DNA of 64,000 nucleotides from Apostichopus japonicus. Lineage: Eukaryota > Echinodermata > Holothuroidea > Aspidochirotida > Stichopodidae. This document shows positions 1 through 64,000 of this stretch, piece after piece. Position 1 is the first letter of the stretch. Each line of letters starts with the position of its first letter. The stretch is taken from NCBI RefSeq assembly GCF_037975245.1, contig NC_092566.1:16896001-16960000 (forward strand), written 5' to 3'. The position numbers and the translations under genes are program-made. Below the pieces are notes generated by a model. It made no database searches, was not told where the DNA came from, and was given only the letters and a program-made list of their open reading frames with translations.

Positions 1-744
1 GTATTGCTTCTAGGAAAGATGTTAGATCATGAATCTGTTATTTAAGCAGATGTATGTGGTTTTCTGTTCTGGATATACACAATACTGTTACAAATACAAA
101 TTTGCACTAAAATATTTCAGAAAGTTCTAGTTGAAGAAAATTTTGGCAGCTATGACATGTGTTTCTGATATCAAGACATTTCTGAAAGGTGAAATCTGGT
201 TATGGGGCTACAGTATGATTTCATTTTTATGGAGATCACAGACCAAAAATAATTTGGCTAGCCTATCTTTTGATTTGAGAAATTCCTTGTCCATGTTAAA
301 AATGCTAAATTTTAGCATAATTGATTTTATGTAATGTTTTTTTGATAAGTTGCTGTTAAAGCAAAGTTAGTATGGGGCAGTCCTTGGTTTCTGATGTCTT
401 TGCTATTTCACAGCAGCATTCTCAGGCTGGCATACAAAGTATGTAAAAAAAAAACTATATTAAGGTGTTAAATCAAGTACAATATCTTTTATGAAATTCA
501 TTTCACCGTTCACACTGCCTACAAATTGACTTGCTTTGACATATATCTGTTCATTTACAGGAGGTATTTGCGATGGCATTGTAAGTGTCAGTACAATACC
601 GTGTTTCAGGATGTTTTCATTGTTATTTCTATGTTCCTTTCAGTTAATAAAGGATATATGAAACATTTACTCACAGTCCACATGTTTTTTTTTAATAGTA
701 CATGTCTGCTAGTTCAAGTCACAGCTAGTAAATGAACTTCACGA

Positions 745-1245
745 AACGTTTTTATACAGTCTATGTTATTTTACAGTATAGTACCGTCCGCCAAAGTAAC
801 AGTATAGTACCGTTTTTTTACAGATTTTTTTCAGTAAATATACGATGGGAAACGTTTTTTCACGGTCCGTGTTATTTTACGGTGGACTACCTTCCGCCAA
901 ACTGACAGTAAAATGCCGTTATTTTGCAGATTTATTTCAGTAAATATATGATGCGAACCTTTTTTTCACGGTCCCTGTTATTTTACGGTGGACTACCTTC
1001 CGCCAAACTGACAGTAAAGTACCGTTTTTTTACAGATTTATTTCGGTAAATATACGATGGGAAACGTTTCCCCACGGTCCGTGTTATTTCACAGTGCCGT
1101 TTTTTTACAGAAGTGAGATGCTGTAAATACATGACGGGAAACGTCGTTTCACAGTCAATGTTATTTTACGGTAAACTACTGGCGTCCAAGACTGCCAGTA
1201 AGTTACCGTTTTTTTACAGATTTATTTTTTACAGTGTACGTACTA
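745..1245. repeat. ~106-bp tandem repeat, about 4.7 copies
   Basis: Successive units begin near 745, 853, 960, 1066 and 1144. They share landmarks such as TTATTTTACGGTGGACTACC, CCGCCAAACTGACAGTAAA and ACAGATTTATTTC. The fourth unit is internally deleted. Units contain short opposed motifs (ACGGT/ACCGT, ACAGTA/TACAGT), so single strands could fold. Confidence 0.75.
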
Positions 1246-1560
1246 CTGTACCTGTTGGTTAAAACGAACTTCAAAGTTCAAACAGTCGGAACATTCAAAA
1301 TTGACAACGGCATAAAATGTAACAAGGAACAATCAATGAAATTAAGAGCATAAGAAATTAGTTTAAGTCCTGGATCAAACATTTAAAGGTATTTAAGGAG
1401 TCGGCATTCTTTCACTCCTTTCGGACTACTCCTTAGTAGCAACATATGAAAATGTTTTCTGATGATACTGGGTATTACCACCCTCTAAGAATAGATTATT
1501 TCGTGTGGTATACCTAAGAGAGTGGTTATGTATATTGTTCGCGTGATGGAACATGTCCAC

Positions 1561-1563
<3 letters not shown>

Positions 1564-1592
<29 letters not shown>

Positions 1593-1644
1593 CCACATAT
1601 ATATATATATATACCATATATATACGATTTCAATTATATACTTT

Positions 1645-1717
<73 letters not shown>
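1564..1717. repeat. compound (TA)n microsatellite
   Basis: Two TA runs separated by about 50 bases. They abut the 3' end of the minus-strand SINE fragment at 1763-1885. Confidence 0.9.
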
Positions 1718-1720
<3 letters not shown>

Positions 1721-1762
1721 AATGCAATGGAGGTAAACGACAAAGGCAAATGAATATATATA

Positions 1763-1885
1763 AACGAAAATCGTAATGAGTTGGAAAATCAAGAACAGTG
1801 AAAAAACTTTCAGCCTCCACCGGGATTCGAACCACGGGCCTTCCGCTCTGTACGCGGACACCCTAACCACTAGGCTATGGACGCT
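1763..1885 (-). mobile_element. tRNA-derived SINE fragment, TA-tailed family
   Basis: On the minus strand this reads as a tRNA-like head with A box (TAGCCTAGTGG) and B box (GGTTCGAATCC), followed by a body ending CTCATTACGATTTTC and then TA-rich sequence. The same body occurs on the plus strand at 2079-2163. Family name not assigned. Confidence 0.7.
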
Positions 1886-2078
1886 GATTGTATGTCCAGA
1901 GGTTCGAAACCGGTAAGGAAGGTCGTAATTCCACTGTAGGCGTTTGTCACCTGTATCGAACAATACTAGTTATGTTTTTGGTGACATATTTTGCCTTACT
2001 CTAGAGATCAAAAGTATCTTTTTCGAGATCCGGCTTTAGGAATCACAAATGATTTCGAGTTGGTTAGCATCATGTTTG

Positions 2079-2160
2079 ATCGGAAGGCCCTTGGTTCGAA
2101 TCCCGGTGGAGGCTGAAAGTTTTTTCACTGCTCTTGATTTTCCAACTCATTACGATTTTC

Positions 2161-2163
<3 letters not shown>
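2079..2163 (+). mobile_element. 5'-truncated copy of the same SINE
   Basis: Starts within the tRNA-like head (GGAAGGCCC, B box GGTTCGAATCC) and continues through the same body as the copy at 1763-1885, ending directly at the TA array 2164-2261. With that copy it forms an outward-facing inverted pair. Confidence 0.7.
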
Positions 2164-2256
<93 letters not shown>

Positions 2257-2261
2257 TATGA
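2164..2261. repeat. (TA)n microsatellite
   Basis: About 98 bp of almost pure TA with one CCCATACA interruption, directly at the 3' end of the SINE fragment. Confidence 0.9.
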
Positions 2262-2820
2262 TAATGATATAAAATAATGAAGTTCGATTAACAAAGGAAC
2301 ATATATACTAACGTTTTCGTTGCGGTTCTAAAAGATTATTGCAGTAGCAAACAATGTAATAAATATATTGACTAGAAATATATTGAATATTCCATTCTGA
2401 TATACTTATAGGTAATTTGTTGTTGATTTATCATCGAAACTGATACTGCTGGAAGTAAGTTTTGCTGTCAATGTTCTCTGTATATAAATGCAACATTTTA
2501 TGTAGAAATATGAAAAATTTCCCTCTGCGATAAACGATTTAAATATGATAGAAAATAATAAGAAAGAAACAAAGACATTTGCCATTGACGTGTTTCGAAG
2601 ACATCTTTCATTTTGCTGTTGCAAGATGCATTTACCAAAATATTACCAAAGTTTGAAAATTAATATCTGTGCGATATAAAGTGCTATGGGGATGTGCAGG
2701 AAATCCCTTTTAACATGTTATAGACATTAACAAAAAATAATACGAACGGGAAGACTAAATAATTCGATTCTCCATAAATTTTTAGAAAGAAACTTATGCA
2801 AGACGCTCTTTTTCATACAG

Positions 2821-2953
2821 GTCGCCTTCTGGTTCACGAATGGGGCCACTTCCGCTGGGGACTGTTCAACGAGTACCCAGATGAACAAGCCGATCAACAA
2901 TTTTACAGTGAATTCTTTTATTCTTCAATACGAGAGGAGTATCAAGCAACAAG
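2821..2953 (+). CDS. CLCA exon with HExxH metalloprotease motif
   Basis: Acceptor ...CATACAG, donor GTAAGT. Encodes [18 protein letters not shown], the CLCA zinc-hydrolase signature. The position that is Asp in vertebrate CLCA1 (third proposed ligand) is Asn here, followed by Glu. Ends EYQATR, which continues as CSAEWD in the next exon, as in vertebrate CLCAs. Confidence 0.93.
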
Positions 2954-4427
2954 GTAAGTTTTGCACTTTCAAATAACGCAAAAGCACGATTTGCTGGAAG
3001 CAAATTTGTTTCAGCTGATAAAAGCCTGATTTTGATATCCGTTTTCGGTGGATTTTTGTTAGTATAACTCCATAGGGTTGTATATAAAAAGTTTGGCTAT
3101 AGTCAAGCTTTATTAGAGGTAATGAACTATTTCATATAAAGTAATAGTCAACTTTTAATTTATCATTTTTGAACTTTGAATGTGATTATTTGAAAACTTT
3201 GAATACAGTTGGCGACGAAATCTTGACAACCGAAAGCAATCATTAAAATCCAATTTATTGGTTCCGATGCTTTGCACTTTTAGCAAGTTTAAAAGTAAAC
3301 AATAAATTTGAATGAAGATAAAATATATATATAACAATATGGATGGTCTTCAAAGGAATATGCACAATTCCAACCATCCTTAGTGGTCTCTATGACATAA
3401 GTTGTAACTGTTATCAACAATTTCCCTAAAACAGCTAAAAAAATCTCTGTTCCATCCTTGCGAGATATCACATTTTAAATGTATTCTTTTCTTTCAACAC
3501 ATATAAGGCTGAAGACTTGATCAAGTCTAAACACGACATCCTCGAGCAGCATGTGTTTCAATTATCTATGTTCCTATCTATTTATTACTATATGTTTATT
3601 TTCTGTAATTGGGCTTGTGTTTTGCAAATACTGAAACTAAAACGTTGGACCTATTAACATGACCTTTAACGGTGGTTTCAGTGTTAAAACTGTCAAGAAC
3701 TTCTCTTGACAATATGACAAGAAAATTAGAGAGAAAGTGAGGGGGCGGGGGGGGGGGGGGTGGGCAGATCCGAGTAACATTAATGACGCCCGTACAGGCA
3801 TGCGCATATAAACATAAATGGCAGCTTCCGGACAAGACTGTTAAAACATGATTTCTCATAAATTAAATGATTGGCCTTTTTTGTATGGGGGGGGGGGGGG
3901 AAGTTCTATGCACAATGTATCATTGCCATATACAAGCCATATATATCATGGTAGGTGTTGTGTATATAAATCCGCGATGTTGAAATATTTCATAACATAT
4001 TTACTGTATAGGAATCACATTTGGCTGAAAGTCAAATTTCTATGGCACGTTTACCTTAACGACGCAGTTTGTTTTGCTATAAACATGTTAGCAAGTTACA
4101 CCCAAGATTATAGACTCTATCATAATTAACAAGGTTGGGGAGTCAACAACTGTATAAATTGTATGATACCAACAATGAAAGAAAGAAGTCAGAGATAACC
4201 GATATTGTAAAATCATCGGTAATAGACGTTATCTTTGAAGCACCCGCCTTCTAAGCAAATATGTCGACGTGTATAGTGTATAGATAACACAAAAGGGAAA
4301 ATAAGTGTGCATGATGATACTGGACAAAATGACGATAAGTGTGTGTAAATATAAGATTACTCAACAATCCACTGAAACCGTTTGACGTGGTGAACAACTG
4401 TACTTGAGTGATATATATATATATATA

Positions 4428-4519
<92 letters not shown>

Positions 4520-4580
4520 TAGATATATAGATATAGACAGACATATAGATATATAGATATAACTAATAATCATAATAATA

Positions 4581-4652
<72 letters not shown>

Positions 4653-6162
4653 CTGAATCAATAGATAGATGGATGGATGAATGAATAAATGAAAAAAATA
4701 AACACAGAGATACAGAAAAATTATAAATCTATTTTTATCTAACTATTTTGAATAACAGCCGTTCTTTCTCATTTTCCACAATACAGAAAGTGGTTTTGCA
4801 TGCAACAGGTTCTCAGATTTGATTTACTTAATGCCTTGTTATTGACATCTACATTTTGTTTGATATTGTAGGTTATCATGTCAAACCTATAATTTACGGG
4901 TATTTCTACCCTATTGGTGACAATATTCCTGAAGATAAAGGCATTATGAAAACATTAAATTCTAGTTTTGTAACCCTTTATCCGTTGTTTATAAGATATG
5001 ATACTACATATACCTTTCCCCTAAATATGGCCTCGCCTTGTTGTTCACTGATAGGGTGTAAATGAATGTTAATATACGTGAAGCCTGTCCTACTTCTAAC
5101 ATTAAAAAAGTTATAGAACTTGTTTTAAGTAAAGCTTTGGCATATTATCTTCTTTCATTACATTGCAATGTATGCATATATATTGACTAACCATCACCGA
5201 AGCGAGAAATTCTGAACATGAAAGATACAATTTTGCTTTAGAGTTATGCGTTTACGAACAAACCATAAAACCCAGAAATAAATGTGCTGCTTTCAATCTA
5301 GGAGATCTCTGTGACAATAATCAGTTGACTGATGCTTTAATCCAGCAAAAAACAATTTGGTTTTCGCAGGCCTGACGAGAAGGGGGTGTTGGTCAGGGTG
5401 TCCACAGCCCGCGGTCACTTTTCGGGCAAATATTATGATAAAGTGTATAATGCAGTCTTCTTTGAATGACGTTTTATTTCAAAATGTCGACTCATACTGA
5501 CATAACTGTGTCCGGTGACGGTCCTGGATCTCGAAGCCCATAAATGTTCTATTTAATTATTAAATGAATATATGTTGTCATTTTACATCGTTACTGTACG
5601 TGTAGTCGTCATAGAGTGTTTGGTATATATAGGCCTATAGACCAAGTTGACAAAAATTAGTTTGTCGTATGCTTAATCTTCTCTGTCTATGGTGTATGCA
5701 TATTATTGAAAATTGTGGGCGCTTAACTTGAATGCCGCCCTTTAAAACTAAATCGGAATAGAAAGTTGGAAAGCTGTTATAACTATACGTGATTATTATT
5801 ATTATCAAAGCAGTCATTCTCACTTTGCGCATTCATTGTATACAGATGTTCAGCGGAATGGGACGCCGTCAACATTGTTTTTGATTCAGCGCAAGGGACA
5901 TATCGCGAGTGTGTTGGAAATAGTTCCGTCGGTTACGAGGACGGCTGCATCAGTATTCCTACGCCTTACCAAAATAGGACCACCGGGTCAATCATGTACG
6001 GCTATACAAATATCGAACAGGTGAGATACGTACTAAAAACATTGCATTGTATATGCTGCTAGGAAGGAATGTATATTTGTTATTACTATATTGTTACTAC
6101 TCATAAAGGAATCACACTTCGGTGAGAACGTTATCCATTTGACACACACACCCACACATACA

Positions 6163-6200
<38 letters not shown>

Positions 6201-9200
6201 CATCGTTACGTTACGTGTTAAGGAAATTGCGAAAAACGCATGGCTCAGTTACATATAGTATAGTATAGGCCTAGTACATCAATATACGTATGAAATGAGA
6301 GACGGTTTGTTGTTGTCTGACGTCACGTGATTTTAAAATATGAATAAGAAAGGTGTGGTTTGCATGCATGAATATTTGGGCAAACAATTTTGTAAGAAAA
6401 GGCTAATTACTCGTTAATTAGGGTTGCATAGTAAAAATGCTATCATTAATCTCTCTTTCACCAATGGCTTCTTGCTGATATGTAAATGAATGAATACAAA
6501 TTCCAGATAAACGCAATATAGACATTTTATGGAAGTTATGTTAGCCTACCAATACCTGCAAGTACGTGTCAGATATTCAAGGTCTACCATACCCACCCCA
6601 GCTCATCCCATTCCAACCCCTCCATATAAGACCGAGAGGCAACAGCCCCCCCCCCCCCAAAAATGGGTCAATTAACGTCGGTTTTTCTCCGATTTCTCAG
6701 ATAACCGAATTTTGTGACAACGATACAACGGACGAATCAAATCTTCATGTGGCTGGAGCACCTAACAAACACAACCGAATATGTGACTTAAAGAGCTCGT
6801 GGGAGGTGATGAGGGAACATCCAGATTTCGCTAGTAAGCTTGCATGAAATTAAATGTCGTTACAATACATTAAATTCATTTGACGTTATATAGAACAAAA
6901 AGGAGCTTGGAGGCCTAGTATCGGCCGTTTTTGTATTGTTTGATAAACTAGCCTTTGTCAGATGGGAGACCTGCATATAGGAGAAACGCGGGAGAAAGGG
7001 ACGTTGAAGAACATAATACATTAACACTTTTCGTGCGTGCAGCTCCTAAAATTAATTCGACCTTTTTCTCCCCCTCTCTCTCTCTCTATTTCGTTGAGAC
7101 AGACACATTCATTGCAGATCGCATACGTTTTAGTAAACGCCTAATGTGCCTTTAGCACGACTTAAGAGTTGGTGGTAGTTATCTTTAAGTTTTCAATTCG
7201 TTTTCAACATGATCGAGAGCCTAACATGGGTAATTCGTTTATTTGTAAACACTTATGGGTGAGATTGACGTCTTCATGAGTTGGTCCAGGAAAACCACAG
7301 TAATTTCATGTTAATCATGATAATCGGGCTTAAAAAATAATAGATAAATAAACTTATGTAGTCGCTGAACCACACTTTGTTCTTACTTCAGTATTGGTAC
7401 GGTACAGGTACGGTATAGTTGAATATCCTCACTTTAGTTTTTACTGTCATGAACCCCGACAACGTTCGAGAACTGGGTTGAGTTATGGGGGGGGGGGGGG
7501 CGGGAGATGAGGGAGTCAGACCAATATTATGTGATTACAATGATGCCCTCGTGAAATACATGTGGGTAACCTTTAGGGATCATCCCTTCTCACTGATAAT
7601 TATATTAATCGCTATAGTCCCCTGACGGGACCGCCGACTTTACGCTTGGTTCAGTTAAGAAAGGAATGTGCTGTTTCAAATAGATTTTGCCTTTCGTTTT
7701 ACTTCTTGGCCAAAACAGGCGTAACTATAATGTTTAGTAGATTTCACCGGTTAACAGCTGTAGGTATTGGGCCCAGGAGGAGGAAGGGGAGATGATGTAC
7801 ACTTCAAGCGCTACTTTAGGTATTGTCAAGTTAATTATTGGAATATACCTGTATGACTTTTAACGAAAACAAATCGATGCGTTACGACCGTCACAAATTC
7901 AAACAGGAAATGCCATCCTCACCGCATATGTTACACCTACCCTATTAAGTTATGTTACACATATATATATTAAAATTCATTATGACATAAAGGATGGGAG
8001 ATGCATACCGATGTTTATTATTTACCTTTTTCTCCTAGATAATGCAAATCCTCCACAGAATCTTTCAGATAAAGATCTATTACCAAACATCGTTGTTGCC
8101 CGCGTCAGACCTTTGCGTTTGGTACTGGTACTAGACACGTCCGGTAGCATGGGGGTAAGATTTACATTATTTATCGAGTGTATATATCGTACAATCTTGT
8201 ATACGTATACAGTCTTTTACGCCGTATCAATGGCATCGAATATTAAAGAGGTTTTCATCATGTCCCGCCTTACGCCCATTGTAATTAACCAACTTCCTAT
8301 AGTTATTCTTTCCGTGTGTGCGATCAGGCAAGTTCTCTGCCCGTGACCAGTACGAAGAGCTTTGTTTTGAGTAAGTTACCGCATCTATTATCCACTTTCC
8401 TAGAATGTCCAGCCGATTCACACAGAGATTACAGTAACTACTGTACATTTTTCACATTTGTACCACAGTACCAACTGGATCGTATACTGATAAATCTTAT
8501 ACATCGGTAGCATGTGCTATTTAGGTTTACAGTAAGAACTGAGGATATGTGTTATAACAAAATGGATTTGTTGGGTTTACTCATATGCCCAGTTCTTACT
8601 GTAATCCTAATAGCACATGCTACTGATTGATAGCACGATCCAGTTTTACTGTGGTACAAAAGTTTAAGATTTAGAGTAGTTACTGTGCTCTCTGTGTGCA
8701 ATGCCAGTCTTTGGGTCCCGTGTATTTGGGGAACTACAAGCATTTGCTCTTGTATGAATTCGCAATCAGAAGCCATCTTGTACATATGAATGTAACCAGG
8801 GACCACACACCCCATTAACTTTTATTCGATACAACTTAAAGCAGCATTTTGCGTTTGGTCGCCGTTTGCTACTCTTTTGACATGTCCATCGAGTTCTTTT
8901 TACATATATCAATCACAAAACAGCAAGATATTAGCCAAGTTTTCCCCTGCCAACAACGTATATTGGCGAGTAATTAAGGATATTTGCAGATCATAAGAAA
9001 AGTGTCCACGACAAATTCCACATTTAAAATTAATCGCATACAGTTCCCCAAACCCACTAGTTTGAATTAAACCAATGACTTTTATGCCACCATTTGAAGT
9101 AAGATTTAAATAGATAAGCTAGTTATGAATGTCGTTATGGCATCGTGGAGTCAGTGAGGTTGAGAAATATCATAGCAAAGGACGCAAAGTCCTGCTTTAA

Positions 9201-12200
9201 AAAGCGGCAAGGAAATAAATATTCAGCTGAACTATAGCGTTGCGTGATCATTTTGCGTTATCAACAACTTTGTTTAAACATTTGCTATAGAGTGTATATG
9301 TGCATGACCTTTATATTTGATTTATAACCTTACTTACCGAATGGGTCATATAGCGTTTTCTTCAACATATGATTTAATTAACAGGACTATAATCGGATAG
9401 AGAAGCAGGCTGCGGCAACTATGAACTTTATTATGACTACAGCCGTCGACGGTATATCACTAGGTATCGTAGATTTCGATAGTACTGGGAAACAAATCAG
9501 TGGTTTGGTGAAACTCGATTCAGAAGACACACGGAGAAAACTTGCCCAAAAAATCCCACAAGAGGCTCAAGGTGGTACATGTATAGGATGTGGACTAGAA
9601 GTAGCCCTTGAGGTAAGCTCATTGTTATTTAGATATATGTATAGAATCAGATAACAATAATAATAATACTCAGTAGTTACTTTTACGACACTTAAGCGAC
9701 GACAAAATGTGGGAGAACCCAGCAAGGGCTTGTGGATTACAACTTACACATCGGGTAGCTTCCAGTTCAACTCAAAGTTGGAATCTTTCTCAATGTAGAA
9801 AGTCATGTCAGATGGGAAATCCGTAGATTGCTCTTGGATGAAAACCCACCTTACTATGATCCGGCCGGATATCGAACCCGGAACCTCCCGATTGCTTAGC
9901 CTCAAGGCTTCAAATGCAGGCGCGTATCCAGGATTTTCTAACCCGGGGGGCGCGAATTACTATCTAAGCGGAGCGCCACCATCGGTTGGCGCGGAGCGTA
10001 CAAGAAAATTTCTGGTTTTGATACCCCCCAGATCACCGGAAATGGCACTTCTCGGGCTTGAAAATGAGCAACCAGATGTACACTTTTGCTTGAGAACCAA
10101 GTATTTCCCAAAAGTTTTTTCCATCCATAACCTTTTTGAAGATTGTCACCAGTCACACATCATGTTCGACCTCATTGCATGTCCTATGGATGATTGCTTT
10201 TGTAGGTTATTCTATGTCACGGCCCACAATATCCGAAAGCCCCACTTTTGAAGGTTTTAAGCCCATTACTTGTTGAGAATTTGAAAATTCCCTTTTCTCG
10301 TGAATAAAATCACTTGAAAACATACCCATAATGTTGCAGAAAATTCAATCTATAGACAACCAATATAGAAAAACCTCCTTGAACCCCTAACAGACAGGTG
10401 AAAATTGAACGAGTAGAGGAAAGTATGATGAAGAATGTTGGTGAGGAAATTTTGTAAAATTCCGACACAGTTAATTTATTGGTGTATAAATATTGCAACC
10501 TCTTATAATGGCTTTTACAAAACTTGGTTGAAGGAACAGAAAAATAGGAGATATTTCCGATATCAGGTATATCGAAACCGAACACTTCACTCATAGGCGT
10601 AGGTCCCGTAGGAGGCGGGGGCTGCAGCCCCCCCCCCAATTGTTTTCCCATTTTTTTTGGGCACCTACTGAAAGAAAAATAAATAGCAATGAATAGCTTA
10701 AAATGATCTCCTTGGTAATTGAAATAAAGTTGTAAGCTTGGCCGACATTACCTTTGTAAAAGAGAGTTTTGACATAAATGGATCTGTATGGTTTTTCTCC
10801 ATCTACATAAGACATTTGGTTGTTTACATTAGCATCCGGCGGTATACTGTGCAACTTTGACGGACCGTGCGGTAGACGATGCCATACAATGTAATGACCG
10901 ATCTTGCCTATATGATATTGGCATCGACATGTTGAAAATTTTGGCTTTTTTTCGGGCAAGTCATTACAGCCCCCAAATCCAATCTGGCTCCTACGCCTTT
11001 GACTACACACATTGACAGTTTTTGAGGCTGTACATCGTGGAACATGCATTTCAATGCTCATTGATATGATGTTATATCTGCTCTTTGCTTTACAAATTCG
11101 AACAGGCGTGTAGCGAGTAATTGCCAAGGGAGGGCGAAGCCTGTAGGCAAACTATCTAAGCGAAGCGCCACCATGAGTTGGCGCGAAGCGTACAAGAAAA
11201 ATTTTGGCCGAAAATGCCTCCCAGATCGCTGGAAATGACACTTCCCAGGCCTTGTAAGTTGCATCTAAGCATTGTCTATTTTGAAATTACTAGCGATGTC
11301 GTAAAGAAAATTTGCTCGGGGGGGGGGCGGTCGCCCCCTTCCCGAAATGCGTTATGTTCCCCGACGACTCGGTCGAGCTCAAGTACATTAGTGAGAGAGG
11401 AAAAACGGAAACGTCAAAAATGGAGTTGTCGGGGTAAGGGGTAGGGTGAGGCGCACACCCCCTCCGTAATCCTTGATCTGTCACTGGCTACCCTGTGTAT
11501 ATAATAGGGATCTTTCTCTTCCCGAGGTCTTGGCTATCTTCTACTCCTTCCTTTTCTCCTTTTTCTCTCTTTTTTCTTTTTCTTTTCCCTTCCTTCCTCT
11601 CCTCCTTTTCTTTTTTCCCCTCCTTTTCCCTTTTTTCTTCTCTTTTTTTTCTCCTCTTTTCCTTACCCGGGGGGCGCGCGCCCCCAACGCCCCCCCTGGA
11701 TACGCACCTGAAATGCTACCGCCTTTATCCACGGCCACAGCACCGGTGTAAACTTTCAATTTGTTATTAAATATAATTAAATATTAATACCATTTTCAAA
11801 CAATTATCGTCTTCATTTTGTTTTACAAAGATATTACAAGGCGGCGGCCAAACGGCTGAGGGTGGCATTGTAATTCTGATCACAGACGGAAAAGATAGTG
11901 GTTCTAATGGCGAGAAAACGACAGCAATGAAGTTAAAATATTCAGAGCTTAGGGTGAAGATAAACTCTGTCGCTTTTTCGAACGATGCTGACACAGTGGT
12001 CCCAGATTTGGCATCTGCAACCGGTAAGTGTTAACATTAAATGAAATCAATCAAAAGTTCAAAGTTATTTAAAGTTCCGTTACCGCCAGAAAATTGGCGA
12101 GTGATGACGTCATTACTATAGCCTAAATTACTAAAAACTAGGACTTCGTCATCTTCGGTCGATCAATATACAGACAAAATGAATCAAATTAACGGCCGAT

Positions 12201-13812
12201 AATGGTTTGAAACAATTCACAGAAGGAAATGATTGTATTCCATAAATGGTCCTCGCCTTGTGGACAATTTCCGTTCCTTCTTTTTCTGCAACAAATTAAC
12301 AACACAACTAAATTGTTTTTTAACATCTTCGTCTCTTTTTCAGGTGGGCGTTTTTTCCTTCAAACGGATGACATTGGCTCTACAGGTTTGCATGATGCGT
12401 TCCACGCCACAGTCGAGGGTCAAGGATTGTTTCAGGAAAGACCTTTCCAGGTATATACACCTATCACGTACACTGGCAGAGGGTGTCGACAGTCTGGTCA
12501 ACTGGTCCCTTCCGGGGGTGGGGTGGGCGCTAAGATGTTATGTCGTCCAGAGGAGTAATCTAAGGGAAGGGGTGGCCCTTACCCTTTGAGTATGGGGGGG
12601 GTGGGTGTAATGCAGGCTACCTAATTGCATAATGGTGTTATACTTTGCGACTTTGAAACAATGCTGAAGATTTGAGACCGTTTAGCTTGTACCAAACATA
12701 CATGCTATTTAGCTACGTACTGTATACCCTAGGATTTGTGGAATATTCTTCACGACAGTAAGGGGGGGGGCGGAAGTGTGATCCCGTGATCTTATTCAAA
12801 CTATAGTGCAATTCGATAGCCTTGCTTACATATTTCTAATCAGTGGCGGCGCCAAGGGGGGGGGGCTTGGGGGGCTTTAGCCCCCACTGAAGTAGTCAGC
12901 CCCCCATTAGCCCCCCCCCCCCCAAACTGAAATAGGCACAAAAAAAAACCTCATTGAAACAATATAGCCTACCCAAATTTTGTCAGCCATAACGCAGTGC
13001 TACAATGGTCAATGGAAATTTTGATGAATTTTGTTCTCATACGGCAATGTCGTGTGCGTTTCACAAACAGCGTGTATACAGACTAAAACAGGAGTTGTGT
13101 CAGAGAGCGCGATATAATAGTTGAGCAAAGGAATTGGATCTTTCACAGCAGGTAATATTTTAGTGATACGAAAACTGTGAATTGGTATCTTCCATTCTAA
13201 TTTGACTAAAGTTACGCACAAAAAAATGCATATTTTTGGAGAAATTTTCAGGTGACAAAAGCCTCGCTAAATGCCACCATTTTGCATGTAGGCCTTTCCA
13301 GGATTGGGAAAAATTTCAAAAGGGGATCACTCAATCTTGTAAGCCACCCAAAAAATTGGCTCAGCCCCCCCTCCTTAGCCTCCCCAACTAAAAATTCCTG
13401 GCGCCGCCACTGTTTCTAATCTATACTGCAGTATCGGTATTCCAATAGCTAACACCGGCAAAAGGAAGTCTAAAACATGTACAAATTGCCCAATAATTAG
13501 AAAGGAAGACGTGGTTTATAGGTTTAAAGATATCAAATAGATAATTCATGAGGGCTAGGTGTTTTCATGATAGTATAAGTGTTATTATTGAGCGTTCTTA
13601 ATGAGTTTAATTGGTTCGTTATCTCAACAGCTCTTTACGGAATCTATAAGTGCAACAGAAGTTGTAAATGAAACATATGATGTTTTGATAGACAGCTCCA
13701 TAGGACATAGAACAACAATTGAGGTTATTTACTATGAGGAAAATGAGGACACAGGTACGTTCATTGCGTTGAATAAAATTGGATATAATGTATGAGTGTA
13801 TATATGTATTAA

Positions 13813-13911
<99 letters not shown>

Positions 13912-13922
13912 ATATCTATATT

Positions 13923-13953
<31 letters not shown>

Positions 13954-13955
13954 AT

Positions 13956-14026
<71 letters not shown>

Positions 14027-14218
14027 CATAGAGAGAGAGAGAGAGAGAGAGGTGGAGAGTTGGTTGGTTGGCGTCTATCTCGGCGCAGAGTGCTCTATGT
14101 CCCGTGTACAGAGCGGAATATATGTTGTCTGATGATCGCTCAACGCGTGGAACTCTGAGTTACAACTAGTAGTGTTCCACTAGTCTCAACATATTATATA
14201 TCTATATATATATATATA

Positions 14219-14251
<33 letters not shown>

Positions 14252-17200
14252 ATATCTATATATATATATATATATATATATACATACATATTATGTTTCA
14301 CATTTACGAAACAAATGGCGCCCAAGCTTACCTATATACATGAAAAGCTAGCACGCCAATATGTTGAAACTATAGCATGTTGGCGATATGTGCACTACCT
14401 AAGATAAGAAAAAAAAAGAAAAAGCATAAATAGGCGTTACGTGGAAGCTTGCACAATATACATCATGCCTGAACATTACCACAAATTTAAAGTAGTCCTG
14501 AACCCTCCAATATAAGAGTGACTGTGCAAACTTCTTTATCATTACCGCGAAAAGAACCTCTGGCCAAATTCAACTTTGCTGATTTTTTTCACTCTCTCTT
14601 CTTTCATTTTTTCTTTATTACGTCGGAATTTAGTGATTAACATGACTGTCGTGTCACCATCCGGAGATGTCATCACTTCGAACAGTCCAGAATACCGTGA
14701 AGAACGTGAATTTAAATTTATCATTATAGAGATCAATGACACGGCAGAGGTAAATACTACATCTCGTATATAGGCCTATATGTGTAACTAACGATGGCTT
14801 AATAGGGGCATAGGAAAGAAGGTTGACTATTTAAGAGGTAAAAAAAAAATGTTTAACTTTTGACTTTAAATGCCAAAATGTTGAGATACAAAATCATTTG
14901 TTTTTAGATTTGGGGACCCTTCCTCTACCCCCTATTAAGCCACTGTAGTAACTTAACATGAACTTCATTTTTTTTAATTTTCCGTTAGACCAGTTCATTT
15001 TTTTTTCTATAAAAAAAGTTAACAAATCTGGTCTGGTACCATATGCGAAAATTTAGGAAAAACACAACTACGTTGTTCGGATATCCTATGTTTTGTCCGC
15101 AATGGACAATGAAATTAAAACAACGGTACTATACATGTGCACTAAAAGAATATGTAAATATGTGGTGGGGCTATGAAAGAATTGTTTGATAAGTCGTCTC
15201 TCAAACTGTTTCAATTCTTAAAAATAAATTCGTTTCTCATGAATCACCACACAGCCTGGCTGGTGGCATTTTTACTTCGACGAACTGCTCGGAGTATTGG
15301 AGGTCCTTGTCAGTGTTTCGTCAAGACAACCACCCGGAGGCGCTGGAGCAATCACTGCTACCGCAGTGATGAACTCCGCAGTTACGAATGTCGAACAGGG
15401 AGAAAATATGGTCATCTTCTCTGAAGTCAAGCAAGGTTCTTACCCAGTCTTGAGGTGCAACGTTATAGCAACCGTGGAGAGACCCGATGGCGACCCGATT
15501 CAACTGGAACTATTTGACAATGGTGCTGGTAAGTTTACGGAATCGGTGTTGTTCTGCAGTGCCACCGAGCATATGAGAAAATGGTGGCTTCTTGGCGATA
15601 CCAAAAAGTTGGATCAAACTAAATATAACGTCATCGTCTTCGACATTACTACACGAAGTCATTTAGTTTGATGACTTCGTTATCGAATATGTCAAATGGT
15701 AACCTTTGCTTAGATGTTTAGATAAACTAGATGTTGGAGATAATTGGTTTTATCTGCTCAGTTGTTAATAACCAAACAAATAGCGAGAATTCTTAAAGTT
15801 CATGTTTTTCAAGACCAACTCTTAATGCATTGGAATTAGGGCTTAAAGGGACGGAAGGAACCGTCCTATCAGACATAACTTAGTACATGCATGGTAAATG
15901 CTATAGTATACAAATAATGAATGGTTATGAGTGCAATAGTGCAAATATTTCATGAGTTGAAAGATGGAATGTTCCATTCAACTCAGCTGCGCCTCGTTGA
16001 ATGGAACAACATATTATATTAAGATGGGTAAAATGCATTCATGCAACAGATTGTTTTGAACAGACAGGTTTCTCTGCTCTTTACCATTGAAAAAAATTGC
16101 TACCAAAAAAGGATAACCCATGGTTCTATTTCATAGAGTGGATGTTGCATGCAATCAACGAGCAATTGACCAATCAAATGACCAGAATTCATTTAGGTGT
16201 TGTATAATAGAGAATATTCCAATTGTAAGCTTGCTTGAGTATCTATAACGGGTACAACAAAAAGGGCAGTAACTTGCTCACAAAAAGGCATGTTTTTCTT
16301 TATGTGTGTCTTACATACTCCAATAGGAGCTGACTTAACAGCCGGAGATGGAATCTATTCACGGTATTTCACGGAATATGATGGAGAGGGATTTTACGGA
16401 GTTCAGGTCACTGTACACAACGCAGACGAAACGGCTGTGCTTTCAACACAAGGAGAAAACGGGCAGTACTTTTCTCTGGCGCAACCTTACGTGGATCCTT
16501 ATCAACTACTGGACGGAAATATATCTCAAACGGGTAAGTTTAGCACGAAAGAGTGACCAGTAGGTAATCCGTTATAACCCAACGAAATTTGTTTTATTTA
16601 CATTCGCCTAGTGTGATCGCAACGTCTTTGTGTTGTGTAGCCTACTCTAAATTAAAATGACAGTTCTTCAAACTTTCTTATTTAGTATTTTAATTTGGAC
16701 AAAAATAAACCGTTTATCAGAATCTTCTTTTTTTACAAAACTATTTCATTTTTCAGAAAATGATCTTATGCTACTGCCTGGTATGCCACCACCAGCTTTC
16801 AACGAAACCAAAGCTCCACAATTTATGAGGCGCACATCTGGAGGGTCTAACCGAGTACCTTCGGTCCCAACGGGTGATTTTTTGCCCCCCTGTAGAATTC
16901 GAGATCTCCAAGTGTCGACTTCATCGTACAATGACAGTTTAGTAATGTTATCTTTTACAGCTCCAGGGGGTAACCTTGATTTCGGTAAAGGTAAGACCAT
17001 GAAACAAATATTATTACAATAGGAGAAATTATTCTGCCTCGATAATCTCCTTAGTTTTCTTTGTCTCAATTCAGTTCCGTTTATGCTACTGTACTTCTTC
17101 TTGTCTATTTGTAAATTAATTAAGCAGTTACACAAGTTTGTGACTCAAACGAGGTAGCCTTCTGCGCTTTTGACCTCTGACAGTGACACACAGTGCACAG

Positions 17201-18491
17201 TAAACATATGCGCTATTGTGTACATTATGTATATAAATGTGCTCTCACAAGTCAAAAAGTCGCAATTTGTTATTTGCGGGGGCAAAATACAATCAAACAG
17301 AATATTGGTTCAAGAAAACGTCACTCTTTTTTTCATTGGTTGTGCGACTGCCTGTTGTACTTACTACAAATTGCATCTTTCCACGTATGATTTGCAGTAA
17401 GTAGGCTACAATCCCCCCCCCCTACTCTCTCTCCCAACTTTCGAGGTGTAATGAGTAGGAATAAATTGCTTTAGGCTGCCTCATAGACAGTCTAGGTGAC
17501 CCTAAATTTTAGACAATTGCGTTATAGAATTAGCCGTATCATTGTTTTGCTTTCCGTGTTGTATATATTTGATTTCACAAAATGACATTAGTTTGGCTTC
17601 GCAGCGACGGTTTCCCAAAACCATTTTCCAGTAGTCAAGTTTTCTTTCTCCAAATTTCCTGCAGCACATCGGTACAGCATTCAGTCATCACTGAATTTAT
17701 CTCGGGAGACGGCATTTGACATTCAAGAGACGGATATTCTCGAGGGCAACCTAACCATGCCGCAAGAGTACGGAAACAACGAGCAGTTTGTAATAAACGT
17801 CAATTTAGCACCTGAAGAGAAAAGTGTTGCAGTTATGTACTTTGCAATAACAGCCTATGACGAAAACAATAACACTTCGGGATATTCTAATATTGGTCAA
17901 GCTACTTTCAGAAGGTACATACCGGCTTACGTTCCTTTACCATCATCAACGACCGAGACCACAGCATCTATTAGAATAACGACAAGAGGCTACCATGTCA
18001 CCACTGATTCTCCTGGGAAAATTCCAGTCGTTACTATTAAGTATAACTTAGAGGTTATATTGGTGTCATGTTTATCCGCGGGTATTGTGTTGTTTTTATT
18101 AATATTTTTCGGAGTTGCCTGTTTCTCAAATCATCTCATTAATCTTGATGTCAAAGATCAGAATCAACAACTCGGTGTTTCAAGAGAGGATGCACATCAG
18201 GATATGGTAAGTATTCCGACGACTTCATTAGATAAGATCAGTACGGTATCTTCGCGGTCTATCATGATTAGTTTTGATGGTCCAAATATCATATCATCTG
18301 AGATTCACAACGCATCGACTTTGGAAGAGGTTACAGAACTCGACAGTGATTCCTCTAGCTCGTCGTGGCCAGAGGCTACTGCCTGCTATCCCAATTCAAC
18401 ATATGGACAATGTAATCGACAGGTACTATATGTAAGTCCAAAGTATGACCCGAGCTTTGATGCAAACAATATACCAGGGCAGTATTTCTGA
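2821..18491 (+). CDS. Calcium-activated chloride channel regulator (CLCA) family protein, 5'-partial
   Basis: Thirteen exons join in frame: 2821-2953, 5846-6020, 6701-6833, 8039-8154, 9385-9612, 11831-12023, 12344-12450, 13631-13754, 14634-14749, 15255-15528, 16327-16533, 16757-16990, 17665-18491 (954 residues plus stop). Domain order is that of CLCA proteins: zinc-protease motif HEWGH, Cys-rich linker, VWA domain with a complete MIDAS (DTSGS, the GGTC Thr, ITDG), beta-rich region, Fn3-like region, one C-terminal transmembrane helix and a long acidic, Ser-rich tail. Family knowledge: CLCAs are self-cleaving secreted or membrane proteins that modulate TMEM16A chloride channels and mucus; they are not channels themselves. 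The N-terminal domain (roughly 150 residues in vertebrate members) is missing from the window. Vertebrate members are about 900-950 aa, so the full protein here would be longer, mainly because of its tail. Which vertebrate CLCA is closest cannot be told. Confidence 0.93.
4410..4651. repeat. compound (TA)n/(GATA)n microsatellite in CLCA intron
   Basis: Two TA runs (about 4410-4512 and 4586-4651) separated by GATATA/CATAGA variants. Confidence 0.9.
5846..6020 (+). CDS. CLCA Cys-rich exon
   Basis: Acceptor TATACAG, donor GTGAGA. Encodes CSAEWD... through [11 protein letters not shown]; three cysteines, at CSAEW, RECVG and DGCIS. The SIM(F/Y) segment matches the conserved SIMFMQS region of the family. 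Confidence 0.9.
6163..6201. repeat. (TA)n microsatellite
   Basis: Short TA run with one TAAA interruption in a CLCA intron. Confidence 0.8.
6701..6833 (+). CDS. CLCA exon before the VWA domain
   Basis: Acceptor TTTCTCAG, donor GTAAGC. Encodes ITEFCDND..., [11 protein letters not shown] and PDFA, matching the family's VEFC...C..R(S/T)TW(D/E)VI pattern. Ends in phase 1. Confidence 0.9.
8039..8154 (+). CDS. CLCA VWA exon 1 (MIDAS DTSGS)
   Basis: Acceptor CTCCTAG, donor GTAAGA. Encodes the first VWA strand [14 protein letters not shown], carrying the DxSxS metal-binding motif. Confidence 0.93.
8419..8698. mobile_element. 280-bp foldback (MITE-like) element
   Basis: Left arm about 8419-8548 is an imperfect inverted copy of 8578-8698. 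Ends are CACACAGAG and CTCTGTGTG. Matching internal blocks are CAGTAACTACT, ACTGGATCGT, TAGCATGTGCTATT and TACAGTAAGAACTG with their complements. Lies in the intron between the first two VWA exons. Confidence 0.75.
9385..9612 (+). CDS. CLCA VWA exon 2
   Basis: Acceptor AACAG, donor GTAAGC, phase 0 at both ends. Encodes helix and strand segments including SLGIVDFDS and [14 protein letters not shown]; the Thr is the MIDAS threonine (GGTSICSGL in vertebrate CLCA1). Confidence 0.93.
9808..9917 (-). mobile_element. tRNA-derived SINE fragment (family with leucine-like head)
   Basis: Minus-strand reading has GAGGCTAAGCAAT, B box GGTTCGATATCC, then GGTGGGTTTTCATCCAAGAG and AGCAATCTACGG. The same modules occur in order on the plus strand at 34037-34200. 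Confidence 0.65.
9916..10160 (+). mobile_element. copy of the CAGGCGCG-end MITE family (partial)
   Basis: Starts CAGGCGCGTATCCAGG, then ACTATCTAAGCGGAGCGCC, GGTTGGCGCGGAGCGTACAA and CTGGAAATGGCACTT-like blocks shared with 11104-11345 and 59985-60294. Right boundary uncertain. Confidence 0.6.
11104..11345 (+). mobile_element. copy of the CAGGCGCG-end MITE family
   Basis: Contains CAGGCGTGTAGCGAG, CTATCTAAGCGAAGCGCCAC, GTTGGCGCGAAGCGTACAAG, CTTCCCAGGCCTTGTAAGTT and ends in a G-run. A right-end-like CTGGATACGCACCTG lies at 11695-11709, so the element may extend that far. Confidence 0.6.
11520..11665. repeat. pyrimidine-rich low-complexity tract
   Basis: About 145 bp of T/C (CTTTTTCTCTC-type). 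The open frames through it are low-complexity artefacts. Confidence 0.8.
11831..12023 (+). CDS. CLCA VWA exon 3 (ITDG)
   Basis: Acceptor CAAAG, donor GTAAGT. Encodes [17 protein letters not shown], with the last MIDAS Asp, then the strand [11 protein letters not shown]. Ends in phase 1. Confidence 0.92.
12344..12450 (+). CDS. CLCA exon 7
   Basis: Acceptor TTTTTCAG, donor GTATAT. Encodes GRFFLQTDD...LHDAF, corresponding to the end of the VWA domain (TGG...LIDAF in vertebrates). Confidence 0.88.
12841..13412. mobile_element. 572-bp non-autonomous hAT-type transposon (MITE)
   Basis: Terminal inverted repeats CAGTGGCGGCGCCA and TGGCGCCGCCACTG, flanked by a perfect 8-bp target-site duplication TTTCTAAT (12833-12840 and 13413-13420). 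Eight-bp duplications and CAGTGG-type ends are characteristic of the hAT superfamily. No transposase frame inside. Subterminal G and C runs (GGGGCTTTAGCCCCC) can pair. Confidence 0.9.
13631..13754 (+). CDS. CLCA exon 8
   Basis: Acceptor CTCAACAG, donor GTACGT. Encodes the beta-strand stretch [19 protein letters not shown], matching 'VIVDSTVGNDT' of vertebrate members. Ends in phase 1. Confidence 0.88.
13809..14051. repeat. (AAAT)n, (TA)n/(CA)n and (GA)n compound microsatellite
   Basis: About 105 bp of AAAT units, then TA with a short CA block, then GA. Lies in a CLCA intron 55 bp after an exon. Confidence 0.92.
14193..14290. repeat. (TA)n microsatellite with TCTA variants
   Basis: TA run with periodic C substitutions in a CLCA intron. 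Confidence 0.88.
14634..14749 (+). CDS. CLCA exon 9
   Basis: Acceptor GGAATTTAG, donor GTAAAT. Encodes [20 protein letters not shown], matching the 'L.DPSG' strand of the family. The split first codon (G + TG) fits the phase of exon 8. Confidence 0.86.
15255..15528 (+). CDS. CLCA exon 10
   Basis: Acceptor CACACAG, donor GTAAGT. Encodes [10 protein letters not shown]..., then [19 protein letters not shown] and LELFDNGAG, the conserved 'V..G..PV....V.A.IE...G' and 'LWDNGAG' motifs of CLCA. Ends in phase 1. Confidence 0.92.
16327..16533 (+). CDS. CLCA exon 11
   Basis: Acceptor CCAATAG, donor GTAAGT. Encodes [19 protein letters not shown], the family's '[12 protein letters not shown]' motif. 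Confidence 0.92.
16757..16990 (+). CDS. CLCA exon 12 (start of Fn3-like region)
   Basis: Acceptor TTTTTCAG, donor GTAAGA. Encodes [10 protein letters not shown]..., [12 protein letters not shown] and [17 protein letters not shown], matching 'FPPGKITDL' and 'LTWTAPGDD.D.G'. Confidence 0.92.
17665..18491 (+). CDS. CLCA last coding exon (Fn3 end, TM helix, tail)
   Basis: Acceptor TCCTGCAG; stop TGA at 18489-18491. Encodes HRYSIQSS..., [12 protein letters not shown]..., a Thr-rich stalk, a hydrophobic helix (about [20 protein letters not shown]) and a cytoplasmic tail of about 120 residues rich in Ser and acidic residues. An internal consensus donor (GTAAGT at 18207) could give a shorter tail if used. 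Confidence 0.9.
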
Positions 18492-19759
18492 GCGAGAAAG
18501 CTTTTTCTGGTTTTATTTATCTTGAAACCTTTGCCGTCCAATATGATCTCTATACTTGAAAATTTCCTTGAAGTACAGTTGGCCACAAGGCCTATTAACT
18601 AATTGGCTGTTAATGTTAACGACTCAACAAATTAACAAATCTAAGGCAGGTTGTGTCTCCAATAATGCCCAATCTCTAAAATACTCTCTATACAGTATAT
18701 GCCAAACTTGGTACTGGCGCCAAGGTCTCTAGCTTTAACAAAGTGATTTGTAATGTAATTTAATATAATTTTTCATATAATTATATATAATTTATTTATT
18801 TTTGAGCTGTTTATGTTTAGAGGAAGTAATTGCACACTAGTTATTATGTTACACATTGTAAACACATTTGAAATGAAAGTGTCTTTTGTTTTTTAGAGGG
18901 GGGGGGGTTGGGGTGGGGTGGGGTCGGATTTGTTAGTAAACTCAGAAGTCCATATCCAGATTTCATTTTTGCTCAATATCAAAACCTTTTTCTAAAATGT
19001 CTTTTAACAAATGTTCCAGGTATTTGTTCATATAGGCTATGAAGAAAACATAGTGATAGGATGCTTTTTTTCCCTCCCTTCCTCCCCATCTCTTTTTAAA
19101 TCTATTATATATAGATTTTTATCCTTCTATTTTCTAAATGTATTCATTCATTGAGATATATGTTGCCAATTTTCTACATTCCAAACGTCTTTTAATCCTA
19201 TCTTGGCAAGGCCCAAAAAAGTTTCAATTTATCTTTGTTTACCAATATTTATACCTCACGATCCTGTCAATACCGTATATACACTGTATATAATATGACA
19301 ACATATTTAGTTTTATTGCGTTCACTTTAAAAATGAGGGCGACATGCATGTAATTTGTATTGGTTTAACCTGTTCGTGGTCCATTTCTATCTTTTGTGAT
19401 TATCAGTTGTGAGAATAACATGCTCTCGCCATGCATGACAACATCATCGTTTAAAAAAAAAGAAGAAAAAAAAAAGGCAAACCAAAAAAGAACATTCTAG
19501 CTGACGTGCTGGCCTAAGTAAACTTTTTTATTTTTTTGTCCAAATAATTTTAAACACATAAATCTCCACAATGACATTTAACCTTCCTTTGTATGGGGAA
19601 AACATGGTGTAATATTTTATTATGGCATTGCCAATGGAATAAAGAATAGCTACACGCATAGATAGTATTGCAGCAATAAATAAATCAACATTAAATGTAT
19701 TATATCTAATATACCACAAAGTGTTAACAAGTTGCGTTGCCATTGTTCTTGCAACTACT

Positions 19760-19761
19760 AA

Positions 19762-19805
<44 letters not shown>
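19760..19805. repeat. (TA)n microsatellite
   Basis: Uninterrupted TA run of about 40 bp. Confidence 0.85.
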
Positions 19806-19808
<3 letters not shown>

Positions 19809-20267
19809 CCATAGTATAAAAAGTTCAGTATTTGCAGTATACTGCTCAATACAGCTGCAGAGCTATAGATATAAACACGCTATTCCATAGCGTTGGATCG
19901 CGATGGAATATCGTGTTTATACATATATCTTTATATATAAATATAATATATGTATATATTTATATATAAATATATGTTGCCTAAGATGTATTATATTTCA
20001 TGTACAGTTTTATACCTACTATATATATTTATACAGATATCTGTACATAAAAAGAAAGAAATTATTTACTACTATATATACATGGGCTATGTACATTTTA
20101 ACACGTATATGTATGAGGAAAGAGCAAACCTAATCAACCACTTTTGACATTGCAAATACTTGTGCTTTTGATATATATCACATCTATGCCACTGAACCAA
20201 ATATAACTTGTTCTATTTGGGAAATGGTTTACAAACTAATAACAGATGTCTGTAGTAAGGTCAATGT

Positions 20268-20365
20268 GAGAAAAGGAGTAAAGAGATATTACTCTCTCTA
20301 GTAGTTATGATGACTATATGTCATCATAACCACTGGAGAGAGTTATATCTCTTTAGTCCTTTTCT
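20268..20365. repeat. ~100-nt hairpin (47-bp stem, 4-nt loop)
   Basis: Left arm 20268-20314 (AGAAAAGGAGTAAAGAGATA...GTTATGATGAC) pairs with 20318-20365 (GTCATCATAACCA...CTTTAGTCCTTTTCT) with about five mismatches or GU pairs. Could be a foldback MITE or a precursor-like RNA hairpin; nothing distinguishes the two from sequence alone. Confidence 0.7.
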
Positions 20366-23300
20366 GTGGCAAAATTCATAGTGGCTTTGTGAATTTTGGA
20401 CTTGCTCAAGTCTTCAGTGCAGTTTTCTAATGTACTTAGAACATTATATCTGCCAACAGAACATGTTATCCTATCACTTTGTCTGTAAAATGGTAAAGTA
20501 GTTGGTTAGGTCTGTTTCTTCTTTAAGTTTGTATTGAATAATAACTATCACTGTACTATATTTTAAATGTTTTACTTCATGATCTGAAATATTTCATATA
20601 TCCATTAGAAGAACTTTCTGCATTTGGAATACACAATCAGATGATTTTCTTCATTAGACATTTTCCGTACTCTTTGTGACTTTTTACAAGGAAAGATTTC
20701 TCTTTCATGCATTCAGCCTCGTTAGGGAGTGGTTGGCTTCTAAATTCACCTCCGACTGACTTAGGTATGCGCTTACATGGAAAGGCATCATGGGCCTGTA
20801 GACCTGTGACTTACCAAATTGAATGTTAAAATCCCTGGCTGTCAATGGGTTGGGGGGGGTGGAACCCCTCCCCTGCCTTACCTGGGAAACGCCTCTGCTT
20901 CGTAAAAGTAAATCACACCACACGTACAGTATTTCTCAATAATTACTGAGTCTATAATCCTAGCTCATTTATGTTGTTTATCAACTGAGCTGGAATGACA
21001 TTCTATGGGATGGTTTCAGTCATACCTTCCATAATATTCAGTGAGTTGATATTATTTCCTGCTTTATGATTCCTGTGTCTAATTGTTCATTTGAACCTTC
21101 GGAAATACTTTTCAGCATTTTCAAACCATAAATCGTGCATTTCCCCCTAGGCATACAAAAACATGTAGTAGTTTGCAAAATGCATGCAAAATCCCTGCAA
21201 ACATTTTCTTAACAACTGACATGAAAATCTACCAATCATGATTAAAATGGGATGAATAGCCCACATTGAACTGGTCTAGGCCTACGTAGTTACTAGCATT
21301 ATTTACGAAAATCAAATCAATCAAATACTGATACAGTACCAATTACGATATCAATATCAGCAGGCCTTGGCAAAATGTATTGGAATTGATTTGACTACAA
21401 ATCTAATCGCCAAAAAGTAATTTATTGCCACTAACAATGGTACGTTGTAATCTCTGTAAACTACCGGTTTATATATAGGCCTACAATGTTAATACAAGTT
21501 GTTAGGCAACAATACTTCAAAATTACCCTAAGGGTATAAATTTAAGCTAGGCCTAACTGCTATGTTAGGCTAGTTACACTAACACTAACAGTAACAAAAA
21601 CATTGGGCATCTCTTGAAATATTTATGGCAATGCTCAATTTGAACTTCAGGAACGAAAGGAAACTGACCATAAAACCGTAAAGGCATGTGGATGAATCAC
21701 TAACCTAATGACTGCACTTTGACTAAACAAATTCAAACGAAAATCGCCAAGGCCATACCGTACGTCATCGCCACTGTACGAATGCAGTTAGGCCTCTGCT
21801 AACATAACTAAGCTTAACGCTAGGTAAGGCAAAGTACATCATAAGATCGATGTTCAACAATCTTTTCTGCATTGGAATCGATGAGTACTTGTCACATTTT
21901 GAAACTTACCTTACATCCTATTCAATGACAAAGTCCTCAAGCTCCAACACTATTCTCTGTTCTAAATGGAAATATAACGTTCCGTTGAGCTTTTTTCCTA
22001 AACTGAAATTAAAGCTCTGTGAAGTTTGTAAACAACAACCACTGTCACAAAACCGCCCATATGTATAGCACATGCACAGGGTTCACCATTCTACACGGTT
22101 AGTTCCCATTGAGATTGATCGTTGACAAAATTTAGATTACAATTTTAACTTGCTTTCAAGTTCACCACGAACTGCTAATTTAAACAATGTTATGATAAAC
22201 AATTAGCATGGTTATTGAAGTGATTCTAAGGGCCAAATGATGTCGGTTCATGATTGTTTTTGTACTTAATGTTGTACTAGTTGGCGCCTCTAGATCGACC
22301 CCCATCCCCCAATGTTTTGCAAATAGCGTTTGTTGACAAATCGCAATTAGAAGTGCCATGTAGTATAAGAAAGCCCCTTGTGACAAAAATGAATTTGGGA
22401 CCACTGCACAAACTTCTTTCTAGGATTAAGGATCGAGTCTTAATTGACACAACCTTGATCACAATCTTCATTTAGGGTCACCGTGTTAAGTTATTTGAGA
22501 TAACTAATTCATGTATCGGTGACTTGCAGACTTCTGACACTACGATCGACATACATGTAGTGGGTCAATGCCTAACTTCATCACAATATTCAAGATATCA
22601 CACACTTATGCAAAAAGCTGTAAAGTGAGAGAGAGAGAAAAAAAGAAAAAGAACATACAAGATAATGCATTTGACTTAGAGTCCTTGGGTGGACTTTTAT
22701 TTAACAAAATTCATACTAACATACTTAACTTTTACAAAATCAAGTCTTTTACCAAAACCTTTTGCACATATTATCAAGAAAAGGAAACCAATGAGTGAAT
22801 AAAGAGGAATGAAAAATGAAATGAAAGCTGTTCAATTTTAATTTAATACAAGAATACGAAGGAAGCTACCACTCCCAGAAATAGCAATTTGATATCACCA
22901 ATGCATACCCCACCAAGTCCTCCCAAGTGACTGCATTTGATATGCTGATTTGCACGTCAAGACTTGCATTGGTCATTGAACCTTACCTAACTTAAACAAT
23001 TTTACAACCAGCTTACCCAATTAAATGTCAAACACATTTTCTTTCTTTCTATCTTTTGACTAATTGTGCAATTGAAAGTTAAGCAAAATAAGCATAAACC
23101 ACTAAGCAAAACATTATTGACCTTCTTGATCATAATTTTGTAGTTTCGATGATTTAATAATAAAAACAAAATGACTTTAATGTACAAGCTTTTCTCGATA
23201 GCAATTTAAGATTCAATTGCAATGTCAGAGGTTAGCATCACTAAGACTTATTTAAAGAGCAAAATATTTGTAATGAAAAAAAAAAATTCTGATTATCAAG

Positions 23301-23539
23301 TTTTTTTCATGGGTTCCATATAGTTTAGTGCTGTTCTAGTTAGGGTCTTGTATTTATATAAACAGTCACTACCCTGGGGCACTGCAGGACACCAAATTCA
23401 TGTGCCCATGGGTGAGGGGGGCATGGGGACTTTAGGGTGTGGCCGTAATCTGTTATCTCTACTATTCTACTAGTTACTTGACAGGTCCCCATGGGGTGAT
23501 GAGAGACATTTGAGATTTGCCTAGCCCAAGCCCCAAGGA

Positions 23540-23606
23540 CAAATTGTAATGGACAAGGACAAATTAACTTGTCCTTGGGGACAAGTTTGTCCCCAAGGAC
23601 AAACTT
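23540..23606. repeat. clustered CAAGGACAAA / TTTGTCC direct and inverted repeats
   Basis: GGACAAGGACAAATT, ACTTGTCCTTGGGGACAAG and TTTGTCCCCAAGGACAAAC occur within 67 bp and can form alternative hairpins. Confidence 0.65.
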
Positions 23607-24809
23607 GAAATAATTTGCCTCTCTCTGTTGAAATTACTTTCAAACCAAACACAAAGCTTTAACCAGATGTTGGTAACATGTTCAAACAAAATCTTCCTTT
23701 CAAACAAAATTATTCAGTCCAAGCTCTCAGACCATTTCATGTGATTCCAACCCCAACAGGTGATAAAGTCTACCAGTATCTTAATCATTTTGGTGTCCTA
23801 TACAGTATCTTAAAGATTCATGAATACCGCATTATTTATTTATATTTTATTATTAATAGCAAATTTATTGAAGAAGTGTTAGTGCTAGATAAATTCCTAT
23901 GTCATAAGTCTAAAATACTTGAATAACATGCATGGTAACTCTGTGTCTGGTGGACCTTTTAATATTACAAAACACATCCTGAAATCGAATCATGATCAGA
24001 CGAGCTGGTAATTTATGCTAACCGCAAAACCAAGTATACCTTCATCTGAAAAATACAGACAGAAACTATCTCAGTAACTTGATTGTAACTTGACGAGAGA
24101 TGAGGAATAATCAAAATTCAGTCAAACCCTCACTTTCGTGAATATGTTTTACTACAAAGCACTTGCAAAGTTTGAGATTAGATTAGATTAATGAAATTGG
24201 GATAAATGTCAGTTACAAAGCCCCCCCCCCCCAAAAAAAAATAATAGTAAAAAGTTAATATACAAAAGACCCTGTTCATGGTGACACTTTTCAACAAAAT
24301 GTTGCTACATTTTACAAAACATCTCTGAGCTTTTCTGTACTTGCCATCTTCCTGACTTAATGTTGCAAAGTAAAATGTGAAAAGGTAATTCAATCAAGAA
24401 GTATTTCAGATTTATACAGAAATAGTGCAATTCTCATTTGGTAATGATCCACATCAATATTTTATATCAAGTTGAAGAAAAACACTGGATTAACAAAGTG
24501 ACAAAAATCCAAGGAAATTAGAAATTGTCTGGGAATAAGATAAAGAGTAACACAGGTTTGAGGCATTTCAGTTCTAGAGCTTAATTTCATAGTTCTGGTT
24601 AGATATATTTAGTACATGTTGAAGGTGTGCCTCTCCTTCACTGAGAAAGTATTCATTCTATCAAATTCCCCCCCCCCCCCAAAAAAAAATATTCATAGAG
24701 AGGACGGCCTGATGGAGATAATGAATCCTTAAAAAATCCTTAAAAAAATCAATAAAAAAAAATCAACAAGCTGTTTACACGATTCCATTTAGTTCAGAAA
24801 GACACATTT

Positions 24810-24904
24810 CTAGGCTCTATTAAACGTCGCTATGAAGGTACGGATTTGCATAGCTGACAGCATGACATCGTAAGAGGGTGCTACGACTGGAGGAGGGCTA
24901 AATT
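24810..24904 (-). CDS. MAN2B1: mannosidase exon 23 (C terminus)
   Basis: Acceptor CCCTATAG after a long pyrimidine tract; stop TAG at 24812-24810. Encodes FSPPPVV... and [14 protein letters not shown] (human EPMEIRTFLASVQW). Confidence 0.9.
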
Positions 24905-27900
24905 CTATAGGGAGAGAGAGAAGGCAAAAGAGAGGGAGATCAAAAAGAACATTAATATCTGTTTTTTTTTAAAAGCATAATCAGTGTACACATTTCAAGA
25001 ACTGTGAAGCATCTGTATGATCATAAGGCATCTTTCTTTTCTGGCATTTGCTCACCAAATATGAGGAAATCCACTTAAAGGTCAGAGGTGAGGCTATGCT
25101 ACACCAATGAAGTAAGCCACTTATTAATTAATTTTACTGCTGGTTTCCTCTTGAAGTCTGTTTATCAAAATTTCTGTTTTAAATAATATCCTATATTTAT
25201 ATATATATTTTTTAAAACTATCCCTTGACATTCTTACCAGGAGCAAGCTAGGGTAGCTATCAATATAGATGTTTAATGGAATATTGCCCACCTTCCCGTA
25301 CCCCCGCCCACCCCCCCCCTTCCCCCTCTTGGCTCTAAATATTAAAACTCACTTTCAGGAGTAACTCCATCTTTGGTGTGCCACTGTAGTCTTGTGGCTG
25401 ATTCCAGCTCTTGGTTGGCTGACAGTGTGTGCTCGTCCACTCCAGTAATATTCAATGTAGGGAAAAGACCCTGCATGGTGACAGATCAAAAAACGATTTA
25501 GTCATGTTACACAAAATGTGACAGATTCTAAACAAAAAGGGCTTTCTTAATTCGGTGGTCATTACAGAAAACATCTCAATGATGTGTATGATGTCAAAAT
25601 AAATTGATAAGTGAAGTCTGGGAAAACTTCATGTTTTGCTTTTTTCAAATGAAGCAATACAATTCCAGCGACATCTGCAGTTCAAGGTATGCTACAAGTT
25701 TAGTATGTACTAAATATGCTACAAACAGAGGTCTTTACATTTCTTCACTTCTGCTTTATATTCGTCAGACACCGCTTTCAGATATTTACAGTTCAGTGAT
25801 CATGTATGGCAGTATAACATATGTAGACTACAGTCAACAACGTATAAGCACTGTCACGTATATGATACAGTGATCATGTATGGCAGTATAACATATGTAG
25901 ACTACAGTCAACAACGTATACACACTGTCACGTATATGATACAGTGATCATGTATGGCAGTATAACATATGTAGACTACAGTCAACAACGTATACACACT
26001 GTCACGTATATGATAGTGATCATGCATGGCAGTATAACATATGTAGACTACAGTCAACAACGTATACACACTGTCACGTATATGATACAGTGATCATGTA
26101 TGGCAGTATAACATATGTAGACTACAGTCAACAACGTATACACACTGTCACGTATATGATAGTGATCATGCATGGCAGTATAACATATGTAGACTACAGT
26201 CAACAACGTATACACACTGTCACGTATATCATACAGTGATCATGACAACAGAGAAGTATATTTCATAACGAAACAGCTTTAACAGAATCATGAAGCTACA
26301 GTTATCTTTTCTTTAAGAAATTATGAAATAATGATAACACTTCCTTATAGACCCATCGGGAAAAACTTGTCATCAAATATAAATGACGACTGTCAATATC
26401 CTACATGGTGTTTTGAAAATGATATTAATTATTTGTTACTTACAATAATATTTTGTAATTGAAATCAATCTGTCCCCAATTTTTAAACAAAATCTAGTGA
26501 AGGAAGGGGTTAATGGTCTGATAATGAAGTAACATTTCTCAATGTTTAACAGACAACTTTCATGAAAATTCAATCAATTCATATATAATCAGTTCCAAAT
26601 GAATGTATGGTTGACCAAAACTCATCTAAAAACAATGAATGTGATTTTTTTTTTTTTTGGGGGGGGAGGGTTTGAGGTTGGTTGACAAAACACCTCTTGA
26701 TGACATTTACTAAGAAACAAGTTGGGAAGGGGGAAGGGGGGGGGTGGGGTGGTTCACCTTTAGAGATACAGTAACATTCTTGGAATATTCCGGATCATCA
26801 TCCTTCTCAAACATATGCTCCAATCTGATCAGGATTTCCGTCTCCGCCCAGAGCTCCAAAGTAAGGAGATGGACGTTCCTTGGAAGATTCATGTTGATGA
26901 AGGATTTCTGGGAAAAAAAATTAATACAGAGATAAAAATAATTCAAAGTGAGACAAAAAAAAAAAAAAAAAAATGTTAACAAAAGTGCTTATTTATTGCA
27001 CAAGAGCCGGAGTAGGAATTTCATTTTTTCTCCCCTAATTATAAATTTTTCCTATTTATAAATTTTTTTCCTATTTATGAAATTTCTGTGAATTTATACA
27101 GATATAAATAAGGAGAAGAATATTGCAGTTACATGGATGATATTTCCATACATTTAGCGGAAGAGCCCTGGCAGGAATGACTTCAGTGACTGCCTCTGAA
27201 GATTCTGATCGGATTGAAACATCAGGACCTCAAACAATTCATATAGAAGTATTGACTGACAAAATCACAGTGTTATCATAACTAATACCTAACTGATATA
27301 ACTGCAAAGCATGGCATGCATGTCTAATCTACTAATAATAACCAAACCTTTGGTTTATGCGTTTATTCATAGTCATAAAACCCTGAAATGCAAATCAAAC
27401 ATCTTGTTCGACTTGTCTGTTCTCAATTTTGTGATGCAATTCTTCTTCTTCTTACCCTAAAGAGGTGTCGTATTATCAGATCATAAAATATTGTACTTTG
27501 CTTTTTTTGCGATAATAACTTCAGTTTCGAAGTTTCAGAGCTCGAATCAGACTAGGCAGTAGGCACTACAAAAATGCCATAATATCCCTGCCTTGTAAAG
27601 TTGAGGGATCAAAGAGCCTTGATTAAACACTTGACTTGGATATCAATTGTGTGCTAACGACATGGAGATTGGCTACTTTGCAAACATAACAACATGATTG
27701 AGTAGATAATAGCAGGGGACAAAAGTCATTTATTACAGAAATTAATTTCTACATCAACCCTGTTTTTCTAGAAGTCTCTTCAGCACTGCACGTAAGCATA
27801 AGACCTCATCTCTATAAATGAACCCCACAAAAGTGATTATGCATGCAACCGTGAATTTTTTTTTTTTATCCAATCCGCCAGCCCCAGCACTTCAAGATGA

Positions 27901-30900
27901 TCGAAACTCTCATGACGAAAATGATGAAATATTACATTATATGGAAAAGTTAAAGATCAGAATTTTCTATCTGCCTTTTGTCCGTTTGTTACTCTGAAAT
28001 ATCCTAGCAAAGTTAGAGTAGATCCTTCACATTTAATTCCCAAATGTTGTCCTTTTTATATCATTTAGTGAATTCATTTGTTTGGTTGATTCACGACTGC
28101 TACCAATATTACATGGTTTCTTATGGCGCATTAATAGGGTTTATTCAAAACCTTGGGGCTACAGTAAAGTTTATTGTTTGATAAAATGTAACCTATTTTG
28201 AATTGCTTAAAGCTGTCAAGTTCTCAGTCCTTATCATTTCATCATCAAAATATTATTTTCCGATGCAAAAATATCATTGAAATGTTATAAAGAAAACCAA
28301 AAACCTTTTCGAACTCAATTTCACCATAGATGGCATCATTAACTCTGCTGTTGCCAGCAGCATTGCCTAACTGTATCACCGAATTTGGAAAGTGCATATC
28401 TTTGCGATACAAAACGCTATGAAAATCTGGTTTCGACCTACAGATGCAGAAAACCCCGTAGAAATTTTATAATCATCTCCAGCCTTTATTTATCAACCAT
28501 GGTGGCTACTAGAATCTCCCTTCAAAAATTGTCAACGTACCATGGTATCGTACGTCTTGTTCCAACCAGACGTCTGAGAAGAAAAGAAAACCCACGGCGC
28601 CATGTAAATCTCCTCTCCGAGTTCCCGATGAATTGTGGCCGCTTGAGGTGTCTGGTTGATGAGCACTCTGTGCTTGCCTATAGCCATAAGCCCATCACCA
28701 AACTGGCCCGTCTCATTCAGTGGTTCACCTACACCTTTCCCGTCGTCATGCAGTAACCGACGATGAACCTGGGGAAGGAGGAGGAACAAGAAGAATGAGG
28801 ACAAGCTTACTTTGAAAAGACTTTCTCTTTTTGTATAACCTTCCGAGTGTTTTCAACTTGTTACACTGTCGTTAGTAGCAAATTATTTTGTATTTCCATT
28901 ATACATGTGGAGTGTTAGCTCAGTGGTTAACGCCGGTGCCTTCCAATCATAAGGTCCCCGGTTCGAGTCACTCCTAGATTAATGTATGTCGTCCAGTTAC
29001 AGAGTTGTTGACAATTGACAATTCATAATCATGGACGTTAAATATAAATGTAAGAGACTGACTTCGGTCAGCTTGCGGCTTTGATAAGCCAATGAGGCTT
29101 CTTTGCGAGTTCCTGCTTGCAGGAGGATTTAAAATACATACATATATACATGACCGTACAAAGCGGCAAGTTTTACAGACTAGGGTTTTACAGAATAGGA
29201 AAACAATAATACAAAAAAATAAACAAATATAAACAAACAAACAAATGGAAAATGAAATTGTAAGAAAGATTTCCAGCAAATTGCAACAGTAAAAATCAAT
29301 TTTAAAATCACGAATAATTGACAGACTTACCATCAATTCGACTGATCCACTCTTAAGACTGCTGCCTCCCTCTGATCTGTCGGTCATGATCGTAAATTGT
29401 TTGTTTTTATCCTAAAAATAATAGAATAAAAGGATACTTCTTCTTATCTTCCCTTAGGAAAATACAATTTTTGATAATCTTTGCAGTCCATTCCCCGAAA
29501 CAATAACTTGACAACTTTTTGTAATTAAATAACATTGTGCACAAATGCACAAAGTCAATCATATTGATATAAAATATGAAATGTAGCGATCATTAATAGA
29601 GCTTTAACTTTTCTGTATATCAGCAGTTCTTATTCCAGAGATAGCACACGAGGGGTGCGAGACATGACTCCAGTGGGTACCAAGCATCAAAGAATAAATT
29701 TGACCCCATGCCTGATACACAAAGACTTTATCAACAGCTGGTAAAGGGAATTGCTTGTTTTCCTATTGCTAAAGGGTGCAAGTAGAGGAAGGTGTTAAGA
29801 AGAACTGCTGTCATGACCGTCAAGCCTGCCTATAGAAAAACAGTCCTCCTCAAATTCACTCCAGCATTAACAAGTTTGTTACTTGATAGCTTAAAGTACT
29901 GCCATTAGGATTCATCCTTGACCGCACCTACGTAATTGACCAGCCACCGTATGATTGTAAACACAAGTGCTTTATTGGCTATCACTACTTCCTTGTGTGA
30001 AGACCACTGGCTTGACCACTGAAATAGTACGCTGTGCGTTTTGTCACAAATTTGTGCAGAGGAGCGTTCAGTATGGCTAGCAGTACAATCTCAGGTAGAT
30101 ATTCAATCTCCCCTGTTTTTGGCCAAAAACGGGACTCGGGTGGTATTTGCTACAGACAGGGAAGATCTTAATATGCGAATTAAAATAGTAATTACGTTGA
30201 TGAAGATTCTGCTATTGATTGGATAATAGTTTCCAGCTACTGGTTCTAAATCGACATACGGGTAATCCTCTCTGTGGTTTTTCCTGAAAGAAGGAAAGGG
30301 AAAGAAAAGAAGAAAAAAAAAGTGAAATCCTTTTCATACCAGTTGGTTGAGATATATCTGGTCAATTTCTTACACAATTTCATACTAAAATATTATTTTT
30401 AGTGGAAGTTCAATTAGCATGGACTAGATATTAGTTTTCAGAAAATGTATGAAAAGTGAATGTTATGAAAAATTTGCTCTTTGCATGGGACTACTACTAG
30501 TATCATGGAACAGATACTGCATGGTCTCTACAAAACAAATTCAATAAAATTATTACTCATCACCTGCAAGTAAATGCCATCAACCAATGACCAAATGGGA
30601 TATAGGCAGTTATTTTATATCAATATCGAGATGAATGGACCATATTCAATATTTAATTCGCCTTTTCATGTGCTTAATGACATCAACATCGTCATTCATG
30701 GTTTTACTCACTTTTCGACTGCATTTCATTCTTCACTGAGAACTATATTCCAAACACACTAAAACTCACAATGTCATTAAAGCAAAACTCTTAACCCTGT
30801 GGTGAGCAGTGCTTGGCCTTACCATATCTGAGGGTCTATTTCCATTAGGTTCTTGTCTACATTTGTAAGAGAGAAATCTTCACAACTAAAGTAAATGAGA

Positions 30901-33900
30901 TGTTTGGAATTGATAGGTATAAGGTGGCATACTCCTATTAGAGTCTATATCGATCCGCTTGATTGTTCTCCTTCAGGAAAAGTGCCAAAAAGCAGTTGGA
31001 GAACATCTTTTTTGACTTGTTATCAATCATAATCTAGTTTTTTGTGGCTTGCATGTTGAAGAGCATGAATGGAAGTACATGCTGTGAGAAAATTGGGTCA
31101 ATTGAGGCAATTTTAGATCCCTTTAGGCCTCCCAGGAGCAGCGTAGGAAAATTGTTAACTACTGAGTGACGAGGTTTGTTTACAAGTGACGAAAACTTCC
31201 GGCACGGATAGCAAAAAATCTACATGGTCATGATACGGAAAATTGAGGGTGCCCATGAAAGGCCAACTTGCCAGCTATCGGGTGATGGGTAGCGTTTAGC
31301 AAGTGAAAACTTCTATCTAGACTAAGAGACCACATTAATTTTGTGATTTAGTGTGTAAGTCTATGCGGCTTTTTATGGGCGTATGCCTCCATAAACCACA
31401 AAGAAATATCTCTTACTGTCTCTTCATCATCTGTCTTCCGTTAGAATCGGTGTAAAAAATATCCTCCGAGTCTATGTCTGTGTCAAACTTGGTAATGATC
31501 TCTTTGCCAAGACCATCCCTGAAGAAAAGGTCAGAAAAGTTTGGAATGAATGTATGAATGAATGAATAGTTCAAATTTTTGGTAGTCAAATTTTTAAAAT
31601 TTTCAAACTTTATAAATGAAATATAATAACCTGACAGTAATAATTTTCTTTGTCTTTCCTGAAAATTTTCTGAGGATCTGTTATTTTGGTTATCATCATT
31701 TTAGACACTTCCTTGACAATTACACCATCTGCAACAGTCCCGAGGTAAATTCATTTTAGAAAAAAAAAAGTATGCCAAATATTAATCCTACTTTGTGACT
31801 TTTGGAGTTTAAGACAATGACCTCTGGTACAACTACTATTAGCAAACATGAAAAAGTCGGTAAAGGATAAATTGTCAAAACCATACACAATCTTGAAAAC
31901 CTGAATCAAGTCCCCACGTAACCTCCTAAGCTTCAGTGTGGTGAGATTCAACAGTTGTAACCGCCTATAATGAGGAACACTCTTTAAGGAACTAATCATC
32001 CTAGTAGCCCTCCTCTGGACCTTTTCAAGTACTTCCTTATCCTTAGCAAAATATGGGTTCCAAGCCTGCACAGCATACTCCAGATGAGGCCTAACCAACT
32101 GCTTATAAATCCTAACTTCTATGTCCTCTTTCAGAAAACTGAAGTTCCTCTTGATCATACCTAAAACCCTATTATCTCCTGTTGATGTACTAGTGTTTAG
32201 ATGTAGATTAATTTCTACACAGGAAGTATAGTATTCAATGAGAGGAAAACTGCAGGGCCTTCAAAAATGCTACACAAAATTTGAACACCAAACTTATTCC
32301 CTGGAATAAAGTTAAATTATCCCAGTGAATTTTGTATTGGTTTGCTACATGTAGGTAAACGATCTTCTACTTTAAGTTTGTATCCTTTCTACCAAAAGTT
32401 GATGTTGAAAGCCTATCCGATCCAATGTCAAACCAATCAAGTAAAACAAAGAAAGGAAAGAGAAAACTAGATCAAGTCGTTGAATACTCACATGAAGGGA
32501 ATCGGTCCGACAACCCACTCAAATTCTACAAAGTTCTTGGCCTTGTAGAGTCTGACAATCTGGTTCAGCCATGGTTGAAATGTTTGGTGGAACTCAATGA
32601 CCTCTGATCCCTGAAAAATAATCAAGGAGAAACATAACATTATATGTACTCATGAAGTCAGCTATTAAACAATGTGAATATCATTTTAAGTAATCCCTTC
32701 ATTTCTTTTGCTGAGTGTTACAAGATGAAGAAACAGTGCACTAATTAGTGTCCCTTTGAGAGCTGCATGTTTTGCTTATTTCACAAATGAAAGTCTGAAT
32801 TAGCAATCTTTTTCATGTGCTTGAGTTTTAACAAGTGGTTTATCAGCTTTTGGAAGATTTATTGACCATGTATTAATCTTTGTCAATATTGTGAATAGCA
32901 AAAAGTTTTTTCAATTGTTTCTTTTGCAATTTTGTTTCCCCATGATGAATACACAGAGAACCACTTTCCCCCAACCTTTTTGCATCTCTAAATGTGTTAC
33001 TCATTTTGAAACTTGAGTGTCTGAAAAAGCATTTTTCGTCATCAAGGTGCTTTGGATTTAATTGAGTAATCTTCAACTTTTAAAAGACCAATAAATCCGG
33101 TAAGGGCTTTTCCTTTCCAAGTTTCGGAATCTGTAACAAGCCATGTAACAGTTAATGTTGAGAACAGCATGAGAGAACAAAGATATTAAGATAATGATAC
33201 ACCAGCATGAAAGAATTCTTAAGAACATATTATCGCTGGTTCCCAGAGGTCACTATCCACAATTTTTTTTACTCTTTTCCAATGTCAACTAATTTGAGTT
33301 TTCCATTATTCATTTACTTATACAACTATACATCAAAAGCCAAATTTCTCACAAAATCCCTTCCCCTGCCACTTTCTGGAGTGTATCGAAAGAAACTGGG
33401 CCATGATCCTTGGTTTACATGGTATGCAAGGTACCTTTGGCTTCTGACTGGCGCCCCCAGCAAAGAAATGGCTGTAAAGGGATCACCATCAACTAAAGGG
33501 CTGGGTAGTCCAGTTGGTACAGCGTTGGATTTGTAAACCGGGAGGTAACTTTTTCAAATTCAGTTCTACCCATATTTTTTTCTTGCTCTTTTGCAAAAAT
33601 AATTTCCCCGACAGAGTTGTTCAACCGTTTGCTTGGAGCGTTAAAGAGGATAAATGCTTTGTCGTCTTATAAAAGTTATGTTTAATGTCTACAGACGAGA
33701 CATTCACCTTGACAACTTTGCCTGAGACTGATTTGCCGTTAAACAGGTCCATAGGAGTGGATGAGTTTGGTCTGAATATGTACGCTCCAGAGGCCTGCCC
33801 AGATTCGTGGTTACCCGCACTGCCATTGTACCAATAGAAAGACTGTTTGACGTTGACCGTTACATTGGAATCCATATTAGTCATAGACTTGAGGAGTCCA

Positions 33901-36900
33901 GTACTGTCAAAAGTCACCTTGATCACCTTCCAAGAACAAAGAGAAACAGAAAACTAATCAATACAACTTATTAGGTATATCAAAGGTTGATGTATTAATT
34001 CTAGCTACAACTGTTGGTGTTACAATTGGCTTAACCTGTGCTATAGCCAAGTGGATCAAGGCAGTGGCATTTGAAGCAATGAGGCTAAGCAATTAGGTGG
34101 TTTGGGGTTCAATTCCCAGCCGGGTTATATAGTAAAGTGGGTTTTTCATCCAAGAGCAATCTATGGTTTCCATATCTGAAATTCCCATCTAAATTGAAAA
34201 AGATTCCAAATTTGAGTTAAAATGTTGAGCTGGGAGCCATCTGACATAAAAAGTTGTAATCCATCATCAATTGCGGGCTTCTCCCACATTCGTGGTAGCT
34301 TATTAAACGTCCTAAACATAACTGCCTGCCTGTCTGATTGCATACCAGTAGTAACGGTCTAAATTTGATCGTAACACTATGATACAAGGCACACATGCAC
34401 TATAAGGCACAACACTACACTACACTACACAACACATTGAACACAACACAACACAAGGCACAACAAAACACACAACAATGCACAACACTACACAACACAC
34501 TACACAAGGCACAACACTACACAAGGCATAACACTACACAACACAAGGCACAACACTACCCAACACAAGGCACAACACTACATAACATACTACAAGGCAC
34601 AACACTACCCAACACACTACAAGGCACAACACTACACAAGGCACAACACTACCCAACACACTACAAGGCACAACACTACACAAGGCACAACACTACACAA
34701 CACAAGGCACAACACTACATAACATACTACAAGGCACAACACTACCCAACACACTACAAGGCACAACACTACACAAGGCACAACACTACCCAACACACTA
34801 CAAGGCACAACACTACACAACACACTACACAAGGCACAACACTACACAAGGCACAACACTACATAACACTACAAGGCACAACACTACACAACACAAGGCA
34901 CAACACTACATAACACACTACAAGGCACAACACTACACAAGGCATAACACTACACAAGGCACAACACTACCCAACACAAGGCACAACACTACACAACACA
35001 AGGCACAACACTACCCAACACACTACAAGGCACAACACTACACAAGGCACAACACTACACAAGGCACAACACTACCCAACACAAGGCACAACACTACATA
35101 ACATACTACAAGGCACAACACTACCCAACACACTACAAGGCACAACACTACACAAGGCACAACACTACCCAACACACTACAAGGCACAACACTACACAAC
35201 ACAAGGCACAACACTACCCAACACACTACAAGGCACAACACTACACAAGGCACAACACTAAACAACACTACACAAGGCACAACACTACCCAACACAAGGC
35301 ACAACACTACATAACATACTACAAGGCACAACACTACCCAACACACTACAAGGCACAACACTACACAAGGCACAACACTACCCAACACACTACAAGGCAC
35401 AACACTACCCAACACACTACAAGGCACAACACTACACAAGGCACAACACTACCCAACACACTACAAGGCACAACACTACATAACATACTACAAGGCACAA
35501 CACTACACAAGGCACAACACTATATAACACTACAAGGCACAACACTACACAACACAAGGCACAACACTACACAAGGCACAACACTACCCAACACACTACA
35601 AGGCACAACACTACACAACACAAGGCACAACACTACATAACACACTACAAGGCACAACACTACACAAGGCATAACACTACACAAGGCACAACACTACCCA
35701 ACACAAGGCACAACACTACACAACACAAGGCACAACACTACCCAACACACTACAAGGCACAACACTACACAAGGCACAACACTACACAAGGCACAACACT
35801 ACCCAACACAAGGCACAACACTACATAACATACTACAAGGCACAACACTACCCAACACACTACAAGGCACAACACTACACAAGGCACAACACTACCCAAC
35901 ACACTACAAGGCACAACACTACACAACACAAGGCACAACACTACCCAACACACTACAAGGCACAACACTACACAAGGCACAACACTAAACAACACTACAC
36001 AAGGCACAACACTACCCAACACAAGGCACAACACTACATAACATACTACAAGGCACAACACTACCCAACACACTACAAGGCACAACACTACACAAGGCAC
36101 AACACTACCCAACACACTACAAGGCACAACACTACCCAACACACTACAAGGCACAACACTACACAAGGCACAACACTACCCAACACACTACAAGGCACAA
36201 CACTACATAACATACTACAAGGCACAACACTACACAAGGCACAACACTATATAACACTACAAGGCACAACACTACACAACACAAGGCACAACACTACACA
36301 AGGCACAACACTACCCAACACACTACAAGGCACAACACTACACAACACAAGGCACAACACAACACACTACAAGGCATAACACTTCACAACACAAGGCACA
36401 ACACTACATAACATACTACAAGGCACAACACTACACAACACACTACAAGGCACAACACTACACAAGGCACAACAATACACAACACAACACTACTTAACAC
36501 ACTACAAGGCATAACACTACACACTACAAGGCACAACACTACACAACACACTGCAAGGCACAACACTACACAACACAACACACTAAAAGGCACAAGGCAT
36601 ACAAGGCACATCCCTTATAGTAATAATAGGCCGAGAAGGTACCAGCATATCTGAATACAATTGAAATTTGTTTCTTTAATGCTGTGTGTAGTAGTCAAAT
36701 ATCTAAGTCAGCATTATTGGCACCATTTAAAATTTGAAAAGCAACAGTTCTATGTCACTTCGTTCGACTAAGACAGAAATAAATAACTGACCAATCAAAC
36801 AAGAGATATATTTCTAAAATAGAAAAACAATGAAGCATTTCAGATTGGAATGGAACGTTGTAGTCATATTCAAAATGGTAAAAATTTTGCTCCAATCTTA

Positions 36901-39900
36901 GTACCAGAAAAGTGTTCCATATAATTTTTATCTTCTTCCTCTGTTTATTTATTTATCAATTACATTTATCTATTTTCTACTTTAAGGCATTCCCAGTCTC
37001 TTGCATCCACACTACACACACAGAACACAGACAGCATTCTAGACTCTAAACCCACAAGATGATTCCTTCCTGCTCCTGAAATACAAATAATATATAATAT
37101 ATTCGCTATTTAATAAGCTATAAATTGCTGTCAGAACTAGAGGACACCTACATCAGTGGAAATGACTGTATCTGAATCTGCCGGTGCTGGAACAGCTTTG
37201 ACGTTATTGCTTAGTGCTTGAGGTCTGACGCGCTTCAGAGCTGGAGGTGAAAGAATGGAAAAAGATAGATATATTATAATGTATACTGCTTTCTACATAT
37301 ATCTCGGAAAAGTCTTGTCTGAGGACTTACATGGATTGTGCTATAAAAATCTAAGTCTATTCCTCTCCTATGAGTGTTCTTTAAATACCTTACTAATCTA
37401 TGTGATAAAGTAAGGTGGCCTGGCGTTTTGATCCTAGCAGGATCTTCTTCAGAGGCTAAAACAAAAATAAGGCCTTTGAAGAAGATCCTGCTAGGATCAA
37501 AACGTCAGGCCAACTTACTTTTACACATTCTCAGGCTCTCTAGTGGATAAGCATGTTTGATAACAGTTTTATTTTATTTTGACCTTACTAATCTATTCCA
37601 TTTTTTATCTACTATGTAGCTTTGTGAAGCATGATTTGAGAATGGAACCATCTACATACTTGACAGATTCACAGGGGGGTGATCCGAGGTGGTTCCCCCT
37701 CTCTACCTTCCCGTGCCCAACACTCCCTTCGACACTTTGATATGGAATTATTCAACATAATTTTGATAATTACATGAATATAGTGGATAGAATTCTACCA
37801 TGTATGCTACACACGCATTTCTAAATGTCTACCGCTGTTTTTCTTCTGACAAAGCTATTTCGGTATTAATTTTGGTATCTACTGAGTTGCCACTTGGGAT
37901 CCAACCACTCCACCCCTCTCCCCTCCTCACCCCACCCCTCCCACCTCCCCTCAAACTGATGAGCTGCAACTGATTCAAATATAATAGTTAATGTTGTACA
38001 GGCAACACAAAACTTGGAACTAAAGCTAAGAGGATTCTATCAGATATGAAAAAACAAATATTTTGGTGTTAGTATCTCTAAGTAGGTACAAAATGAGAAC
38101 TGTATTACTTTTCAGAAATAAACATACCTTGTTTAGCAGAAGTTACTTGATAAGTTGCAAACCCCAAAGCAGGGACATGGGCAAAGAAGAAGAGATCATT
38201 CTTAGCAGAGCCCCTGTCTCTTCTTACTCTTTGAACAGCATCAGATACAGCTTGAACCTACGTCGGAGGAGAAAAAAAACCCAACAGACGTCATCATCAT
38301 CGTCAAAAATTCGCATATTCAAAACATACATACATACTAACACGCATATTAGACACTTATATAGCGCTGCTACATTGAGATCATAGCGCTTTGACAACTT
38401 AGCCTTGGTCATTGGTAACTTGTCACACCTACACACCAAAGTGTGCACAATTCAATCAATCTTTCCTGGGGCACCACAGTGCACCACAACCACATGTCCC
38501 CCGGGGGACTTCCCATAGGGTGCAGCCACAAACCGGCGCACGCAACTATATTTACAAGTAACCTCGCAAGTCCCTATTTATACACCTGAGTGAAGAGAGG
38601 CAATGGAGATAAAGTGCCTTGCCCAAGGACATAACGCAATGATCTGGCCAGGGCTCGAACCTGTAATCCTTAGATCACAAGTCCACTGCCTTAACCACTT
38701 GACCACAACCCCCCCTGACAATACATCGTTACAGCAATCACCATCAGGGTTAAGGGTCCGGCAGTTCATTCCAACAACACAGTAGTAGACTTTTTAATAT
38801 AAATCTAAAGATCTGGTTTAAGAATCCCTATTAAAGTAAACTGCCGAGATCTGCTTCTGTGCTATTATTTTCTAGATTTTTTTTTCGAGGTAGATATTAA
38901 AACAAAACGAAAAAAAGAAGTAAGATACCTGATTAGTGACTGAAGATCCATCCGGCCCGGCCACATGATAGCTGGCTCCATTGACAGGAATCTTAACGTA
39001 GGTCGACACATTCCGTCCAATGGGGTTATACAAAATCACAGCGAACTGCAAAAGGAATGATGTAAGGCTTTCAAATAAATTGCAAATGTTTAAATCATTC
39101 TCTTCCTAATATGAATGTGAAAGGCTTTTGCAAAGGTGTTTATAGCTATGATGGATAATGATGATGATGATCTGAATTATTTTGCAAAAATTGGATGCAA
39201 GTAGCACCAACATAATAGCCCTCCCCTCTCCTCCACCATCTACTACTGCAGTGAATGGGAGGGAATGAAACATTTGTAACACTTACACTACCGATTTCAG
39301 GGGGGAACAACTATCCTGAATATGGGCAGCGGAGAGAGGATGAGGTTTGACTTCAAGGAAAGGCAAGAGGGTAGAACAATGTGAGCAACATGATGGCAAA
39401 TCTATTAGGAACAGACTACACCCTCTGTTGAAAAAGACATAAGTGTCCAGAATAGGGAAAATGGTCTTTAAAAACAACACAACACAACACAGCACATCCG
39501 TTCTTTTTTTTCTCTTCTTATTTTAACAGAGATCTGATAGTTAAGAATGCAATCCCCATCCACCAAAAAGATGACGTTCTCTTACCGAATCGGCATTCTC
39601 CGTTGCAGGACACATACTGATGTTAAGATAGTTACAGAACTGGGTCTTTGGTCCTTCGGTGCTTGAGTTCTTAGCCATCAACTGACCGACAGCGAGTCCG
39701 ACCAGTTTCTACGATCCAAACAGTACACAGAAATGACAAAATATGCCACCTTCTAAGTCTGATGCAAAATCCAATTCACTATAAACAAAGACTAAAATTT
39801 AACGTTTCAAAAGCTGAAAAAGTCCCTTTAAAACAATCTATACTCAAAGAATTTGGCATGATTTCCGTACCTTACTTAAGTTCTTTATTACTGCAAATTT

Positions 39901-42900
39901 ACAGCAAATATAATTGCCCTGCTCTCAAAAGTCTGTACAGTAACTGAAGTGTGTTTTTATTCAGGGAAATGCCAGCAAGAACTTGAGTTTAGCCAGACCT
40001 TCTTGATTTAAGAACTGGCATTGGTTTAGCTAGTGATTGAAAATGTGAAATTTTAGGTCATAATGATGATGATCATACTAATAATAGAAATACTAACAAT
40101 AGTAATACTAATAATAATAATAATAATAATAGTAGTAGTAGTAGTAGTAATAATAATGATAATAATAATATTACTCATAATATTATTACCAGGGTGACAC
40201 ATTATTTACGGCATTATTTTGAGTAATACTTTGGTGGATTCACTTAAACATTTGTGAGAAAATTCAAAAAGTTACTTTTCAGACTTTACCTGACATTTCT
40301 CATTGCCGATATGAAGTCTCTTTGTGTAGTCATCATTCACGTGCTGCTTGGCTGTGCCACTGATGAGGAATGAAAGAGGAGGTAAAAATAAATATAAAAA
40401 TAAAAATGAGAGTCAAATAACTCTCTCTTGCATTTCAACGGAAGGTGCTGTCATATAGCTCTTTAATGTGCACAATCTGTACTGTTAGGGGTTAAAAATA
40501 TCTGCATCTACGTGTTAACACGATTGCCTGGAAGCGCTCACAGGCAAGCGAGCATGCAGTGTGAACAAGTTTACAGACATACAGACTAGCTGAGTGATTG
40601 ACTAGTTCAAGGTTCCACTGCAGTGCAGCCTCGCCGAACGAAGACACATGTTTTAGAGAAAGTTACACAAGTTGACGTCACAAAAATAAGTAGGTTGGCA
40701 TGCAACCTTTGGAGGCATGCTTCAATAGATCTGTTCTTTCATAAGTAAGAATGTATTTTGTATGTTCTACTAGTTATCATGGTGATACTAGCATGGTGCT
40801 GCCATGCTAATATAGGTGTCACAGCTCGTCAAGTTTTGCCCAATCAGATATGACAGGACCCAATGTTTTGCCTACCATTGGAGAGCCCTACTTTAATACG
40901 GAGCATAACAAAACCAAACTGGATCAATACTTAGACAAAGATATAATTAAACTGAGGCACGAAAGCATATTTTAGCTACGAATGGTAAAAACACAACATT
41001 TGAAAAGAAGGAAGGTGGACATATTTCCACATCTGAAGGAAGAATGTACTGAATGTACAAAAGACAATTCAAAGAAGCTAAGGGTGCAATATGATTACCT
41101 ATTGAACAGAAGCTGTAGGCAAGAAACCTGAGCTCACCCCTCATCCCCCCAAAAAGGGAAGGGGAGGGCAAAGCCTCCCCCCGACACCTTCCCCAGGCCA
41201 CAAAATCCTCCACTGGGGGGTTGCCAAGAAGATGAAGGTCAAAATTAGGGTCACCAAACACAAAAGTTTGAGTACCGGGGGTTCTAAAAGTTATGAGCTT
41301 TTGTAAAGTTCTCTTGTTTTAGTGTTAAAAGACTTACGTGATAGAGTCATGGTGCTGACTGACACCCATATACTCCTCTGAAAGTAAAACAAATAGAGAA
41401 TTATTATATAGAGAATTATTATACAAAATAGAGAATTAAAAAATCACTTCTTGACAAGTGTTTTTCAAAAGCAGTAGCCTGTCGGGCTATTTTGTCCTAA
41501 GATTGTGGCAGCCCGATAACATATTGAGAAGCCTGTAACATTTTGTTAACATTGTTGTATCTTTGTTGGCTTTGGGTTAAGAACTGAAATTTTATCACCA
41601 AAGATGCAAATCAAATCTCTTCAGATATGAAACATCTGTTGTGACATGAAACACTACAACCAGAAAAAACAATAATAACAACAAGAAAACAACAATTACA
41701 ACAACAATAAAAACGCAGCTTTTTATAATGCTTTGAAATTCTGTAAAACAAAAATCAGCCATTCAAAGAATGACAATAGACTGACAATAGAGTGTCATGA
41801 CAATAGAGTGACATCACAATAGAATGACATGACAATAGCCAAATGACAATAGAAAGAATGAAAATAGAAAGAATGAGAATAAGAGGATAGACTCACTAAG
41901 AGTTTCTACTTCAGCTTCTGGATCTTTACTACTCTGGCTTCCAGCTAATACCTCCAACTGTTTGCAAACCTAATTCGAACAGACCAGCAATCATTTTAAA
42001 ACAATAAAATATAAAAGCAATACAATGATACAGACAAATGGCTGTCTGTATAAATTCAAATAATGCAAATTGGTTGTAATTTGTCTCTCCAGTCAATGAC
42101 TGTAATACATTTCACTGCTAACTTTGTTGCGGCCTATTAAACAGGCTTGGTCAAGGTAGAATTGCTACAAAATATTGCAGGTCTAGGGCAAACAGTTAAT
42201 AAACAAAATTGTCTTCATGAAATAAGCAACTAATCTCAAAATTATATTACAAGCTATTTAGTTTTAGTTTATTTTTCTATGTATTCTCTATTGCTTAAAA
42301 CGATATTCCATATATTTGGACAAAATCAAATATGAGCTTAAATGTTTGGTTTGATAGCCAAAGCAACTTAAACACAGGTACATTGTGTTTTATCAACAGA
42401 ACTCAAGATGTTTCAATCAAAGTGATGGTTTTAACACTTATAGACAAATGACCAAATAGAACTTGACACTATGAAACATAAAGCTTGCCAAGCTAGAAGC
42501 TTTATCGGCATGCAATATTTTTCTTACCTGTAAGAGGTTATTAGATCTTCTTTCATTGCCCTTGAATGCGACACGGCTGACGAAGTATCCCGACCAATCA
42601 GAATGCGGGGAATCAGCATACGGGAAGAAATCCTGCTCCTTGGTGGTCCAGGTCTTGTTGGCTTTATTCAGGTTGTAAGTGTAACAGGATGGCGTAGAGT
42701 AAAGTGTGTAAATATTTGTATCTCTTTCCTAAAAAAGAGCAAGATTTGAAAATGATTGATAGATTTATTTTTGATTGGATCCCACCGTTTAGCCTATTAT
42801 AGTGCTTTAATCAATCACTTTTCCACAGTATCTTTCCTTTAAAGGGAATTGCTGTTCTATCAAGATAGTCCTTGAAAAACCATTTGCGTGGGATCAAAAC

Positions 42901-45900
42901 ACTGAGATACATTTGACAGTGAAACCAAGGGGAATGGGTGGCCGAGCATATTGGCAGAACAAGCCTTGAGCCACGACACAATTAAATCAACAACAGCTTA
43001 CCTTTGCATTTACATATTTCATCAGCTTGTCGAGGTTCTTGTACCAGGCGTTTGCATTCTCATATTGGAAGTCTGACCCCATGGTCAACATGATATGGTT
43101 GGTCTGGAATGCTAGAGACTGAAGGGTCACCCACTTGACGAACGCATCCACACGCTCGTCCACATTGTAATCAAACAGATTTTTGTCGTCCTAGATGATA
43201 ATAAAAAATATATCTATAAATTACTGGTTTATTGATATCATTGGAAATGGGTTGCATAATACATTAAAAGAGTTAGTGAGCAAATGTACCTTTTCGATTC
43301 ACAAGCTAACATACAGTGCCGTTGTATCATAATATGACAATGAAAATCCACAACGACCTGGGGCTGGCTGCAGCATCCTGCAGCCAGGCTGCATAAGATG
43401 AAATTTTCCACACAATAGGCACTACAATTCAACACAATAGTTTCTATTGTTCTGCAGTAATAAATTCTATTGTTTGATATTGATGCAGCCTGGCTGCAAG
43501 GCATAAGGTGAAATATTTCACACAATCTACAATTCAAGACTTGACATTGGAGGACATAACCTGTACTATCTGATATTGATTCAGGCAGGCAGGGGAATTT
43601 GCAAGCAACTGCTGCATCTTTCCAATTTTACACAGTGATGTTATTAATGATGTTGTCTTTATTATGGTACAATAGTATTGTGTGATACAGTCTGAATCAG
43701 AGGGTAGATATGTTTATGAAAAGATCAGAACGCCTACAATAGAAGATATCTGAAAAACAATGCCAAATAATTTCCAAGTCTAATTAGTACATTTTGATCG
43801 ACAACTTCTAGTTGGGTTCGGTTAGCAGTGACAAGTCATTAAGTGATAATCTATTAACCTACGTATACATTATTATCAAAGTGACTGTGTAAGTTCCAGA
43901 GCTGCTGACGATATATATCCCAATAAATCGTCACCGCATTTTTTTAGGTTTATTCACTCAAAACCTTTCGGAGAATCAAATCTACATTTGCCAGTAGGGA
44001 CTGCATTCTGGATAGAGGTAAAATAAACCTCCTTTAAGAAAAGTCTGATATAAGATGGTGTCAAAAGAAGGAGGTATTTCTTAAATATTGCATGATAACT
44101 GGTCTAAGCATATCATTAACATTTACACATATTCACGCTTATTTGTACTGTAATAAAATATTATTAATCAAATAGTTAAGGCAATATTTCTGGCAGACAT
44201 TAAACATCATAATAATGAAATATTCATCACCTTACTTTGCATGACATCATTTTTTTTTTGTAAAGTTAAAATCATGTCAAATAATGTTTTCATTTTAATT
44301 TCAGTTAATTTTTTCCCATTGAACCTGATATATTCCCTTAAAGCAGCTTTTCGACCTTTGTCTTCCAAATGTCCAAACTGATCGTAAATTAACTGATAAT
44401 AATCACTTTTTAGGGGTCTAAAACATGTCAAGATTGATTTTGTGCTGAAAGTCATCTTTTGCACTAAATATATTACATTTTCATTTCGTAGATTCCTTTA
44501 AATTTTCACATCAGCACAACAGAGCCAATCATGATCATCATCGTCTATCCCTATTGGTCACTCATCTCTATGACAATATTACCTGTATGGGAGGATCGTC
44601 ACATCCCCTATCAAAACAAAAGCCAGTCGGGGGTGTGTAAAGATTACCAAACAGGGCACCAAAGAATAAGTCGGCGGGTCGACCCAGGTTGGGGTCTCCT
44701 CTCCATATCGCCTCCATCCTCTTGTCTGACTTTCTGGCCCTTCGATCGTCCTCGTCGATACGGGCAAAGTAAAATCCGTCAAAACCCATCTACAAATTTT
44801 ATAGTGTCAAAGCATGGTTCTTAGTTTTCACTATTTGTTTCCACTTTTCAAAATGTCGCCACCACCTGTTTCCGGTGCCCTTGTCTGTTTATCACACCAA
44901 TGACACCCATGTTTCAAGATCCTGTGACCCTCTCACAGCACACAAGTTCTTTGACCTATATCAAATAACCCATGGATGGAGACACTAGGCAAACACTTGG
45001 CTCTGTGTTTTGTAAACTTGCAGGAGAGACTTACCTGTACCGCATTTGATTCTTACGGTTCCTAAACTTTTTACCCTTTCCATCCATCGATGCCTTTACT
45101 CCAGAAAGTTTGCCTCGCAAGGAAAGATTAAACTCCAGAGACGGTCGCTTCGTCGAGGCATTATTCCCGGGGGGTTAATTAACACCGGTTAGTAGGCACC
45201 GAACCAAAACTTACCGAAATGGGGGGATCATTGCATTTGACGTCATAACAGAAGGATAGAGGCGGTGCATATTGAAGGAAAAGCAGACCAGAGAAAATAT
45301 CTGCATCTTTGCCTAACGATGGGTTGGCTCGCCAGACGATCTCTTGTCGTCTCTCTGCAATACGGATGCCTCGATTGAGGTAGGATATCCTACCGTACAG
45401 AAAGCCGTCGAAAGCCATCTGAGGGTTTATCGACAGAGGAAGCAAAGGACAGCAGAGAGAGAAAAGGAGTTTAAGGGAACATTAGTTTAGCAAGTTAAGA
45501 TGTCTAGGAAGGAGGCTCTACCTGGAAGGGGGTGTCACTGCAGCGTTGATCAAAGCAGAAACTGGAGGGTGGTCCGTAGCCATTGTACAGAACCCCAGCA
45601 AATATATCACCACTACTGCCTATTGAGGGACTGGCATGCCAAACCATCTCTAGTGTCTTGTCGGCTTTACGGACTTTGCGATTCACGTCTGTGATTCAGC
45701 CGAAAAAGAAGCCCTGAAAGCTCATCTGCGCCGCCGCGTTGTTAATTGACAGACGAGCGGAGAAGAAAGAAACATTTTAATAAATTTTCAAAGAAAGGTG
45801 GATATCGAAGAAAGCATATATATGCTACCTCGATTGGAGTGTCTGAACAACCACGGTCAAAGCAAAACCCTGATGGCGGGCCGTAGCCGGAGAAGAGAGT

Positions 45901-48900
45901 GCCTGAAAAGAGACTAGCGTCAGCACCGATGGATGGGTTGGCATGCCAGACGTATTGCATGCGTTTTTCTACGACGCGGAGGTCTTTGTTCAGGTAGCTG
46001 ATCCGACCATAGTAAAACCCATCAAATGCCATCTGCAAGCAGGACAAGCCAGCGGGTTAGTGTTCGTTAAAAAAGGTTTACACAAATTGTGTCTAGATGA
46101 GCTACTGATTGCAGAGCGGTAAGAGGTGTGTACTTTGCTGGAATTCTGTAGGTGGTTTACGCTGACTGGGACGATGTGACAGTGAACACAGACAGACAGA
46201 CGTACAGAGAGACGTACAGACAGGACAGGAAGTTACCAGGAATTGACAGAAGGCTTAATATGTGAGAAGCGCAAGTAACCTACCTTTCCTTGCATCTACA
46301 TGGCAAGCTGCGATACGCTGACACTGTCAAACAGGTCGACTTTTACCAGCGAATAATGCCGGCAGATGACCTGGGATTATGGCTGGTGAGCTTTGGCTCC
46401 AGGTAAAATGTTAGAGAATTACACACACACACACAAACATATATATATATTAAGCATGATTTGTACAGTATGTAGCATGTACCTGTATGGGTGAATCGTT
46501 GCAAATTTGATCGAAGCAGAAATGAGGTGGCGGATCATAATGCTGATACAAAACACCCGTCATCATGTCGGCCTTGCTACCCAAAGATGGATCGCCCTTC
46601 CAAATCATTTCCATTGATTTTTGCTCATGCCGCACATCCCTGTTATATGCACTGATTCGAGCAAAGTAAAAACCATCAAAACCCATCTGTAGGTAGAATG
46701 ATCAACAGGCCCAGAGTCAACCTACATAGCTAACTTCGCAACTTCAGCCATACACTCAAGGTCCCCCCCCCCCCCCCTTCATACCTGTGTACTCTTTGCA
46801 ATATTAGCTTTCATGTATGACAACAAGATCTGATTATTTCAAAGAGATATTTAAGCCCCTTGGAGTATATATTTAGTATAAATGAGCTGGTTTTGTTTTA
46901 CTGTTTAGCCATCCTAGCAACCATCTCTGGAATTGGCTTTTTGCATATCCAATTCCCACTTAATTGTTGCTAAATACTCAGTAGTCTACCTAACAATGAA
47001 AACAGTTCACAGGCCGCAGAAACCCCCCAAAAAATAGAACAGGAGCCAAGTTTGATGCTTAGCCAATAGCCACCCCATCTCCTCCCCCTTCTCCCCAACA
47101 GATAATTAATGACAACAGCCGAACACTTTTCCTTTAAATTTGCCCTTCATCATGTAAAAACTTTTATTTTACAGGGCTGGCTTGTGAGTGTCATGTAATG
47201 AATACATTCAATGAAAGGTGTGATAACCAGACAAAAGCAACTTGAAACACAGATGGCTGAAAACAAGTCATTACTTCAGTACTTAAATGGATCATACATC
47301 TGAAACTTAAATACATAGATAATTATGTCTAGCAGGAATACCAAATACATCCACAAATCATTTCCTTAAATTGATTCTGTTTGTACAACAGAAACATAAA
47401 ACTATGAGAGACATATGGGGTTTTTTTTCTTCTTTTTTTCCCCCTTTCTTTAAAAAACAATTAAGATATATGTTGGTGACCTCGTCTATCCAACAAATTA
47501 ATTATTTTTAATGTAACATACTGTTATAAAAATGGAAGACAGGAAATATTAAAGTTTTCTTGGAAACAAATTTACAAGGAAAGATCAGAACGTAAACATT
47601 ACGTTGAGAACAGTCTCATAATTTTCACAAATTTCAGAACTCTTTTGAAAAGAATTTTGAATTCAGATTTCAACTGCATATGAAATGATACTTTTGGTGT
47701 GGGACTGTGGGTATGACATATTTATTACGGTACTGTAAGCAACAGTAAATTTTCCTGTCAAACAAAGTTTTTTTTTCTCTTATTTCCTATAAATTTAGAT
47801 TGTAGGGCTTTTATTTCCTTCACAACAACAGCTGTTTCGATATCCGCTAAAAATTGAAAATTTGGAATTTTTAGTGGACAATAAAAGTTTGCATTTTCCA
47901 ATTTTGAAGAAATTCTAAGATAATGGTGTATTTTCCATTGGGTGGTCTGACAAACAATACTTTAATGACTGACAAAGTGTTTTGATTGAATGCTGAAATA
48001 TGAATGCATTGTCCTGATGTGTACAGTAAATTCAATGACAAGCTGGAATGACCTGGAACAGTTCTATCAAAACAGCATTTATTCATTCATATTTCTTAAA
48101 ATTCCAAATTGATATTATATATATATGTATATATGTAAATATGTCAAGCACTATAAGTTCATAAAACAAATTATTGAAGGAAAATGGCAATTTGGGGGTT
48201 TATATTGTCCACAGAACCTATAGATACAATGAAAGCCATAAAGGCTTGAATTCTCTTTTGGCACACCGAAAAGTTTTGAAATTCTTAAAAAATTGCCAAC
48301 AAAATCATTAAATATATTACTTTTTCCTGGAAAGTTGGAATAGACTACACAAGTTTTGCCAAAATACATTCAAATGAGCTCATTATGGCTTTCAATTATC
48401 ACAAAGAGCACTTTTTGGTCAGTTGAAAAATGTCCATTTTTGGAATTAAAAAGTCACTGAAGATCAACTGATGACAGCATTGTCAGGGAATTGGTTTGAC
48501 AGAACAACTTTAATCTGATCAGAAAATAAACTCACCTGAGCAAAGAGGGAGGCCTGCTCACGAGAATGCCCAAAGGGGTCGATATGCCATGCGATTTTAG
48601 GGATACCACATTTCCCGAAAGTGTCTTTCAGGAAGCGATGTCCCAAGGTCATTTGATCAATGATGGAGCTGTAGTGGGTGCATGCTTCATCGTTCATGCT
48701 CCAGCCACCATTTATAAATTCAAGACGACCTTTAAAGTGACAAAAACGTAAAGAAATTAGCCAGCGAGAAATGGAATGAGGATTGAGTTACATCAGATGA
48801 CAGTCACCTTTAAAATATTAATGTTTGATGTAAATGGGGCATTCCGAGGCAAATTTAGGCTTTATATTGGATGTACAGGAGTACATGGAAAGTTGTGCCA

Positions 48901-51900
48901 ACAATTACTTTTAAGTTTTTGTCTTGGGTAGCAAGGGGGGGGGGGGAGGAGGTGGTACAACCCTTGGATCATGAACCTGCGTTAAAGTTGAAAGTTTCAT
49001 TACAAATTATTGTTGTTGTTTAGAAAATATTAAAATAAACAATACTAGGGCTCTGTGTACAAATACCTACATATACCTTTGCATAAATTTGTGTAAATTA
49101 ATGTTCGCATTTTGCAGAGTTTTGTTGCTCTCTCTGTAGTTACCTAATTTATTTCTCTGCATTCTAGGAAATGACAGTTAGTATATAAGCCGACAGTACT
49201 GTATGGATCCATTTGTGTATACATATTTAGACAATCTTCCGAACCGTCCATGATTCAGATGTTTAGTAAGAATATATATAATAAAACCAAAATACTGTAT
49301 GGATCCAGACATTGACATTCGATGAAATTACCAATGATTGTGAAATCCAAACATTCTGCGTTCAGTTTTTGTTTCTATGGTTTAAAGGTTATAGAAATAA
49401 ATATTCAACAATGTCTTTCTTTTCTGATATTTTTCTTTTGGTGATTTGACAAATTCATGATCTAGAGCATAAGTCAGTCACTCACAATACAGTTCTGTAT
49501 CAATACGAGAATCAATCATTTATTTTACTAAATGATTTACTCTTAAAGTTTCTGTAAATCAACAGTCAAACCAATCTTCTCTAGAACCGATAATTGATCT
49601 CATTTTATTTTTTTCTAAACAGAATAAAAAAAGACTTAGAATCTGTCACTCTTTCTTTCTGTGAATTGTTTGTTGTTCTCACCTTCATTGACATAACCTG
49701 TGACCTTTTCTTTGGTAGCATCGTTCTGTTCTCGCCACCACCTCTCAAAGAAGGCCATCTCCACGTAGATGAATCGCCTCTTGGGATCCTTGTCTAACTC
49801 TGATACCACTGAGTCGATGATATACTGCACTCCAGCATGCTGAATACTATTATTGGCTTTATCAAGGACAGAAAAAAACAACATCAAACTCAATTGGTTA
49901 TTTTACTGCATCCAGTGACAAATCTTCTATCATTCAGTGAATGTCCACAGGGGTAGGTATCTCTCCCATGAAGCCACCATTGGGAAAATTTTACCTTTAT
50001 ATTCATCTTTGTAATATTTGAATGTTACCTCATACAGCGTTGTTATGGAAAGACAAACAGATGAATTATCAAATGATACAGTATAAATTCCTGATTTTCA
50101 TTTATTTCAGTCAAGGCTTTGCCTCATACTGTATGTTAGCTATTGAATTTTCTGTTCGAGGTCAATATTATTGTTCACTTGGTAGAATTTTTTTATAATT
50201 TGTGCAGGAAAAAAAGGAAATTGTTTGCATTGCCATTATTATACCTCAAATGAGGATAATACAGGACAGTGCAGTTAGCAGTATGTTATCTCTCACACTA
50301 CAGTACTGTACTCAAATAATAACATCCAACCACTCCCCTGTTAAAGTATACTGCAACTCCCCTTTAATAATTCAATACTTGCTGAAACCAGCTTCTGTGA
50401 ATCAACTCGTATGGTATAAAATGCAAATATCAGTATCAAACAAACAGTCAAAAGTACGTTCAAAGATGGGTTTATTTTTAAATGCTTAATTATACACTGG
50501 GTCAATATGTTTTTTCTAGTCAACAGGGTAAAGTTAAAACAAACATGTTAAATAATTTCAAAGTTCAATTTCAAGATAACAGAGCTCAAATGCTGGCCTG
50601 GATTTCAGTATACCCTGGGGGTGAGAATGAAGTACACTTTCCACATAGGCAATTAAGAACTTGAATTAAGCAATATGTGTTGTGATATACATTAAAGCAT
50701 AGTTTTCTGTCGCTAAATTCTCTTCAAGTTTTCCCGTCAGAAAGCAAAATTTTGACAGGTTTCATTGCTATTTCTTAAATATTTTATTATACAGCACTTG
50801 TCTATTGGCAAATGTTGTACTTTAATAAACTTGAGCAGTTCCATCGATATCCAAAAAGGAAAAAAAAAACTAATATCAGTGTGGTAAACAAATAACAGAT
50901 TCCTACAGTAACATCTATAGCAACTTTAAGGTCACTTTTTTGAAATTTATTTTCAGCATGAATGCCAAATGCTCATTAAGTATTGTTGTTGATGTTTTTT
51001 GTTTTGTAGATGTTGTCTCTCTCATTACAGACAACACCAAGCCAACTATAACTGTTAACTTCAAAGAATGCATTTTGAGGAAATGACAAATTCCGGTGTT
51101 ATTGTTGACAACAGCAACTGCAAGTACAAAGCAAAAAATGTTGGGCATCATAATTTTGAAATCTGATTCTGGATCGATGCTCTGTGAGAAAACTTATGAT
51201 TTAAATTGCTCCATCAATCCTTACAAATTCCAATCAACAGGAAATACATCAGGAAATACAACAGGAAATACAACAGGAAATACAGGAAAACTGCAACATG
51301 AGTACATGACCATGACATGTTTTGGAACTACTGTAAATGTAGACTTGCAACTTATAACATTTTGCTGACCAATCACTATTGAAAATGTAGTGCAATAACT
51401 GAGCCACAAACCTCCATAGAAATATTGATCAACTGTCTTGAGCCATCCAACATCATCATGAGTATGTGGTACAATATGAACATTCAACCTGTCAGGTTTG
51501 GTGGGGTTGCAGGACTGTACGGAATATGAAAAGATATAAAGAAAGATATTCAATGCATGTATAATTGAATGTACTTGATAATTTAATACTTGCTTAGAGC
51601 TCAAATCTTTTCAAAAGCATCAACTTTATTACGTTATCTTTTAAAACTTAATGTACCCATGATTATCTTCAATAAACTGATAATTCACAATGGTTAATGG
51701 GTCAGTGGCCCTGCATGCTTATCACAGGATTAGCCTCTTCAAGAACTTGTGGCAAGAAGGCAGAGCCAATCATCACATACAGTATTGCAACAATATTCCA
51801 GTTGCATTGTAATGATAAACTAATTTGAGGGGTACGTCGGGTGGGGGGGGGGGGGGTTGGGAGTGAGAAGGATGATCAATGGGACACTGTCCAATGCCAA

Positions 51901-52258
51901 CATTTTGGCAAGGTTGTGGCGTAAAAATGTTGCTGACCACTGCTACTGGCAGCTTTTAATTCAAGTCTAGGGGCCTAGTCGTGGGCATTCTAGAAGTAGC
52001 ACTAGGACTGGAGTGTAGGAGTACGACTACAGCCTAGCCTAACTTTAGTTTTACAGTGTAGATGTACGTAGGCCTCTGGCAAACTTAGGCAATAGTCGAT
52101 TGCGGAATACATAACATAGAGTAGATTAGGCCTAATTAAGTCCTAGGCCTTAGGGAAATCAATCGTGAGCTAACTTGGTATCCACAGTCACAGTACGCTG
52201 CAGGCAAATATACGACAGCCAAACAAGCAAGAATGATAAAACGACAACAGTGCTCCAT
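24810..52258 (-). CDS. MAN2B1: Lysosomal alpha-mannosidase (GH38), complete, with five alternative exon-5 cassettes
   Basis: Removes alpha-linked mannose from glycoprotein oligosaccharides in the lysosome; a Zn-dependent retaining glycosidase. Minus-strand exons: 52258-52175, 51514-51412, 49856-49683, 48729-48536, one of five cassettes (46686-46483, 46032-45829, 45725-45522, 45418-45215, 44789-44583), 43190-43002, 42728-42528, 41969-41897, 41377-41338, 40359-40290, 39708-39586, 39045-38929, 38257-38128, 37240-37152, 33926-33693, 32610-32492, 31518-31417, 30283-30196, 29411-29331, 28768-28541, 26907-26758, 25470-25353, 24904-24810. All phases agree and with one 68-codon cassette the product is 1001 aa (human enzyme 1011). 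Visible landmarks: N-terminal signal peptide, zinc motif PHTHDDVGW (H47, D49), nucleophile motif WHIDPFGHS (D171), [50 protein letters not shown], and C-terminal IRTF. Paralogous Golgi GH38 enzymes lack these lysosomal-type motifs. Confidence 0.95.
25353..25470 (-). CDS. MAN2B1: mannosidase exon 22
   Basis: Acceptor CATGCAG, donor GTGAGT. Encodes [20 protein letters not shown] and [13 protein letters not shown] (human LFSTFTITRLQETTLVANQ...RLKWTTNTGPTP). Confidence 0.93.
25794..26240. repeat. 74/72-bp tandem repeat, about six copies
   Basis: Units start CAGTGATCATG(T/C)ATGGCAG at about 25794, 25868, 25942, 26014, 26087 and 26159 and share ACATATGTAGACTACAGTCA and ACACTGTCACGTATATGAT. TGTATGG and TGCATGG units differ by loss of two bases, implying a dimeric higher-order unit. 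Lies in mannosidase intron 21. Confidence 0.92.
26758..26907 (-). CDS. MAN2B1: mannosidase exon 21
   Basis: Acceptor TCCCAG, donor GTGAAC, 50 codons. Encodes [20 protein letters not shown] and RLEHMFE (human LPPSVHLLTLASWG...LRLEHQF). A short exon before it is possible but not needed. Confidence 0.9.
28541..28768 (-). CDS. MAN2B1: mannosidase exon 20
   Basis: Acceptor CCCCAG, donor GTACGT, 76 codons. Encodes [19 protein letters not shown]... (human VHRRLLKDDGRGVSEPLME). Confidence 0.94.
28911..29140 (+). mobile_element. tRNA-derived SINE, near full length
   Basis: tRNA-like head with A box (TTAGCTCAGTGG) and B box (GGTTCGAGTC), then a body with ATTAATGTATGTCGTCCAGT, CAGAGTTGTTGACAATTGAC, GCTTGCGGCTTTGATAAGCC and TTCCTGCTTGCAGGAGGA, ending in ACATACATATATACA. 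Related bodies at 60955-61108 (+) and 61690-61789 (-). In mannosidase intron 19, opposite strand to the gene. Confidence 0.82.
29331..29411 (-). CDS. MAN2B1: mannosidase exon 19
   Basis: Acceptor TTTTTAG, donor GTAAGT. Encodes [20 protein letters not shown] (human [20 protein letters not shown]). Confidence 0.94.
30196..30283 (-). CDS. MAN2B1: mannosidase exon 18
   Basis: Acceptor CTTTCAG, donor GTAATT. Encodes [19 protein letters not shown] (human [17 protein letters not shown]). Confidence 0.94.
31417..31518 (-). CDS. MAN2B1: mannosidase exon 17
   Basis: Acceptor TCTTCAG, donor GTAAGA. Encodes [15 protein letters not shown] and [14 protein letters not shown] (human GKEVISRFDT...[13 protein letters not shown]). 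Confidence 0.94.
31751..32190 (-). mobile_element. 5'-truncated LINE fragment (reverse-transcriptase C-terminal part)
   Basis: Frame reading [42 protein letters not shown] and [13 protein letters not shown], typical of the region after the RT palm in non-LTR elements of the CR1/Jockey-like type seen in marine invertebrates. Inserted in mannosidase intron 16, same strand as the gene. Ends before an A-run on its 3' side. Not a host exon. Confidence 0.85.
32492..32610 (-). CDS. MAN2B1: mannosidase exon 16
   Basis: Acceptor TTTTCAG, donor GTGAGT. Encodes [12 protein letters not shown]...QIVRLY and [12 protein letters not shown] (human LELEWSVGPIPV). Confidence 0.93.
33503..33571 (+). mobile_element. 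degenerate tRNA-like sequence (SINE head or tRNA relic)
   Basis: Termini GGGTAG and CTACCC pair as an acceptor stem; A-box-like TAGTCCAGTTGG is good, the anticodon loop would read TGT, but the B box (TTTCAAATTCA) is degraded. Unlikely to be a functional tRNA gene. Confidence 0.5.
33693..33926 (-). CDS. MAN2B1: mannosidase exon 15
   Basis: Acceptor TTGGAAG, donor GTAGAC, 78 codons. Encodes [35 protein letters not shown] and AYIFRPNSS, very close to human. Confidence 0.93.
34037..34200 (+). mobile_element. tRNA-derived SINE (leucine-like head)
   Basis: A-box-like TATAGCCAAGTGG, long variable arm with GAGGCTAAGCAATTAGG, B box GGTTCAATTCC, then GTGGGTTTTTCATCCAAGAG and AGCAATCTATGG. Shares these in order with 9808-9917 on the opposite strand. 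In mannosidase intron 14. Confidence 0.68.
34395..36610. repeat. 2.2-kb GGCACAACACTAC tandem array with 727-bp internal duplication
   Basis: Built of short modules ACAAGGCACAACACTAC plus ACAACAC, CCAACACACTAC and ATAACATACTAC spacers. Region about 34903-35629 recurs at 35630-36356 with exact 727-bp offset over the parts compared. Fills much of the large intron 14 of the mannosidase. All open frames through it are repeat artefacts. Confidence 0.95.
37152..37240 (-). CDS. MAN2B1: mannosidase exon 14
   Basis: Acceptor CCTCCAG, donor GTAGGT. Pro-rich linker ending DTVISTD, which joins [12 protein letters not shown] of the next exon to match human LTIENEHIRATFD. Confidence 0.82.
37408..37521. repeat. 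~114-bp hairpin / foldback element
   Basis: AAAGTAAGGTGGCCTGGCGT and GATCCTAGCAGGATCTTCTTC reappear inverted as GAAGAAGATCCTGCTAGGATC and AGGCCAACTTACTTT around a short loop. In a mannosidase intron, 170 bp upstream of exon 14 on the gene strand. Confidence 0.75.
38128..38257 (-). CDS. MAN2B1: mannosidase exon 13
   Basis: Acceptor GACGTAG, donor GTATGT. Encodes ...[17 protein letters not shown] (human LLFSASLPALGFSTYSV). Ends in phase 1. Confidence 0.92.
38390..38725 (-). mobile_element. tRNA-derived SINE with conserved central domain
   Basis: Minus-strand head GGTCAAGTGGTTAAGGCAGTG...GGTTCGAGCCCTGGCC (A and B boxes, serine-like), then the complement of AAGTGCCTTGCCCAAGGACA, a core that recurs in SINEs of many marine animals (it resembles the Meta-domain type, from memory). 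Body continues to about 38390. Lies in mannosidase intron 12. Confidence 0.7.
38929..39045 (-). CDS. MAN2B1: mannosidase exon 12
   Basis: Acceptor TTTGCAG, donor GTATCT, 39 codons. Encodes [20 protein letters not shown] (human [20 protein letters not shown]). Confidence 0.93.
39586..39708 (-). CDS. MAN2B1: mannosidase exon 11
   Basis: Acceptor ATCGTAG, donor GTAAGA, 41 codons. Ends [12 protein letters not shown], matching human FCQQLNISICP. Confidence 0.92.
40084..40190. repeat. (AAT)n/(AGT)n microsatellite
   Basis: Runs of AATA and TAGTAG units in mannosidase intron 10. Confidence 0.85.
40290..40359 (-). CDS. MAN2B1: mannosidase exon 10
   Basis: Acceptor CATCAG, donor GTAAAG. Encodes [15 protein letters not shown] (human GTSRQHVANDYARQL). 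Confidence 0.92.
41338..41377 (-). CDS. MAN2B1: mannosidase exon 9 (QHHD motif)
   Basis: 40-bp exon, acceptor CTTTCAG, donor GTAAGT. Encodes [12 protein letters not shown]; the second His corresponds to zinc ligand H446 of the bovine enzyme. Phase 1 in, phase 2 out fits both neighbours. Confidence 0.9.
41897..41969 (-). CDS. MAN2B1: mannosidase exon 8
   Basis: Acceptor GAATTAG, donor GTGAGT, 24 codons plus one base. Encodes [12 protein letters not shown] (human VCNQLEALVG). Confidence 0.9.
42528..42728 (-). CDS. MAN2B1: mannosidase exon 7
   Basis: Acceptor TTTTTAG, donor GTAAGA. Encodes [30 protein letters not shown] and WSGYFVSR, all hallmark GH38 lysosomal motifs. Confidence 0.95.
43002..43190 (-). 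CDS. MAN2B1: mannosidase exon 6, constant exon after the cassettes
   Basis: Acceptor CATCTAG, donor GTAAGC, 63 codons, phase 0 to 0. Encodes [18 protein letters not shown], then [18 protein letters not shown]; the GSDF Asp is a conserved active-site residue of the family. Confidence 0.95.
43380..43536. repeat. direct repeat pair with palindromic heads in the intron after the cassettes
   Basis: 43380-43431 and 43484-43536 share GCAGCC(A/T)GGCTGC, CATAAG(A/G)TGAAAT, TT(T/C)CACACAAT and CTACAATTCAA. Each head is a 13-bp palindrome; ACAATAGTTTCTATTGT between them is another. Position between cassette E and constant exon 6. Confidence 0.7.
44583..44789 (-). CDS. MAN2B1: mannosidase exon 5, cassette E
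   Basis: Acceptor TTTGTAG, donor GTAATA, 69 codons (one extra residue before the Tyr), phase 0 to 0. Starts [11 protein letters not shown] exactly as cassette A, then diverges (DEDDRRARK); Tyr-Thr at 51-52, FCFDRGC. Confidence 0.93.
45215..45418 (-). CDS. MAN2B1: mannosidase exon 5, cassette D
   Basis: Acceptor CCCTCAG, consensus donor GTAAGT, 68 codons, phase 0 to 0. Starts [15 protein letters not shown]; Arg at 10, Trp at 29, Tyr-Ala at 50-51, FCYDVKC. Closest to cassette B. Confidence 0.93.
45522..45725 (-). pseudogene. MAN2B1: mannosidase exon 5, cassette C, interrupted by TGA
   Basis: 68 codons aligned without gaps to cassettes A, B and D, and phase 0 to 0 with AG/GT borders, but codon 10 is TGA (45698-45696) where the other four have Arg. 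The rest is intact ([32 protein letters not shown]). Its acceptor has a weak pyrimidine tract (GCGGCGGCGCAG). A single CpG transition CGA to TGA explains the stop. Either a recently dead cassette or a poison exon that would trigger decay of the transcript. Confidence 0.85.
45829..46032 (-). CDS. MAN2B1: mannosidase exon 5, cassette B
   Basis: Acceptor CTTGCAG, donor GTAGCA, 68 codons, phase 0 to 0. Starts [15 protein letters not shown]; Arg at 10, Trp at 29, Tyr-Gly at 50-51, FCFDRGC. 103-nt intron to cassette C. Confidence 0.93.
46483..46686 (-). CDS. MAN2B1: mannosidase exon 5, cassette A
   Basis: Acceptor CCTACAG, donor GTACAT, 68 codons, phase 0 to 0. Starts [11 protein letters not shown], with the conserved Arg at position 10, Trp at 29, Tyr-Asp at 50-51 and the FCFDQIC disulphide pair. 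Tyr-Asp equals the Golgi enzyme pattern rather than the vertebrate lysosomal Tyr-Asn. Confidence 0.93.
48536..48729 (-). CDS. MAN2B1: mannosidase exon 4 (catalytic nucleophile), constant exon before the cassettes
   Basis: Acceptor TTTAAAG, donor GTGAGT, ends phase 0. Encodes [25 protein letters not shown] and [15 protein letters not shown]; the Asp of HIDPFGHS is the GH38 nucleophile (residue 171 here). Confidence 0.95.
49683..49856 (-). CDS. MAN2B1: mannosidase exon 3
   Basis: Acceptor ATAAAG, donor GTGAGA. Encodes [35 protein letters not shown] and KVTGYVNEG, near-identical in pattern to the human enzyme. Confidence 0.95.
51239..51286. repeat. 12-bp minisatellite (AGGAAATACA-AC), four copies
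   Basis: Short array of GGAAATACAACA units in the intron 5 of... exon 2's downstream side, i.e. between mannosidase exons 2 and 3. The open frame across it is not an exon. Confidence 0.75.
51412..51514 (-). CDS. MAN2B1: mannosidase exon 2 (zinc-binding motif)
   Basis: Acceptor GTACAG, donor GTTTGT. Encodes [20 protein letters not shown] and QYFYG. The second His and second Asp of HTHDD are zinc ligands in GH38 structures. Confidence 0.95.
52175..52258 (-). CDS. MAN2B1: mannosidase exon 1 (start codon and signal peptide)
   Basis: ATG at 52258-52256, donor GTTAGC, 28 codons. Encodes a basic-then-hydrophobic signal ([16 protein letters not shown]) ending CGYQ, the counterpart of 'GYETC' at the mature N terminus of the human enzyme. 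Start chosen because it gives a signal peptide and joins in phase 0. Confidence 0.85.
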
Positions 52259-53859
52259 TTTGCCCGTCCAGCTCATCAATAAGAGTTTAAGGAAGTTTTC
52301 ACGATACGGCGCCTATCCAGCTCAGAGTTATCGTTGCACAGACTGTAAGCCAACTGTAAATTGGCAATTGTCTCGGATATTGCGTTACGTGTGAAGTGGC
52401 TGACAGTCTTTCTACGTAAATTCATGTGACGCGAAATCACATGGTAACTTTTTTTAGCGGAAGATTGTATACATGTGATGGCCGACCGAATGTTCTAGGA
52501 TTTGGTCACATATTTTAATTTCCAGTCTTCGTTTTCTGGCAAAATTTGACATGCTTTTACAGCACATGAGTTCTGAAGTGTAAGGTAGTCTTGGTCCACA
52601 TTTTATTTCAGATTGTTCAGGTGTAAAATTATTCATTATTCTTCACAGTCTTCTCGCTTTGACACTTGATCGGTTTTCTGACGTTCAACTCTTAATGCCT
52701 GTATTACACTACAGTACGTATCCAGCATATGCCATGTACTAGTACTAAAGACTAAGTACTTAGCCTAAGTCAAGGCTGGACCCATAACGTAGGCATATAT
52801 GACAGTAGGCGTATCACTTTATCAGTGTCACTTATCAATATCAGTCAGTGTTGTCAGTCTAGCCTGGACTTGGCTTATTCTAACATTTACTAGTTTGGCC
52901 TACCCCATATTACATGCCGATACACCTAGAGAAATTGTTCCATGTCACCATTGTAATGCACTGCCCTTAGGCTACTACTTTTCTATCAGAATGAAAAGTA
53001 AACATTGCAGTGATCTCATTATTAATCTTTGAAGGAAATCATTCATATGAAATGTTTTCCCAAAATGTTTGACCTTATGTTAAGAAACATCTCCATTGCT
53101 TTTGAAGTTGAGTAGATTTGTTGGAGGAAAGAAAGTAACGATACCCTGCATGAGACAACAATCACATTAACTTTCCGAATCTATTAAATGCTTACTAAAC
53201 ATGTCTGGTGGCTTCAGGATAAATGTGATATTTACATGTTAGTTGTTACAGTGCAGCCTGTTCAGTTTCTGTTATACTATCCATACACTTTTCCATGTTA
53301 AATTTAAAATGTTACAGTGGTAAAAGTGCCTTAGGGCCTACTCAATTTAGCTGCATAGTCTGCAGTTTTGACCAAATTTTGACAGTCGAACAACATTTTG
53401 GACAATTTGAGGATGACAAGCAATTGTGTCCGTGGTACAGTAGCTAGTTACGGTATTCAAAGATAGAATTGTTATAAAAGCAGATAAGTTCAAGGTACAG
53501 TAGGCCTTACTTAGGTACTCGTTTTGTACGTTCTAAGGTTGAGCAATGTGACGTCTCCACAATGTAAATGTGCTTGGCAGGAGAGACAACATAAGATTTA
53601 TAATCACATTAAGTAGCCAGTTTCATACGGTTGAGGCAATCTGTCTTCCGGTAAAATAGTCACTATTATATTCATTTTCTCAAAGTTTGGTCAAGTACAT
53701 CTTCATGAGATTTTGTTTTCATTCACTAAGTACTATTTTTCTTTACCATTCCAGACCTTGTTTCTAAGATTCAAGTTTTTATCGTGCATCATCATCCTAA
53801 CTGCTTCTAGAGTCCTTACCAGAATTTTGTAGTTATTTATTTGCTATTTGGATTCAAGG
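52259..53859. promoter_or_regulatory. divergent intergenic region (mannosidase and R-SNARE start codons back to back)
   Basis: About 1.6 kb between two start codons that face away from each other, so both promoters and 5' UTRs should lie here. No convincing TATA box or other motif is claimed. The mannosidase ATG is preceded on its strand by GAGCTGGACGGGCAAA. The SNARE ATG is preceded by an intron-like or 5' UTR stretch. Confidence 0.5.
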
Positions 53860-54023
53860 ATGGAGGGAGAACCAGCAATCCTGTATAGTTGCATAACTAG
53901 AGGAACTCTGTTGCTTGTAGAGCACACAAAAAACTACGAGCACAACTTTGCCCAAGTAGCTCAGTCTATGATGCAAACCTTAGCATCTCATACAGACTAC
54001 AAAGCAGTTTATAATGCCCATGA
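53860..54023 (+). CDS. R-SNARE exon 1 (longin domain, start codon)
   Basis: ATG at 53860, donor GTAAGT, ends in phase 2. Encodes MEGEPAILYSCITRGTLLLV; the hydrophobic AIL(Y/F) start with RGT matches VAMP7 (MAILFAVVARGT), which supports this start. Confidence 0.88.
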
Positions 54024-56918
54024 GTAAGTACATTAATCAATTGTTTAAAATCAAGGCCTGCCCACGTTGAAGGGTGTCATTTGTTTCTACTGATTAATTT
54101 ATGTTACGATAGGGGCCTAACAATAGAAAAAAGGGAAAAGCTAACAGTGAAAGGAAGGAGTGCTGACATTACCGTAGGTACAGTAGTTCTAGCAACTTCA
54201 CTTGTAGAGATCATGTTTTATGTAGACAAAAACTCCATGTTGAACTTAATTCTTGAAGTGTTGTCTGTATATTAGCAAGAACAGCAGATGATACTGATCA
54301 TACACTTCATTAATACTGTAAGCGAGCGTTCAAAGAACGCTCCACACATTCAGTACTGTATAAGGCATTCATTATAATCAATCTGCTGTAATGTGCCCGG
54401 CTGAACATTTCACTCTTCTGGACACAACCCAACTCAAATTGACCATTCATCTGTGTCATTTCTTGATTGCAATGTGTGCATAACTTGTATTCATGAACCA
54501 CTACTCCACTCTTCAGCCTGCCAGTCTGTGAAATAGCGATATGTTGAGTTTATCCAACTGTGAACTTGACGTGAATTTATTAACACTGGCAAAAATTTTG
54601 ATAGTCCAATGTTTTAAGGCCATTCCCCATGATCAAGGTTGTGATCATGCGGTCACTGAAAGTATAAATTTCCGGACAATTTGAAGTACCAATGTAAGCA
54701 AAAAATTCTTGCAGTCAAGAATAATTGTCTGAAGCTGAGACTGATTATTACTGTACTTGTCTCTGGTACCACTTTGTGGTCTTTTCTCATTGATATACAG
54801 TAGGCCAACTCTGGAAACTACTCACCTGTCACAAGGTACATTATTTATTAATGTATATACTTAATTTTACAGAAATGTGTTAAAAAATATCCCAGAATTG
54901 TTTGTATAGTGGAAGGGGGGGGGGGGAGGTATAACGGGGAGAGGAGGGGAGAGAGTGAAATTCAGCAGCAATCGATCAGCACATAGATTTACTGTTTACT
55001 ACTTGTTGGCATGCAAAGAGATATATTTATCATTGATATACCAATATTTGATTTGCTTTTTCCACTCAGGTCTTACCTTTTCCATGTCATCATTGAGAAT
55101 GGCATTGCCTACATTTGTGTCACAACTTCAGACTTCAATAAAATCGGAGCTCATGCGTATCTCCAGGAGATCATCCAAAGGATACATTCCACTAACCTGG
55201 CTTCCAGGGTCAACTATGCCGGAGAATATGAACTCAACAGAGAGTTCAGTGTGGTCTTGGGACAAGAAATGGTAATGTACCATAGCAGGATGTATATATC
55301 TAGTTCCGTTCTTGAACATTATATTCGTTGTTCTGTTTTGTGTTACAAGTACAATATATGTTTTGTCAGTCGTCAAGGGCATCTATAATTAACCCAAGCT
55401 CTCCTCCTCTTATTTACAACGTTCATTGCTCTCATGAAGTCATCGTTATCGCAAAACAGTGAATACACTAGTTAGTAGCATACGCCAGTGTTGTATTATA
55501 TTGGAGTCAGTAATGGCATGAAATGGCTGGAACAAGTTTTAAAAAATGATACTTTAATGTACTTAGCTCTCATCACACACACACCCCCCCCCCCCCACAG
55601 AACATGTACTTGTTATCAAGATCACTGTTGAACCACTTTATATTTGCATCTTTTGAAATTTTAGTCTTTGTCATATATTGTACTTCTTCAAGGTTACTGG
55701 GCAATGCACTGCAGTTATGTTAAAACAAAAAACATCAGAGTTTATGGAACAAAATGTTTTGACTGTTTGAGATTATAGCCCATAAATTGGTCTTTTGTAA
55801 CTATGAGAGAAGACAAGTTGACTGGAATAGAGAATAAATATATAACATTGAGTAGGAGACAGGATGAAGTAGAACCTTCGTTTAGAAAAGATATTGTTTT
55901 TCTTTCTTGTTGTTTTAGGACCACTACACAAGTCTTAAAGGTTATCAGAAAGATGATAAGCTGGGCACGCTACAACGACAAGTCGACGATGTGAAAGAAA
56001 TCATGACACAGAACATCGAGAAAGTCGTTAGCCGTGGGGAATTACTGGATGACCTTTTGACCAAAACAGAAGATTTGGAAGCAAGCGTAAGTAAAGTAAA
56101 TAAGCAAAAATTGTATGTTTGTACTCGCGCACCAACTATTTTAGACGGATCGTTCATCAGGTTCAAATTTTTGAGGACTTTTTTCCCTCCCCGGTTGTCC
56201 CTCGGCGACCAGGTCTTACATTTTGGTTGTCCAAATGACAAATATGGTCGTCCAAAAAAATGTTGCAAAATATTAAACAAAGAATGACCAATATGTATAC
56301 TGTAGGAAAGATATGTAGGTTTGGGCAATAGAATACCAGCTTTGGGCCATCAAAACTCCCATTTGGGTGGACTATAGGCCTTTTTTTGCTGTATTTTCAG
56401 TATCTCCAAACGACAGAGGAGGTGACCCCAATTAATCATTTTACCTACAGTACTTTGGGCGGCATAATTAGGTTCAATGCAGTGTGACTATGATGTTAAA
56501 CAACTGGTCATCCACTGGATTTCCAAAGCTGTGCTTCGTTGTCCGAACAGAAACTCGGTCATCTCGAGCGATTAGACTGCCATTTGAAAGATTGCCCTGA
56601 TTATGAACTGGGTTTGTTCCGGAAGATTTTGATTCTTTAAACTGACATAAATACACATATTACAGTTTCTAGATACATGAAAAGTTTGTCAAGTTGATTT
56701 TAATCGTATTTACCAACTTTTCAGTTTTTGTTTTTCCATCTCACATTTGTTTATTCCTTGTTGCTTTGCAGTCCAAGTCATTTCACAGTACATCTCGCCA
56801 AGTCAGGAAAAAGTTTTACTGGAAGAGTGCCCGTATGACGATCCTTGTCGTTACGATCATCCTGATAATACTGGCTGTCATCGTGGTCGTTATCTTAAAA
56901 TTGACGAACAAGATATGA
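53860..56918 (+). CDS. Longin-type R-SNARE (VAMP7-like), complete
   Basis: Four exons 53860-54023, 55070-55271, 55919-56086, 56772-56918 join in frame to 226 aa (human VAMP7 is 220). Residues 1-115 form a longin domain (EPAILYSCITRGTLLLVEHT; SYLFHVIIENGIAYICVTTS), about 136-196 an R-SNARE coiled coil with zero-layer Arg161 (VVSRGELLDDLLTKTEDLEA), and about 200-222 a transmembrane anchor (TILVVTIILIILAVIVVVIL) with a short luminal end. Family role: vesicle SNARE in late endosome, lysosome and plasma-membrane fusion, autoinhibited by the longin domain. Longin plus SNARE plus TM excludes YKT6 (lipid-anchored) and SEC22 is less similar by its start; exact orthology to VAMP7 is not proved, and the SNARE part also resembles VAMP4/VAMP8. 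Divergent from the mannosidase gene, both being lysosome-related. Confidence 0.9.
55070..55271 (+). CDS. R-SNARE exon 2 (longin domain)
   Basis: Acceptor CCACTCAG, donor GTAATG. Encodes SYLFHVIIENGIAYICVTTS, then DFNKIGAHAYLQEIIQRI (VAMP7 NYLFHYICQDRIVYLCITDD). Confidence 0.92.
55919..56086 (+). CDS. R-SNARE exon 3 (SNARE motif)
   Basis: Acceptor TTTTAG, donor GTAAGT, 56 codons, phase 0 both ends. Encodes most of the SNARE heptads (LQRQVDDVKEIMTQNIEKVV) and the zero-layer Arg. Confidence 0.93.
56772..56918 (+). CDS. R-SNARE exon 4 (SNARE end and TM anchor)
   Basis: Acceptor TTTGCAG; stop TGA at 56916-56918. Encodes SKSFHSTSRQVRKKFYWKSA, the basic juxtamembrane stretch, then a Val/Ile-rich TM helix. 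Confidence 0.93.
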   Translation, partial: SKSFHSTSRQVRKKFYWKSARMTILVVTIILIILAVIVVVILKLTNKI

Positions 56919-59720
56919 TTGCACAAACGATGGCAGAGTCAAAACCTTCCGTCAGTGATAACGACAGGCTGCAACCAATCGAGATGGATGATGGCAGCTA
57001 ACTTAAAAACATGAAAAGTTGATTTTCTGAAAGAGATGGGATCAAATGATTTTTACAGATTGGAGAAAAAAAACTGCCATGATTGTACTTACTGTAGGTG
57101 GACTATGACTGTTCCCGGATGGCTTGAAGGTATCTCATAGGAGAAGAAAAATTCATACCGACCAACTTTTGTACAGCAGGGGCTGTAGTAATGAGCCACC
57201 TGAAATGTACAGGACCTCTGTTAGTGGATTCACTTTAACACTCTTTGCAGCAAAGAAGTGCGGAGAATGTATCGACTGTGACTATCGCAGTACAAGGAGC
57301 TGCACTCTTGTTATTTATTTCAGCCTGTTATCTTTGGAACATAACATTGTCACTATTCAAACTTACTTGAGAATTAAAATGTATCATTTCCCTCTTTGTA
57401 TTAGAGTCATTATACCATGCTTAGTACATTGAAAAGGGGAAACAGTGTCAAAAATGAGCTTTCGTAAACAAATATGGCCTACAAAAATTTTGGATCAGAC
57501 GTAAGGCCTCAACTACTTACGTATCTTGTGCAAGAGATTTGAACGCGAAAGGTACAGTTTCTTACAAGTAGCTGGAACATTTCTAGGGATTATGAAGTAC
57601 TATATAGTGATGAAACAGAATTAAACTGTATATTAAGATATAACTTACAAAGGGAATAAAGAAGGGAAAGTTCATTGAAAAGTGAATCTCATTGGCGCTC
57701 GCGGCAATAACCCCCCCTAAAAATAATGCTCGTTGCTGGAATGGAAGCACCTCTTTTGGTTAGCACTGTTACTTATTAGAGTTCATGGTATGGAAGTGTA
57801 TCTAGTCAATAGTCACACTGTACATGTGCAACTGTCTGCTGTAGAGACCCCAACTATAGCACGCTATCATGGAAAAGTTTCTTGAGATTATGTAATCCAG
57901 CTGCCTTGGTTGTAAGATGACCTCTTTTTACCAATTAGTCTGCAACGCCTGCCACTTATTTTTTCTTTGTTTGAACGCCGTATGATTAACTACACTGTAG
58001 ACATAAAATATTTCCACACAGTGGTTACACAAAAAGCCTAATGGTGTTTAGAAGCTATGCAGGCTAATTGTAGAGCCTGAGGTCGATTTACGACCGTGGC
58101 AGGTCGATTATGTAATCACAAAACTTTCCTAGCTATAGTGTGCTATAATTAGAGCCAATAAAGCAGATCTTTTAAGTACCATGATATGTCAAGGACCCTA
58201 CACAAGTGTGCAGTCTGTTACAGGTGACTATTTAATGGTTGGAAAGGGAGTTGGAGGGGTGTGTGGGGGGAGGGGGCACGAGGCAGGAGGAAACTTTTTT
58301 GTATAACTACTGTAGAGTAAGCTTAATCCATGACTGTGATAGCAGCCTTTTATCACTAGTCATGGGACCTTCAGGTTTGATGCATTCATGCTGGTTGCAA
58401 CAAACTAAACTACTTTCTTATCCATTCGGATGAGTACTCTTCATCATACATTGGCTGACATTCCAATGGTCTGTACAGTGTCTTAATAGAACTATTCATT
58501 CACTAAACACAGCATCATATGCTTGATTTCTGCTCTATACTTGGATTACAAGACTTTACTCAGTTCTGTTTTTATTTTAGAAATATGGATGTACTTGTAA
58601 CACTTTTGCTATAGAAGACTCACTGTAGCATGTATTCATAACAAAAAAACAAAAAAATGTTAATATGTTTTTCTCTACATTCCTCACTGAAAATGTTGCC
58701 ATTTTATTGCTTTAATTATAACTCTGTATTTATTGAAATTCACTTCAAGAATTTAATCTCAATTAGAGGAGATTATTTCAGAAGTCACATTATGTAAGCA
58801 GAATCAATAGATTTTTAGAAATTTGCAAAAATAAGTGTTTGGTTGATTTGTAAAGGTTATTTGTGTAACCCCTATAGATGAAAATGAAGTGAAACTAGTA
58901 GAAGGAGCATCTGCTTAGAGGTATAAAATATTGGTTTTGATATATTTATATATTTTTGATCTTTTCTAACCTTTGGCCACAGATTGAGTTTGAGTTGTAC
59001 TTTATAATGTGCAGTTACCTAGTGGATTTTATACCTGACCAGCAAGGGATGTATTTAACACTAATTAATCGATTGTCCTATATCATTCACTGCAAAGACA
59101 TTCCCTTATCTGATCAAATAATAGAAACCCAAAAAGGGTTCAAACAAGTTTGTAGATACCTAACCCTGCACACTGGTGTGGAATCTGTGGATGGATACCA
59201 ATTGTAGTGTACTAATTTGGGTCTCGATCTGATGGCAGTAGTTAAAAAGGTCTCTTTAATCATGAAATATATTAACATTTTGAAATTTTCCTTTTAAATG
59301 AAAAATCGTAAGTAATATAAAGCGAATAAGTTGACGACTATTATTTCCACATTATTGTACATTTTATAAAGTGTTTTGAAGATTTGTCATTTTTGTTTCT
59401 ATGTAAACACTTTATTAAAATTACCTGTAGAAGAATGCATTCGTCTTTTCAACAAGTGCACTTTAATTGTATATCATACTCAGATTCTATGTGCAGGATG
59501 CACTTATTTCTGGATAGTTCGTTACGTTTTCTTTCTAACATAAAATATTATAGACAACTCTGTGGATGTTTTATTTTTTTTTTAAATTTGTAAGTATGTA
59601 GTTTGTTATGCTTTGTAAATATTCTGATAAACATATATGAAAGACAATACAGATGCAGTTTCAACTGTGACCGAAATATGTCTGTTATTTATTTCAAAAT
59701 TTAAAGATTAACGAGTTGCT
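56919..59720 (+). other. putative 3' UTR and flank of the R-SNARE gene
   Basis: No further coding signal recognised. Candidate polyadenylation hexamers AATAAA at 57655-57660 and 58157-58162. Otherwise AT-rich unique sequence. Confidence 0.5.
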
Positions 59721-59984
59721 CGAAACAGTGGCGGCTTGTACAGGATCTCAAAGGTACCAGGGGGGCGAGGGATTGACCAAAAGTTAATATCCCCAACTAA
59801 GCTAGGTAAGGGATGAAACCTAGATGGAAGGGTCCTAGGATTTCTTTTATAAAGGAGGGGGTTGTGACCTTAGTGTTTGAAATCGACTCTCATGTGTGTG
59901 TGTGTGTGCGAGAAGGGGAGGGGGGGGGGGAGATACCCCCTCCCCGTAAAAAAACTCGCAAAATAAGAAAGCATAGGAGACCCA

Positions 59985-60294
59985 AGGCGCGTAGCCAGGA
60001 ATTTGCCAAGGGAGGGGCGAAAATGTAGGCAAACTATCAGAGCCGTAGATTCGGCAATGCAAACTATCTAAGCGTAGCGCCACCATGGGTTGGCGCGAAG
60101 CATACAAGAAAATTTTGGCTGAAATGCCTCCCAGAACGCTGGAAATGGCGCTTCCCAGGCCTTGTAAGTTGCATCTTAGCATTTTTCTTTTTAAAATACT
60201 AGCGATATCATAAAAACATTAGACTTTTTTTTTTTAATATTCTCAAGGGGAGGGGGCGGCTTCCCCCTTCGCCACCCCCTTGGCTACGCGCCTG
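59985..60294 (+). mobile_element. ~310-bp MITE with GGCGCGTAGCCA ends
   Basis: Terminal inverted repeat AGGCGCGTAGCCA at the left and TGGCTACGCGCCT at the right. Internal blocks ACTATCTAAGCGTAGCGCCA, GTTGGCGCGAAGCATACAAG and CTTCCCAGGCCTTGTAAGTT link it to 9916-10160 and 11104-11345. Most complete copy of the family here. Flanks are only imperfectly duplicated. Confidence 0.75.
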
Positions 60295-60954
60295 GGAACC
60301 CCATAACCACGCCCACACCACCAGGTACCTACATCTCTACGAAACGAGGCTACGGTGAACGAGAAAAATTAGACTGATCAAAACTAAAAATCGTTAGAAA
60401 TACTGAGATAACAAAAGAGATTTGTAGTAAAAAGTTTAAAGTAAATTAATTGTATGTAGAGACTCGAGAAGGTCTACAAAGAGAGTTCCAGATTTAAGGA
60501 CCTTTGACAAAAGACACAATGCTGAGAGGAATTAAAACGATTTGCAGGAATTCCGAGAGAGTGACTGAATCTATGAGTGTTGTGTTTGTGCGCAGAAGAT
60601 CGATTGGGGTATTAAAGCCAAAAAAAGGGTTGACACACTTCAGTAGAGCCCGATTACAAAACTGGAACATAAAGGTTGCAGCTTGGTGACTGTTGATGTC
60701 ATAAATGTTGAACTGTTTGTCACGAGCCTGAGGATTACTACGAGAAAGAGACGAGCTGTTTGTAACGCACTGTCCTTTCCATGGACGTTTCTGAAAAAAA
60801 TGGAAGTTTCTGCAGTCGCGAAGGATAGTTGTTGGCCCAGGCAGAATTAAAAGAAGATATAAGTAAGGTAGGATAATGGTCTTATAAATAGAATGGAGAA
60901 TTCGTTTGACAGGCCTTTCAACATCATGACAGGCCTTTCAAAATCCACGGTACG

Positions 60955-61108
60955 ATCCACTCCAAGATTAATGTATGTCTTCCAGTTACAGAGTTGTTGA
61001 CAATTGACAATTTCTAATCATGGACGTCAACTTAGAGACTGAACTCGGTTAGCTTGCGGCTTTGATAAACCAATGAGCCTTCTTCGCAAGTTCCTGCTTG
61101 CAGACACT
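60955..61108 (+). mobile_element. SINE body copy (family of 28911-29140), 5' truncated
   Basis: Shares CAGAGTTGTTGACAATTGAC, GCTTGCGGCTTTGATAAACC and TTCCTGCTTGCAG with the copy at 28911. tRNA head missing. Its 3' end faces the TA array at 61152. Confidence 0.8.
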
Positions 61109-61149
61109 TTTCTACGATACTTGGAGAGACACATTAACACGATAAGATC

Positions 61150-61612
<463 letters not shown>

Positions 61613-61689
61613 GTAACGATATAAAACACGTGTGGGTAGGTAAACACAAGTATCTCATACATCAGTGAACCACATGGAGATGTATTTTA

Positions 61690-61789
61690 GATCCTCCTGC
61701 AAGCATGAACTCGCAAAGAAGCCTCATTTGCTTATCAAAGCCGCATGCTGACCGAAGTCAGTCTCGTACATTCATATTTAACGTCCGTT
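61690..61789 (-). mobile_element. SINE body copy (family of 28911-29140), inverted
   Basis: Minus strand reads ...GAGACTGACTTCGGTCAGCA, GCGGCTTTGATAAGC and TTGCGAGTTCATGCTTGCAGG. Its 3' end faces the TA array, mirroring the copy at 60955-61108. Confidence 0.78.
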
Positions 61790-62599
61790 GTGCTTCGACA
61801 CTCCAGCGCCATACGACGCACGTACTATAAAAGTGGCACTTACTGAATCAAAGTCACTTTGTCCGGAGAAATTTCGTTCTCTTCTTAATGTGGTTAATGA
61901 GGAAAACTTGACGATGGGAATTAGCAGATCACTTCGTGTTATATAAACAAGTATCCTAAGTGTTATTAATTTTTCTTTTGCTAATCTGTGTTTGCTGTCC
62001 CCGTATCGATCCCTTAAATTTGTGTGCGGAGACAACTGGCAAGAGGGCGTCTCGAGACGCCCCTGGCCCCTTGCCTCCATCCCTCTGGATACGCCCTGCT
62101 GATTGCGTCCCTGGTACCCGATTGATAGACTAATGGGTTTGGTAATGTTGCTTTGTTTTTCAAGAAAATGTATGCGTGTTATACGGTTGTTATTAGAAAA
62201 AAAGATTGAATTTGAATCACTCACTTATAAAATAGGCCTATGTTCGGATTAATTGCTTATAATGTGCTAAATTTATTAGAAGAAATAGGCTACTTCGCTA
62301 ATATACTCACATAAATTGCAAATGTATATTTGTAAGGCTATTCTGTGAAGTGTTTAAAAATCAATATAGGGCCTCAAGTCGTTTTTGCAGAGTAAGGCAC
62401 AAAATCAGACGGAAAAAAATTCAATGGGCCTAAATAAAAAATAAAGTACTGCAGCTCAAGGAAGAATATCAATCTACAGAATTTACCGTTTTGAATGCCG
62501 TTTTGAAATAGCAAGCTGCAAGGACCAATCACAAAGTAGCTGTGACAACAATATTACTTACCTAAATACACCTCATTATGAATAAGACATATACATTAA

Positions 62600-63138
62600 A
62601 AGAAAAGTCCAGTTCAAAATATCGTTTTGATATGTTAGAGAGGAACATCATCTAAGCATTCAGGTTAAGTTTGCATTCAACTCCTATGTACTGACAGTTG
62701 AAGTTGCCATCTTCCGTACCAAAAGTAATCTTGAAGCAAACAGGTGTGACGTCATTGTTGCACACTGATAAATAATGTTTTGTTTTTCTTTAAAATTTAC
62801 GTCTAAGTTTACACTCCAAAATTGGATTCATCCATAATGTGAATGTACCATAGGTATTGGTATTTTATAAAATTCACATCCCCTTTAGACAAACTAGTAA
62901 CCCTATCCAATCCAAGGTCAAATAGACTGAAAAATGAGTAAAAACAAACCATTATTTGTCAGTGTGTAACTATGACATCGTATCACCTGTTTGCTTCAAG
63001 TTCACTAGGTAGAATATCATATAACTTCAACTGTCAATATCTCAATAACGGTACATAGGAATTCAATGCAGATTTCACCAGGATACTTAGATTATGTTTT
63101 TTTTAACACTACCAATTTTGACCAGGACTTTTGTTTTA
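62600..63138. mobile_element. ~540-bp foldback (MITE-like) element
   Basis: Left arm about 62600-62790 and right arm about 62930-63138 are imperfect inverted copies: AAAAGTCCAGTTCAAAAT with ATTTTGACCAGGACTTTT at the tips, CTCCTATGTAC with GTACATAGGAATTC, and CTTGAAGCAAACAGGTG with CACCTGTTTGCTTCAAG near the centre. No coding frame. Confidence 0.8.
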
Positions 63139-64000
63139 AATGCTAGTACTCATAAAACTACAACAACTTGCCAACAAATTATTTTAACATGAATTAAGGT
63201 ACAATGTTTCATTTTACCATATAATCGACATGAAAACATATCAAAGAATAACCTATCGGGATCTAGTAAAGGAACAACACTTAACATACTTTGGTAAACG
63301 CTTATATGAAGATACTTCAATATAGTTTTATAAAGTTTCCTATAGAGAATCAAGCAAAACTTAAACAGTATACCGTATGTGTAGTAGAGTAACTGAAAAC
63401 TGAGCGAAAACAACTTTCGACAGATGTAATGGAAAACGCGGTCAACTCTTTACAATAGTTTACAATAATTTAGATAACATTTACTGTATACAAAAACAAT
63501 AATTGTAAAAACTGTAAAAAAAGCAAAAACATTAAGAATGATAATGGAGCATTCTTTGTGACTGCGGTTTTTTATTCCGAATCATTTTGTATATTTCATA
63601 TCATATTGTGTTTACTTCCGGAAATCATCAGTTCTCTAGTTTTATTGATTTTAAATTGATTGCCCGTACAAAGTCAATCTTGTTACAAGAGTTTGAGATT
63701 CTTGACTGCTTCCGCGGTGTTTCATTGCCTGTGGATAAAGAGGGCAAAGAGTTGTGTTTATACCCGTTGCTTGCTTCGACAGCACCGTCGCTCTGTTTTG
63801 CAATTCGCCACCACTGTGAATATGTTGGATATCCGCTCAAAGAATAAACTTGGGATTTGCGTTAATGCTGTTTTCATATCTGGATTTTTGACAAAACTGA
63901 AGAGAGTCAAAGCAAATCCTTGATTAGTCGTAACCAGACGGAATAAAATTTGAAATCCATATTTCTCCCTACCAGGAATATTTCCGAGATAGCCAAAGAT
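63139..64000. other. unassigned right flank
   Basis: Two overlapping 86-87-codon plus-strand frames and one 70-codon minus-strand frame cover 63587-63923, but none has recognisable homology or splice support. Nothing else seen. Confidence 0.4.

Follow-up and report, generated by a model that had tools for sequence, protein, structure and literature searches.

A tandem array of five related exons, four open and one stop-carrying, in the putative pocket segment of a sea cucumber lysosomal alpha-mannosidase gene

Can a single lysosomal alpha-mannosidase gene supply several enzymes that differ in one part of the substrate pocket? The question is raised by a locus in a 64,000-nt stretch of the Apostichopus japonicus genome (contig NC_092566.1, positions 16,896,001 to 16,960,000; hereafter the window), in which a sequence-only reading had reported five tandem versions of one active-site exon. 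We find an array of four open exons and one interrupted by a stop codon, and consider it probable that each mRNA receives one cassette and that the gene thus encodes several enzymes differing in one pocket wall.

The locus and its exon array

The annotated model of this assembly, P0001, is labelled by NCBI as lysosomal alpha-mannosidase-like isoform X3 of Apostichopus japonicus. Of its 1002 residues, 1000 were placed on the locus in 23 exact blocks, and the remaining two fall at exon joints. The protein shows a full-length match of MAN2B1 type, its five listed Pfam domains stand in the corresponding order, and the top solved chain in sequence comparison is 1o7d_A. The locus, spanning about 27 kb, is one full-length lysosomal alpha-mannosidase gene in which a single segment is present in several alternative, collinear versions. 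The name 'isoform X3' comes from annotation, and the differences of further isoforms could lie in other parts of the gene.

Between constant exons 4 and 6 lie five cassettes, c1 to c5 (Table 1). Each is flanked by AG on its 5' side and GT on its 3' side, has phase 0-0 and keeps the frame from exon 4 (end at 48536) to exon 6 (start at 43190); the minus-strand coordinates, lengths, borders and frame all agree with those first proposed. The cassettes have the arrangement expected of a mutually exclusive cluster: tandem homologous exons of like length and same phase, with splice borders. Each cassette aligns with the family across its full length, and when c4 was used as a genome query, all five of the best candidates that were scored (E up to 10) were c1-c5. 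A nucleotide repeat search with a minimum length of 40 returned no families and missed the cassette copies. Cassettes c2, c3 and c4 are spaced at one exact 307-nt period.

Table 1. Features of the mannosidase locus, in window coordinates
Feature	Position	Strand	Length	Residue at Asn262 position	Remarks
MAN2B1-type GH38 lysosomal alpha-mannosidase coding region	24813..52276	-			exact block placement of P0001
Constant exon 4	48536..48729	-			nucleophile motif
Intron 4	46687..48535	-	1849 nt		15-G run at 46777-46763
Cassette c1	46483..46686	-	204 bp	D	open
Cassette c2	45829..46032	-	204 bp	G	open
c2/c3 intron	45726..45828	-	103 nt		AG-free zone 97 nt
Cassette c3	45522..45725	-	204 bp	G	in-frame TGA 45698-45696; pyrimidine-poor acceptor
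c3/c4 intron	45419..45521	-	103 nt		AG-free over 83 nt; top-ranking branch-point candidates at 27 and 40 nt from c3 donor
Cassette c4	45215..45418	-	204 bp	A	open; used by NCBI model isoform X3
Cassette c5	44583..44789	-	207 bp	T	open; one extra residue; nearest to outgroups
Constant exon 6	43002..43190	-

Protein identity among the cassettes is only 47-60% (six equal-length pairs); the copies are therefore, as had been claimed, not assembly duplicates. Differences between copies fall mostly at third codon positions (for c1 and c3, 23, 15 and 48 of 67 codons at the three positions), dN is 0.38-0.52, and synonymous sites are saturated or not computable in all ten cassette pairs. The full-length family matches and the third-position excess place the array beyond chance, and the saturation together with these dN values suggests selection on the protein and speaks for the reading given above.

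In silico splicing between exons 4 and 6 leaves c1, c2, c4 and c5 open, while c3 carries one stop. Its TGA is codon 10, at the site of bovine Arg220, which is Arg in all 118 relatives compared (the best 120 of 4240 matches, minus P0001 and the second full-length product, P0002). The array thus holds four open cassettes and not, as originally counted, five usable ones.

The predicted pocket and the relatives of the cassettes

The nucleophile motif is encoded by exon 4, and bovine Arg220 and Asn262 (fly Arg228 and Asp270) map into the cassette segment. The segment, by homology, adjoins the nucleophile and forms part of the active site, in line with the earlier statement that it follows the GH38 nucleophile and lines the pocket. 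The Arg and Tyr sites are present in 118 of 118 relatives, as are both Cys, and all are retained by the open cassettes: c1, c2, c4 and c5 have the Arg220 and Tyr261 sites, and in c3 Arg is replaced by the stop. The c4 form is predicted to keep the GH38 fold intact (pLDDT 84.9, with 73-90 in the cassette blocks), with TM 0.87/0.93 against the jack bean enzyme.

The Asn262 site differs among the cassettes (Table 1). GH38 is a drug-target family in which selectivity between lysosomal and Golgi enzymes has been sought at Asp270/Asn262, the reported selectivity site. Cassette choice may change substrate preference, and the isoforms would then differ in the glycans they prefer or in their pH behaviour. 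Variation at this site need not alter specificity, because it also varies between species (N in 85, G in 22, S in 4, D in 3 and others in 4 of the 118 relatives).

Several cassettes have counterparts in other data. The comparison, covering the best 120 of 279 cassette matches, includes a c1 relative that is 73.5% identical among the matches listed (P0182), a near-identical c2 ORF (P0157, 98.5%) and a near-identical c5 ORF (P0173, 98.6%), both in independent contigs, and a c5-type ORF that is 87.0% identical (P0190). In a tree of the cassettes, c1 groups with P0182 (99/99) and c5 with P0190, P0002 and P0173 (96/96); built on 69 columns, the tree is weak, with 9 of 20 inner branches open. The free tree does not unite the sea cucumber cassettes and places c1 apart from c2-c4; trees constrained to hold c1-c4 together (p 0.317) or all sea cucumber cassettes together (p 0.423) were not rejected. 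The existence of relatives of c1 (74%) and c5 (87%) elsewhere indicates that at least these two lineages are old and have been kept apart.

Among the cassettes, c5 looks ancestral: it is the best-matching one for 78 of the 118 outgroup proteins, and c1-c4 have two derived residues in common. Starting from a c5-like exon, duplication within the sea cucumber lineage would have produced the array; two sites that are otherwise nearly fixed would then have changed jointly in c1-c4, and the Asn262 site separately.

Cassette use and the basis of exclusivity

Two full-length products could be read, one an annotated model and the other an ORF of another species, and each has a single, different cassette. 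In P0001, c4 alone stands between constant exons 4 and 6. P0002 is a full-length ORF of 1002 aa without introns, 78% identical, whose contig measures 3347 nt against the 27 kb of the present gene; it has exactly one cassette, of c5 type (85.5% identical to c5), and its source species is probably a sea cucumber. Both products are in line with the expectation that different cassettes are used singly. Mutually exclusive splicing is likely: each mRNA would receive just one cassette between its exons 4 and 6, and the gene would thereby yield a set of enzymes with different versions of one pocket wall. For the body wall in skin ulceration, PMC4906609 (Table 4) lists a 'lysosomal alpha-mannosidase-like' transcript as increased by 2.3-2.6 log2 units in one sequencing set and by 9.5-10.1 in the other; probes located in different cassettes might account for this discrepancy.

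An alternative that we regard as unlikely is that use is always confined to one or two cassettes (c4, c5) and that c1, c2 and c3 are decaying relics of tandem duplication. The stop and the pyrimidine-poor acceptor of c3 would fit such decay, as would the weak donors of c1 (5.4) and c2 (3.4) compared with c4 (8.9) and c5 (6.9), scored against a donor consensus, and the restriction of mRNA-type evidence to c4 and a c5-type cassette. Yet c1 and c2 are open and have intact borders despite saturated synonymous sites, and neutral decay over the time in question would not leave a c1 relative elsewhere, 73.5% identical, that shares its length, its borders and its derived residues.

Cassette c3 itself is a copy that was lost recently or else an off-switch, and its inclusion is predicted to put a premature stop into the mRNA. 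Having a single stop, with no frameshift and no second stop in its 204 bp, and a third-position excess like that of the other copies, it appears to have been maintained until recently or to be maintained still. That it is a working poison exon, whose choice lowers enzyme output through nonsense-mediated decay, is nevertheless doubtful. Its acceptor is poor (pyrimidine share 0.41 at -20 to -4), and the stop is one base change, equally compatible with recent loss or with a variant of the sequenced animal. Protein searches, with the best 120 of 279 matches compared, revealed no c3 relative elsewhere, but the same searches missed c4 outside P0001. A search with c2, c3 and c4 as the only queries returned two of its three candidates and no new sea cucumber cassette.

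What could keep the cassettes exclusive? As stated in the sequence-only reading, which named no mechanism, exclusivity is not forced by frame: every one of the ten possible two-cassette joins preserves it, and the four with a stop all include c3 and owe the stop to that cassette. Frame shift and decay do not account for exclusivity here. Nor was incompatibility of U2 and U12 sites seen at the five donors (GTACAT, GTAGCA, GTAGAG, GTAAGT and GTAATA), none of which is like the U12 donor.

Exons 2 and 3 of alpha-tropomyosin have a branch point that sits near the preceding donor and goes with an extended pyrimidine stretch free of AG. The 103-nt introns of c2/c3 and c3/c4 would suit steric exclusion of this kind, which would be a partial device confined to these introns. 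We propose that too short a distance between the branch point and the preceding donor prevents the joining of c2 to c3 and of c3 to c4. Branch-point candidates in the c2/c3 intron lie 48 and 87 nt from the donor; these, like the ones in the c3/c4 intron, are consensus matches only, and the 83-nt AG-free zone of c4 is barely longer than the 76 nt of exon 4. The alpha-tropomyosin arrangement applies to just two of the four joints between cassettes, on consensus matches alone, and c1/c2 and c4/c5, with introns of 450 and 425 nt, would need another device such as regulators or RNA structure. We also considered the two 103-nt introns as recent copies of each other and rejected this: 35 of 103 positions are alike, and 546 of 2000 shuffles were as good.

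Scans for Dscam-type docking sites, in which a single docking site would be complementary to a selector beside every exon, lent no support to such pairing here. With 12 shuffles per intron, the best sum in intron 4 was equalled by 3 of 12 and the worst-case value by none, both values being due to the 15-G run, while in the last intron the corresponding counts were 8 and 5 of 12. The G run beat 12/12 shuffles on one measure and 9/12 on the other, and was excluded as a homopolymer. With G or C runs of at least 6 left out, 7 of 40 shuffles did as well as the best site of intron 4, and 20 of 40 as well as that of the last intron.

It could be argued that the cassettes are alternative but not exclusive, with some mRNAs containing two or more in series or skipping the segment: all ten double joins and the skip of every cassette stay in frame, and no device covers c1/c2 and c4/c5. 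We hold this to be very improbable, since both full-length products have exactly one cassette, and the catalytic domain would probably not survive the doubling or loss of a 68-residue piece that contains the Arg and Tyr binding the substrate. That the array arose by collapse or mis-joining of haplotypes or paralogues during assembly, as the exact 307-nt period might hint, can be practically dismissed, given the divergence of the cassette proteins, the near-identical c2 and c5 ORFs in independent contigs (P0157 and P0173) and the single gene model that covers the locus exactly.

Significance and known systems

If mutually exclusive use holds, the five-member array would offer, in a housekeeping lysosomal hydrolase, naturally made variants of the pocket on an otherwise constant scaffold, directly usable for learning what sets GH38 specificity, and a test case for how exclusivity is kept when three or more exons share the same frame. 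A bolder picture, which we offer as speculation, is of one gene making four lysosomal alpha-mannosidases with swapped glycan-facing pockets, in which a ladder of 103-nt introns bars neighbour joins and c3 is an off-switch; such a splicing-controlled set of glycan-degrading enzymes would perhaps be tuned to diet, microbes or infection.

The array was not found described in the titles and abstract beginnings covered by our literature search, supplements and subscription papers lying outside it. MAN2B1 proteins of other animals (118 compared) have the same segment, with the invariant Arg, Tyr and two Cys, in one version per protein record. The clusters of Dscam, Mhc and MRP (PMC6071210) are likewise tandem homologous exons, probably used one by one; our docking-site scans did not find competing RNA structures of their kind at the mannosidase array, and Dscam, unlike the mannosidase, is without a catalytic pocket. 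In NALCN, a duplicated exon (15a/15b) swaps a functional filter, in echinoderms too according to PMC3557258, but NALCN is an ion channel with two such exons and the mannosidase an enzyme with five cassettes.

PMC7434440 calls splicing that rewrites a catalytic site rare, and the examples it names are simple switches. COQ-2 of helminths, annelids and molluscs is similar in kind, its equal-length, mutually exclusive exons 6a and 6e remodelling the enzyme core and switching substrate (PMC7434440). COQ-2, however, is a prenyltransferase with two exons and not five, and its junctions and function have been demonstrated, whereas the present case is built on sequence. In CYP4F3 (Christmas et al., as cited in PMC7434440), the splicing choice alters substrate preference; this is a P450 with tissue-specific choice and, unlike the mannosidase gene, not a five-member array. 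The array described here thus enlarges the known active-site exon pairs, COQ-2 and CYP4F3, to five.

Cassette array and host gene

The array between constant exons 4 and 6 of the lysosomal alpha-mannosidase gene is real: four of its cassettes are open, and one contains a stop codon. AG and GT borders and a common frame, claimed in the sequence-only reading, hold in all five copies (c1 to c5). Its count of five alternative versions was right as to the cassettes present but overlooked the TGA at codon 10 of c3, which leaves four open. Consecutive introns from exon 4 to exon 6 measure 1849, 450, 103, 103, 425 and 1392 nt.

Constant exons and cassettes of the array (window numbering)
Feature	Position	Strand	Reading frame
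Constant exon 4	48729-48536	minus	
Cassette c1	46686-46483	minus	open; codon 10 CGA
Cassette c2	46032-45829	minus	open; codon 10 CGG
Cassette c3	45725-45522	minus	in-frame TGA, codon 10, 45698-45696
Cassette c4	45418-45215	minus	open; codon 10 AGG
Cassette c5	44789-44583	minus	open; codon 10 CGT
Constant exon 6	43190-43002	minus	

The A. japonicus protein P0001 (lysosomal alpha-mannosidase-like isoform X3) maps to 52276-24813 on the minus strand in 23 exact blocks covering 1000 of its 1002 residues, the remaining two lying at exon joints. Because of this exact alignment the window gene is, on its sequence, a full-length MAN2B1-type GH38 enzyme gene. Two further GH38 places were found in the 671.6 Mb genome, on contigs C1 and C4; by eye, they look like MAN2C1 and the Golgi MAN2A type, respectively. 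At these two loci, 9.0 and 9.5 kb of sequence were inspected and showed no cassette array. The MAN2C1-like locus carries a reverse-transcriptase-like ORF, identified by eye (L014 6049-6528), and a tandem repeat of TACTTACTGG type. Introns of the window gene contain a large minisatellite (34404-36578; units of about 27, 44 and 71 nt) and a minus-strand 169-aa ORF (31754-32260) that, by eye, resembles the terminal part of a reverse transcriptase from a retrotransposon. A minus-strand tRNA gene (50 bits) lies at 1812-1884.

Age and origin of the copies

Synonymous distance was saturated or not computable in all ten cassette pairs (dN 0.38-0.52), and differences between copies, c3 included, fall mostly at third codon positions; the copies are thus old and long under selection on the protein. 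Either the lesion in c3 is young, or c3 is retained for some other purpose. In other sequence data, c1 has a relative in P0182 (73.5% identical) and c5 in P0190 (87.0%) and P0002 (85.5%), the latter an intronless full-length ORF of another species; P0157 and P0173 nearly match c2 (98.5%) and c5 (98.6%). Judging by their identity to the cassettes, all five sequences probably come from sea cucumbers. The tree joins c1 with P0182 (99/99), groups the four c5 rows with one another (96/96), and unites c2, c3 and c4 (92/86). Deeper forks are weakly supported, and topology tests rejected neither a c1-c4 clade (p 0.317) nor an all-cassette clade (p 0.423). For c1 and c5 at least, there are indications of retention over long times.

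Relatives were 118 lysosomal alpha-mannosidases of other animals (120 listed of 4240 matches, minus P0001 and P0002). The closest cassette was c5 for 78 of those listed, c2 for 19, c1 for 15, c4 for 4 and c3 for 2. Cassette site 12 is Asp in 114 of the 118, and site 15 in all; c5, P0190 and P0002 retain both, and in c1 to c4 and in P0182 site 12 is Ser or Thr and site 15 is Asn. Best-match counts and these sites point to a c5-like original cassette and a single founder of c1-c4, which the tree alone did not recover. Two crinoids (proteins P0009 and P0014) each have two lysosomal alpha-mannosidases, one of which is longer by a residue at the c5 loop.

Substrate pocket

Aligned to bovine chain 1o7d_A and counted from Asp196, the cassette corresponds to residues about 211-279. 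Excerpts of a 2026 review (PMC13204073) describe bovine Arg220, which is Arg228 in the fly Golgi enzyme, as a key contact, fly Tyr269 as hydrogen-bonded to mannose, and fly Asp270-Asp340 (lysosomal Asn262-Ser318) as a non-conserved pair exploited for selectivity. Arg220 is conserved in c1, c2, c4 and c5, its codon being the stop in c3; the Tyr is present in all five, immediately preceded in c5 by one additional residue. The Asn262 site reads D, G, G, A and T from c1 to c5. Since the 118 relatives listed vary there too (N 85, G 22, S 4, D 3; A, T, Q and Y once each), these residues are tolerated in nature. Cassette choice may plausibly alter enzyme specificity. The c4 form gave a good AlphaFold2 model (mean pLDDT 84.9, pTM 0.88; cassette blocks 73-90; low confidence at 54-76 and 136-142), which matched jack bean GH38 with TM 0.87/0.93 and bovine 1o7d_A with TM 0.92 on that chain.

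Cassette use and probable exclusivity

P0001 follows the path exon 4-c4-exon 6. P0002 has a single c5-type cassette and, because its 1002-residue open frame fits a 3347-nt contig, probably derives from spliced RNA, a retrocopy being less likely. Both products (P0001 is an annotated model) carry one cassette each, not the same one. Given the label X3, three or more isoforms must have been predicted, with or without differences at the cassettes. We consider single-cassette splicing of the array likely; isoforms of different substrate preference are a reasoned guess.

Frame cannot impose exclusivity, as had been recognized from the sequence: all ten double joins and the full skip stay in frame in silico, a stop arising only where c3 is included. 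Nor, by the donor sites of each cassette, is it enforced by U2/U12 mixing. The c2/c3 and c3/c4 introns are by far the gene's shortest (next about 273 nt) and retain no similarity (35/103 positions alike; 546 of 2000 shuffles equally good). Despite this dissimilarity c2, c3 and c4 (45418-46032) start at an exact 307-nt period, and intron length is possibly under constraint. At 97 and 83 nt, the AG-free zones of the c2/c3 and c3/c4 introns exceed all others among 13 acceptors examined (next 76). For c3, branch-point candidates lie 48 and 87 nt from the c2 donor; for c4, the distances from the c3 donor are 27 and 40 nt. In alpha-tropomyosin, a branch point near the preceding donor prevents joining of two exons; c2-c3 and c3-c4 joining could be barred in this fashion. 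The 450- and 425-nt introns (c1/c2, c4/c5) allow no such steric effect. According to excerpts of PMC6071210, the short-intron device is confined to two-exon clusters, and larger clusters rely mainly on competing RNA structures. Shuffle-tested scans, G15 run excluded, found no common docking site above shuffles. Located some 75 nt upstream of c1 (46763-46777, minus strand), that run forms good pairings with pyrimidine tracts of inter-cassette introns and scored high on one measure.

Among the titles and abstract openings listed in literature searches, we found no report of this array. Going by excerpts of the respective papers, the array resembles in kind the paired active-site exons described for COQ-2 and CYP4F3 (PMC7434440) and the exons that swap the NALCN filter (PMC3557258); compared with these, it is larger in number and lies in a lysosomal glycosidase.
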